A DNA stretch of 43,815 nt. Source: a virus. The notes beneath the pieces are model-generated. The model was not told where the DNA came from and did not search any database. It saw only the letters and a program-made list of their open reading frames with translations. The DNA lies in IMG/VR virus record IMGVR_UViG_3300017744_000024, positions 1-43,815 of that record. One strand, given 5' to 3'. The position numbers and the translations under genes were made by a program. This document shows positions 1 to 43,815 of the stretch, one piece after another. The number at the start of each line of letters is the position of its first letter. Positions within the stretch are counted from its first letter, which is position 1.

Positions 1-1046
1 CTAGATGTAACTTGAAATCCTGTTGAATCATCTGCACCTGTTGGATTAAATCTAAATGCGTGTCCTGTGTTTGCAGAATTGTTATAGTAAAAACCTGTAA
101 TAGTTAAATCTTCAACAGTTGTTTCACCATTTAATATAAAAGCATCATTGCTGTTTGTTGCATTGCTTGGTTGAATTTTTACTGCTCTAATTCCATCACC
201 TCTTATACTAACTCCTGTTGGAATAGTTAATGGAAAATCTTCTGTGTATGTGCCTGGATAAATGTAAACATGGTCTCCAGCAATAGCCACTGATAATGCT
301 TGTTCAATTGAAGCATATGGATCATTTTGGTGAGTTCCTGATTTAGAGTCATCACCGTTGGTTGCCACGTATATTACTTTACCTGGACGTGCTGTTAAGT
401 TTAGTCCTTGTACAGTGATGTTTCCTGATAGTGCTAGGTTGTCCACTGTTAAATTGTTGGCATATGCTTGATTCCAACGTTTTGCCGCAGTTCCTAAACT
501 GTATGTGTCTGAAGCATCAGGTATGATGTTTGATGTAATATCAGCATTAATTGTTATAGAATCTGTATCATTATCACCAATAGTGATGTTACCGTCTGCT
601 CTAATATTTCCTGTTGCGTGGATATTTCCTTGTACTTCTGTGTTACCTATAATATCTACTTTACCTGTACCGCTAGTTACAATCTCAAAGTTTTGATTGG
701 TATCAGTTGCTTCAATTTTATTGTTAGTGATTATAAGATCATCTACATGAATTTCGTTATTGTATACAATACCGTCTATTGCTGAAAAGTTAAGTTGAGA
801 TGATGTTGTTGAAATCGTGTTGCCAGTTACTGTGATATTTCCTACATCTACTTGTCCAGTAACTTCTGCATTTGTTGTACGTGCTGTTCCGTTTATATCT
901 AGCGGGTATTGAGGAGTGCTGGTCTTAACACCAATCCTGTTGTTATTAACATCAATGTATAACAAGTTCGTCTCAAAAGCCAAATCTGCTCCATTACGCA
1001 GAAGATTGGACTTCAAGAGCTGACCTGATATTCGACCTACAGCCAT
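1..1046 (-). CDS. Tail-fibre-like structural protein, C-terminal part cut by window edge
   Basis: The frame is open from an ATG at 1046 to the window edge, giving about 348 residues with no stop. The start is supported by AAAGGAG just upstream. The N-terminus (MAVGRISGQLL) and the following segment (DLAFETNLLYI, then NNRIGVKTSTPQ) are a diverged copy of the neighbouring fibre at 1222-4386. The middle carries the fibre-type GTGKV motif and a GNIHATGNI segment. The last third (IYVATNGDDSKSG, YPGTYTEDFPL, GDGIRAVKIQP) looks like the right-handed beta-helix (pectin-lyase or DUF1565-like) region seen in phage fibres. It probably forms a fibre or a baseplate-attached receptor-binding part. The exact fibre class cannot be assigned. 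It is the last visible gene of the minus-strand structural run. Confidence 0.75.
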   Translation of the reverse strand, partial: MAVGRISGQLLKSNLLRNGADLAFETNLLYIDVNNNRIGVKTSTPQYPLDINGTARTTNAEVTGQVDVGNITVTGNTISTTSSQLNFSAIDGIVYNNEIHVDDLIITNNKIEATDTNQNFEIVTSGTGKVDIIGNTEVQGNIHATGNIRADGNITIGDNDTDSITINADITSNIIPDASDTYSLGTAAKRWNQAYANNLTVDNLALSGNITVQGLNLTARPGKVIYVATNGDDSKSGTHQNDPYASIEQALSVAIAGDHVYIYPGTYTEDFPLTIPTGVSIRGDGIRAVKIQPSNATNSNDAFILNGETTVEDLTITGFYYNNSANTGHAFRFNPTGADDSTGFQVTS

Positions 1047-1095
1047 TGTTTTTGCTCCTTTATAGCACGGGGATCTTGTCCCACCAACCTGATTT

Positions 1096-1170
1096 TCACC
1101 TTACATTATTCATAAGTTCTTCGTCGGTTGTACCACGGTTTGTCCTGCTGAATCTGGTCGGATTCTGCAT
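1096..1170 (-). CDS. Possible 24-aa leader peptide ORF upstream of fibre gene
   Basis: This is a 24-codon ORF (begins MQNPTRFSRTNR, ends TGA at 1098-1096) in the gap between two fibre genes. Its ATG lies 6 bases after a late-type motif GATAAATA (1184-1177), so the predicted transcript would start within a base or two of the ATG and be leaderless. There is no Shine-Dalgarno sequence. It could be a real micro-protein, a leader peptide for the fibre gene 50 bases further on, or chance. I recognise no family. Confidence 0.3.
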   Translation of the reverse strand: MQNPTRFSRTNRGTTDEELMNNVR

Positions 1171-1176
1171 TAGTAT

Positions 1177-1184
1177 TATTTATC
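1177..1184 (-). promoter_or_regulatory. Candidate T4-type late promoter (GATAAATA)
   Basis: The minus-strand octamer GATAAATA differs at one base from the T4 late consensus TATAAATA recognised by gp55-RNA polymerase. It lies in the gap before the fibre gene starting at 1046 and 6 bases before the 24-codon ORF. It fits position and class, but a single octamer in A+T-rich DNA is weak evidence alone. Confidence 0.45.
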
Positions 1185-1221
1185 GGTCTTTTGGTATTAT
1201 ATTGTACAAGGTTAATTTATA

Positions 1222-4200
1222 CTAGTTTAATATGAGGTTGTAAACCACATTGAGATCTTCCGCAATTTCGTCTGTAACTGTTACAGATTGCACACCAATA
1301 GAAGAAACCCAACCATCCACTGCTCCAGCATATACTTCTAAAAGACCACTGTCTGAGTTCCACCATACTGCTCCTAGTCTAGGAGTGATAGCATCACGTT
1401 GTACAGTTGTTCCAAATGGTCCTATATATCCGTTGGTTGACTCAAATTGTACTGTTCTGTTTTGTTTTAAACCTGTTCCTGTGAATGTGATATCTTGGTT
1501 GACGACTTTGTTCTCAATAGTTGCCCCAGAAACTTCAAGATTAGCAGTGTCTAGCACCACTTTCCCCGTTCCGTTTGCTGTGAAACCTGCTTGTGGATTT
1601 GAGGCACTACCCACACCTATTGTGTTGCCATTAATTGAAATCTGATCTTGACTAGCAAACTTAGGTACAATTAAGTTACCTGCACCGTCTATTTCACCAG
1701 CATATCCATTGGCTGTGTAAAAAGTAAATTTGTTACTGCTTAAATCAATATTAGTGTCTCGGTCACCATCTTTTATTCCATTCAGTGCTATTTTACCTGT
1801 TGAAAATAATTCAAATTCATTTATACTTGAATCAAACCTTACAGCATTTCCTTGATTAGGATTTTGTGCTGTGGTTCCTGATGGTAGAGATAGATGACTT
1901 GTGGAGTTGATTATTGTGTTAGTTGTTCCTCCACTAAATGCAACATCTCCTGATGCAGATGATATATTTGTTTTGAATCCAACAGTGCCTAAATTAACTT
2001 TACCTGTACCGGTTGCTCTTAATTCTAATTGTGAATTTGTGTCTGTGGTTTGAATAGTGTTATTGTGAATATCAATATTATCTAAAGTTATTCTTGATGA
2101 ATTTGTTTCTTTCCAATTTTTTGTTGCACTACCTATATTGCTTTGAGTATCTTGACTTGGTAATAAATCTTGTTCAAAATCCATTGCAAAATTTACAGTG
2201 TCTCCAGCATCATTTCCAAAATTTAATCCTGATCCACCTATTGTGGCATTACCTGTGATATCAACTTTAGGCATCAAAACATTTGCAGTTAAATTTACAG
2301 CATTGGATGATCCAACAGCACCTATTGAAAGACTGTTGTTTAATGTTTGGATTGTGTTGTTTGAAATTCTAAAATTTGGTACATCTATTTTTGTAGCATC
2401 AACAAGAGTTTCTTTACCTTGTACACCAACTGTTAATGTTGACGCACCTAATTCACCATCATTCACTGCTATCGACGTTGTACCTTTTCCTAAATCTACA
2501 ATAAAATTATCGCCAACTCTAAAATCTCCGCCTTGGTCTTGACTTACAAAATGAACTCTTGCATTATTTGTTGTCACAACTTCATTAGTTTGATCAATAG
2601 TGTCCACATCATTTTCTACATTTTTTCCTGAACCAACATAAGCAAAATTATGACTGATTAGATATGCTAAACTTCCGTTTCCATCTGCTACAACACCTTG
2701 ATTACCATATATTGTTGCACTTGCAATTACTCTTGCTTCGTTCATTGTGCCTTCTGTTACAGCATTTGCAGTTGCACTTTTAAATAGGTGTGCTGTTACG
2801 TTGCTTGATATACCAACGTTACAAGTAATAGATGTAGCAGTTGTTTCTGTGATTGTAATCTTTTTAACTGAATAAGGATCTGATGGTCTTGGGTAAGTGT
2901 GATCTGTTGCATGACCATCCATAGCACACGTGAAAGTTAAACTGTTGTCTGCAATAGTAATTGTTTCGTTAACTCTTATTGAGTGGTTGCCAATAGTTAA
3001 AGTCATTACACCAGTTGCAGGATTATAACTTCCTGCTGTTGGCGTGTATTGATTTAATGTGTGTTGTAGATACAAACCTCTATTTGCAAAGTAAGTAAAG
3101 CAATTGATAAACTCAATTCTTGATCCGTTTTTAACTGTTACTGCATCTGCACCCGGAGTAATAAATGTAACCATATTGAATAACATTGATGTTCTTGGTG
3201 ATGCTGTATCTAAAACATTGCTATCTACCAATGCACCTCTACCTGCATCTCCTGAATCAAATCCTCTTGGGTCAGTTGCTGTTCGTGTGTCTCCTTGTGT
3301 TACCACTGAAACATTTTGTATGTATGGTGATTTTGTAACAATACCGGCGTTGTCAGAAAATCTAAAACCGTAACCACGATCAGTGTTTGCATCATAATGA
3401 AAATCTACAATACTTAAATCAGAAACGGAAGACGCATCGTTCATTAAAAATGCATCTTGATATCTATTAGGCACATCTGGTTTAATTGTAACTGATCTTA
3501 TGCCGGTACCTTTTACAGTTACGTTTGCTGGTACTTCTAATGGAAATTGTTCTGTGTATGTGCCAGGTAAAATGTGTAGTTCATGTGGACCTGCTGTGCT
3601 TTCTTCAATGTATGCCAATGCATGACGTATTGTTCCAAACGCAAAGTTAGGGTGATTACCTGCTAATAAATCAGTACCGTTGGTACTCACATACCATTTA
3701 TTTTCAATACCTAAGTTAACAGCAACACCTGATAAAGAAATTGTGTTATCGATTGTGATATCATTCAAACCTGTCATGGTTTGTACGTGCATATCTCCCC
3801 AACGCTGACCATTAGAACCTATATCATAAGTTCCAGTTACGTCAGGAATTAAATCTGATTCAATGTCACCTTTAAAACTTAAAGTATCTTCTGGACCATC
3901 ACCACCTATAAAAATATTTCCATCAAAAGAAATATCTCCTGTAGCATGAATATTTCCTGTTGTGTTTAGGTCTGATGGAATAATCATTTTACCTGTACCA
4001 GGTCCTGGTTGAAATATGATATCCTCACCATTGTATGCTCTTATTCCACTGTTAGTAAATGCTAAATTACCTGTGCGTAATTCAGTCATTTGAAATTTAG
4101 TAGTGGCATTCATGTTGATAGGTCCAGTCAATGTTGAAAATGTGTTTGTTGGACCGTCTATATCAATGTTTCCAATTGATGCGGAGTTTGTGGCAATTAA

Positions 4201-4386
4201 ATCGCCTCTGTAGATAGCATTGCCTGTTACTTGAAAATCTCTTGTGGGAGCGGAGTTCTTGACACCTATTCTACCGTTGGTGTGTCCGATGAATAAAAGA
4301 TCCGTTTCAAAAGCCAAATCCGACGTTCTTGTAAGATTTTCTTTTAATAATGGTCCTGATATTCTACCTACATTGGTTACTGCCAT
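1222..4386 (-). CDS. Large tail-fibre-like protein with beta-helix domain
   Basis: The product is 1,054 aa. The N-terminus (about residues 1-60, MAVTNVGRISG, then LAFETDLLFIG) is shared with the truncated fibre at 1-1046 and probably forms the attachment domain. Residues about 230-420 (NKWYVSTNGTD, HILPGTYTEQFPLEVP, GIRSVTIKP) resemble a pectin-lyase or DUF1565-like beta-helix. Fibre motifs GTGKV or GTGKM recur, for example LELRATGTGKVNLG and NGTGKVVLD. The C-terminus contains WWNSDSGLLEVY, typical of marine T4-like phage fibres. The start at 4386 has GGAG 4 bases upstream and a late-type motif 17 bases upstream. The role is inferred to be a host-contact fibre or wedge-attached structural protein. 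No enzymatic residues are evident. Confidence 0.8.
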   Translation of the reverse strand: MAVTNVGRISGPLLKENLTRTSDLAFETDLLFIGHTNGRIGVKNSAPTRDFQVTGNAIYRGDLIATNSASIGNIDIDGPTNTFSTLTGPINMNATTKFQMTELRTGNLAFTNSGIRAYNGEDIIFQPGPGTGKMIIPSDLNTTGNIHATGDISFDGNIFIGGDGPEDTLSFKGDIESDLIPDVTGTYDIGSNGQRWGDMHVQTMTGLNDITIDNTISLSGVAVNLGIENKWYVSTNGTDLLAGNHPNFAFGTIRHALAYIEESTAGPHELHILPGTYTEQFPLEVPANVTVKGTGIRSVTIKPDVPNRYQDAFLMNDASSVSDLSIVDFHYDANTDRGYGFRFSDNAGIVTKSPYIQNVSVVTQGDTRTATDPRGFDSGDAGRGALVDSNVLDTASPRTSMLFNMVTFITPGADAVTVKNGSRIEFINCFTYFANRGLYLQHTLNQYTPTAGSYNPATGVMTLTIGNHSIRVNETITIADNSLTFTCAMDGHATDHTYPRPSDPYSVKKITITETTATSITCNVGISSNVTAHLFKSATANAVTEGTMNEARVIASATIYGNQGVVADGNGSLAYLISHNFAYVGSGKNVENDVDTIDQTNEVVTTNNARVHFVSQDQGGDFRVGDNFIVDLGKGTTSIAVNDGELGASTLTVGVQGKETLVDATKIDVPNFRISNNTIQTLNNSLSIGAVGSSNAVNLTANVLMPKVDITGNATIGGSGLNFGNDAGDTVNFAMDFEQDLLPSQDTQSNIGSATKNWKETNSSRITLDNIDIHNNTIQTTDTNSQLELRATGTGKVNLGTVGFKTNISSASGDVAFSGGTTNTIINSTSHLSLPSGTTAQNPNQGNAVRFDSSINEFELFSTGKIALNGIKDGDRDTNIDLSSNKFTFYTANGYAGEIDGAGNLIVPKFASQDQISINGNTIGVGSASNPQAGFTANGTGKVVLDTANLEVSGATIENKVVNQDITFTGTGLKQNRTVQFESTNGYIGPFGTTVQRDAITPRLGAVWWNSDSGLLEVYAGAVDGWVSSIGVQSVTVTDEIAEDLNVVYNLILN

Positions 4387-4402
4387 AGCACTCCTTTTTT
4401 AG

Positions 4403-4410
4403 TATTTATT
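4403..4410 (-). promoter_or_regulatory. Candidate late promoter (AATAAATA)
   Basis: AATAAATA on the minus strand is followed about 12 bases later by AAGGAG and the ATG of the large fibre gene at 4386. The distance gives a short conventional leader. It has one mismatch to the T4 late consensus. Confidence 0.5.
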
Positions 4411-4427
4411 GAAATTTGGTAAAGGAA

Positions 4428-5225
4428 TTATTTGTCAAAGTTGTGTAAAACAGTGACTGGTTTACCTGTTGGAACTGCTGTTCCAAATGTAATATATTGT
4501 CCTGATGGGTAAGATAATCCTGTTACAGAACTTTTTCCGTCCATGTTAAATGTGTTTCCACCACCAAGGTTTGCTTCAGTATTCAACAAAGTGTTTACAC
4601 TTAAATGAGTAGGTGTTACTGCTGTTACTGTTTTTGTTCCGTTATTAGTGGCAGATCCTGTTACAACAACTGTTTGTCCAACATGATATCCTTTGGATTG
4701 CCAATCAATCAATGCGGCATTTGAACTAACATAAGCACCAACGCCTGTTGAATTGTAATTTGCCACAGCACTTACTATATTACTGTTTACATCACATGGA
4801 TTTTGTGTTAATGTGTAGTTAGTGTTTGGAATTTGTAAAACGTTTTCCACCATTACTAAAACATTTTCTGACGCAGTTGGATAACCCAATCCTGATCCAA
4901 ATCCATCATTTAGAATTCCAAAGTTTACTTCTGTGTCATCACCATTACTTAAATTTTGTACTACAATGTTTTGTGGTTCTGATAATCTAAATTGTTTCCA
5001 TACTGGAGCGCCACCGCCTAATGACTCATACACTTCAAGTTGTCTTAATGTTGTGTTGAATCTCAATTGTCCTTCAATGGGTGAAGTGGGACGTTGTACT
5101 TGAGTTCCTTTTGGAACTAAAAATGCACCTGTTGATTGTGCTTCAATTGTTTCGTACTGAGTGTATATTAAACCTTTACCGTTTAATAATCTTTTATTAG
5201 TTGATTGACGTTTTAAATATCTCAT
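4428..5225 (-). CDS. Virion structural (fibre-like) protein
   Basis: The product is 265 aa. It starts MRYLKRQSTNKR. Residues about 38-70 hold GTQVQRPTSPIEGQLRFN followed by LEVYESLGGGAPVW. This segment (P-x-G-x-LRFN with LEVY and W) is the small repeat-like module common near the ends of phage fibre and tail proteins. A similar WWNSDSGLLEVY is present in the next gene. The rest is beta- and Thr/Asn-rich with no recognised enzyme motif. It overlaps the upstream gene stop by one base (TAATG), indicating translational coupling. I infer a fibre or fibre-accessory protein. Confidence 0.65.
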   Translation of the reverse strand: MRYLKRQSTNKRLLNGKGLIYTQYETIEAQSTGAFLVPKGTQVQRPTSPIEGQLRFNTTLRQLEVYESLGGGAPVWKQFRLSEPQNIVVQNLSNGDDTEVNFGILNDGFGSGLGYPTASENVLVMVENVLQIPNTNYTLTQNPCDVNSNIVSAVANYNSTGVGAYVSSNAALIDWQSKGYHVGQTVVVTGSATNNGTKTVTAVTPTHLSVNTLLNTEANLGGGNTFNMDGKSSVTGLSYPSGQYITFGTAVPTGKPVTVLHNFDK

Positions 5226-5551
5226 TACACCTCCAAGTAACTTACTACAACTGAAAGATTGTTATTACCTGACTGAGCAACTTTGATAACGTCTCCAGCA
5301 CCCAACACTATTTTTTCTGAATCTAGTGTGAATGTTTCTGCTCCCGGTAATAATGCATTGTTAACTATCATAGATTGGTTTGCAATGTAGGCTCCAGTCA
5401 CTGCATACAAAGTGAAATTACTATCTTCTCCACCTGTAGCATCTTCTGGACCAACATTTGTGATCAATATAGATGTAACAGCATAACTTTTACCTGCAGG
5501 TACTGTAAGAACATCTTGTGTTCCATTTACGTTTGCGTTTGTTATTGCCAT
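5225..5551 (-). CDS. Small virion protein, unknown
   Basis: The product is 108 aa, starting MAITNANVNGTQDVLTVP. The composition (VPAGKSYAVTSILITN, then ADVIKVAQ-type ending) is like small beta-sandwich proteins found between fibre genes of marine phages. The ATG has AAAGGAG upstream. Its stop overlaps the start of the next gene by one base. I recognise no named family. Its place in a fibre operon suggests a virion component or fibre-assembly accessory. Confidence 0.6.
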   Translation of the reverse strand: MAITNANVNGTQDVLTVPAGKSYAVTSILITNVGPEDATGGEDSNFTLYAVTGAYIANQSMIVNNALLPGAETFTLDSEKIVLGAGDVIKVAQSGNNNLSVVVSYLEV

Positions 5552-5561
5552 TGTTTCTCCT

Positions 5562-6584
5562 TTAAAAAATTAATCCAAAAAGTAGTGCTCTATTCTTGCT
5601 GATCACTTCTCCTCTTATGTCATTTGTATTTACAAAATATAATCCTGTATCTCCTCCAGATGGTGTTTTTGCATACAATTTAACGCCGTTGGCGTCATAT
5701 AACGGGTCTACAGCAGAATCTTGCACACTTGGTCTATTGCCGATCACGAAGGAATCATTTGCCCTTACAGACCCTGTTCCTGGTGCTACCAATTCTAAAT
5801 CTTGGTTTGAATTAAGACTGCTGATGGTATCACCTTCAATTCTAATACTACCAATATCTGTTGTTTGTTGATACAATTCAAATCTATTTGGCTCCCATAA
5901 TCCTAATAATGTTCCATCAATAGTAACTTCTATTTTTGATGTTTGACCAGATGTACTGTTGTCTGTGATTTTTACTTCTGTATCACCTTGAACTATTCTT
6001 GGAAAAGCCGCACCGATTACAACAGCATTGATTTCATCATCCACATATTTTTTATTTGGAATATCATTGTCATCACTCATTCTGCTGATGTAGTTTGCTG
6101 GAGCAATACTGGCTCCTAATCTTAAAGTACCAGTTCCGCCTGGCTCAAAATATATTGCATTGTTGTTGTTGATGTTGGCAACTCTTAATGCTAAAATGTC
6201 GTTGCCGTCTGATGAAGAAACTTTGTATGAACCATAACCAGGTCCTTGTAAGTTTGGTCCTTGTGAAACTGTTTGTGTGCTTGGATTGTTCCATGCAATA
6301 GATTCATCATAAATTATTGCCACATCATTAAGTGTTCCTCTATCAATCTCTATTCCTGCTTGGTAATTTTTAACTGCATTTATTCCTGGACTTGTTTCTC
6401 CAGAATTCAAAGTAATAATATTGTCTGTGATAGTGGTAACAGTAGACTCAACTGTTGTAGTTGTTCCTTCTATTGTTAAATTACCTTTTACTAAAGTTTC
6501 TGTGGCATCTAACTCGATTTTATTCGAGGCATCTGCTACTTTAATTTTGTAATCACCTTTTTCTAAATAAACTGTTTTTGCCAT
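5562..6584 (-). CDS. Tail-fibre-like structural protein
   Basis: The product is 340 aa. The N-terminus (MAKTVYLEKGDYKIKV), the TLVKGNLTIEGTTTTV stretch (about 30-50) and the TTITDNIITLNSGET segment (about 50-67) match the style of marine T4-like fibre proteins. Two GTG motifs (FEPGGTGTLRLGA, VAPGTGSVRAN) recur with a spacing like that of the larger fibres, so it is probably a shorter member of the same modular family. No Shine-Dalgarno sequence is obvious upstream. Instead an 11-bp hairpin (6597-6622) ends 12 bases before the ATG. The function in adsorption is inferred from context. Confidence 0.7.
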   Translation of the reverse strand: MAKTVYLEKGDYKIKVADASNKIELDATETLVKGNLTIEGTTTTVESTVTTITDNIITLNSGETSPGINAVKNYQAGIEIDRGTLNDVAIIYDESIAWNNPSTQTVSQGPNLQGPGYGSYKVSSSDGNDILALRVANINNNNAIYFEPGGTGTLRLGASIAPANYISRMSDDNDIPNKKYVDDEINAVVIGAAFPRIVQGDTEVKITDNSTSGQTSKIEVTIDGTLLGLWEPNRFELYQQTTDIGSIRIEGDTISSLNSNQDLELVAPGTGSVRANDSFVIGNRPSVQDSAVDPLYDANGVKLYAKTPSGGDTGLYFVNTNDIRGEVISKNRALLFGLIF

Positions 6585-6596
6585 AGTTTTTTATAA

Positions 6597-6622
6597 TTTA
6601 GGGAGTGTTGCCACTCCCTAAA
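6597..6622 (-). other. Strong hairpin between structural gene and fibre gene
   Basis: There is a perfect 11-bp stem (TTTAGGGAGTG with CACTCCCTAAA). Read on the minus strand the loop is GCAA, a GNRA tetraloop. It lies in the 50-base gap after the gene at 6635-7093. The downstream sequence on the minus strand (TTATAAAAAAC) has no T-run, so it is not a textbook terminator. RNA processing or stabilisation, or an attenuating role before the fibre gene, are alternatives. Confidence 0.6.
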
Positions 6623-6634
6623 CTGTATTTTATA

Positions 6635-7093
6635 TTATGCGTCTGCTGTGAAGTCGTCGTCATCTGCGTTAGCAACGTCGTCATCACCTGCTTCTTCAAC
6701 TTTAACTGAACCAGTCGCCGCCGCGGCAAATCCCCATGCTTGTTTCAAGCCGTCTAGAGCATTTGTACCTGTGGCACTTGGTTTAGCAAGTGTTAGAGTA
6801 CGTCCTGAAATTTTACTTACACCGTAAGTTTCTGCATCAGAACCTTGTACTGATATTGACATTTCGCCTGCACTTAAAGCCGCTGGTAATACACCAGTCT
6901 TTAATACACACGTAAATTCAGTATCTGTGGCACCAGTTTCAGCAACTACGAATTTTTTAGATCCTTTTTGTCTGACAATAGTACCTTCTACAACTGCTCC
7001 ACCATTGTGAAAGTTTACTTTTATTTCATTTGCACCGGCAGTTGCACCGCCAGCCGCTGTTGTGAACAGTCTTTTGTTAAGTGGTCTTCCCAT
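6635..7093 (-). CDS. Virion structural protein (MGRPLNK family), function unknown
   Basis: The product is 152 aa. It starts MGRPLNKRLFTTAAGG, an N-terminus I associate with a small structural protein seen next to the capsid and fibre genes of marine T4-like phages. It is Ala/Gly/Thr-rich, with KFVVAETGATDTEFTC in the middle and an acidic tail (DDDVANADDDDFTADA). The start has AGGAGA close upstream. It is preceded by its own late-type motif and a roughly 100-base structured leader, suggesting high late expression. It might be a head-decoration or fibre-base protein, but nothing in the sequence decides this. Confidence 0.65.
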   Translation of the reverse strand: MGRPLNKRLFTTAAGGATAGANEIKVNFHNGGAVVEGTIVRQKGSKKFVVAETGATDTEFTCVLKTGVLPAALSAGEMSISVQGSDAETYGVSKISGRTLTLAKPSATGTNALDGLKQAWGFAAAATGSVKVEEAGDDDVANADDDDFTADA

Positions 7094-7198
7094 TTTTTTT
7101 CTCCTATAAAGTAGTCCTATCCGGGTTCTATCCGGTACGCAGTGGGTTTATTACTGCATAAGTCTTTGACATAGGTCAAAGTACGTTTGAACTAAAGG
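7094..7198 (-). promoter_or_regulatory. Structured 5' leader of the MGRPLNK structural gene
   Basis: This is the roughly 100-base leader between a late-type motif and the ATG at 7093. It contains a perfect 7-bp stem with 4-base loop (7164-7181, CTTTGAC with GTCAAAG), a 5-bp stem (7139-7157, GCAGT with ACTGC), and a direct repeat of CTATCCGG at 7117-7124 and 7128-7135. The Shine-Dalgarno AGGAGA follows. It may stabilise the mRNA or control translation. Confidence 0.5.
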
Positions 7199-7206
7199 TA
7201 TTTATC
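7199..7206 (-). promoter_or_regulatory. Candidate late promoter (GATAAATA) overlapping a stop codon
   Basis: The octamer GATAAATA on the minus strand includes the TAA stop (7204-7202) of the 90-aa ORF. It would restart late transcription for the downstream structural gene immediately after the hemB cassette. Confidence 0.5.
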
Positions 7207-7474
7207 GTTTGCTGAGTGATGCTATCAGTTCAACTTTTGAGAACTTTTTTGCTAGGTTTATGGCTTCTATTAGCACAGAATTGGCTTCTTCTAGGTATCT
7301 ATCTTTTTTAGTTCTACGGTAATCTATTAAAATAGTGGTGTATTCATCATACATTTTGTTCATTGTGTTTTCTAATTTTTTAATATCGTTGATGAATATT
7401 CCATGATTGTTTTTCCATACTTGTATTCTATCCATATATTCTCGAAATTCTAATAATATTTTTTCGTGTTCCAT
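7202..7474 (-). CDS. 90-aa hypothetical protein in hemB cassette
   Basis: The start chosen is the ATG at 7474, one base after the HemB stop. A longer reading from 7489 would overlap HemB by 14 bases and adds only five residues. The protein is mostly charged and predicted helical (MEHEKILLEFREYMDRIQ, KLENTMNKMYDEYTTILIDY). It has no membrane segment, cysteine motif or recognised family. It sits last in the lipoprotein-hemB unit, so it may belong to the same accessory module. No Shine-Dalgarno sequence is obvious, consistent with translational coupling. Confidence 0.55.
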   Translation of the reverse strand: MEHEKILLEFREYMDRIQVWKNNHGIFINDIKKLENTMNKMYDEYTTILIDYRRTKKDRYLEEANSVLIEAINLAKKFSKVELIASLSKR

Positions 7475-7475
7475 A

Positions 7476-8276
7476 TTAAATTTTACCAATTATGTCTCTT
7501 GCTCCGTATGTTACTAAAAATTTAGCACCTGCTTTGCGATACACTTTAGCAATTTCTATTTGATGCTCTATCGTGGGCAATCCTTTGTATTCATCACTCA
7601 CTTGATACAATCCTACTGGATTATATGTGCTGATGGATATCATGCTTAATTCATTCAAACTGTGTTGTGCTGGTTTAAGTAGGATATAATCTGCTTTTTG
7701 TGTTTTAAATTTATTTGCTGTGGCAGTCATTCCTGAATCACCGTTGATAGGCAATTGATATGTTCTTTCAGTGGTTGGGGTACTGTCTGCAAGATCTCTG
7801 AATGAACTGTAAAACACACTTCGATATTTCACATATGCCATCACTTCACAGTTGGTTTCTGCTTTTAAATTTTGCACTGTATTATCTCCCATGTCTGATG
7901 GAGCCAATATGTCTGCACCTGCTGATTCTAATTTCTTACCCAAATCAATCAACAATGCTTCACTAGTGTCTGGTTTATCCATCACTCTACAATGTCCATC
8001 TGGCAAAGTAGAACACAAACATACATCTACAATTAATTGTATTTTAGGAAATTTTGTTTTTATTTGATTTACAATTCTTTGATTAAAACTCCAATCAGGA
8101 GTCCAAGTTTTATATTGTGGTGTGATAAACAACAAGAAACTGTCAACACCTTTGTCTACATCTTGTTGTATCTGATCGTTAATTAAGATTTCGGAAAAAC
8201 TACTATTGTGGACGCCTAATCCAGCCGTTTCTGTTCTGCCTTTTTCGTTGACAAACAATGGCTGGATTAAGTCCAT
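7476..8276 (-). CDS. hemB: Delta-aminolevulinic acid dehydratase (porphobilinogen synthase)-like protein
   Basis: HemB condenses two 5-aminolevulinate molecules into porphobilinogen, the first common step of tetrapyrrole (heme, siroheme, cobalamin) synthesis. The family signatures are in order: DLIQPLFV (residues 2-9), zinc-type motif DVCLCSTLPDGHC with Cys86, Cys88 and Cys96 (CxCx7C), AGADILAPSDMGD (119-131), first Schiff-base Lys150 in YVKYRSVFYSSFRD, RTYQLP (171-176), second Schiff-base Lys201 in LLKPA, YQVSDEY (224-230) and LVTYGA near the C-terminus. Cys and Lys spacing is close to the family's. I chose the ATG at 8276, 5 bases after the lipoprotein stop. Upstream in-frame codons to 8384 lie inside that gene and look non-homologous. 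At 266 aa it is shorter than usual (about 320-340) and lacks the N-terminal arm used for oligomer assembly. It is probably active in the host cytoplasm, but that is unproven. Confidence 0.85.
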   Translation of the reverse strand: MDLIQPLFVNEKGRTETAGLGVHNSSFSEILINDQIQQDVDKGVDSFLLFITPQYKTWTPDWSFNQRIVNQIKTKFPKIQLIVDVCLCSTLPDGHCRVMDKPDTSEALLIDLGKKLESAGADILAPSDMGDNTVQNLKAETNCEVMAYVKYRSVFYSSFRDLADSTPTTERTYQLPINGDSGMTATANKFKTQKADYILLKPAQHSLNELSMISISTYNPVGLYQVSDEYKGLPTIEHQIEIAKVYRKAGAKFLVTYGARDIIGKI

Positions 8277-8280
8277 CTGA

Positions 8281-8484
8281 TTACTTCTCTTCTTTTTTAG
8301 GAAGTGCCGCACACTGTTCTTCGTCTGCTGGCAGACCAGTGTTTTTATCATAGATCCAAACATACGAATAAGTGATGTTGTCATCAGTCATTGAACATTT
8401 TTTTCCAAATGATACTCTTGGTTCTTTAATAGAACAAGCCGACACTGTGAAGAAAGTTAATATTAATATTGCAATACTTTTCAT
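8281..8484 (-). CDS. Small phage lipoprotein
   Basis: The product is 67 aa. I chose the ATG at 8484 because it is preceded by AAGGA and gives a proper lipoprotein signal: MKSIAILILTFFTVSACS, with a lipobox (VSAC) and the acylated Cys at residue 17. An upstream in-frame start at 8541 would add 19 residues across the promoter and is unlikely. The mature part is about 50 residues, has two more cysteines and a charged end (PKKEEK). It is the first gene of a cassette with its own sigma70-type promoter. Small phage lipoproteins often alter the host envelope (for example superinfection exclusion), but no family match is visible here. Confidence 0.7.
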   Translation of the reverse strand: MKSIAILILTFFTVSACSIKEPRVSFGKKCSMTDDNITYSYVWIYDKNTGLPADEEQCAALPKKEEK

Positions 8485-8512
8485 TGTAGTCCTTGTTAGT
8501 GTTTCCTCAATA

Positions 8513-8541
8513 ATTATACAACATTTTGGTATAAAAGTCAA
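8513..8541 (-). promoter_or_regulatory. Sigma70-type promoter for the lipoprotein-hemB cassette
   Basis: On the minus strand TTGACT (8541-8536) is followed by 17 bases and a perfect TATAAT (8518-8513). The transcript would start about 7 bases later and lead into the lipoprotein gene at 8484. It stands directly downstream of the gene 23 terminator and differs in type from the late motifs of the flanking structural genes. Confidence 0.8.
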
Positions 8542-8561
8542 GTCCTGAACAAAAAGTCAAT

Positions 8562-8586
8562 AAAAAAGGGGGCCGAAGCCCCCTTT
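8562..8586 (-). terminator. Rho-independent terminator of the gene 23 unit
   Basis: On the minus strand GGGGGC, loop TTCG and GCCCCC are followed by TTTTTTA, with flanking AAA/TTT extending the stem to 9 bp. The C(UUCG)G-closed loop is the classic extra-stable terminator loop. It sits 24 bases after the gp23 stop. Confidence 0.9.
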
Positions 8587-8609
8587 AATATGTAAGTGTT
8601 TACTGTTGA

Positions 8610-9782
8610 TTATGCAAACGAAATGTTTGACATAGTAACTTCACCAACGTAGTCCCCAGCATTACCAAGTGATGATGCTGTGTTGTTTAACTCTACATAA
8701 CCATATCTAGTCATGAAAGAAACAACTGGTTCAAAAGTTGATGGGTCAAGCACAACACCGCTAGACATTAACGGAATGTATGGGCAATAGAACGCCGCCG
8801 CATCTGCTTCAGATGAGCCTTTGTATCCTACCAATACAGACGAATCGTCTGCCGCATATGTGTCAACATATACTTTCATTGCACTGTTTAAAGTTCCAAC
8901 CATTTTTTGGTTAGTTGGTGCTTCAAAAGAACCTTCAGTTGTTCTTGCGAACGCTGAAGTTGTTGCAGATTGAAGTACAGTTAAAGCCTGTGGTGATACC
9001 ACAGCCCAGTTTCCTGCGCCTCTTCTTGTTCTTTGTGCAATTTTGTTTGCTACTCTGTTGATTAAAACAGCCAACGCCGCGTGTTCATCGCCTACGAAAG
9101 TCGCAGTTCCTGAAACAGCCGCTTGGTTGAATGCTTCTTCATCAGCCGCTAAAGATCTTAATGAGTTGATTACTTCTTGGTCGATTTCAGCAGTAATTTC
9201 TTGTGCTAATGCCGCCATGATTTCAGCCTCTACATCAATACCTTGTTGCGCCTGAGCATCTTGAGCAGATTCAAATGTCCATCTTGCTTGTAACTTTCTG
9301 CTTTTTGCTTCAACAGTTTGTTTCAAGATTTGGATTGACATCGCTCTACCACCAGTACCCTCTTTCGATGCTGTTGCATCTCCTTTAGAGTCTGTTGTGT
9401 TACCTGAATAGGCTTGACCAATTTTAAATGGTGATAAAGCCTCATCGCCCGCTGTAACATCATCGCTGTTGATAGTCGCGTTTTGTGTTTCTGCATATCT
9501 TACTCTTAACGTGTGGATTTGACCAACTGGGCCAGTCATCGGTTGTACTCCAACCAATTCATTAGCAATCACAGTAGGCATAACCCGTCTGATCACCGGT
9601 AGGATCACTCTGTTTAAAGTTGCAACGTTACCGGCAGATGTAGCACCTGCTGTTGCTGACTCTGAAAGATACTGTTTAGTATTTTCTAAAGTAGCCGCCA
9701 TAACTGCTTTTTTATTTCCAGTTAGACCTTCTAATAACGCACTCTTTGTGTCCTGCCAGCGAGTTTCTGTTAGTTCTGACAT
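8610..9782 (-). CDS. 23: Major capsid protein gp23
   Basis: The product is 390 aa, the T4-like major head protein that forms capsid hexamers. Core family segments are visible: VILPVIRRVMPTVIANELVG followed by VQPMTGPVGQIHTLRVRYAE (about 59-97), the INSLRSLAADEEAF region and the RTRRGAGNWAVVSPQAL region. The C-terminus holds FMTRYGYVELNN. The propeptide carries a likely gp21 cleavage site at YLSE|S (after Glu41), matching the (I/L)xE rule and placed just before the conserved core, as in T4. LLE|G at about residue 18 is a second candidate. It is the last gene of the head operon gp67-21-22-23 and is followed by a strong terminator. Confidence 0.97.
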   Translation of the reverse strand: MSELTETRWQDTKSALLEGLTGNKKAVMAATLENTKQYLSESATAGATSAGNVATLNRVILPVIRRVMPTVIANELVGVQPMTGPVGQIHTLRVRYAETQNATINSDDVTAGDEALSPFKIGQAYSGNTTDSKGDATASKEGTGGRAMSIQILKQTVEAKSRKLQARWTFESAQDAQAQQGIDVEAEIMAALAQEITAEIDQEVINSLRSLAADEEAFNQAAVSGTATFVGDEHAALAVLINRVANKIAQRTRRGAGNWAVVSPQALTVLQSATTSAFARTTEGSFEAPTNQKMVGTLNSAMKVYVDTYAADDSSVLVGYKGSSEADAAAFYCPYIPLMSSGVVLDPSTFEPVVSFMTRYGYVELNNTASSLGNAGDYVGEVTMSNISFA

Positions 9783-9802
9783 TGTTATTTTCTCCTTTTG
9801 TT

Positions 9803-10891
9803 TTAGATTCCAGCAAGTCTTCTAATATCAACGATGTTGCTATTGAATTGACTGCCGTTTACAATGTTAATTTGTTTATCGCCTGTTACTTCTGTGCCTT
9901 CATTTATTGCCTGTTTTTTCGCTGGAGTCCTACCGTTTAGAACAGCCGGTATGTACTTTTCGAATTGCTTTCGTAAAGCACCCGTCTGCACACTCTCCAG
10001 TAGATTGTTCATTATTTCTTTTTGTTCTGCATTCAATGGTTGTACTAACTCATTGATTACGTCACTTCTCTCTGCCGCTTCTTTAATTGTAGCAATTTCT
10101 TTTTCTTTTGCTTCAATTACTTTTTGTTTCTCGTCGACAGTCTTCTTCGCTTCTTCCGCCTGTAGTTTCGCTACGTCCACTACTTTAAGAAGTTTTGCTG
10201 TTTCACCTTTTTCGTTCAAGAATGATTGTGAATATTCTTGTTGATAAGATTCAAACAGTCTGCGACCAAAGTCGTTTTTGCGAGCCGCTTCAATGTCTTC
10301 TTTTAATGAACTAATCTCTTGTTTAAGAGTTTTGCCCACTACTTCTGACACTTTCTCAGCACCTTTTTTCACAAAGTTACTTCTAACTTTTTCAAAATGT
10401 GCTTTTGCTTCTCTGATAAGACGTACTTTTGTTTCAGCAACGTCTTGTTTGTCTTTTTGAAATTCTGCAATTTCTTTAGACAGAGCTTCTACCACGAAGT
10501 CCTCAAGTTTAACAAAATTTTCTGCCATAACTTTTTGGTCTGAGTGTAGTTCAGCAACTTCGCCTTTAAGTTGATCAAAAACAAATGCTTTTAACTTTTC
10601 AGTGTGTTCACCGATTTGAGTAGCATACTTAACTTTTTCTTCTGCAAGTTGCTTCTTGTCTTCTGCGAACTCTGCCATTTCTGCTTCGATTCTTTCAGAT
10701 ACCATTTTATCAACAGCGTCTGTCAAACTTGCTTTGTCGTGTTCATACTTCTCTGCAAATTCTTTACGAAGATCAGCAGTGGCAGAAAGTTTGTTTTCTT
10801 CAACCTTCTGGGTCCATGCGGATTCTATTTCTGCTCTGATCTCTTCCGAAATTCCGTTCGTTTCAAAAAGTGATTTCAGTGCTTCTAACAT
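9803..10891 (-). CDS. 22: Prohead core scaffolding protein gp22
   Basis: The product is 362 aa. It is almost entirely charged coiled coil (Glu/Lys/Ala-rich from about residue 20 to 290) with the family N-terminus MLEALKSLFETNGISEEI. The C-terminal part (NLLESVQTGALRKQFEKY, then IPAVLNG) is the best conserved block. It forms the internal scaffold around which gp23 assembles, and is digested by gp21 on maturation. Candidate cleavage sites matching (I/L)xE followed by a small residue include LLE|S and INE|G near the C-terminus. It lies between gp21 and gp23 as in T4, with AGGAGAT before its ATG. Confidence 0.95.
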   Translation of the reverse strand: MLEALKSLFETNGISEEIRAEIESAWTQKVEENKLSATADLRKEFAEKYEHDKASLTDAVDKMVSERIEAEMAEFAEDKKQLAEEKVKYATQIGEHTEKLKAFVFDQLKGEVAELHSDQKVMAENFVKLEDFVVEALSKEIAEFQKDKQDVAETKVRLIREAKAHFEKVRSNFVKKGAEKVSEVVGKTLKQEISSLKEDIEAARKNDFGRRLFESYQQEYSQSFLNEKGETAKLLKVVDVAKLQAEEAKKTVDEKQKVIEAKEKEIATIKEAAERSDVINELVQPLNAEQKEIMNNLLESVQTGALRKQFEKYIPAVLNGRTPAKKQAINEGTEVTGDKQINIVNGSQFNSNIVDIRRLAGI

Positions 10892-10901
10892 TCTTTATCT
10901 C

Positions 10902-11525
10902 CTATTTAGATTGGAGTTTTCCAATTATGTTTATTAGTTGTTCTTTTAGATATTTTTGTGCCTGTGTGTCCCTTGCTGAGTTAAATGCTTTTAAACCACC
11001 CTTTGTGTTCATTAGATGTTCGTATATTGGCTCAGGATATGCTCCTGGCGCCGATGGTTGTGCAACGATATCTACTGTGATGATTTCAAAATCTGATACT
11101 TGTCCGGATCCGTCTTCTTTAACATTACCCGAACCCCTGGATGAAACACCAAGTTTAACTCCGCTTTCCAGCATTGTTTTAACAAGTTGTCCCATCGGGG
11201 TTGGTAAAATTTTCATTTTTCCGTATCCGTTCGGTCCGTCCATCCACATTTCATTTACCATGTGTGATACACGATCTAGGTTAATATTAAGGCCTTCTGG
11301 ATGATCAACTTCGCCGAGAACACTGTATCCACCAGTGACTTGATCGTTAAGTGTGCTGACAGCCCTCTGGATTTCGTTAACAGGATACACTCTTTGGTTG
11401 GCGTTTTTAACACCTCCCTGAATGCAGATTCCCTTCATGTAAAGGGATTTACCGTTGTGTTCGTCCTTAGTCTCAACGACTATTCCCGCCTGGTCGAAAG
11501 TTAGCGTCTCACGTAATGATAACAT
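10902..11525 (-). CDS. 21: Prohead core maturation protease gp21
   Basis: The product is 207 aa. This serine protease of the herpesvirus-assemblin-like fold cleaves the core and capsid proteins during head maturation. Visible signatures are a catalytic His in LGEVDHPEG (His75), a Ser in KLGVSSRGSG (about residues 128-129) and the following VSDFEIITVDIVAQPSAPGA strand. Length is close to T4 gp21 (212 aa). The C-terminus contains an IYE motif that could be a self-cleavage site. It is followed by gp22 and gp23, the canonical order. Confidence 0.95.
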   Translation of the reverse strand: MLSLRETLTFDQAGIVVETKDEHNGKSLYMKGICIQGGVKNANQRVYPVNEIQRAVSTLNDQVTGGYSVLGEVDHPEGLNINLDRVSHMVNEMWMDGPNGYGKMKILPTPMGQLVKTMLESGVKLGVSSRGSGNVKEDGSGQVSDFEIITVDIVAQPSAPGAYPEPIYEHLMNTKGGLKAFNSARDTQAQKYLKEQLINIIGKLQSK

Positions 11526-11547
11526 CCGTTTTCCTTATACTACCTTA

Positions 11548-12558
11548 TTAACTGCCAATAGTTGACTTTGCAGAAGAATCATCTTCTGTGCTAGTCTTGG
11601 CCTTTGGTGCCGCAACAGGTTTCGCTTTGCCACCTGGTACATTAATGTTACCTGCGTTTTCTTCTTTTGGAGCAGGTGCTTTACTACCTGTTTCCTCACC
11701 ACCTTTAGCGATGTTAGAAGCCGTTCCGCCCATATCATTTTTGCCAGCAACTGGTGATTTAGAGTTATCTGAACCATCTGTATGCGTTACGCCTACTTTG
11801 TTCACATATTCTCTAATTTCTTCACTTGCTGTTTTAGGTTCTGCTGTTTCTACTGCTGGTTGTTCACCAAGTTCAGGAGCAACTTCTACAGTTTCTCCCT
11901 CTGCTGATTGATCTACAACGGCTTCGTCTTCTTTTTCTTCACCGTTATCTTCAGCGTCGTCGCCTTCAGCGTCGTCGCCTTTGTCCTCATCGCCCATCAT
12001 TTTTTCAAATTCGGCTTTAAGGTCATCAATAGCATCTTCTAGGTCAACTACTCTGTCTTCGATTTCTTCTTCACCTTTTTCAGAGTCGTCGCCGTTGTCC
12101 ATGTCACCTGCTGGTGCTTCGATGTCAGCAACCATATCGTCTGTTGCGTCTCCACCTACTTCAACTGCTGGTGCTACTTCTTGATTTTCTATATCTAATA
12201 AAGACTCATCTGTTGCTTCTTCATCTTTTGACTCTTCTTCTTTAGTTTCTTCTTCTTTTGAAGTTTCGTCTTTTGATGCTTCTTCAACTGCTTCGTCTTC
12301 TTTTGACTCTTCTGAAGTTTTTTCTTCAACTTTTTCGTCTTCTTTTGCTTCTTTAGACGCTTCTGTTGTTTCTTCTTCTTTTGAGTCTTCTTTTGAAGTT
12401 TCTTCTACTTCGATATCTTTGATATCATTTTCTAAAAGACCTTCATAGATTGATCTTGATTTTTCCACAACGATATCATGGAAAATTTCTTCTGCCGCTG
12501 TTCTATCGTCAGCGACTAATTTTTCAAGCATTTGCTCGAATTTACTTTTATCTGACAT
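11548..12558 (-). CDS. 67: Acidic prohead core protein, gp67-like
   Basis: The product is 336 aa. The N-terminal 45 residues form a helical unit (FEQMLEKLVADDRTAAEEIF, then HDIVVEKSRSIYEGL). A very long Glu/Asp/Ser/Lys low-complexity region follows (about 48-240, with many SKEE-type repeats). The tail is Gly/Pro/Lys-rich. T4 gp67 has the same plan, a short helix then an acidic tail, but is only 80 aa and lies between gp20 and gp21 as this gene does. A likely gp21 site IYE|G falls right at the helix/acid junction. Assignment rests on plan and position, not on strong identity. The DNA of the acidic region is a biased TTC/TTT repeat tract (about 12190-12420), likely prone to length change. Confidence 0.65.
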   Translation of the reverse strand: MSDKSKFEQMLEKLVADDRTAAEEIFHDIVVEKSRSIYEGLLENDIKDIEVEETSKEDSKEEETTEASKEAKEDEKVEEKTSEESKEDEAVEEASKDETSKEEETKEEESKDEEATDESLLDIENQEVAPAVEVGGDATDDMVADIEAPAGDMDNGDDSEKGEEEIEDRVVDLEDAIDDLKAEFEKMMGDEDKGDDAEGDDAEDNGEEKEDEAVVDQSAEGETVEVAPELGEQPAVETAEPKTASEEIREYVNKVGVTHTDGSDNSKSPVAGKNDMGGTASNIAKGGEETGSKAPAPKEENAGNINVPGGKAKPVAAPKAKTSTEDDSSAKSTIGS

Positions 12559-12601
12559 TGTTTTTCTCCTATTAACTGTTTATGATAAGACTGTCATGTA
12601 T

Positions 12602-12609
12602 TATTTAAC
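12602..12609 (-). promoter_or_regulatory. Possible late promoter (GTTAAATA) for the head operon
   Basis: GTTAAATA on the minus strand is about 43 bases before the acidic core protein start and downstream of a small hairpin (12637-12652, GGGTC with GACCC). It has two mismatches to TATAAATA. A promoter is expected here because the upstream gap is the only sizeable one before 67-21-22-23. Confidence 0.3.
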
Positions 12610-12636
12610 CGATAGGTGAAAAAACAGGTAGATAAT

Positions 12637-12652
12637 GGGTCGATACTGACCC
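12637..12652 (-). other. Small hairpin after the 195-aa ORF
   Basis: GGGTC/GACCC forms a 5-bp stem with a 6-base loop, extendable by weak pairs, 14 bases after the stop of the 195-aa ORF. On the minus strand a TTTTTT run follows about 10 bases later, so it is at best a weak terminator. Confidence 0.35.
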
Positions 12653-12666
12653 GTTTGACGCAGATT

Positions 12667-13254
12667 CTATAAATGATAGCGTCTTTTGAACTCTTGTACA
12701 GTGATTTCACTGTAATTCGTAAACTTCTTAAGGTCTTTAGCCTCAAAAACATCAGTACCTTCCGGTACTATTCGTATATATCTCTTTAGTGGATTCTTCT
12801 GTAGGATAATGCTTGTTTGCCGGTTCCAATTGCCGTGATAGGTGGCAGTGTCTGAATTCTTTTTGTAGTTGGGTGTATCGCCATATATGTTGTTCAGTTT
12901 GCCCTCAGTGGTGCCTGTGAAGTCAAAACCCAACAAATATATCAATTGATGCATATTTTTTGATGCTAACCACAGTGCTGTGGGTCCTGATGACCATCCT
13001 AGGCTGGGTTCGAAGAAGTTTAACCCTTTGTACTTTTTATATGCTCTGTTTGGATTGGTCCATACTGGCATATTGAACTGAGCACCTGCTAGACAGATCT
13101 CATTGATCATCTTGGCATCCACTGCCACTAGGTAATTGGGTGTGTAAGTTCTGTAAACAGCATTGCAGGCATACACTTTGCCAAACTGTTGTAAGGGTTC
13201 TAGGGGAACTGGTTTGCGACTGAGACCATTGCCTAATACAAAAGCAATAGACAT
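12667..13254 (-). CDS. Head-cluster protein with GT42/MptE-like Rossmann features
   Basis: The product is 195 aa, with no assigned function. Visible motifs are a glycine-rich N-terminal loop (FVLGNGLSR, 5-13), YACNAVYR (28-35), VAVDAKM (43-49), a central SSGPTALWLAS (88-98) and IYLLGFDF (105-112). This order (GNG-S loop, CNxxYR, then SG-x-x-AL and IYLLGFDF) resembles CstII-type sialyltransferases (GT42) and DUF115/MptE-like proteins, which bind CMP-sugars or pterin/nucleotides. That similarity is from pattern recognition only. It lies between the portal and the core genes. The upstream 79-aa ORF ends 3 bases before its start, so the two are probably co-translated. It could modify a head protein or a surface glycan, or be a non-catalytic relative. 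Confidence 0.6.
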   Translation of the reverse strand: MSIAFVLGNGLSRKPVPLEPLQQFGKVYACNAVYRTYTPNYLVAVDAKMINEICLAGAQFNMPVWTNPNRAYKKYKGLNFFEPSLGWSSGPTALWLASKNMHQLIYLLGFDFTGTTEGKLNNIYGDTPNYKKNSDTATYHGNWNRQTSIILQKNPLKRYIRIVPEGTDVFEAKDLKKFTNYSEITVQEFKRRYHL

Positions 13255-13257
13255 TTA

Positions 13258-13497
13258 TTACATTTCCGGTTGGTTAGCGGCGCCGTACATCTGTCTCACA
13301 AAGTCCAACTCTTTTTGTTGTTCGTCTTTGTGAAATTCACCGGCTTTTCTTGCTTTGTTGATCTGTTTCAATGACAGTCTAGTTTTACGTGTGTCGTCTA
13401 AAGACATAATAGACTGATCAGCAGTGGCATCGTATTGCTTCTGCTCACCTGGCTCTGTTGTTATTTGATCGTAATAAAAAAGTTCACGTAATATCAT
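13258..13497 (-). CDS. 79-aa head-cluster protein, unknown
   Basis: The product is 79 aa, starting MILRELFYYDQITTEPGEQK, with a basic middle (DDTRKTRLSLKQINKARKAG) and a helical C-terminus (LDFVRQMYGAANQPEM). It has no membrane or metal motif. It occupies the place of the small core genes (67/68) behind the portal gene in T4, but I see no clear similarity to gp68. A perfect TATAAATA late motif ends 5 bases before the ATG and there is no Shine-Dalgarno sequence, predicting a leaderless mRNA. Confidence 0.6.
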   Translation of the reverse strand: MILRELFYYDQITTEPGEQKQYDATADQSIMSLDDTRKTRLSLKQINKARKAGEFHKDEQQKELDFVRQMYGAANQPEM

Positions 13498-13502
13498 AAA
13501 AT

Positions 13503-13510
13503 TATTTATA
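13503..13510 (-). promoter_or_regulatory. Perfect T4 late promoter (TATAAATA)
   Basis: An exact match to the T4 late consensus on the minus strand, ending 5 bases before the ATG at 13497. In T4 the octamer spans about -13 to -6, so transcription would start at the A of this ATG. Confidence 0.7.
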
Positions 13511-13511
13511 C

Positions 13512-15242
13512 TTACTGGCCCGGAGTTGGCGTTCCGCCACCTGTGCCACCTGTATCTCCTGCTGGAGTTGGAGTGCCTGTGTTGTCTGCAGGATCACCTG
13601 GTTCTTCTGCTGGTTCCGCCGCATCTAAATCTGCTTGAATACCTGCTGTGCTAACTCCTGCACTTCTCAATTCAGTTGCTGAAGTGGTTGGTTTAGTTTG
13701 CATAGAGTCATCATTTTCTTCTCTCCACATTCTTTCGTTTTCTGCCATCTCTTCTGGAGTTAATCCTAAGAATCTAGACAGAGCATAACGTTTGCTAACA
13801 AATGGCACTGTTGCTATTTGCGTGTATGTGGAAATTCTGTTGTTGTCTACTTCTGCTTGTCTGTAAGAAGCAAAGTTCATTGGTGGTTGAAACTTGATAT
13901 CAAACATTGCTGTGTCAATGTTCACACCTTTTTCTAAAAGGTAACGTTTGAACTCTTGATTAAATTCATCTGATACTAAATTTTGTAGTCTTTCACAGTA
14001 TTTGTTGAACCTTAGTTCTTGAATGTATGCTGTTCCTACTCTGCCATCATTGAAACTGCTTTGCGAATCGTCTGCACCTGTTGGCAAATATGAACTTGGT
14101 ATTCTTAAACCTCTTAATAATTTGTTTGTAAAGTATTTTAGGTCATCAATCTCACCAAGGTTAGTACCGCCTGGTAATGTTTCTACTTTAGAACCTCTTC
14201 CTTCTGCTGTTTGTGGAAAGAAATAGTCCTCGTTGATTGAAAGTGGATTATAAGAACTGTCTACTACGTTTGTTCCACCACCTGTTGATGAAGGAATACG
14301 TCTTTGATGAATTTCTGTTTTAACTCTTTCCACAAATTGCATTGCCAAGTGACTTGGCATATTACCTACGTCAATGTAAAACACTCTTCTTTCAGGTGCT
14401 CTTTGTACTCTGTAGATTATAATTGCGTCTTCCAGTAATTCTTTTTGTTTGTAAACTTTAAAAATGCTTTCCAACAGTGAATTACCAAACGGAAAGTTGT
14501 TGTCCAGTCCTTCACTTAAACTTAAATGTACCATGTGGTCGGCATCAACAGCAATTTCTCTTTGTCCTGTGCCAAATCTTGTTCCTGGTGCTGATGTATT
14601 GTCCACTCCAGTCATTCCTCTTACTCCGCCAGTCAAATATCCTGATCCACCGCCAGTAACATTGCCTGTTGTTTGATAAGGTGTAGTTGCTACAAGACTT
14701 TTAAAGTTAAAATTGATATCTTTTATAACATATTGCTCAGGAGTTTTACCTGTGCTTTCATTTACAATTATTTTTGTTACTTTTGCTGGATCAACGTGAA
14801 ACATTTTCTTTGTTTCCGGATCTCTAATAAAGAATGCATCACCATACTTGAATACGTTACGCATAATCTTAAACACACGTTTAGAAAAGTCGTTCATTTT
14901 GCACCATTGGTGCAGGTATTGTTCTATGATTTGTATTTCTGTATTAGTTGCTTTCTGATTGTATTCAAATTTGAATGGTGTATTGTTTTGTGTATTGTTT
15001 TGTGTGCAAAATTCTGCTAGGATATCCAATGCGGCATTCACTTCTGAATCTAAATCCATCACATTGTATTGTCCGTATCTTTCAATTCTGTTTGGTGCAC
15101 CGCTGTACACATCTGGAAGATATGATGAGTAGTTTGTTTTGGCTGGTCCAGCCTTTCCACCTACTCCACCACCTAAAGGTGAATTCATTCCGCCTGTGCC
15201 GTCTGATAGTGGCACTTCTGTAAAATATTTTTTCCAACTCAT
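13512..15242 (-). CDS. 20: Portal vertex protein gp20
   Basis: The product is 576 aa (T4 gp20 is 524). The dodecameric portal nucleates head assembly and is the DNA channel. Family blocks seen are ERYGQYNVMDLDSEVNAALD followed by ILAEFCT (about 54-80), QRAPERRVFYIDVGNMP and EDYFFPQTAEGRGS. KYFTNKLLRGLRIPSSYLPT and then ADDSQSSFNDGR come later in the order typical of T4-like portals. The extra length is mainly a low-complexity Pro/Gly/Thr tail of about 40 residues. The gene start overlaps the tape-measure stop by one base (TAATG). Confidence 0.96.
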   Translation of the reverse strand: MSWKKYFTEVPLSDGTGGMNSPLGGGVGGKAGPAKTNYSSYLPDVYSGAPNRIERYGQYNVMDLDSEVNAALDILAEFCTQNNTQNNTPFKFEYNQKATNTEIQIIEQYLHQWCKMNDFSKRVFKIMRNVFKYGDAFFIRDPETKKMFHVDPAKVTKIIVNESTGKTPEQYVIKDINFNFKSLVATTPYQTTGNVTGGGSGYLTGGVRGMTGVDNTSAPGTRFGTGQREIAVDADHMVHLSLSEGLDNNFPFGNSLLESIFKVYKQKELLEDAIIIYRVQRAPERRVFYIDVGNMPSHLAMQFVERVKTEIHQRRIPSSTGGGTNVVDSSYNPLSINEDYFFPQTAEGRGSKVETLPGGTNLGEIDDLKYFTNKLLRGLRIPSSYLPTGADDSQSSFNDGRVGTAYIQELRFNKYCERLQNLVSDEFNQEFKRYLLEKGVNIDTAMFDIKFQPPMNFASYRQAEVDNNRISTYTQIATVPFVSKRYALSRFLGLTPEEMAENERMWREENDDSMQTKPTTSATELRSAGVSTAGIQADLDAAEPAEEPGDPADNTGTPTPAGDTGGTGGGTPTPGQ

Positions 15243-17386
15243 TATACTGTATCCGACATTTCTGTTGTTGCTTGTGAAGTTATTCTGCTGTAACGATTGC
15301 CATCACTCATTGCCATCAAAATTTGTTCCATCGTACTATTTAACTGATCCAACTTGTCTCCGGTTGAACTTGCGGATGCCGTTGTTGATCCCACCATACC
15401 GCTTCTTAAATTTGTCATTGCATTTCCTAAGTTATCTAAACTGTTAGCATACATGTCTATTTTGCCTTTGTCAAGCTCATCGAGTGTTTTATTCAAGTTT
15501 TTGGCAAAGTTTTCTGATCCTCCACCGAAAATCTTACCTACAAAGCCTGTAACAGCACCTACAGTACTTCCTGCCCCCATTGCCGCCATTGCTCCTGACA
15601 GTGCCAAAGTGCCTTTGGCTACTTGTATTAAATTGCCGCCATCTACTAATGAAAAACCTTGTAAACCACTGCTAAACTTCTCTAATGCTCCTCCCATTAA
15701 GAAAGTTGCCGCGGCTAAACCTGCTCCTATTGCCGTGATTGCTAGTCCTAAATTCGCCGCACCTAATAGAGTTGCCGGATTTGCCATTGCTGTAAGTCCG
15801 CCTGCTAATCCTTTTAGTCCGCCACCCATGCCGGCTAGTAAACCTCCACCACCTGCACCAGTCTTTCCTAAAACAGATTTCGCTCCGCCACCCGGTCCGC
15901 CTCCTGTTAGATAACTTGTAACTCCCTTGACGGCTTTCTTGCCGGCGATCGCAGTCAATGCCGCCGCCGCTACACCTGCCGCAACGTATAGTCCTCCCAT
16001 TGCCACTTTGCCACCTTCTGACAACTCATCGAACCAATCGTTAAATTTCGTTCCTAAATCATCCAATGTGGTTGCAATAAAAGATTCAGGACCAATTATG
16101 CTTGCCAAGCCACCTATAATAATATCAACTCCTTGTTGGAATGGAGTCAATAATTTTTGAAATTTTGAACGCAAGTTTTCACTGGCATTCTGAAATTGTT
16201 TTGCACCTTCAGTGCTTGCCGCTCTTGCTTCTTGTTCTGCTATGATGGCACTTGTACTTTGTCCTAAGAATTTTCTGAACTTAACAGAATCTGCCGCAAC
16301 ATTGAAAAATTCATTGCCCACGCCTAGTTGAGTAGCAATTAATTTTTTCTGACCTTCGTCCATGTTGGCAATGCTTTCACCGTTACGTGCCAGTGCTTGA
16401 ATAAACATATCACTTGCACCAGGTACACCATCTCTCAATGCCGACACTGCTTCACGCACACCGTCCACAGCAAATATACCAACTTGTTCTCCGCCTTCTG
16501 GGAATCCTTTTGCTAACAATCCTGTAACAGCACTTACCATTTCTGGTGCCGCCGCTTTGACCCTTACCATGGTTGCTTCTATTTCACTGTTTGAAATTAA
16601 ACGTAACTCTCTGGCATCTGCCACTGCTTGTAATTCATCTTTCACTTGATCTCTTTGCAATCCAGTTAATCTTGACAATTGGTCTAATCTCAATAGATAT
16701 TCTTGCGAGCCTGCAACCAACTGTGAATTACTCATTGATTGAGATCTACCCAAAGTAGTCTGTAAGTCTAGATAATCAGCAAAGCCTTCTGTGATATCTT
16801 CCATAGAAAATCCAAGACCTGCGATTGTTTTTCTGAAATCACTCTGTAATAGTGATGTCATTATTGTGTTGAATCTTCTTGCACCTTCGTTTGCACTACC
16901 GCCAAAACCAGCCAGTGATGTGTTGGCACTCATTAATGCCTGGGCTAATCTTGTCATGTCTATTCCGGCGTCGCCTGCTATACGTCTAAAATCACTAACT
17001 GTTTGAGTTGTGTTCGCGCCTATCTCTGCCAAGTTTCTGAAAGTGTCAACATTTTCAAACACTCTTGCCGCTAGGTCGGCTGTGAATTGTAAAAATACTT
17101 TGTTTAATCCTGTGGTGCTTTGTGATAGAACACCGAGTCCGCCAACCAATCCGTCTGCTCCATCTTTCAACATTGCAAAGCCGGCTCCTGCCGCACCTAA
17201 AACTTTTTTGAATACAACAACTGATTTGCTGGTTTTTTTGGTTTCTTCTGTGAACTCGCGTTGAGCACCACTGTTACCACCACCTCCAGACCCACCTACA
17301 GCCTTCAATATCTTTTTGGCAGTATCTTCGCTGGCTAGCCCACCTTTTTTAACCGCGTCTTCTAATAATTCTTCAATTGTTGCCAT
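15242..17386 (-). CDS. 29: Tail tape measure / baseplate hub protein (gp29-like)
   Basis: The product is 714 aa. It is Ala/Gly/Leu-rich and largely helical, with hydrophobic stretches around 460-570 (GGLYVAAGVAAAALTAI; ANLGLAITAIGAGLAAATFL) typical of tape measure proteins that set tail length and enter the host membrane. The N-terminus (MATIEELLEDAVKKGGLASE) is followed by a Gly/Ser linker and long helices. Using the usual 0.15 nm per residue, 714 residues would span about 107 nm, similar to a T4-size tail. It lies beside the gp26/gp51-like tail chaperone gene, as tape measures generally do. Assignment as gp29 is by composition and context. Confidence 0.8.
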   Translation of the reverse strand: MATIEELLEDAVKKGGLASEDTAKKILKAVGGSGGGGNSGAQREFTEETKKTSKSVVVFKKVLGAAGAGFAMLKDGADGLVGGLGVLSQSTTGLNKVFLQFTADLAARVFENVDTFRNLAEIGANTTQTVSDFRRIAGDAGIDMTRLAQALMSANTSLAGFGGSANEGARRFNTIMTSLLQSDFRKTIAGLGFSMEDITEGFADYLDLQTTLGRSQSMSNSQLVAGSQEYLLRLDQLSRLTGLQRDQVKDELQAVADARELRLISNSEIEATMVRVKAAAPEMVSAVTGLLAKGFPEGGEQVGIFAVDGVREAVSALRDGVPGASDMFIQALARNGESIANMDEGQKKLIATQLGVGNEFFNVAADSVKFRKFLGQSTSAIIAEQEARAASTEGAKQFQNASENLRSKFQKLLTPFQQGVDIIIGGLASIIGPESFIATTLDDLGTKFNDWFDELSEGGKVAMGGLYVAAGVAAAALTAIAGKKAVKGVTSYLTGGGPGGGAKSVLGKTGAGGGGLLAGMGGGLKGLAGGLTAMANPATLLGAANLGLAITAIGAGLAAATFLMGGALEKFSSGLQGFSLVDGGNLIQVAKGTLALSGAMAAMGAGSTVGAVTGFVGKIFGGGSENFAKNLNKTLDELDKGKIDMYANSLDNLGNAMTNLRSGMVGSTTASASSTGDKLDQLNSTMEQILMAMSDGNRYSRITSQATTEMSDTV

Positions 17387-17455
17387 TATGTGATACCAAA
17401 ATCCTTGTTACTTGTATTTAATGCCAATCATTAAGTATGCAGTTAATATGTCATA

Positions 17456-17462
17456 CTAAATA
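17456..17462 (+). promoter_or_regulatory. Candidate late promoter (CTAAATA) for gp26-like gene
   Basis: CTAAATA is a late-motif variant I associate with marine T4-like phages. It lies 42 bases before the gp26-like ATG, which has GGAGA upstream. It faces the minus-strand motif at 17488-17495, so the two transcripts would overlap at their 5' ends. Confidence 0.35.
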
Positions 17463-17487
17463 TTAGCAGTTTAAAAGTTAATAACAA

Positions 17488-17495
17488 TATTTATT
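17488..17495 (-). promoter_or_regulatory. Candidate late promoter (AATAAATA) for tape measure operon
   Basis: AATAAATA on the minus strand is about 100 bases before the tape measure ATG. A second, weaker motif TTAAATA lies closer (17421-17415), followed by AAGGAT and the ATG at 17386. Either could serve the gp29-gp20 unit. Confidence 0.4.
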
Positions 17496-17504
17496 GGAGA
17501 TTGA

Positions 17505-18371
17505 ATGTCACAAGAACAAATAGGTACAAATAATAACCCACTTAAAAAGTATTACAGACAGCCCAAACAGTTTGTAAGATTGCCAAGTGGTTATAAATTT
17601 TATCCTGAAGGATCTATACAGGTTCCTGAATCAGGAGATGTTGCTGTGTATCCTATGACAGCAAAAGATGAAATGTTGCTGAAAACTCCAGATGCATTGT
17701 TGAATGGAGAAGCCACTGTGACAGTGATACAGAGTTGTATACCGTCAATTAAGAATGCATGGGCAATGCCTTCGATAGATTGCGATGCGGCATTGATGAC
17801 CATCAGAATGGCCACATATGGAACCAGCATGACTATGCCAATCAAAGTGCCGGGCACATCCATTGAGAAAGAATTGGTGTTGGATTTACAAGAAAGTTTG
17901 AACAGCATCCTGTCAGCACAATACAATGATACATTTTTTTATCAAAACATGGAAGTAAAAACAAAACCTTTAACGTACAAAGAGTTTACCGAAAGTGCAA
18001 TCCAAACATTTGAACAGCAAAGAATTCAAAAGATTGTAGATGACACAAAAATGAATGATGAAGAAAAAGTAAAAGCATTTCAAGTAACTTTCAAAAAATT
18101 AACAGAATTAAGTGTGGGCATGGTGGCTAACACAATAGCATCAATCACAGTGGATGGCGAGACTGTAACCGATGCCAAACAAATCAAAGAGTTTTTGGAA
18201 AACACTGACAAACAATTTTTCAGTTCCATCATGGAGCATTTGGAAAAAAATAGAGAAGTATTTCAATTAAAACCTCAAATCATTAAATCTTCAGAAGAAG
18301 AAATTAAGAACGGAGCACCTGCTGAATACACAATACCTGTAGCATTTGATTCAGCAAATTTTTTCGTATAA
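17505..18371 (+). CDS. 26: Baseplate hub / tail assembly chaperone gp26-like (zero frame)
   Basis: The product is 288 aa. The family-like block LPSGYKFYPEGSI, YPMTAKDEMLLKTPDALLNG and MTIRMATYGTSM (about 25-113) matches what marine T4-like phages carry as gp26. In T4, gp26 and gp51 are encoded next to each other upstream of the tape-measure gene and are needed for hub assembly. They are thought to act like the tail chaperones of other phages. GGAGA precedes the ATG. The gene ends in GCA AAT TTT TTC GTA TAA, where a gp51-like ORF continues in the -1 frame (see next entry). The gene diverges from the tape measure. Confidence 0.8.
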   Translation: MSQEQIGTNNNPLKKYYRQPKQFVRLPSGYKFYPEGSIQVPESGDVAVYPMTAKDEMLLKTPDALLNGEATVTVIQSCIPSIKNAWAMPSIDCDAALMTIRMATYGTSMTMPIKVPGTSIEKELVLDLQESLNSILSAQYNDTFFYQNMEVKTKPLTYKEFTESAIQTFEQQRIQKIVDDTKMNDEEKVKAFQVTFKKLTELSVGMVANTIASITVDGETVTDAKQIKEFLENTDKQFFSSIMEHLEKNREVFQLKPQIIKSSEEEIKNGAPAEYTIPVAFDSANFFV

Positions 18372-18595
18372 AGATATCAACACTGCCGACTTCTGACATT
18401 ATCAAACTCACCAAGGAAATGGAAGGTGAAATTAAAAATTTTAAATCCGATCTATTCAAATTGGCATGGTTCATGCGTGGATCAATCACTCTGGATGAAA
18501 TATATGCTACCTGTCATGAAGATAGAGAAGTAATGGGCGGAGTTGTCAAAGAAAATCTAGATACTGCTAAAAAAACAGGACAACCCTTCTTTTAA
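18365..18595 (+). CDS. 51: gp51-like C-terminal domain in the -1 frame, likely made by programmed frameshift
   Basis: This is a 76-codon open stretch in the -1 frame, overlapping the end of the gp26-like gene and ending TAA at 18593-18595. It contains LFKLAWFMRGSITLDEIYAT, HEDREVMGGVVKEN and TAKKTGQPFF, in the style of the small gp51-like proteins after gp26 in marine T4-like phages. No good start exists. The first ATG (18419) has only a 2-base spacer after AAGG. The zero frame holds overlapping slippery heptamers A_AAT_TTT (18356-18362) and T_TTT_TTC (18359-18365), one codon before the gp26 stop. A slip there gives one 363-aa protein. This is the gpG/gpGT arrangement of tail chaperones. Confidence 0.7.
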   Translation, partial: RIKISTLPTSDIIKLTKEMEGEIKNFKSDLFKLAWFMRGSITLDEIYATCHEDREVMGGVVKENLDTAKKTGQPFF

Positions 18596-18699
18596 CATAT
18601 AGATACTATATATAAAGTATAAAAAATCATACACACACGGTGCCTAGAACCAAATAGCATCATTTAATCAATGACACACACATTCTAAATAAATCACAT
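18596..18699 (+). other. Intergenic region with A+T-rich near-palindrome
   Basis: About 100 bases separate the gp51-like ORF from the HemD-like gene. It holds a near-palindrome (about 18603-18620, ATACT with AGTAT arms) with no T-run on the plus strand. CACA-rich sequence follows, then the late-type motif at 18685. I found no convincing sigma70 promoter or ORF. Confidence 0.4.
18685..18691 (+). promoter_or_regulatory. Candidate late promoter (CTAAATA) for HemD-like gene
   Basis: CTAAATA ends 8 bases before the ATG at 18700. There is no Shine-Dalgarno sequence between them, so a transcript from this site would be nearly leaderless (about 3 bases). Confidence 0.4.
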
Positions 18700-19272
18700 A
18701 TGCAAGTCTACACACAAATTGTACGACCCCAGGAGTTGGATGAGGATGACCTGTGGATTCCCTGTCTTAAAACAGCCACCGTTGAACACTCATCTGCAGA
18801 TGCACAATCGGGATTGATCATCACACACATCGAATCCATCAAACACTATGCACACAGTCTTACAGAACTGTTGGAACAAAAGGTGTATGCGGTGGGATCA
18901 AAAACTTATGACCGACTCGTAGAGGCGGGCTTCGCAGAAAATAATATTCATTGGCGACACAATGCCAACGATCTAAAACTGCGTTCCAAAAACACAGGCC
19001 CACTCACTTGGCTCCACGGAGACAAGTACGCCAGAGATTTTCGTGCCATACCTGAAGTCACAGCAATACAGACATACGAATCAAAACCAGATCCTACAGC
19101 CATCAAACAGATATTGAAATTGGAACCAGATGTTATTCATGTGTATTCTGATTCTGTATTAAAAGAGTTGGAGATTAGGAACTGGAGTCACACCAAGTTG
19201 AAACACGTTGAGTCAGCGGAACCTGATGCCGCTTTATGGTTGGATTGTGAATCGTTTGATCCTAATGTTTAA
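18700..19272 (+). CDS. Uroporphyrinogen-III synthase-like protein
   Basis: The product is 190 aa. HemD cyclises hydroxymethylbilane to uroporphyrinogen III. This family is poorly conserved in sequence, but its landmarks appear in order: an N-terminal QIVRP (6-10, the usual TRP-type strand), P21 of the P-L-x-x strand, GLIITHIESIKHY (38-50, where HemD has a strand then Ser/Asn-Ala-Val), KVYAVGSKTYDRLVEAGF (61-78, the AVG-x-x-T-x-x-x-L-x-x-x-G signature), LTWLHGDKYARDF (102-114, the RG/GD-x-x-R loop), VTAIQTYESKP (120-130, the conserved Tyr) and VIHVYSDSVLKEL (145-157, the second Ser strand). It is shorter than typical HemD (about 240-260), missing part of the first domain, so activity is uncertain. 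A GT-type nucleotide-binding fold is an alternative. Confidence 0.6.
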   Translation: MQVYTQIVRPQELDEDDLWIPCLKTATVEHSSADAQSGLIITHIESIKHYAHSLTELLEQKVYAVGSKTYDRLVEAGFAENNIHWRHNANDLKLRSKNTGPLTWLHGDKYARDFRAIPEVTAIQTYESKPDPTAIKQILKLEPDVIHVYSDSVLKELEIRNWSHTKLKHVESAEPDAALWLDCESFDPNV

Positions 19273-19296
19273 GAACGACTAGCGTCGTTCTGCTTT
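19272..19296 (+). terminator. Hairpin terminator after HemD-like gene
   Basis: A perfect 8-bp stem (AGAACGAC with GTCGTTCT, loop TAGC) begins at the last base of the HemD-like stop codon and is followed by GCTTTT. It is a moderate rho-independent terminator for the plus strand. It may also face the converging transcript of the early operon. Confidence 0.65.
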
Positions 19297-19657
19297 TCGC
19301 TTACGCTCAAGCATTTAAGCAATTACATAACGAAGTTATGTTGTGCATCATGCAGACAGTTGATCCATACTTCACCCAGTAACGGGAAAAGTATGAAGCC
19401 ATCATGCGAGACTAGCCTGCCATTTTGTGAAAGGAACTTTTGTACGGAAGCGGTGACCCGCCAACTCCCTATTCCAGACTTCATTAGTCACGGTCAACTG
19501 CGGCACCCTTCACAAACAAAGTGAGCAGTTGTGATGTTGTATCTTTTTCACAGAGCATCTTCTTTTGTGCCTTTAGTAAGCACTTGCCTTGCAACTCAGG
19601 ATTCACCATTATTTTTCAAACGCACTTCCTGGATCTACGATCAGCGATGTTGCTATG
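19273..19657. other. 385-base stretch without a convincing gene; several hairpins and tiny ORFs
   Basis: This is the longest gene-free stretch in the window and looks less A+T-rich than its surroundings. Structures seen are the terminator stem at 19272-19291, a 7-bp stem ACATAAC/GTTATGT with GAA loop (19325-19341), and a 7-bp stem CATACTT/AAGTATG (19366-19395) enclosing CCC/GGG. CATCATGC recurs at about 19346 and 19400. On the minus strand a 41-codon ORF (19609-19484) and a 53-codon ORF (19484-19323) overlap as TAATG, but neither has a Shine-Dalgarno sequence and other frames are also open, including a 43-codon plus-strand one. It may be a structured RNA, decayed genes, or micro-protein genes. 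Confidence 0.5.
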
Positions 19658-20089
19658 TTAAGCCTTTTTGTAGTTTTTAAGTTCTTCTTTTAGGATTCGG
19701 GAACCACCAACTCTCACATTGATAATTCCGTTGTAGTAATCATCGGTTTCTAGTACTCGCCTTTCGAATTGTTCTCGAGCCTCGAGATAACTCATTACGC
19801 CTCTACCTTTACAGATGTATAATATTTCCCTAGTAAATTTTTCTTCGCCTAATTCTGCCACGTCAGCATTCAAATGGTCTGAAGATCCCCAATAGTCTTT
19901 CCAGTCCGATTCAACTTTGCTTCTACGTTTGTTTATCCTACCCTTGAGAGGTGGACGTGTCTTCTTGAATTTCGCCAGTTTTTTACCCACATACTTCTTA
20001 CCGTTGGTTGTGTTTGTAATGAGATACACAAATCCTTCGCAGTCTTCCGGCAGTGTATGAATGGGGTTACCCTGATAAGTCCATGGCAT
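19658..20089 (-). CDS. GIY-YIG nuclease-like protein
   Basis: The product is 143 aa. The N-terminal fold shows GFVYLITNTTNGKKYVGKK (19-37): VYL and YVG stand for GIY and YIG, spaced 9 residues apart. A basic helix follows (RINKRRSKVESDWKDYWGSS) and a candidate catalytic Glu in MSYLEAREQFERR (Glu103). Proteins of this type (starting MPWTY, with KYVGKK and a DWxDYxGSS segment) recur in marine T4-like phages. It could be a homing-type or repair nuclease. No intron or second domain is visible, so mobility is unproven. It is the last gene of the gp55-47-46 run, 17 bases after the 72-aa ORF. Confidence 0.75.
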   Translation of the reverse strand: MPWTYQGNPIHTLPEDCEGFVYLITNTTNGKKYVGKKLAKFKKTRPPLKGRINKRRSKVESDWKDYWGSSDHLNADVAELGEEKFTREILYICKGRGVMSYLEAREQFERRVLETDDYYNGIINVRVGGSRILKEELKNYKKA

Positions 20090-20106
20090 ATGGACATACT
20101 TACTGA

Positions 20107-20325
20107 TTATTTTTTTCGCTCTTGCTGTTTTTGGATCTTGCTCACTTTGTATTGTGCTTCAAGTTCTTTACGTCTTTGACGTGCCAAAATTCTAATTTCC
20201 GCTAAAGCCTTTCTAGCGGCTACTTTGGTAGCGAGGCTTCGCCTCTCAGCAAACAACTCGTTTGCCTTAAAATAAGCCATGTACGCCTTGGTCAGTTTAT
20301 CGTGTGTATCATCTAGAATGGTCAT
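20107..20325 (-). CDS. Small basic helical protein after gp46
   Basis: The product is 72 aa, Lys/Arg-rich with heptad-like helices (AYMAYFKANELFAERRSLAT; RILARQRRKELEAQYKVSKI). It overlaps the end of gp46 by 17 bases, so is probably co-translated. The charge suggests nucleic-acid or protein binding, possibly an accessory to recombination, but I recognise no family. Confidence 0.65.
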   Translation of the reverse strand: MTILDDTHDKLTKAYMAYFKANELFAERRSLATKVAARKALAEIRILARQRRKELEAQYKVSKIQKQQERKK

Positions 20326-22093
20326 GTGTTTCTACGTCATTAGCATATGCTGTGAAGCCGTTTTCTTTAACAACCTTAAGCACATTGTTCACTCTGCCCA
20401 TCAATTCATCTTTGTGGGATATTAAAAATATATTTTTGCCTGATTCTCTGCTCATTTTTTTCAAAATAGCCAAACTGCTTTCAACTCCTGCTGAATCCAT
20501 ACCAGAATCTATTAATTCATCCAAGAACAACAAGTTGATCTGTTGATACAAGTTTTCCCATACATCTCTAAATGCAAAACTTAAACCTAAAATTAATCTG
20601 TTTCTTTCTCCTCTACTCAAATTGTCAAAGTCTAGTTCTTGTCCCAGTTGAGTGATCTCCACACTTAAATCATTTTTAAATGTGACCAAGTGTGGAAGAC
20701 CCAATTGATCCAAGTAGTGAGTTAACCTGTTGTTCAAGAAGGTTAAGTTTTGATCAATTATTTTCTTTCTTATGAAAGAATCTTTATTTGTCAACAATTT
20801 ATACAAAAATTCTTGATGTTCTTTCAATTTTTGTAGTGTGTTTGCTGTGTCCCAATTTATTTCTTGTACTGCTTGATTTTTTAATTCGTCTATTTGATCT
20901 AGATATGGATTTGATTCTTCTTTTTTGTTAACAAGTGCTGTGTTGATTGATTCCACATATTGTCTGTGATCATATGCTTCTTTAAGTGTGTCATAGTATG
21001 TGTCAGGTCTTTGATCCAAATCGCCCACTGCTTTGATATCTTTTACAGTTTGTTCTAATTGTTCAGCCAATTCCATTACATAACTGTTGGATTCTCCATA
21101 TTCTTCTTCCAAAGTTTTCTGCATTTGTTCTATTTTATCTTGAGGCAGATCCTGTCCACAAGCATAACAAGAAGTTTCGCTATTAAGTTTTTCTAAATCA
21201 TCATGCAATTTTTTTGCTGTCTTATCTGCTTGTTCAATAGTTGATTCCAAACCGGCTCTGTCTTTTTGCAATTGTCTTAACGCATCATTAAGTTTTGTCC
21301 AATCTTCAAGTTTTTGATGTGTTTCTAATTCTTTATCAATGTCTACGCCTTCTAACTCTTTCAAGTTTTTTTCTAATTTTTCTATATCTGTTCTGTTTTG
21401 ATTTTGCCAAGCACTGCTTTTGTTGTTTAAACTGTGAATTGTTTCTTCTACTTTTTCATTGCTAATTTTTAAACCTTCTAATCTTGCTGTTTCCAGTGCT
21501 ATGTCTTCTTTTGAACGTTTGATGTGTGTTTTTAAGATGTCTGCTTTCTCAGACAACAACTGAATTCCTAACAGTTGTTCAATTATTTCTTGTTGTTCAT
21601 TGTTGTGTAAACTTAAAAAGGGTTGAGTGTATGTGTTCAAAGCCACAATGTGTTTAAACATTTTTGGATTCATTCCAATCATTCTGTTCAGGTCTTCTTG
21701 TGTTTTACGTGAATCTCCTTGACTGACATCTGATAGTTCTTGTTCTTGGTCGTCAATGTAATACTTCATTACATTTGGTTTTCTGCCACGTTCTACTCTA
21801 TAATTTACACCATCTTTTTCAAATGCTATTGTGACCAACATTGCTTTGCTGTTGGTTTTATTCACTAGATTGTCTTTACGTATTTTTGTAAGTGCTTCGC
21901 CATACAATGCGTAACACAATGCGTTGACTATGGTTGTTTTACCTGTACCATTACGTGAACCTGCGTCATCACCACCCATGTCTAAGTTTTCACCCAACAC
22001 CAGTGTTAATAATTTTTGTTGAAAGTCTATTGCTTGGGTTTGATTACCCACACTCATAAAGTTTTTTACAGTAATTGTTTTAATCAGTATCAT
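20309..22093 (-). CDS. 46: Recombination endonuclease subunit gp46 (Rad50-like ATPase)
   Basis: The product is 594 aa, the SMC-type ATPase partner of gp47 in DNA-end resection for recombination-dependent replication and host DNA breakdown. Motifs in order: Walker A GSRNGTGKT (45-53), Q-loop region near NTYTQPFLSLH (153-163), long coiled coil with zinc hook CYAC at 309-312, ABC signature LSRGERNR (492-499), Walker B LLFLDE (521-526) and switch His in LISHKD (558-563). All key residues are present. Length is near T4 gp46 (560). Its start overlaps gp47 by 14 bases, as expected for subunits of one complex. Confidence 0.96.
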   Translation of the reverse strand: MILIKTITVKNFMSVGNQTQAIDFQQKLLTLVLGENLDMGGDDAGSRNGTGKTTIVNALCYALYGEALTKIRKDNLVNKTNSKAMLVTIAFEKDGVNYRVERGRKPNVMKYYIDDQEQELSDVSQGDSRKTQEDLNRMIGMNPKMFKHIVALNTYTQPFLSLHNNEQQEIIEQLLGIQLLSEKADILKTHIKRSKEDIALETARLEGLKISNEKVEETIHSLNNKSSAWQNQNRTDIEKLEKNLKELEGVDIDKELETHQKLEDWTKLNDALRQLQKDRAGLESTIEQADKTAKKLHDDLEKLNSETSCYACGQDLPQDKIEQMQKTLEEEYGESNSYVMELAEQLEQTVKDIKAVGDLDQRPDTYYDTLKEAYDHRQYVESINTALVNKKEESNPYLDQIDELKNQAVQEINWDTANTLQKLKEHQEFLYKLLTNKDSFIRKKIIDQNLTFLNNRLTHYLDQLGLPHLVTFKNDLSVEITQLGQELDFDNLSRGERNRLILGLSFAFRDVWENLYQQINLLFLDELIDSGMDSAGVESSLAILKKMSRESGKNIFLISHKDELMGRVNNVLKVVKENGFTAYANDVETHDHSR

Positions 22094-23099
22094 TGTTTAA
22101 ATCTCTAAATATTCTAAGCAAGACAGATTTATCATATGCATCAGACTCAATTGTTTCAATTTCTTTAGAAACAATTTGATCTACACTTTCAAATTTTGTA
22201 ATATCAAGTTCTGTGTTAATTTCTTCTTCTTGTTTGCTTGGGATTAGTGTTATTTCTCTACAATTATATTCTTTCATAAAAGTTTCTTTAATATAACTGG
22301 CTTCTTCAAAACTGATGTCTATATCCAATGTAACTCTTAGATGCATTTTCTTTTTCATGATCTCTTTGGTTTTGTCCAACAGTGTGCTTAATTTTACATT
22401 TCTGTACTTGGGACAATTATCCCAATTGAAATAAACAGGCTCTGTGCCATGTTCTAATATCATCATACCACGTTCATCGTCATCAACATCTGCATAATTG
22501 TGTGGAAAAGGATTGCCTAAATAATGAATATTATTTTTGACCTGTCTTTTATGAAAGTGTCCTGAGAAAACGTATTCTTGTTTTTTAAAATCACTTGGTC
22601 GTAATTCTCCTGTGTCAGGCATTTCTACCATTGCATTCATAAAGAAGTTGGGTAATTCAAAATGACCAAACATATATTTGCATTCCATATTACCAACTTT
22701 TTTCCATTCATTGCCTACTAACCAAGGCACTAATATAGTGTCATCTATTTTTGTAATTTTATTAACCATAGTGATGCCGGGAATAAATCTGCCAAACTCT
22801 ACAGATTGAATATCTCTGCTGTCTTTATAATATAAATCGTGATTGCCTGGAAAGAAATAAAATTTATCAAATGCTTTTCCTAATTTTTCTAAACATCTAA
22901 TAGAAGCATCCATAGTGGTTATGTTTACACTATTCCTGTTGTGATGCCAATCGCCACAAAACAATCCTGTTTCACAGCCATGTTTCTTTGCTAGTTCGAT
23001 ATACCAATCAACGAATTCTTCACAGTCATCGTTGTGTAATTTAGAATTGGATTTTAATCCGAAATGAATGTCGGTAAAAACTGCTAATTTCTTGAACAA
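22080..23099 (-). CDS. 47: Recombination endonuclease subunit gp47 (Mre11-like nuclease)
   Basis: The product is 339 aa (T4 gp47 is 339). This is the calcineurin-like metallophosphoesterase nuclease that works with gp46. Metal-binding motifs: DIHFG (Asp10, His12), FCGDWHHN (Asp50), FFPGNHDLYY (Asn86, His87) and FSGHFHKR near residue 160. The start is a TTG at 23099, supported by a strong AGGAG six bases upstream and by the MFKKLAVFTD-type N-terminus. The next start would delete the first metal motif. It lies between gp55 and gp46 in an early-type operon. Confidence 0.95.
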   Translation of the reverse strand: MFKKLAVFTDIHFGLKSNSKLHNDDCEEFVDWYIELAKKHGCETGLFCGDWHHNRNSVNITTMDASIRCLEKLGKAFDKFYFFPGNHDLYYKDSRDIQSVEFGRFIPGITMVNKITKIDDTILVPWLVGNEWKKVGNMECKYMFGHFELPNFFMNAMVEMPDTGELRPSDFKKQEYVFSGHFHKRQVKNNIHYLGNPFPHNYADVDDDERGMMILEHGTEPVYFNWDNCPKYRNVKLSTLLDKTKEIMKKKMHLRVTLDIDISFEEASYIKETFMKEYNCREITLIPSKQEEEINTELDITKFESVDQIVSKEIETIESDAYDKSVLLRIFRDLNNDTD

Positions 23100-23149
23100 A
23101 ATAATCTCCTACTTTTCTTTAGAATACACGAAAGTGTTGTATTTGTCAA

Positions 23150-24001
23150 CTACTTTTTCGTTCGTTTACTGACTTTAGGTTTTGGATTCGATTTGTTTGC
23201 AGTCTTTGGTGCACCTGAATCGCCTTGAGTCTGTCGTGACATACTAGGCATCATATTGTTAAGTTCCAGAATATCATCTCTAATATTTTGATTACGTTTT
23301 TCAATATTGATAATTCTTACAAACGAATTAGTAACTGCCGCTGTGTAATAAGCAAATGGATTATCTGATTTAGATTCATCAAATTGTAAACCAATTTGAG
23401 CCAATTGCAATATGGCTTGTCCTTGCATCTCATCATTGTATGTGTAACCTCTTACATTACCTCTTGTTCCATAACGTTCACACAGTTTCATCCACATTTT
23501 TGCCAGTTCATTTGTGGCTCTGCCTGATTCTTTATTGAATTTGCCGTTTTCTAAACCACCTTCCCAGTGACTTTTCCCCACACAAATTAAATTGCCTTTT
23601 CTGTCATATTTCCAATGTTGGAATGGTGGAAAGTTTACCTTGGTTTTACCATCTGCCACTGTTTTTGGATTCTTTTTTCTACCAGGTTCATCTGGCACGT
23701 GATCAAATGTCATCACCCTAAAAACTACATCATCCTTGTCAATCTTTCTATAATCTATTTGGCATTCTCCCAATTTAGTTTTAGGATCTAATTTTTTACG
23801 TCTTTCGTAGTCTTGATGTGTTAATTTTTTGGCTTTATTTCTCTTGGCTTGAGCAACAGTTCTAATGTTTATTGCATCCACGTTTTTCACAATCAAGTTG
23901 TATTCGCTGTATGCTTCGTCTATAAAACTGCAAAATGATGCCTTAGACTTATGAATTTCGGATAATAGGTCTCTGTTGTTTAGATAATTGACTTTTTTCA
24001 T
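23150..24001 (-). CDS. 55: Late sigma factor gp55
   Basis: The product is 283 aa. gp55 is the sigma-like subunit that directs host RNA polymerase to TATAAATA-type late promoters together with the sliding clamp. The conserved sigma region 2-like block is at about 195-250: YTYNDEMQGQAILQLAQIGL, then FDESKSDNPFAYYTAAVTNS and FVRIINIEKRNQNIRDDIL. It is about 100 residues longer than T4 gp55 (185). The extra length is in the N-terminal half (including a KVNFPPFQHWKYDRKGNLI insertion before the core) and a basic tail (NKSNPKPKVSKRTKK). AAGGAAC precedes the ATG. A perfect sigma70 promoter lies just upstream. Confidence 0.92.
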   Translation of the reverse strand: MKKVNYLNNRDLLSEIHKSKASFCSFIDEAYSEYNLIVKNVDAINIRTVAQAKRNKAKKLTHQDYERRKKLDPKTKLGECQIDYRKIDKDDVVFRVMTFDHVPDEPGRKKNPKTVADGKTKVNFPPFQHWKYDRKGNLICVGKSHWEGGLENGKFNKESGRATNELAKMWMKLCERYGTRGNVRGYTYNDEMQGQAILQLAQIGLQFDESKSDNPFAYYTAAVTNSFVRIINIEKRNQNIRDDILELNNMMPSMSRQTQGDSGAPKTANKSNPKPKVSKRTKK

Positions 24002-24027
24002 TAATGTTCCTTGTTATATATCTCTTC

Positions 24028-24056
24028 ATTATAAACTACTCAGTTAATTTTGTCAA
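24028..24056 (-). promoter_or_regulatory. Perfect sigma70-type early promoter for gp55-47-46
   Basis: On the minus strand TTGACA (24056-24051), 17-base spacer, TATAAT (24033-24028): full consensus for the host housekeeping sigma. The transcript would start about 20 bases before the gp55 ATG. Its -35 box overlaps the divergent late motif at 24055-24062. Confidence 0.9.
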
Positions 24057-24062
24057 TAAATA
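24055..24062 (+). promoter_or_regulatory. Candidate late promoter (AATAAATA) for the baseplate block
   Basis: AATAAATA ends 5 bases before the ATG at 24068, so the T4 spacing puts the transcript start at the A of the ATG. It overlaps the -35 box of the gp55 promoter by two bases. Confidence 0.6.
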
Positions 24063-24067
24063 AATGT

Positions 24068-24997
24068 ATGGCAGACAATTTTCTAAAAAAAGCGACAGAT
24101 TTGACATCAAACAAAGTAGGTGACATGAAAACAATGGCTAATGACATTGTGAGCAATACTTCAGGTTTTTTAAACACCAACATAGATACATTTGGTAAAA
24201 CATTAGATTCAGTATCCAGTTTTGCTTTTGGTAAAGCCAAAAGACTAAAAGGTGAGTTGAAAAAACTTACTGACGGTATATTTAAATTTGATAATTCTGC
24301 TCCAGCGATCACAATGAACACAGACGGTAACACAGACAGCGGAGACCAAGACTGGCGTGTGAGTTTGTCAATGCCACAAAGTATTACTCAAATGATAGCA
24401 GGAGAAAAAACACTGTTGGATCCTTTAAAAGCCACAGGCAACAGATTGGTATTTCCTTATACTCCAACAATATTGGTAGGACAATCAGCCAATTGGAATC
24501 CAATGCAACCGGTACACACCAACTATCCGTTTTATGCTTATGAAAATTCACGTGTGGATCAAATGACAATCTCAGCACACTTCTATGTGCAGAACGAAAT
24601 GGAAGCAAGATATTGGGTAGCGGCTGTGCATTATTTGAGATCAATGACAAAAATGAGTTATGGGCTATCACCAAACAAAGGTGCTCCACCTCCAGTGGTG
24701 CGTTTAAACGGATACGGAGATTTCACTTTCAAAGATGTTCCTGTGATTATTCAAAACTTTACATTTGATTTAAAAGAAGATGTTGACTACATCAGCACAA
24801 AATTAACAGCAGAAGAATCTGGAACATCTGATGGTCAATCATCTGTTGCCTCAACTGGCGGAACTTATGCCTGGGCACCAACAGAAAGTTTAATGACTAT
24901 TGGAGTTGTACCACAATACAGCAGAACAAAACAAGCACAATTTGATCTTGCCGATTTTGTTAAAAATGGCGGAACAAAAGGAAGTGGATTTATTTAA
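24068..24997 (+). CDS. Baseplate tail-tube cap/initiator protein (gp48/gp54-like)
   Basis: The product is about 309 aa. The start is the ATG at 24068 (MADNFLKKATDLTSNK). A TTG at 24050 would add six residues but overlaps the promoter. The middle (WRVSLSMPQS, TGNRLVFPYTPTILVGQSAN, HTNYPFYAYENSRVDQMTIS, HYLRSMTKMSYG, RLNGYGDFTFKDVPVIIQNF) is the tube-like fold shared by gp19, gp48 and gp54 in T4-like phages. These cap the baseplate and start tail-tube polymerisation. T4 gp54 (320 aa) is the closer length match. I cannot separate gp48 from gp54. It heads the baseplate run and its stop overlaps the next start (TAATG). Confidence 0.75.
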   Translation: MADNFLKKATDLTSNKVGDMKTMANDIVSNTSGFLNTNIDTFGKTLDSVSSFAFGKAKRLKGELKKLTDGIFKFDNSAPAITMNTDGNTDSGDQDWRVSLSMPQSITQMIAGEKTLLDPLKATGNRLVFPYTPTILVGQSANWNPMQPVHTNYPFYAYENSRVDQMTISAHFYVQNEMEARYWVAAVHYLRSMTKMSYGLSPNKGAPPPVVRLNGYGDFTFKDVPVIIQNFTFDLKEDVDYISTKLTAEESGTSDGQSSVASTGGTYAWAPTESLMTIGVVPQYSRTKQAQFDLADFVKNGGTKGSGFI

Positions 24998-25299
24998 TGG
25001 GATTCTTTACAAGCTCAAGTCCATATGCATCTACAAGAATTGTTGATGATCAATATCTCGACATAATGACAATACGTCCAGTGCCGGCACAACCGGACGA
25101 TGTGTTGTACACTGTGGAACCACAATACAATCATAGACCAGACTTGTTGGCTTATGATCTTTACGGCAACGAAAAACTATGGTGGGTGTTTGCTCAACGC
25201 AACATGGACAAAATTTCTGATCCAGTTTACGATCTTATTCCTGGCTTAGAAATTTATATTCCACAAGGACCCGCTCTTAGAGATACACTAGGAGTGTAA
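24997..25299 (+). CDS. 53: Baseplate wedge protein, gp53-like LysM fold
   Basis: The product is 100 aa. The segment YNHRPDLLAYDLYGNEKLWW followed by VFAQRN, and the ending GLEIYIP, correspond to the LysM-like core of gp53 (T4: RPEELANAIYGNPQLYWVL), which clamps neighbouring wedges in the baseplate. T4 gp53 is 196 aa, so this is a minimal version. It is start-coupled to the gene before and followed within 2 bases by the next. Confidence 0.65.
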   Translation: MGFFTSSSPYASTRIVDDQYLDIMTIRPVPAQPDDVLYTVEPQYNHRPDLLAYDLYGNEKLWWVFAQRNMDKISDPVYDLIPGLEIYIPQGPALRDTLGV

Positions 25300-25300
25300 T

Positions 25301-27715
25301 ATGTTCTTTAACAAAAAAACAAATTCAAATGTAACTCTTAAAAAAGGTGTTACTGAAAAGGTAGGCGCAACAGTTGAATGGAAAGACAGCGGTCTTTCTT
25401 ACATGGATGTTGAAACTAACACTTCAGTAACAAAAGATGAAAACGTATCAAAAAAGAAGAAAAAACCCAATGTCCAGGTAAAAGAATTTATAAGAGAATT
25501 CATACCCAACCCTCTACACGACTATGAATCATACAATGCTGTATTCACACTGGCGGCACTGACACTGGAAGAAGTAAATTTCCCCAACATACTTTATAAT
25601 AGAATGCCTCTTCATCCTGTGGCACATTCCGCTGGTAAAGGCAAAATAGAAGAAGTTACTTTTTACAAACAAGCAGGAGTAAGTCTTGAATACTTTATAG
25701 ATAATGTTGAAATAAAATCTTTTATTTCTCCCAATCAAAAAACAAAACACGTACAAAGGTCAGAACTTTCTTTTACTGTGACAGAACCTTTCAGTATTGG
25801 TTTATTTTTACAGACTATGGCGATACAAGCCGGCAAAGCCGCAGACGATGGCAACGTTGAATTTACAAGAGCACCGTATGCCTTAATAGTGGATTTTGTT
25901 GGTCAAGATGTAAATGGCAAAATTTTTAGAAATAACAATCTACGTAAAGTTATGCCTATTCAAATGACAAAAGCGGCAATAAGAGCCAGTCAGGCAGGTG
26001 CTGTGTATGATTGTACTGCCGCACCTTGGATAGAAACTCCAACAATGGATGTGAATAATAAAATAAACACTGATATCACACTGTCAGGAAAAACTGTTTA
26101 CGAAATGATGCAGGTGGGAGATGACAGTTTAATGGGGCAATTAAATTTTAAAGGCGAAGATTTAGACAAAAAAGCCAAGAAGAAAGAAAAACTTGCCACA
26201 GTGCCTACAGATGACTTTGTGATATATTTTCCTGAGAACTCTGAAGTTGAATACACAGAAGCAGAGAGAAAAAGAGTTTTGAAAGATAGAGCAACAATGA
26301 CAAGCGATGGCTCAGGAGATTATTTTTTCAATACCGAAAAAAGAGACAGCATTGTGGAAACACTACTAGGAAAAAATATTCGAGTAACCAACGAATACAC
26401 TGGCACAAGCGGACAAGGAGTAAGAGTGTTTCAAACCGAAGGTGAAGGATCAAATGCAACTTTTTTAGGCAATGACATTGGAGCATCAAAAATGGCTATC
26501 AATGAAAATAACATGGCTATAATGGGTAAGAAATTTCCTGATTTTGAAGAAAAATATGACAAACGCAAAAAAACTTTCACCAGAGATGGTATCACTTTAA
26601 ATCTTAGAGCGATGACTTTAAGTTTTAAAAAAGGTACTCGTGTCACAGACATAATTGAAACAGTGATACTGTTGAGTGAATATGCTAAAAATTTAACAAA
26701 AAATCCTGACGAAATGAAAAACAAACAGCCAGGCAAACATCCTTGGTTTAGAGTAAGAACCAAATGTTTTCAACTGCAGGATTCTTTTTTCAAAATGAAA
26801 ACAAATAACCATCCTAGATTAAATGTTTTCAGTATAGTGCCTTATCAAGTGCCAGACACTATATTTGACGATGATACATCTATGCCGACAGGTATTACTG
26901 TGCTTAGACAAAACATTGTAAAAGGATACAATTATCTTTACACTGGATTGAACAAAGATATAATGGATTTCCAGTTGGACTATAATTTTGCTTTTTTCAA
27001 TAGTGCTCCTCAAAATATGAATAAAACTTCGTCAACTTCATCTGCTGGAGGTAACAAGAGTATAGAAAAATCAGGAGTAGCAACAAATGTGCCAAAAATG
27101 TTTGTAACAGATTCTGAAGACAATAAACCAGGAAATTTAGCATCTAGAATTGTAAAAGCACAAAAAGAAGCCAGCGGTGAAGGAACAGAAAATGAAAGTG
27201 CAGAATTAAAAATTGCTAGAACAATGAATGATAGAATTATCAATGGTGGAACAACTGATTTAATTCAAATGGATTTAACAATAATTGGAGATCCTTACTT
27301 CTTACCAGCAAGTGGGATGATGAATTCAGATGAACCCACAAGATTTTTTGTGGATCCTAGACCATATGCCACAGAATCTTCAAGTGATAAAAACAACGGT
27401 AACGGCAGGGGAGAAATAAATTATCAAGATACTTCTTGTTTTATAGAAATGAATTTCCAAACACCGATTGATTATCAACCTGGTGGGGATAATTTTATTT
27501 TCCCTCAAGGTGGGTCGTACCAAAACGGAGCAGGGGAAACAATTAGATTGGGTGAATTTAGCGGTATATTCCAAGTTCAAACAATCTTGAGCACTTTCCG
27601 ACAAGGTATGTTTGAGCAAACATTGAGAATAAACAGACAAGCCAACATGACATTGAATGCTGTGGAAGGCTCAGGCAACAAGAAAAAAATTCAAAAAGAT
27701 AACAGTAAAGACTAA
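25301..27715 (+). CDS. Large baseplate structural protein, probable hub component
   Basis: The product is 804 aa. It starts with a short basic, Lys-rich part (KKKKKPNVQVKEFIREFIPN, about 51-70), then conserved-looking blocks such as LHDYESYNAVFTLAALTLEE and the C-terminal FIEMNFQTPIDYQPGG with GIFQVQTILSTFRQGMFEQT. The C-terminal 'VQTILSTF..G.F.Q.L' style is seen in hub proteins that pack against the spike. It precedes the gp5-like gene, with a TAATG overlap, so a role equivalent to gp27 or a hub adaptor is inferred. The sequence is not recognisably T4 gp27 (391 aa). Confidence 0.65.
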   Translation: MFFNKKTNSNVTLKKGVTEKVGATVEWKDSGLSYMDVETNTSVTKDENVSKKKKKPNVQVKEFIREFIPNPLHDYESYNAVFTLAALTLEEVNFPNILYNRMPLHPVAHSAGKGKIEEVTFYKQAGVSLEYFIDNVEIKSFISPNQKTKHVQRSELSFTVTEPFSIGLFLQTMAIQAGKAADDGNVEFTRAPYALIVDFVGQDVNGKIFRNNNLRKVMPIQMTKAAIRASQAGAVYDCTAAPWIETPTMDVNNKINTDITLSGKTVYEMMQVGDDSLMGQLNFKGEDLDKKAKKKEKLATVPTDDFVIYFPENSEVEYTEAERKRVLKDRATMTSDGSGDYFFNTEKRDSIVETLLGKNIRVTNEYTGTSGQGVRVFQTEGEGSNATFLGNDIGASKMAINENNMAIMGKKFPDFEEKYDKRKKTFTRDGITLNLRAMTLSFKKGTRVTDIIETVILLSEYAKNLTKNPDEMKNKQPGKHPWFRVRTKCFQLQDSFFKMKTNNHPRLNVFSIVPYQVPDTIFDDDTSMPTGITVLRQNIVKGYNYLYTGLNKDIMDFQLDYNFAFFNSAPQNMNKTSSTSSAGGNKSIEKSGVATNVPKMFVTDSEDNKPGNLASRIVKAQKEASGEGTENESAELKIARTMNDRIINGGTTDLIQMDLTIIGDPYFLPASGMMNSDEPTRFFVDPRPYATESSSDKNNGNGRGEINYQDTSCFIEMNFQTPIDYQPGGDNFIFPQGGSYQNGAGETIRLGEFSGIFQVQTILSTFRQGMFEQTLRINRQANMTLNAVEGSGNKKKIQKDNSKD

Positions 27716-29199
27716 TGGCAAAAAATTTAAACACACGAAAATCACACTCAATTGATCCTAAATTAAATCAAGGACCTTTTGAAGCCATTGTGAGAAATGT
27801 GTTGGATCCCAAATACAGTGGAGCAATAGAAGTTGAATTGGTTAAAACATTGGATTCAGGCAATGCCACAACCACAGGACAATTCATCACAGCAAAATAT
27901 CTCAGTCCATTTTATGGCACAACCAATGTGGCAGGACTGAACAAAAACAAAGATCATAGAGACAGTCAACAGAGTTATGGTATGTGGTTCGTTCCACCTG
28001 ATGTGGGCAACACTGTGATGATTATGTTTATAGAAGGCAACATCAATAGAGCATACTGGATTGGTTGTATTCCACAAGAATTAATGAACGTGATGATTCC
28101 AGGCTCAACACCTGCCATGTCAAACACAGACACAACAGATTCCGAACATCAAGAAGATCCTGCAGATGCAGACATCAGAGGCAAAAAAATGCCTGTGGGT
28201 GAACACAACAAATTAAAATTTGCTGACCGTCCTGCAGACAAACCTTTGATGATTAAAAAACCAATCAACAGATTATTTAAAGCAGTGTTGGACAATCAAG
28301 GTTTAATAGCAGATGAAATTAGAGGACTCACAACATCTAGTGCTAGACGTGAAGTGCCTTCAAGTGTGTTTGGAATAAACACACCAGGACCAATTGACAA
28401 AGTGTTTACACAAAATCAACCTATAGCATCTGCTAGAACAGGTGGTACATCATTTGTTATGGATGATGGTGATGACAAGTTTATAAGAAAAACAAAAGCC
28501 AAAGATGGTCCAATGGAATATGTGGACGTGGAAACCAGCGAGGATGTTATTGAGGGCGATAAAAACACTCCTCACAATGAACTGTTTAGAATAAGAACAC
28601 GTACAGGACATCAAATACTGTTACACAATTCAGAAGACCTTGTGTACATTGCCAATGCCAACGGCACAGCATGGATTGAAATGACTGCCAACGGTAAAAT
28701 AGATTTTTATGCAGAAGACAGTGTGAGTGTTCACAGCAAAGGAGATTTCAACTTTAAAACAGACAGAGATTTCAATCTAGAAGCAGGCAGAGACATTAAT
28801 TTAAAAAGTGCCACAGTTAATCAAGAGTCCACAACACACAACTTGTTGACCACTGGAGCACAAACTGTGGAAGTGGGTACAGCACAAACAATCACAGTTG
28901 GAGGAACAACCAATCATTATGCTGGTGGTGATATCAATTTAGACGTTGGAGGACTCATAAATCTTTCTAGCGGAATAGCAGTGGCTACGCCGGTGGCGCC
29001 TTTAGCGGCTTGGAGCCTTCCAGGCGAAGCAAATAAAAGCATCATGAAACGTGTGCCACAACACGAGCCATGGAGCCATCATGAAAATTTTGATCCAATG
29101 GCAGTTGCATTGGCTAAAACAGACAGAAGTGAACAAGAGGATATTGTGGTTGCAGAACCTATTAATATTCCAGACACATTTAAAAATGCGAGGACATAA
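27715..29199 (+). CDS. 5: Baseplate central spike protein, gp5-like (no lysozyme domain seen)
   Basis: The product is 494 aa. The N-terminal part (GPFEAIVRNVLDPKYSGAIE; SYGMWFVPPDVGNTVMIMFI; NRAYWIGCIPQ, about 18-125) is an OB-fold as in gp5/VgrG. The C-terminal region (about 330-430) is a beta-helical repeat with DFNFKTDRDFNLEAGRDINL and later GGDINLDVGGLINLSSG, the needle that pierces the membrane. T4 gp5 has a lysozyme domain between these. Here I see no such catalytic motif (no lysozyme-type Glu/Asp/Thr block), as in many marine T4-like phages. The PAAR tip gene follows directly with a one-base overlap. Confidence 0.88.
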   Translation: MAKNLNTRKSHSIDPKLNQGPFEAIVRNVLDPKYSGAIEVELVKTLDSGNATTTGQFITAKYLSPFYGTTNVAGLNKNKDHRDSQQSYGMWFVPPDVGNTVMIMFIEGNINRAYWIGCIPQELMNVMIPGSTPAMSNTDTTDSEHQEDPADADIRGKKMPVGEHNKLKFADRPADKPLMIKKPINRLFKAVLDNQGLIADEIRGLTTSSARREVPSSVFGINTPGPIDKVFTQNQPIASARTGGTSFVMDDGDDKFIRKTKAKDGPMEYVDVETSEDVIEGDKNTPHNELFRIRTRTGHQILLHNSEDLVYIANANGTAWIEMTANGKIDFYAEDSVSVHSKGDFNFKTDRDFNLEAGRDINLKSATVNQESTTHNLLTTGAQTVEVGTAQTITVGGTTNHYAGGDINLDVGGLINLSSGIAVATPVAPLAAWSLPGEANKSIMKRVPQHEPWSHHENFDPMAVALAKTDRSEQEDIVVAEPINIPDTFKNART

Positions 29200-29471
29200 T
29201 GCCAGGAGTTAGTAGAGTAACAGTAGACACAGCAGTAGGCACAATAGTTGGCAATTTAGCACCAAAAGTTATTGTGGAAGGAGTACCAATTGTTGTTGTT
29301 GGAGCGGCAGTGGAGCCTCACGCACCTTGTCCAATACCTCCGCATTGTGATGCCACTATGAGCGGTAGCAGTGCAAAAGTAAAAGCAAATTCAATATTCA
29401 TATGCAGGGAAGGAGACGCGGCAACTTGTGGTCACACCGCTACTGGTAGTGGCAAAGTATTTGCCGGTTAA
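29199..29471 (+). CDS. PAAR-domain spike-tip protein (gp5.4-like)
   Basis: The product is 90 aa. It shows PAAR-type features: EPHAPCPIPPHCDATMSGSS (Cys/His-rich, 39-58) and ICREGDAATCGHTATGS (about 68-84), with Cys and His residues that probably bind one metal ion and sharpen the needle. It corresponds to gp5.4 in T4 and PAAR in type VI secretion. It sits directly downstream of the gp5-like spike with a TAATG overlap. Confidence 0.88.
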   Translation: MPGVSRVTVDTAVGTIVGNLAPKVIVEGVPIVVVGAAVEPHAPCPIPPHCDATMSGSSAKVKANSIFICREGDAATCGHTATGSGKVFAG

Positions 29472-29474
29472 ATA
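29467..29474 (+). promoter_or_regulatory. Possible late motif (GTTAAATA) before gp25
   Basis: GTTAAATA contains the PAAR gene's stop and ends 5 bases before the gp25 ATG, the same spacing as the stronger leaderless sites. It has two mismatches to the consensus and may be coincidental. Confidence 0.25.
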
Positions 29475-29479
29475 TCATT

Positions 29480-29920
29480 ATGGCACAGAAAAAATTATAT
29501 AAAGAGGTTACAGTTACATCTGCTCAAACAGCCAAAACACCTGCTACACAAAGAATGTACAGAGGGTTGAGTACAGTGAATCCAGACAACACATCATTTG
29601 GTTTAAATGATATAGGATTAATCAAACAGGATTTGTTGAATCATTTTCATATATCACAAGGCGAGAAACTTGAAAATCCAGAGTTTGGCACAATCATATG
29701 GGACGTAATACACGATCCTTTAACAGCAGATTTAGAAGAAGCAATTAAAGAGGATATTATCAAAATAATCGACACTGATCCTAGAATAAAAGCGGACACA
29801 GTGATAGTAACACCATTTGAAGCAGGATTACAAATAGAAGTTGAACTAACTTATGTCAAATATAATGTGTCAGAGAAACTAAGATTGACATTTGACGAAA
29901 ATAATGGGTTACTGAATTAA
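29480..29920 (+). CDS. 25: Baseplate wedge protein gp25
   Basis: The product is 146 aa (T4 gp25 is 132). This wedge component starts sheath polymerisation and is the counterpart of TssE. The core LNDIGLIKQDLLNHFHISQG, then EKLENPEFGTIIWDVIHDPL, then EEAIKEDIIKIIDTDPR and LQIEVELTYVKYN is the gp25 family pattern. The N-terminus MAQKKLYKEVTVTSAQTAKT is a marine-phage-type extension. No Shine-Dalgarno sequence is obvious. gp6 follows after 49 bases. Confidence 0.92.
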   Translation: MAQKKLYKEVTVTSAQTAKTPATQRMYRGLSTVNPDNTSFGLNDIGLIKQDLLNHFHISQGEKLENPEFGTIIWDVIHDPLTADLEEAIKEDIIKIIDTDPRIKADTVIVTPFEAGLQIEVELTYVKYNVSEKLRLTFDENNGLLN

Positions 29921-29940
29921 ATGCTCTGTTTATACAAACA

Positions 29941-29948
29941 AATAAATA
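29941..29948 (+). promoter_or_regulatory. Candidate late promoter (AATAAATA) for gp6
   Basis: AATAAATA is 21 bases before the gp6 ATG, which has AAGGAAA upstream, so a transcript from here would carry a short leader with a ribosome site. It would serve gp6 and the giant gene behind it. Confidence 0.55.
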
Positions 29949-29969
29949 ATGTTATAACAAAGGAAACCA

Positions 29970-32900
29970 ATGTCATCCACAGATAGACAAAACAGATTAT
30001 TGCTGGCAGAAGACTGGAAAAGAGTATATCAGTCTTACAAAAATGCGGAATTCAAAAGTTACGACTTTGACACAATCCGTAGAACAATGATCCAATACAT
30101 CAGACAAAATTATCCAGAAGATTTTAACGATTACATTGAATCATCAGAGTATCTAGCACTAATTGACTTGATTGCTTATCTAGGACAAAACTTGGCTTTC
30201 AGAACAGACTTAAATGCTAGAGAAAATTTTTTAGAAACAGCAGACAGAAGAGATTCAATATTAAGATTAGCAAGATTAATCAGTTACAATCCAACACGTA
30301 ATCAAGCCGCAAACGGATTGATGAAAATTGTAGGTGTCAGCACAACTGAAAATATTGTAGATAGCAACAACTTAAATTTAAGCGGACAAACAATCAGTTG
30401 GAATGATGCAGGTAACACAAATTGGAATGAACAATTTACTAAAGTTTTAAATGCTTCATTGGCAGAAAATGAAAAATTTGGTAATCCAGTAAAATTAGAA
30501 AACATAGATTCAATCCCAACTAGTCAATACAGAATCAATGCCAACAGCACTGAGGTGCCTGTGTATTCTTTTAACAAAACAGTGAATGGACAAAATTTAC
30601 CATTTGAAGTTGTTTCAACTTCTTTCGACAATGGTTCTGTGATAGAAGAAGCACCACTTACAGGAAGAAAATTTAGTTTGCTTCACAGAGATGATGGTAA
30701 AGGCAACAGCAGTAACAACACAGGATTTTTTGCACACTTTAGACAAGGTGTACTTGACAATGGCGATTTTTCAATCGATGTACCGTCAAACAATCAATCA
30801 GTTGCAATTGAATCTAGCAATGTAAACAACACAGATGTTTGGTTGTATCAATTAGATACTGACACAGGATTAGAAAGTACAGAATGGACAAAAGTTGATG
30901 CTGTAACAGGTAACAATGTTATATACAATTCAACAACAAAAGATTTAAGAAATATTTACACAGTGTTGAGCGACACTGATGATTCAATCAGTCTTAAATT
31001 TGCAGATGGAATATTTGGAAATTTACCGCAAGGTAATTTTAAAGTATACTACAGAAGAAGTAAAAATCAAAATATTAGAATTACTCCTGCTGATATGCAA
31101 AATATTCAAGTGGATGTACAGTATGTTTCATCAAACAATCAAATAGAAGTTTTAACATTAACATTTGGATTGCAATACACAGTTGATAATGCAACAACAT
31201 CTGAAACCAATGACAACATCAGATTAAATGCTCCAGCAACATACTACACACAAAACAGAATGATCACCGGTGAAGATTATCAAGTTGCACCATTAGGAAC
31301 AAATCAAGAAATTATCAAAGTAAAAGCAACAAACAGAACTTCAAGCGGAATTTCAAGATATTATGATCTAATAGATTCAACAGGAAAATACAGTAACACA
31401 AATGTATTTGGCGCTGATGGTATAATATACAAAGAAGAAACTGAAAATGTAGACACATTTAGTTTTGCAACTCAAACAGACATTGAAGGTGTAATTATAA
31501 ATCAATTAGAACCTTTATTATCTAAAAATCAAACTAGAAATTATTACATAGAAAAATTTGCTAAAATATTATTAACTGATTTAATTCCGGTTTGGCAACA
31601 AGTTACAAATGCTACAAATGAATCTACAGGTAAATTGATAGATGATGTAAATGTTTTAGATTATCAAGTTGGAACATACACAGCAAGTCAATTGAAATAT
31701 ATTGAACCAGGTGCTATGATTAAGTTTACTGCACCAGCAGGCAAACACTTTATGCCAGACAACAGTATAATGGCAGGGCCAGGAGATCATCCAGGTGCTA
31801 AAGACTATATTTGGACAGCAGTTGTCAGTGTTTACAATGATGGAGTCACAAATAATACAGCAGGCGAAGGCGCAATCAAATTTAATGATGTGATTCCTAC
31901 AGGTGCTGTTGCAAGTGAAATATTACCTAAATTTTCAAAACAATTTTCAGATGATGTTAAAACAGTTATAATTGATCAGGCGTTTGCTTATAACAACTTT
32001 GGAATACGTTATGATGTACAAACAAGAAAATGGATGGTTATTGACGAAAACAATTTAAACGTTTATGGAGATTTCAGTATTGGTAAAACTGGTGATGAGT
32101 CAAATCAGCAATTAGATTCAAGTTGGTTGATCAGATGTATCAACAATGGTGCTACGTACACAATCACATACAGAGGTTTAAGATATGTGTTTGAAAGTAA
32201 TAAAGAAGTAAGATTCTTTTATGACAGTGCTGATAGAAACTTCAATGCAAAAACAGGAACAACACTTCAAGACAAAGTGAGTGTAATGTCCGTTAACACA
32301 AAACCAGACAGTAATTCTGCATTTAATAATGATATTAATTTTGCTATATCCACAGAGTACAGAACTTTAAGCGGATATGTAGACAGTGCTAAAATAGAAC
32401 TTACGCAATTTGATTCTGACCAAGACGGCATAGTGGATAATCCAAATGCTTTTGATCTTGTGGTTGACCCTGCTACTAATTCAACAACAAAATATGTTTT
32501 CCAAAAACTAATCAACGAAAGTGATGGAACACAGAGATATCAATACTGCAATGCAAGTACAGAAAATATCTATATTAGACAAACATCAGTGGGTGCTATT
32601 GGAGATTATCCAAACAGTTCTATTGTGTATCTAATAGACAGCAACAGTTTTAAACAGATCAACACAACAACCAACACAACATCAAATGTAACAAACTATA
32701 TTGCTCATGTTGGGAGAGACAATATTAAATTTCAATATGTACACACAGTGGACGGAAACACAAGATTAGATCCTAGTTCATCTAACATAATGGATATGTA
32801 TATTTTAACAAGAACTTATGATATCAATTTCAGATTATGGTTAACAGGAGTAACAGCAACCAAACCATTATTACCAAGCAGTGATTCGTTGTACACAAAC

Positions 32901-33458
32901 TTTAATACACCGTTAGCAAAAATTAAATCAATCAGTGACACAATAGTGTATCATCCAGTAAAATACAAAATATTATTTGGGTCACAAGCAGATACAAGTT
33001 TACAATCAACATTTAAAATTGTTAAAAATTCTGAACAAGTTACCAACGACAGTGATATTAAGAGTAGAGTTATCACAGCAATAAATCAATTCTTTGCTTT
33101 AGAAAATTGGGAATTTGGTGATACATTTTATTTCTCAGAATTAAGCACTTATGTGATGAACGAATTAGCACCAGACATAACAACTTTTGTTATTGTGCCT
33201 AAAGAAGGTTCAAAAGCATTTGGAAGTTTATTTGAAATTAAATCAGAAAATGATGAAATTTTTATTAGTGGTGCAAAAGTTTCAGATGTTGAAATAATAG
33301 ATGCTGTTACAGCCTCTAAACTTAAAGCAGACGGAAACATCACAACAAGTTCATCAACAGTTAGTACATTAAGTGGCACATTACCTGCTAGTTCAAGTTC
33401 AAATTCTAGTTCAAGTTCTAGTTCAAGCGGAGGCTCTAGTGGAGGAAGTGGATATTAA
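29970..33458 (+). CDS. 6: Baseplate wedge protein gp6
   Basis: The product is 1,162 aa (T4 gp6 is 660). gp6 makes the central ring of the wedges. The N-terminal family block is clear: DWKRVYQSYKNAEFKSYDFD, then YLALIDLIAYLGQNLAFRTD and ADRRDSILRLARLISYNPTR (about 15-110). The C-terminal block SRVITAINQFFALENWEFGD, then TFYFSELSTYVMNELAPDI, is the J-like/gp6 end domain. The extra length is beta-rich insertion between these. The last 25 residues are a Ser/Gly-only tail (33387-33455), unusual for gp6. The stop overlaps the next start by one base. Confidence 0.93.
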   Translation: MSSTDRQNRLLLAEDWKRVYQSYKNAEFKSYDFDTIRRTMIQYIRQNYPEDFNDYIESSEYLALIDLIAYLGQNLAFRTDLNARENFLETADRRDSILRLARLISYNPTRNQAANGLMKIVGVSTTENIVDSNNLNLSGQTISWNDAGNTNWNEQFTKVLNASLAENEKFGNPVKLENIDSIPTSQYRINANSTEVPVYSFNKTVNGQNLPFEVVSTSFDNGSVIEEAPLTGRKFSLLHRDDGKGNSSNNTGFFAHFRQGVLDNGDFSIDVPSNNQSVAIESSNVNNTDVWLYQLDTDTGLESTEWTKVDAVTGNNVIYNSTTKDLRNIYTVLSDTDDSISLKFADGIFGNLPQGNFKVYYRRSKNQNIRITPADMQNIQVDVQYVSSNNQIEVLTLTFGLQYTVDNATTSETNDNIRLNAPATYYTQNRMITGEDYQVAPLGTNQEIIKVKATNRTSSGISRYYDLIDSTGKYSNTNVFGADGIIYKEETENVDTFSFATQTDIEGVIINQLEPLLSKNQTRNYYIEKFAKILLTDLIPVWQQVTNATNESTGKLIDDVNVLDYQVGTYTASQLKYIEPGAMIKFTAPAGKHFMPDNSIMAGPGDHPGAKDYIWTAVVSVYNDGVTNNTAGEGAIKFNDVIPTGAVASEILPKFSKQFSDDVKTVIIDQAFAYNNFGIRYDVQTRKWMVIDENNLNVYGDFSIGKTGDESNQQLDSSWLIRCINNGATYTITYRGLRYVFESNKEVRFFYDSADRNFNAKTGTTLQDKVSVMSVNTKPDSNSAFNNDINFAISTEYRTLSGYVDSAKIELTQFDSDQDGIVDNPNAFDLVVDPATNSTTKYVFQKLINESDGTQRYQYCNASTENIYIRQTSVGAIGDYPNSSIVYLIDSNSFKQINTTTNTTSNVTNYIAHVGRDNIKFQYVHTVDGNTRLDPSSSNIMDMYILTRTYDINFRLWLTGVTATKPLLPSSDSLYTNFNTPLAKIKSISDTIVYHPVKYKILFGSQADTSLQSTFKIVKNSEQVTNDSDIKSRVITAINQFFALENWEFGDTFYFSELSTYVMNELAPDITTFVIVPKEGSKAFGSLFEIKSENDEIFISGAKVSDVEIIDAVTASKLKADGNITTSSSTVSTLSGTLPASSSSNSSSSSSSSGGSSGGSGY

Positions 33459-36400
33459 TGGCATACGACAACAATCAGAAAGATTTCAGTTTGCCTGCAG
33501 GCAAAGATGACGGTAAAAGAGAATCCTCAGAATTTTTACCTAAATATTTCAGAACTCCCGTTAATAATAAATTTTTACACAGCACAGTTGACCAACTAGT
33601 ATCTCAAGGAACATTAGAAAAATTAAATGCTTACTATGGACGTAAGATTACAGACGCCTACAAAGCATCTGATTTGTATGTACCTGAAGTAACTGCTGAT
33701 AGAGAGAATTACAAATTTGAACCTAGCATTGTACATCAAGATGATTTAGGCAATGTAAATTTTTATTCAGACTATTTGGATTTTGTTAATCAAATACAAA
33801 ACTTACACGGAAATATTTCTGATCACAGCGTTCTTAATGCTCAAGAATATTATGCTTGGTCACCAAGAATTGATTGGGACAAATTTGTTAATTACAGAGA
33901 ATACTTTTGGATGCCTTATGGTGCATCAACAGTAACAATAACAGGACAACAAAGAAATGTTGTTAGCACTTATTCAGTAACTAAATCTGATCAAACAGAC
34001 AACTATGCTTATATTTTTACTCCTGACGGACTTACAGCCAATCCAACACTAAAACTTTACAAAGGTCAAACATACAAATTTGATATTAATGCAGAAGGAT
34101 TACCTTTTGTTATAAGAACGCAAAGAATACTAGATGCTTCATACAATGTGACTGACGGTATTGATGTGCAAAGTGTTGAAAAAGGAATAATAACTTTTCA
34201 AGTTAGTGATTCAGCACCAGAAAAATTATACTATGGAAGTGATAATGATATTAATGCTTGGGGATTGATACAAATATACAACATAGAAGAAAATTCAGTA
34301 ATAGATGTTGCTAATGAAATAATAGGCAAAAAGAATTATACCACTGCTGATGGAGTAGCATTATCAAATGGTATGAAAATAAATTTTGCCGGCACAGTTA
34401 CACCTGTGGAATATGCTGAAAAAGATTATTTTGTTGAAGGTGTAGGTGACGCAATTGAGTTGATAGATGCACAAGAACTAGAAGTAAAAAGTGCTTTTAC
34501 TGATGTAACACCAATTCCATTTGATTCAAAAAACTTTGACACTGTGGGATTTGGAACAGCCACATCATATGCTATTGATAAAGATTACATTGTTGTAAAC
34601 AGAGCATCACCAGACAGAAATCCTTGGAGTAGATCCAACAGATGGATTCATAAATCTGTTATACAAGAAAGTGCTAAAGCGAACGGACAAATTGCAAACA
34701 TTGATCAAGCCACAAGAGCACGAAGACCTATCATTGAATTTGAAGCAGGTATTAAACTATATAATTTTGGTTTTAAAAAGAAAGAGAATATTGATTTAAT
34801 AGACACAGTTACAAAAGATGTAATGAGTGACGTTGAAGGTTCTCAAGGTTTTTTCATTGACGGTGTTGCATTAACAAATGGAATGAAAGTGTTGTTTACT
34901 GCTGACACAGATCCTCTTGTTAAAGATAAAATTTTTGAAGTTAAGTTTATTAATTTTACAGAAGGAACCACAGTTACTACACAAATCAGTTTGGTTGAAA
35001 GTGTAAATGCTTCTCCATTAGAAGGAGAAACTATTTTGGCTACTGACGGAATTGCAAATCAAGGTAAATGGTATTATTACAATGGAACATCGTGGGTTCC
35101 AGGACAAGCAAAAACTAAAGTTAATCAAACTCCTTTGTTTGATTTGTTTGATAACAACGGTGTAAGTTTCACTGACAGTATTGTATATCCTAATAGTTCT
35201 TTTATGGGTAACAAAATATTCACTTATGTTGAAGGTACAGGCACAGTAGATACTGAATTAGGATTTGCATTAACTTATTCAAATGTAGAAAACATTGGAG
35301 ATATTGTTTTTGATTTCAATTTGTTGAATCAAAGTTACACATATCAATCACAAAGTACTAGTGGAACGTTAACTTCGGAAACAGCATTTTTGAAAAAATA
35401 CAATGCTAGTGGCAACTTTACAACAGTAAATGGTTGGACTAAAGCACCTACTGACAGTTTTCAAAAAGTTAATAGACAGTATGTTGCATCTAACAATCAG
35501 AAAAATGATTTTGCTATTGACGTTTACAACAAAAGTGGAGATTTAAATGATCTAAACGTGAATGTGTTTGTCAATAATGTTAAAAAAATTGAAAATACTG
35601 ATTGGTCAATTTTAAGAATTAATGGTGAAGCATTTGTTAACTTCACTACTGAATTAGCAGTTAATGATATAGTTGTTATTAGAACAAGCAGTGCAACACC
35701 TAAAAACAGTAACGGTCATTATGAATTTCCGACAAACTTACAAGCCAATCCACTTAATGCAACAACAACAAAATTTACAGTTGGGCAAGTAACAGATCAC
35801 GTTAAATCAATTACTAATGAACTAAAAGATATACAAGGTGTAACTCCAGGATTTAGCAATTTAAGAGACTTCCCAAATGCAACACAATATGGTAGAAAAT
35901 TTTTACAACACAGTGGACCAATGGTGTTGTCTTCATACTTGTTGAACAACAAAGATGTAAATTTAATTTCAGCGATTACTGACAGTCAAAACGATTACTA
36001 TAAATTTAAACGATCATTTATCAGTGCTATGGATGATTTAGGGTTTGACGGAACATCTAGTCAAATAGTTGATAAAATTTTACTTAAACTTAACAAAGAC
36101 AATAATAATTCATTACCATATTTTCAAACAGATATGTTGGGAATTGGTGCATTCAAAACTACTAGACACACAGTTTTAGATATTGATAATAAATTTTTTG
36201 CATTGTCTAACAATTTTGATCTAACAGCATTGTCAACCAAAGCAGTGTATGTGTATCACAACGATGCACAACTAGTGCATGGTGTTGATTATGTGTATGC
36301 TAACGGATTTGTTCAAGTATCAAAAACAGTTGCACTAGATGATATTATTGTGGTTAACGAGTTTGAAACAACAAACGGATCACACATTCCAGCAACACCA

Positions 36401-39400
36401 ACTAAATTAGGACTGTATCCAAAGTACACTCCAAAAATTTATTTAGATACAACAGCAGTTACTCCAGTAAATGTTATTCAAGGACATGACGGAAGTATTA
36501 TGGTTGCATTCAATGACTTTAGAGATGATGCTATATTAGAATTAGAAAAAAGAATTTTTAACAATATTAAAACAACATACGATAATGAGTTGTTTGGCAT
36601 TAAGTCTTTTGTTCCAAGAGCATACAGCACAAATAAATTTACATTTGAATCAATTAACAAAACACTGTTAGGTGACTTTAACGATTGGTTAACATTTGTA
36701 GGTAATGAAGATTACACAGCAAACACTTTTCACACAGAAGACAACAGTTTAACTTGGAATTACAGCAATATGGTTTCTCCATCAGGCAACAAGTTGTTAG
36801 GATTCTGGAGAGGTGTGTACAATCATGCTTTTGATACAGACAGACCAAATATTGCTCCATGGGAAATGCTTGGATATTCACAAGCACCTACATGGTGGGA
36901 AACTGTTTATGGTCCAGCACCATACACTAAAGACAATTTAATTTTATGGCAAGATTTAGAAAAAGGTATTGTAAGAGAGCCTAGTAAAAAAATTGTAATT
37001 AAAAACAATTACAAAAGACCTGGCTTAACAAACAATATCCCAGTGGACAGCGAAGGTAATATTAGAAGTCCATTTGATAGTTCTTATGCCAGAGGTGCAG
37101 TATTACAACTCACTAGAGACAAGTTTAAGTTTGGTGATCATTCTCCAGTAGAAAATACATGGAGAAGAAGTGTACATTATCCATTTTCACTTTTAAAAAG
37201 TTATATTTTACATCAACCAAACAAAGCAATAGGTATAGGATTAGACACAAATAAAATTAGTAGAAATGCTAGTGGACAAATTGTATACAATTCATTAACT
37301 GCTATAAGACCTGCAAACATTGTTTGGCCGAGTAGTGTCAATGATAGCACAGTTACATTGACTGCTGGATTGGTAAATTACATTTACGAAGTGGTTGAAA
37401 ATTCACAAACAACAAATTATGCAGATTACAAAAAACAGTTTGGCGAACTACAAACGCAAGTAGGATTCAAAGTAAGAGGTTACAGCAACAAAGATAAATT
37501 TAAACTGTTGCTAGACAGTAAAACTCCATTGAATTCAACAACACTGTTTGTGCCAGAAGAAAATTATCGTTTAATTTACAATGTGTCTACACCGGTAGAT
37601 ATTTTAACTTACAGTGGATTAATTGTAGAAAAATTAGCAAGAGGTTTCAGTATAAAAGGATATGACAAGAATGATCCTTATATTAGATATCATTTACCAT
37701 TTGAACAATCTAGTGATCCAACAATTACAGTGGGCGGAATAAGTTCAGCATTTGTAAATTGGAGCGAAAACAAAAGATACGATAATGGAGCATATGTAAA
37801 GTTTGGTGAAGATTTTTATGCTACAGATGAAACACACATTTCAACATCATCTTTTGATGCTTCAAAATTTATTAAGTTAGTAGAACTTCCAATGGAAGGC
37901 GGTGCATCTGCTCTTTTAAGAAAAACTTTTTTAACAGATACAGTTCAATCTGTTGCATACGGAACAGTGTATGAAGACATTCAAACAGTTGTTGATGTGA
38001 TATTAGGATATGAATCATACCTTAAAGCAAAAGGATTTGTGTTTGATAATTATGATGCACAAACTCAATTGGTAGCCAACTGGCAATTAAGTGCTAAAGA
38101 ATTTTTATTCTGGACAACACAAAATTGGGACGAAGGTGCAGTTATCAGTTTAAGTCCATCTAGTAAAAAATTAGTTGTTACATCACAATATGCTACAACT
38201 GATAATGTAGTTGAAAATTATTATTCTTATGGTGTGTTAAAAGAAGACGGAAACAAACTAGACAGAGTAAATTTAAGAATTGTTAGAAAATCAAACACGT
38301 TTGAATTGTTTACAAAAAACACAGTAAATGGAATATATTTTGCTAAGGTTCCACTTGTACAAAAAGAACACGTTTGTTTATTAGATAATACAACATCATT
38401 CAGCGATTTAATTTATGATCCAGCAAGTGGATACAAACAAGATAGAATTAAAATGTTGGGTTATGTTACAGAATGGGATGGTAGTTTAAACATTCCAGGG
38501 TTTGTGTTTGACGAAGCAAAAGTAAAATTATGGGCTCCTTACACAGATTATGCAATGAGTGATGTGGTAAAACACAAACAGTTCTATTACACAGCAAATT
38601 CAAAATTAAAAGGAACAACAGAATTCAACATCAACAACTGGCGTAAACTAGACGGCAAGCCGGAAAGCAGTTTGTTATCAAACTTTGATTATCAAACAAA
38701 TCAATTTGCTGACTTCTATGATTTAGATACAGATAACTTTGATAGACAACAACAAAAACTTGCTCAGCATTTAATTGGATATCAACCAAGAACATATCTA
38801 AGTAATATTATTAATGATGATGTCAGTCAGTACAAATTTTATCAAGGCTATGTTAGAGAAAAAGGAACAGCAAATTCTCTTAACAAATTGTTTGATGCAC
38901 TAGCAAGTGCTGATAAAGAAAGTATAGAATTTTTTGAAGAGTGGGCAATCCGTAAAGGACAATATGGAGCAGTGGACACTTTTGACGAAATAGAATACAG
39001 AATAGATGAATCACAGGTAAGATTAAATCCACAACCTGTTTTATTAACAAATGATCAACCAGCAACAGCAACAGATTTAGTTTACAGAATACAATCAGGG
39101 CAAACTTATCTAGCACCTAAAAATTATCAACACACACCATTTCCTGTAAAATATGACAAAAACACTTATATCAAAACTGCAGGACCTGTAAACCCAATAG
39201 ATATTTCGCTTACACTAGCACAATATGATGACTTGTTGACTTCAACAAGTGTATCAACACTAGATGAAGGACAATATGTATGGATTGGTGACAACAAAGG
39301 TACTTGGAGTGTCTTGAGATACAGTAACACAGATCAAAAAATTGTATCAATAATAAAAGATGGAAGTGTTATTTCCGTTAATACATTGAATAATCCAGAC

Positions 39401-42400
39401 TTGGCAGTTGGTGAAATTTTTGTTGTAAATGCTAATGGTACAGATTATGTTTTCAAATCCACGTTTGTAGGAATAACTTCTATTCAATGTGAAGACGTAG
39501 AAGGATTTGCTTCAATACCGTCTGCTGTAGGTTTTATTAAAAGATTTACTGAATCAAGATTAAGTTCTATAAATGATATTAACACAAGAGTATTTGATCA
39601 AGGTCTTAAAGACAATGAAAAATTTTGGGTTGATGAATCAGATGATGGCAAATGGAAAATTGTTAACAACAAATTTGTGTTTAAAAAACACAATGAATTA
39701 AGTTCTACAAGCCTATCAGGAGATGAAAGTTTCGGTACAGTTATATCTGCTAACAAACAAAACTCAACAGTATTAGTCAGTCAGCCAACAGATGAAGATG
39801 GAAAAATTTATGTGTTTACCAGAGGTTCTGAAAGCGGAACATTAACATTATCACAAATAATAGAATCACCAACAACTGATCCGTTGTTATCAAATACCGA
39901 TCTATTTGGTTCAGGCAGTAATTTTGGAAAAGCAGTTGATATTTCTCCAGATGGAAATTTTGTAGTGATAGGTGCTCCTAATGCCGGTAATTTAAAAACT
40001 GAGTACAAAGGAGTGTACAACACAAACAGCAATTACAATGTTGGAAATATAGTTCAATACAAACAACAACTTTGGAGAGCAACAAATCAAATAGAAGGTG
40101 CAATAGCACAAGATTTATTCTCAACTTTTGATTCATCTGCTTTTTATAAAGAAAACGTAGGATTTCAAACAACAAATTTATTAATAGGTGACAGTATATT
40201 TTTAAACCAAACAACAGATCATATTTTAATAAGAGCATCTGTAGAACAGTACACAGCAACTAAAATAGGTGACAGATTAATATTAGATTACCTTGATTTT
40301 AATAGTGCATATCCAATTGACAGAAACAACTATTCTAAAGCATCAAATCAACCGTTTAGTGGTGTTGGATCTCCAACAATTAAAAATAATATATTCGGTG
40401 GTGCTGAAATTTCTATTCAAGAAAAAGTTGATGAAATTTTAGAAATATCAAACACATTAACAGATCCTGTTGTAGGAAATGTGTTAAGCACAGCAACAGC
40501 AGAAGGTACTGTGGTGTATGTGAGAAAAGTTGCCGCTAAATCTTTAATATATCTTAAAGATGTGAGCGGTGTATTTGCTGAAAGCGGAAGTTTAACTTTA
40601 GATGTATTGCCTATTGGAGATTACACAAGAGTAAATTCAGAAGCCTATGATTACCTTGGCGGTTGGTGGAAAGTAAGCATAGGTGCTAATGTTACAACAA
40701 ATGCTGGTTCAGATGTAACAACTAATGTCGTAATACAAGATATAAAAGTCTTAAATGAAGTAAGAGACACTAATAGATTTTTCAGTTCAATGGAACAACC
40801 TGTTGCTCCAATAACTCCTCAAGCACCATTAGTAAAAGCACAATTTGGAATTGGAACATACTATCAAGATTACTATATTGATGCAGGAACAAATTCATGG
40901 CTGATTAATTCAAATCCTCAACCTATTTTAAGTAAAAAATGGTTTGTAAGAGCAGGATACGATATTGCACACGACAGTACATTAAATTCAAGCACCTCAA
41001 CCAACAATGTAAGTGTTTGGTTTAACAATGTCGATACAGGTGCTTTTAATTTTGCTGATTTAAATATTAGTAGTACAGACACAAACGGACTTAAAGAAGT
41101 AGTAGATGTATGGGAAGGTTACATTGATGTAGATTCTCAACCAGATAACAATGCAAATTATTATTTTCCGACAGTAGGAGTGCACCAAATATATGATCCT
41201 ATCACTCAAGCACAGGCAGATGTAACGTTTGTTCAATTTATAGCATTAGAAAAAATAAGAATTTATTTTAATAACTCAAACAATAAACAATTTAGTTTAG
41301 GTTCTAATGCAAGTGCATCATCAACTCTTACTAGATTAGGTGGCGGTGTAAACAGAACTATAGGATCTATTGAACAAACAGTACAATCAGGAAACACAGA
41401 TGGAGACATTTTAGTTTTCGAAAACACAACGGTTATTACAGCATCAGGTGATCCTGACTTTTACACAGTAAATGATATAGAATATTGGATTTGGGACGAA
41501 TTTGAAAACGTTCCAGGTATTAGTCAAAGTGCTAATATACCAGGCAGTCAAAATAAAGATTACACACAAATATACAATATTCCAATTGGAGAAGGTGTTC
41601 AAAGTGGTTTCACTAATCAAGGTGCATTTTTAATTTACAAAAAGAACACAAAGGGTGTTTTTGAATACAACTCAGCATACACTGTGCCTGATACTCAAAG
41701 TGGTTTAAGATTAGGAAGCAAAATTCAACTGCGTGATTTTGGAGGAGTTACCACAGCATTTATTAGTGCAGAAGGTAATGGAACTTCCGGCTTACCAGGA
41801 AAAATTTACTTTGTAAATTACAGTACTACAAAAAATTGGTGGTTAGGTGTTGATCAGCATTACATGGGAGTGTTTGATGATCAAACTGATTACTTAAAAG
41901 ACGAATTAGTTGTGTTTGGCAACCAGTTGTACAAAGCAAAAACAAACATCAGTGCAAATGCTTGGCAACCAAGTCTATGGGAATTACAAGATACGCACAC
42001 TGACTTCTTAGGATATGTGCCAAATGACAGCGGTATTGAATTGCAAGGTGATTCAACACTGGATCAAAACAATTTAATTAAATTTGCAAATACATTTGAT
42101 GTTGATACAAACGGAGTTAATCTTGTGTTGACTAACAAGTACAGTGACGACAGTCAGAATGTTGTTGTGTACAGACAAAGCGGTGGACATTTCACATACA
42201 AACAAACAATAACACCTATAGATGATTCTGCTACAATAATTAATTTTGGAGCAGATATAAGCATATCTGGAGATGGGGAATTGATTGCTGTGGGAAGTCC
42301 GTTAAAAGATATTGCTGAAATAGACATGGGATCAGTTTATGTTTACAAAAAAGTTAGCAATGATTCTGGACAATACGAACTAAATCAAACATTAATAAGT

Positions 42401-43815
42401 CCAAGCAAAGAAACTTCAGAGCAATTTGGAAATACACTTTCGTTTAGTGGAGATGTTTTAGCAGTGACATCATTAAAAGGTGATCAACAATTAACAACAC
42501 TTGTAGACAATGGACAAACAGTGTTCGATGGTGAAATGACTAAATTTATTGAAACACAATCAGACGTAGGATCAATCCATCTGTATCAAAAATTTGAAAA
42601 CACACTATTGTATGGTGAAAAATTCACATACGTCAACAACACACTAGAACAATTTGGAACTAATTTATTGGTTAACAACAATCACGTTTATGTTGGCTTA
42701 CCTAAATTGCAATTAGAAAATAAACAAATAGGAACATTGGTTGACTTTAGAAAAGCACCTACTGAATTTAATTGGAATAGCATTCATGAAAGTAGCGAAG
42801 GAATAGATCAACCAGACTTGTCAAAAATACAAGGAGTTTTCCTTTACAGCAAGTCAACAAACAAATTATTAACAAGATTAGATTATGTTGATCCAATATT
42901 TGGAAAAATTCCTGGACCAGCAGAATCTGAAATTTCATACAAAACAAATTATGACCCGGCTGTTTACAACAGTTCTACAGCAGTAGGAACTATTGACACA
43001 ACCAATCATTGGGATGACACACAGGTAGGAAAATTATGGTGGAACATCAGCAAAGCAACATACTACTATCCATATCAAAGCAATATAATTTTTAATAATT
43101 CGTATTGGAACAAATTGTTTGTGGGTGCTAGTATTGATGTGCATGAATGGATTGAATCACCTTATACTCCTACGCAGTACAACACTATTAGTGCATCTGG
43201 TGAAGGAGATGCATTAGGCGTTACTGGAACAGTTGTAAATGCAACAGATTTTGTAACTAAAAAAGTTTATGACAAAGTTGCTGGTGTATTGTCCAATAGA
43301 TATTTTTATTGGGTCAAGAGCAAAACAACAACACCAGAATTAGAAACAAGAACTTTAAGTGCTAGTGCTGTTGAAAAATTAATTAAAGATCCAAGAGCTC
43401 AAGGTTACAAATACATTACAGTGTTTGGCAAAAATAAATTTGCTCTTGTAAACTGCGATTCATTTATTCAAAGCAATGATACAATTATTAGTTTTAGATT
43501 GAATACAGTTGATACTAAAAACAATGTTCACAAAGAATATGCTTTGATAACACAAGATTCTGCTACAAGCACTTTACCTAAAGACATAGAAACTGTATGG
43601 TTTGATAGTTTAATTGGTTATGATTCAAAATTAAATCCTGTACCAGATCCTAATTTAAGCGATAAGTTAAAATATGGTACATTACAAACTCCAAGACAGA
43701 GTTGGTTTGCTGATAAACAAGAAGCACTTAAACAAACTATGGAAAGAGTTAATGCTTCTTTAAAAACAAAATTAGTTGTTGATGAAATTGATATTAGTAA
43801 TTTAATAAAATCAGA
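33458..43815 (+). CDS. Giant baseplate/wedge structural protein (gp7 position), cut by window end
   Basis: The frame is open from the ATG at 33458 (TAATG with gp6) to the window end, over 3,450 codons without a stop. It begins MAYDNNQKDFSLPAGKDDGK. It follows gp6 as gp7 does in T4 (1,032 aa), but is much larger. A strongly conserved-looking module lies near residues 1770-1860 (GYQPRTYLSNIINDDVSQYK, FYQGYVREKGTANSL, EEWAIRKGQYGAVDTFDEIE). FG-GAP-like repeats occur at about 2090-2185 (NFGKAVDISPDGNFVVIGAP) and 2925-3095 (NFGADISISGDGELIAVGSP). Short carbohydrate-binding-like segments (YNVGNIVQYKQQLWRATN near 2190; ELVVFGNQLYKAK near 2820) lie between. It is likely a wedge-initiator or baseplate periphery protein. 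The gp7 name rests on position. Confidence 0.75.
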   Translation, partial: MAYDNNQKDFSLPAGKDDGKRESSEFLPKYFRTPVNNKFLHSTVDQLVSQGTLEKLNAYYGRKITDAYKASDLYVPEVTADRENYKFEPSIVHQDDLGNVNFYSDYLDFVNQIQNLHGNISDHSVLNAQEYYAWSPRIDWDKFVNYREYFWMPYGASTVTITGQQRNVVSTYSVTKSDQTDNYAYIFTPDGLTANPTLKLYKGQTYKFDINAEGLPFVIRTQRILDASYNVTDGIDVQSVEKGIITFQVSDSAPEKLYYGSDNDINAWGLIQIYNIEENSVIDVANEIIGKKNYTTADGVALSNGMKINFAGTVTPVEYAEKDYFVEGVGDAIELIDAQELEVKSAFTDVTPIPFDSKNFDTVGFGTATSYAIDKDYIVVNRASPDRNPWSRSNRWIHKSVIQESAKANGQIANIDQATRARRPIIEFEAGIKLYNFGFKKKENIDLIDTVTKDVMSDVEGSQGFFIDGVALTNGMKVLFTADTDPLVKDKIFEVKFINFTEGTTVTTQISLVESVNASPLEGETILATDGIANQGKWYYYNGTSWVPGQAKTKVNQTPLFDLFDNNGVSFTDSIVYPNSSFMGNKIFTYVEGTGTVDTELGFALTYSNVENIGDIVFDFNLLNQSYTYQSQSTSGTLTSETAFLKKYNASGNFTTVNGWTKAPTDSFQKVNRQYVASNNQKNDFAIDVYNKSGDLNDLNVNVFVNNVKKIENTDWSILRINGEAFVNFTTELAVNDIVVIRTSSATPKNSNGHYEFPTNLQANPLNATTTKFTVGQVTDHVKSITNELKDIQGVTPGFSNLRDFPNATQYGRKFLQHSGPMVLSSYLLNNKDVNLISAITDSQNDYYKFKRSFISAMDDLGFDGTSSQIVDKILLKLNKDNNNSLPYFQTDMLGIGAFKTTRHTVLDIDNKFFALSNNFDLTALSTKAVYVYHNDAQLVHGVDYVYANGFVQVSKTVALDDIIVVNEFETTNGSHIPATPTKLGLYPKYTPKIYLDTTAVTPVNVIQGHDGSIMVAFNDFRDDAILELEKRIFNNIKTTYDNELFGIKSFVPRAYSTNKFTFESINKTLLGDFNDWLTFVGNEDYTANTFHTEDNSLTWNYSNMVSPSGNKLLGFWRGVYNHAFDTDRPNIAPWEMLGYSQAPTWWETVYGPAPYTKDNLILWQDLEKGIVREPSKKIVIKNNYKRPGLTNNIPVDSEGNIRSPFDSSYARGAVLQLTRDKFKFGDHSPVENTWRRSVHYPFSLLKSYILHQPNKAIGIGLDTNKISRNASGQIVYNSLTAIRPANIVWPSSVNDSTVTLTAGLVNYIYEVVENSQTTNYADYKKQFGELQTQVGFKVRGYSNKDKFKLLLDSKTPLNSTTLFVPEENYRLIYNVSTPVDILTYSGLIVEKLARGFSIKGYDKNDPYIRYHLPFEQSSDPTITVGGISSAFVNWSENKRYDNGAYVKFGEDFYATDETHISTSSFDASKFIKLVELPMEGGASALLRKTFLTDTVQSVAYGTVYEDIQTVVDVILGYESYLKAKGFVFDNYDAQTQLVANWQLSAKEFLFWTTQNWDEGAVISLSPSSKKLVVTSQYATTDNVVENYYSYGVLKEDGNKLDRVNLRIVRKSNTFELFTKNTVNGIYFAKVPLVQKEHVCLLDNTTSFSDLIYDPASGYKQDRIKMLGYVTEWDGSLNIPGFVFDEAKVKLWAPYTDYAMSDVVKHKQFYYTANSKLKGTTEFNINNWRKLDGKPESSLLSNFDYQTNQFADFYDLDTDNFDRQQQKLAQHLIGYQPRTYLSNIINDDVSQYKFYQGYVREKGTANSLNKLFDALASADKESIEFFEEWAIRKGQYGAVDTFDEIEYRIDESQVRLNPQPVLLTNDQPATATDLVYRIQSGQTYLAPKNYQHTPFPVKYDKNTYIKTAGPVNPIDISLTLAQYDDLLTSTSVSTLDEGQYVWIGDNKGTWSVLRYSNTDQKIVSIIKDGSVISVNTLNNPDLAVGEIFVVNANGTDYVFKSTFVGITSIQCEDVEGFASIPSAVGFIKRFTESRLSSINDINTRVFDQGLKDNEKFWVDESDDGKWKIVNNKFVFKKHNELSSTSLSGDESFGTVISANKQNSTVLVSQPTDEDGKIYVFTRGSESGTLTLSQIIESPTTDPLLSNTDLFGSGSNFGKAVDISPDGNFVVIGAPNAGNLKTEYKGVYNTNSNYNVGNIVQYKQQLWRATNQIEGAIAQDLFSTFDSSAFYKENVGFQTTNLLIGDSIFLNQTTDHILIRASVEQYTATKIGDRLILDYLDFNSAYPIDRNNYSKASNQPFSGVGSPTIKNNIFGGAEISIQEKVDEILEISNTLTDPVVGNVLSTATAEGTVVYVRKVAAKSLIYLKDVSGVFAESGSLTLDVLPIGDYTRVNSEAYDYLGGWWKVSIGANVTTNAGSDVTTNVVIQDIKVLNEVRDTNRFFSSMEQPVAPITPQAPLVKAQFGIGTYYQDYYIDAGTNSWLINSNPQPILSKKWFVRAGYDIAHDSTLNSSTSTNNVSVWFNNVDTGAFNFADLNISSTDTNGLKEVVDVWEGYIDVDSQPDNNANYYFPTVGVHQIYDPITQAQADVTFVQFIALEKIRIYFNNSNNKQFSLGSNASASSTLTRLGGGVNRTIGSIEQTVQSGNTDGDILVFENTTVITASGDPDFYTVNDIEYWIWDEFENVPGISQSANIPGSQNKDYTQIYNIPIGEGVQSGFTNQGAFLIYKKNTKGVFEYNSAYTVPDTQSGLRLGSKIQLRDFGGVTTAFISAEGNGTSGLPGKIYFVNYSTTKNWWLGVDQHYMGVFDDQTDYLKDELVVFGNQLYKAKTNISANAWQPSLWELQDTHTDFLGYVPNDSGIELQGDSTLDQNNLIKFANTFDVDTNGVNLVLTNKYSDDSQNVVVYRQSGGHFTYKQTITPIDDSATIINFGADISISGDGELIAVGSPLKDIAEIDMGSVYVYKKVSNDSGQYELNQTLISPSKETSEQFGNTLSFSGDVLAVTSLKGDQQLTTLVDNGQTVFDGEMTKFIETQSDVGSIHLYQKFENTLLYGEKFTYVNNTLEQFGTNLLVNNNHVYVGLPKLQLENKQIGTLVDFRKAPTEFNWNSIHESSEGIDQPDLSKIQGVFLYSKSTNKLLTRLDYVDPIFGKIPGPAESEISYKTNYDPAVYNSSTAVGTIDTTNHWDDTQVGKLWWNISKATYYYPYQSNIIFNNSYWNKLFVGASIDVHEWIESPYTPTQYNTISASGEGDALGVTGTVVNATDFVTKKVYDKVAGVLSNRYFYWVKSKTTTPELETRTLSASAVEKLIKDPRAQGYKYITVFGKNKFALVNCDSFIQSNDTIISFRLNTVDTKNNVHKEYALITQDSATSTLPKDIETVWFDSLIGYDSKLNPVPDPNLSDKLKYGTLQTPRQSWFADKQEALKQTMERVNASLKTKLVVDEIDISNLIKS

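Follow-up and report, generated by a model that had tools for sequence, protein, structure and literature searches.

A moron-like cassette carrying an arm-less porphobilinogen synthase gene behind the capsid gene of a T4-like phage, a probable auxiliary metabolic unit

The window analysed here, the whole 43,815-nucleotide stretch of viral DNA, carries a hemB-like gene for porphobilinogen synthase (PBGS), the enzyme of an early heme-synthesis step, among genes for the virion, which raises the question of why a phage should keep a tetrapyrrole enzyme at such a place and how it would be expressed there. A moron consists of extra genes, with a promoter and terminator of their own, lying between phage genes that are adjacent in relatives, and the original prediction was that the genes behind the gp23-like major capsid protein (MCP) gene are such an insertion. 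All of the elements that it named are present in the sequence where it placed them, and the PHROG annotation of the neighbours puts the hemB locus within a T4-like head and baseplate block. The order behind gp23 is terminator, sigma70-type promoter, lipoprotein gene, hemB, 90-aa gene, late motif and virion gene, with the ATG of the 90-aa gene starting one base past the hemB stop codon. The features are as follows.

8610..9782, minus strand: MCP gene, gp23-like (phrog_138, E 7.6e-100); left neighbour, outside the cassette
8565..8586, minus strand: intrinsic terminator of the capsid unit, the upstream boundary (terminator scan, first in the scan list)
8513..8541, minus strand: sigma70-type promoter TTGACT-17-TATAAT with CCAAAAT within the spacer (11/12 match, conserved in relatives)
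8281..8484, minus strand: lipoprotein-like gene, 67 aa (lipobox-like VSAC, conserved cysteines C30 and C58)
7476..8276, minus strand: hemB (PBGS), arm-less, zinc-type by sequence, 266 aa (PF00490)
7202..7474, minus strand: gene for a 90-aa protein, predicted to be three-helix (ORF, predicted structure)
7199..7206, minus strand: GATAAATA, resembling a late promoter, for the virion gene that follows; the downstream boundary (motif search)
7091..7181, minus strand: freshwater-2 leader RNA of the following virion gene (RF02980, 74.1 bits against a gathering score of 49.9)
6635..7093, minus strand: g6635, next gene of the structural operon, right neighbour (position behind MCP kept in relatives)
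23150-24001: late sigma factor gene (phrog_12791, E 3e-79)

The terminator (8586-8565) is formed by a stem AAAGGGGGC, a TTCG loop and GCCCCCTTT, and relatives have the same arrangement directly behind MCP. The promoter (8541-8513) matches at 11 of 12 positions and is the top sigma70-type match within positions 1-20000; as the total of such matches in that interval was not above chance (46 observed against 55.9 in shuffles), the scan alone is insufficient, and it is conservation in relatives that supports the promoter and counters a chance occurrence. The window has a single mismatch-free copy of the extended pattern TTGAC-N7-CCAAAAT-N4-TATAAT (shuffle expectation 0.16 at three or fewer mismatches). 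A promoter of the TTGAC...CAAAA...TATAAT type was located immediately 5' of the first cassette gene in 62/62 cassette contigs reaching back to MCP, and it stays adjacent to the lipoprotein gene or hemB even where MCP and the cassette are separated by other ORFs. The assignment of this promoter to the cassette, as originally made, thus holds in every contig in which it could be assessed.

At the downstream boundary, GATAAATA overlaps the stop codon of the 90-aa gene and was present in all 61 relatives having the 90-aa gene plus the following stretch on the contig. The freshwater-2 RNA was found in 11 of the 14 relatives scanned, while a PHROG search with g6635 returned no match. Shuffled sequence has on average 14.5 copies of ATAAATA, against seven in the window, each of them on the coding strand and no more than about 130 nt ahead of a gene start; at 13503 and 24056 only a few bases separate the copy from the start codon, which leaves too little room for an ordinary leader. 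On the cassette's strand the terminator scan found none from the end of the 90-aa gene to the start of its downstream neighbour. Since the sole flanking terminator is the upstream one, which belongs to gp23, the cassette lacks a terminator boundary of its own and read-through into virion genes is possible. The proposal that the cassette has both its own promoter and its own terminator was therefore correct for the former and not for the latter.

The same HemB type was found in 68 further viral contigs, 65 of them in the cassette context, always at the same place, and three in hemF-hemB operons. Among 36 HemB-less loci with both flanks, 14 had a near-empty junction, with 85-214 nt from MCP to the next virion gene, and 12 of these 14 carried NATAAATA within that gap, which bears out, as predicted, an insertion downstream of gp23 and ahead of the late promoter from which the next virion gene is read. 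Because the promoter is conserved at the cassette, and MCP and the next gene are near-adjacent in HemB-less relatives, the cassette is best described as an insertion with its own promoter. Comparison with relatives had been proposed as a check; orthologues do occupy the same place, yet the cassette boundary is conserved, and the moron reading was not refuted. Comparison of these loci thus establishes that the cassette is flanked by the capsid-unit terminator on one side and the putative late promoter of the following virion gene on the other, and that the predicted sigma70-type promoter is inherited with it. Its GC3 (0.27-0.28) falls inside the range of nine neighbours (0.18-0.36), and its overall GC is 0.29-0.35 against 0.35-0.44 in neighbours. 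Given the same location in 65 contigs and the GC3 within the neighbours' range, the cassette is old rather than a recent arrival. Neither are its three genes one fixed unit, as six contigs have the 90-aa gene but no HemB next to it (in one of these, L097, the whole record was searched and HemB was not found), and contig L044 has the promoter and the lipoprotein gene with no HemB in the remaining 242 nt to the contig end. Thus the locus is like a moron in bringing extra genes with their own promoter, recognised by sequence, to a junction that is near-empty in relatives, and unlike one in that the scan revealed no terminator belonging to it, GC3 shows no contrast and the genes have been retained over long divergence. 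As in auxiliary metabolic genes, hemB is a host-type metabolic gene kept by selection, judging from the 68 further viral contigs and from dN/dS (0.10-0.23 over 15 pairs, purifying selection).

The promoter class is also the ground on which early expression of the cassette is inferred. HemB could instead be active but made late, or through leaky constitutive expression, with the promoter used late or little and the enzyme acting near the end of infection. The cassette does lie inside the late structural block, and where the 90-aa gene occurs on its own, TAAATA-type motifs are ahead of it in 6/6 contigs. We nevertheless regard such a schedule as unlikely, since the promoter directly before the cassette is near-consensus, stands behind a terminator and is kept across large divergence, whereas the adjoining virion genes mostly have no sigma70-type sites.

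HemB from the window matched PF00490 (E 2.4e-41, 142.3 bits, cut-off 24.6) and fell under the NCBIfam PBGS equivalog cut-offs of NF006762 and NF009923 (125.5/297 and 90.9/507 bits). Its AlphaFold model (pLDDT 94.3) retrieved PBGS structures in all 50 PDB matches listed, with TMq up to 0.91. The zinc-type cysteine triad is C86, C88 and C96, and K150 and K201 are the catalytic lysines, which we take to be those forming Schiff bases. In E. coli numbering, D118, C120, C122, C130, S165, Y192, K195, R205, Q220, K247 and Y312 are identical in 20/20 viral sequences, making 11 of 15 mapped active-site positions invariant; three vary in one or two of the 20, and the column of the fifteenth, R216, is misaligned by one, with the adjacent R171 invariant. 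Three of the 20 are altered at Y270 or S273, usually conserved near the active site, and one at F204. The viral proteins have 0-3 residues before the barrel in 20/20 cases, compared with 25-63 in 17/17 cellular sequences, and the window HemB is 266 aa long against 317-365 aa in the cellular sequences used. In characterised PBGS this N-terminal arm has a part in assembly (PMC535902). Cellular zinc-type PBGS/ALAD (HemB, PF00490) thus shares with viral HemB the fold, both catalytic lysines, the zinc cysteines and most active-site residues, while the viral form has no N-terminal arm, shorter loops, about 30% identity and a clade of its own. These comparisons firmly identify the viral HemBs as predicted zinc-type PBGS proteins with intact catalytic residues and without the N-terminal assembly arm.

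The missing arm and the unmet equivalog cut-offs would also suit a former PBGS that makes no porphobilinogen and has turned to binding, sensing or a structural role, perhaps with the 90-aa protein, whose gene accompanies hemB in all 62 cassette contigs that include the hemB end. Such a loss of activity appears quite improbable to us: catalytic and zinc residues are retained down to 38% identity, the same clade occurs in hemF-hemB operons, and the 90-aa gene is also found without HemB. The last point similarly weakens the idea that the 90-aa protein is a partner devoted to HemB, and the predicted three-helix model of the 90-aa protein gave no significant fold match.

In trees of 20 and 23 viral representatives with 17 and 18 cellular sequences, which held no SAR11 and left most phyla unrepresented, the viral HemBs formed one clade with 100/100 support. 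Sampling took six from 20 loci, one (L191) being dropped by the motif filter, and the HemB of an Acinetobacter phage record was classed as cellular because of its neighbour genes. Leptospira sits on a long branch, a placement that gives no donor assignment; no cellular donor was found, one scan of genome contigs giving no match and another a single match at 30%. The SAR11 connection raised in the original prediction gained no support: HemB is zinc-type, and the closest MCPs among named phages belong to T4-like phages of very large size that infect Vibrio, Sinorhizobium, Pseudomonas and Erwinia. HemB matches among the named phages reached at most 33% identity, and in the annotated hemB record examined (the Acinetobacter phage record, one of two) the neighbours resemble a bacterial chromosome, so annotated hemB in named phage records is likely contamination. 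The same observations could be turned on the present locus, with mis-assembly or bacterial DNA having put a host hemB into a phage contig. For the cassette HemB family we reject this as extremely improbable, since the gene lies within a T4-like head and baseplate block with the same context in 65 further contigs, and the viral HemBs are a separate clade without the arm that 17/17 cellular sequences have. Among open-licence papers we found no description of a phage hemB.

In most contigs the first gene after the promoter is that of the lipoprotein, and in L044 promoter and lipoprotein occur without HemB, as would be expected if the cassette were mainly about the lipoprotein, with HemB and the 90-aa gene riding along. 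Superinfection exclusion, an idea familiar from other small phage lipoproteins, would be one such role; the 67-aa protein itself had no notable match in PHROG, Pfam or the phage collection. By the search used, however, the gene is absent from 13/65 context contigs, 11 of which have MCP and promoter with the promoter leading directly into hemB, and HemB is under clear purifying selection, leaving a lipoprotein-centred cassette very unlikely.

As mentioned above, three viral contigs carry the same HemB clade behind hemF; in one of them hemB also precedes a heme oxygenase gene. HemF, HemC and ALAS were not found in 13 HemB-cassette records, nor heme oxygenase in five such records or in the HemB-less G002, all of these being fragments. 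The preceding step is known from phages, as PMC11480375 reports an active phage 5-ALA synthase (vAlaS) which, according to its authors, has no heme feedback site. The vAlaS-HemO-PcyA/X cassette (PMC11480375) is likewise a tetrapyrrole gene cassette in phages, the vAlaS product 5-ALA is the HemB substrate, and without a feedback site vAlaS too looks deregulated. In the present cassette, by contrast, the genes coupled to hemB encode a lipoprotein and a 90-aa protein, none of the vAlaS partner genes occurred in the contigs searched, and the main text of PMC11480375 makes no mention of hemB.

We consider it probable that the locus is an insulated, moron-like auxiliary metabolic cassette of a T4-like phage that boosts the flux from ALA to porphobilinogen. 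Host RNA polymerase would transcribe it with no need for the late sigma factor, probably beginning early in infection; HemB would condense two 5-aminolevulinate molecules to porphobilinogen and so raise or maintain the supply of tetrapyrrole, most likely heme, in the infected cell. More tentatively, an enzyme that has lost the arm might escape the octamer/hexamer control to which the cellular form is subject, and the envelope or other host targets may be where the lipoprotein and the 90-aa helical protein act. A bolder extension, which we think has a modest chance at best, is that phages have evolved an arm-less PBGS lineage, hence without octamer/hexamer control, just as their 5-ALA synthase is without a heme feedback site; that the 90-aa protein, resident at the junction earlier, was co-opted for HemB assembly or activation; and that T4-like phages jointly carry much of the heme pathway piecewise (hemB, hemC, hemE, hemF, heme oxygenase).

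The junction offers a natural series of 14 near-empty cases, six with the 90-aa gene minus a neighbouring HemB and 65 with HemB, which is informative on how phages add and insulate metabolic genes, and the arm-less PBGS provides a means of testing what the arm does. The findings suggest that viruses with this cassette steer the heme metabolism of infected bacteria. If true, the tetrapyrrole step common to heme, siroheme and B12 would be under viral control through an enzyme form without the known assembly switch, expressed from a promoter of host type that is kept apart from the virion genes.

All of the elements that the original prediction had placed between gp23, the major capsid protein (MCP) gene, and g6635, the next virion gene (6635-7093, - strand), were present in the window, each read from the sequence:

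8610, - strand, stop of gp23
8586-8565, - strand, terminator behind gp23
8541-8513, - strand, sigma70-type promoter, TTGACT-17-TATAAT
8484-8281, - strand, lipoprotein ORF
8276-7476, - strand, HemB
7474-7202, - strand, 90-aa ORF
7206-7199, - strand, late motif GATAAATA
7093, - strand, start of g6635

The anatomy of the cassette as described is near certain. Relatives were searched among viral contigs using HemB, the 90-aa protein, MCP and HemF as queries, and 68 viral contigs besides the window were found to carry this type of HemB: 36 and 17 from HemB searches, 13 via the 90-aa protein (L240-L249, L266, L270 and L271) and two via HemF (L285 and L286). The cassette context was seen in 65 of 66 scored HemB contigs, the exception being L148, and the late motif followed the 90-aa gene wherever a contig holds both that gene and the stretch after it (61 of 61; L165 ends too early).

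The cassette promoter had the top score among 46 sigma70-like matches in positions 1-20000, where shuffles gave 55.9; there was no excess, and therefore the scan by itself is no proof of the promoter. The extended pattern TTGAC-N7-CCAAAAT-N4-TATAAT occurred as a single copy in the window with no mismatches, shuffles expecting 0.16 with up to three mismatches. Promoter scoring covered 66 contigs, four of which were unscorable (L148, together with L145, L154 and L168, contigs that end before MCP; the values obtained for L145 and L168 do not refer to the true upstream sequence). In 62 of the 62 scorable contigs a promoter of 10-12/12, starting TTGAC and with CAAAA in its spacer, immediately preceded the first cassette gene. 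Near-copies are common among them, and the distinct upstreams comprise 26 led by the lipoprotein gene (score 10 in three, 11 in 15 and 12 in eight) and eight led by hemB (10-12), with the promoter immediately before hemB in the latter. The 100-nt stretches preceding MCP, g9803, g10902, g5225 and g6635 at these loci scored at most 9, except for one MCP upstream at 11, while 3/34 upstreams of another window gene, g5562, scored 10-11 and 3/27 of the 90-aa gene scored 10; mononucleotide shuffles of the lipoprotein upstreams reached at least 10 in 3.1% and at least 11 in 0.25%. The promoter remained with the lipoprotein gene where extra ORFs followed the MCP terminator (L038, L144, L152 and L240), and likewise despite intervening ORFs in L039 and L241-L249. 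A looser pattern gave 17 matches over 13 records, ten of them at the cassette, and one when reversed.

In two long contigs, L275 (1582-4180) and L276 (1303-3898), a further TTGAC...CAAAAAT...TATAAT promoter stands right behind a 289-aa ORF and heads a 111-aa ORF and two ORFs of roughly 270 aa, possibly another insulated cassette.

On the late side, the genes of the window include one for a gp55-like late sigma factor, and ATAAATA occurs seven times, each copy on the coding strand and no more than about 130 nt upstream of a gene start, two of them just a few bases ahead of it. Just after the late motif, a freshwater-2 RNA (RF02980; 74.1 bits; 7091-7181, - strand) forms the leader of g6635; its fold is better than that of shuffled sequences (z -4.0). 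Of 14 relatives scanned, 11 gave a call at this position, some of them lacking HemB; the three with no call were L097, L100 and L148. A literature search for this RNA found nothing; a role as leader of late genes in T4-like phages is possible.

The junction behind gp23 was surveyed in the best 80 MCP-found loci, of which 37 hold g6635 behind MCP, one being a HemB carrier. Among the 36 HemB-less loci, 14 were near-empty (85-214 nt) and 22 held other DNA, with NATAAATA ahead of g6635 in 12/14 and 20/22, respectively. When ten larger ORFs that follow MCP in HemB-less loci were run against Pfam, five had no match and the others were identified as an ammonium transporter, a radical SAM/SPASM protein, a porin, an HNH/NUMOD endonuclease and, weakly, a GDSL lipase. 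The first three were seen at L074 8174-9376, L110 7766-8836 and L094 7360-8349. Strong sigma70-like sites were also present at the junction in some other loci (L063, for example, 12/12). With such varied cargo and near-empty junctions in HemB-less loci, the downstream junction of gp23 is therefore an insertion hot spot.

HemB matched PF00490, the porphobilinogen synthase (PBGS) family, at 142.3 bits and fell under both NCBIfam equivalog cut-offs for PBGS. Its predicted model is a PBGS barrel with pLDDT 94.3, and each of the 50 structural matches listed is a PBGS (highest TMq 0.91). Mapped on E. coli HemB, 20/20 viral HemBs were identical at D118, C120, C122, C130, S165, Y192, K195, R205, Q220, K247 and Y312. 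Substitutions were F204 to W in L148, Y270 to F in L144 and L152, and S273 to G in L032; the R216 column was misaligned, and an arginine one column on (R171) was invariant in the 21-row alignment. The N-terminal assembly arm was missing in 20/20 viral HemBs and present in 17/17 cellular sequences. The N-terminal 24 residues of PBGS are reported to differ between octamer and hexamer (PMC535902). In trees with 17, then 18, cellular sequences, the viral HemBs lay on one side of a 100/100 branch. HemB had dN/dS values of 0.10-0.23 over 15 pairs and the 90-aa protein 0.06-0.23, likewise over 15; the lipoprotein ranged from 0.04 to 0.42 in 10 pairs and MCP from 0.11 to 0.18 in six. HemB is likely to have enzyme function. 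One record deposited as an Acinetobacter phage (L208, CAKLQH020000030.1) has hemB beside gamma-glutamyltranspeptidase, efflux pump and sbcCD genes, neighbours that look like bacterial chromosome.

A HemF search returned 15 loci, including the 48-kb L148 contig, which has UvsX-like, DnaB-like and primase genes and carries OMP decarboxylase-hemF-hemB-heme oxygenase at 5564-8372. hemF-hemB also occurs in L285 (848-2442) and L286 (4001-5604, Pfam-checked), and the L148 and L286 HemBs fall inside the viral clade. Such contigs are the best evidence for tetrapyrrole chemistry in this clade. Apart from the L286 record, six such hemF records were searched, and HemB was found in none of them. In L289 (236-6179), SbcD-like and SbcC-like genes are followed by hemE-hemF-hemC and, after these, by a SegE-type homing endonuclease; hemC was also found in the records of L293 and L294. 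A phage 5-ALA synthase accompanied by heme oxygenase and bilin reductase has been published and shown active (PMC11480375); the same paper mentions that heme and B12 genes have been proposed for cyanophages, pelagiphages and phage metagenomes, and its main text does not name hemB. No description of a phage hemB was found in the open-licence literature searched.

The three genes do not form a fixed unit. The cassette promoter and lipoprotein gene are present in the close relative L044 (6919-7477), with the second half of the lipoprotein gene divergent and no HemB encoded in the last 242 nt of the contig; recombination or loss of HemB is possible. Six contigs (L097, L251, L258, L260, L272 and L273) have the 90-aa gene at the junction without a neighbouring HemB, preceded by TAAATA-type motifs.

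The original prediction of a moron expressed early is borne out in part: its elements stand, and early expression is plausible as a prediction. The cassette is best described as auxiliary, insulated and moron-like, and its PBGS-like enzyme lacks the arm.
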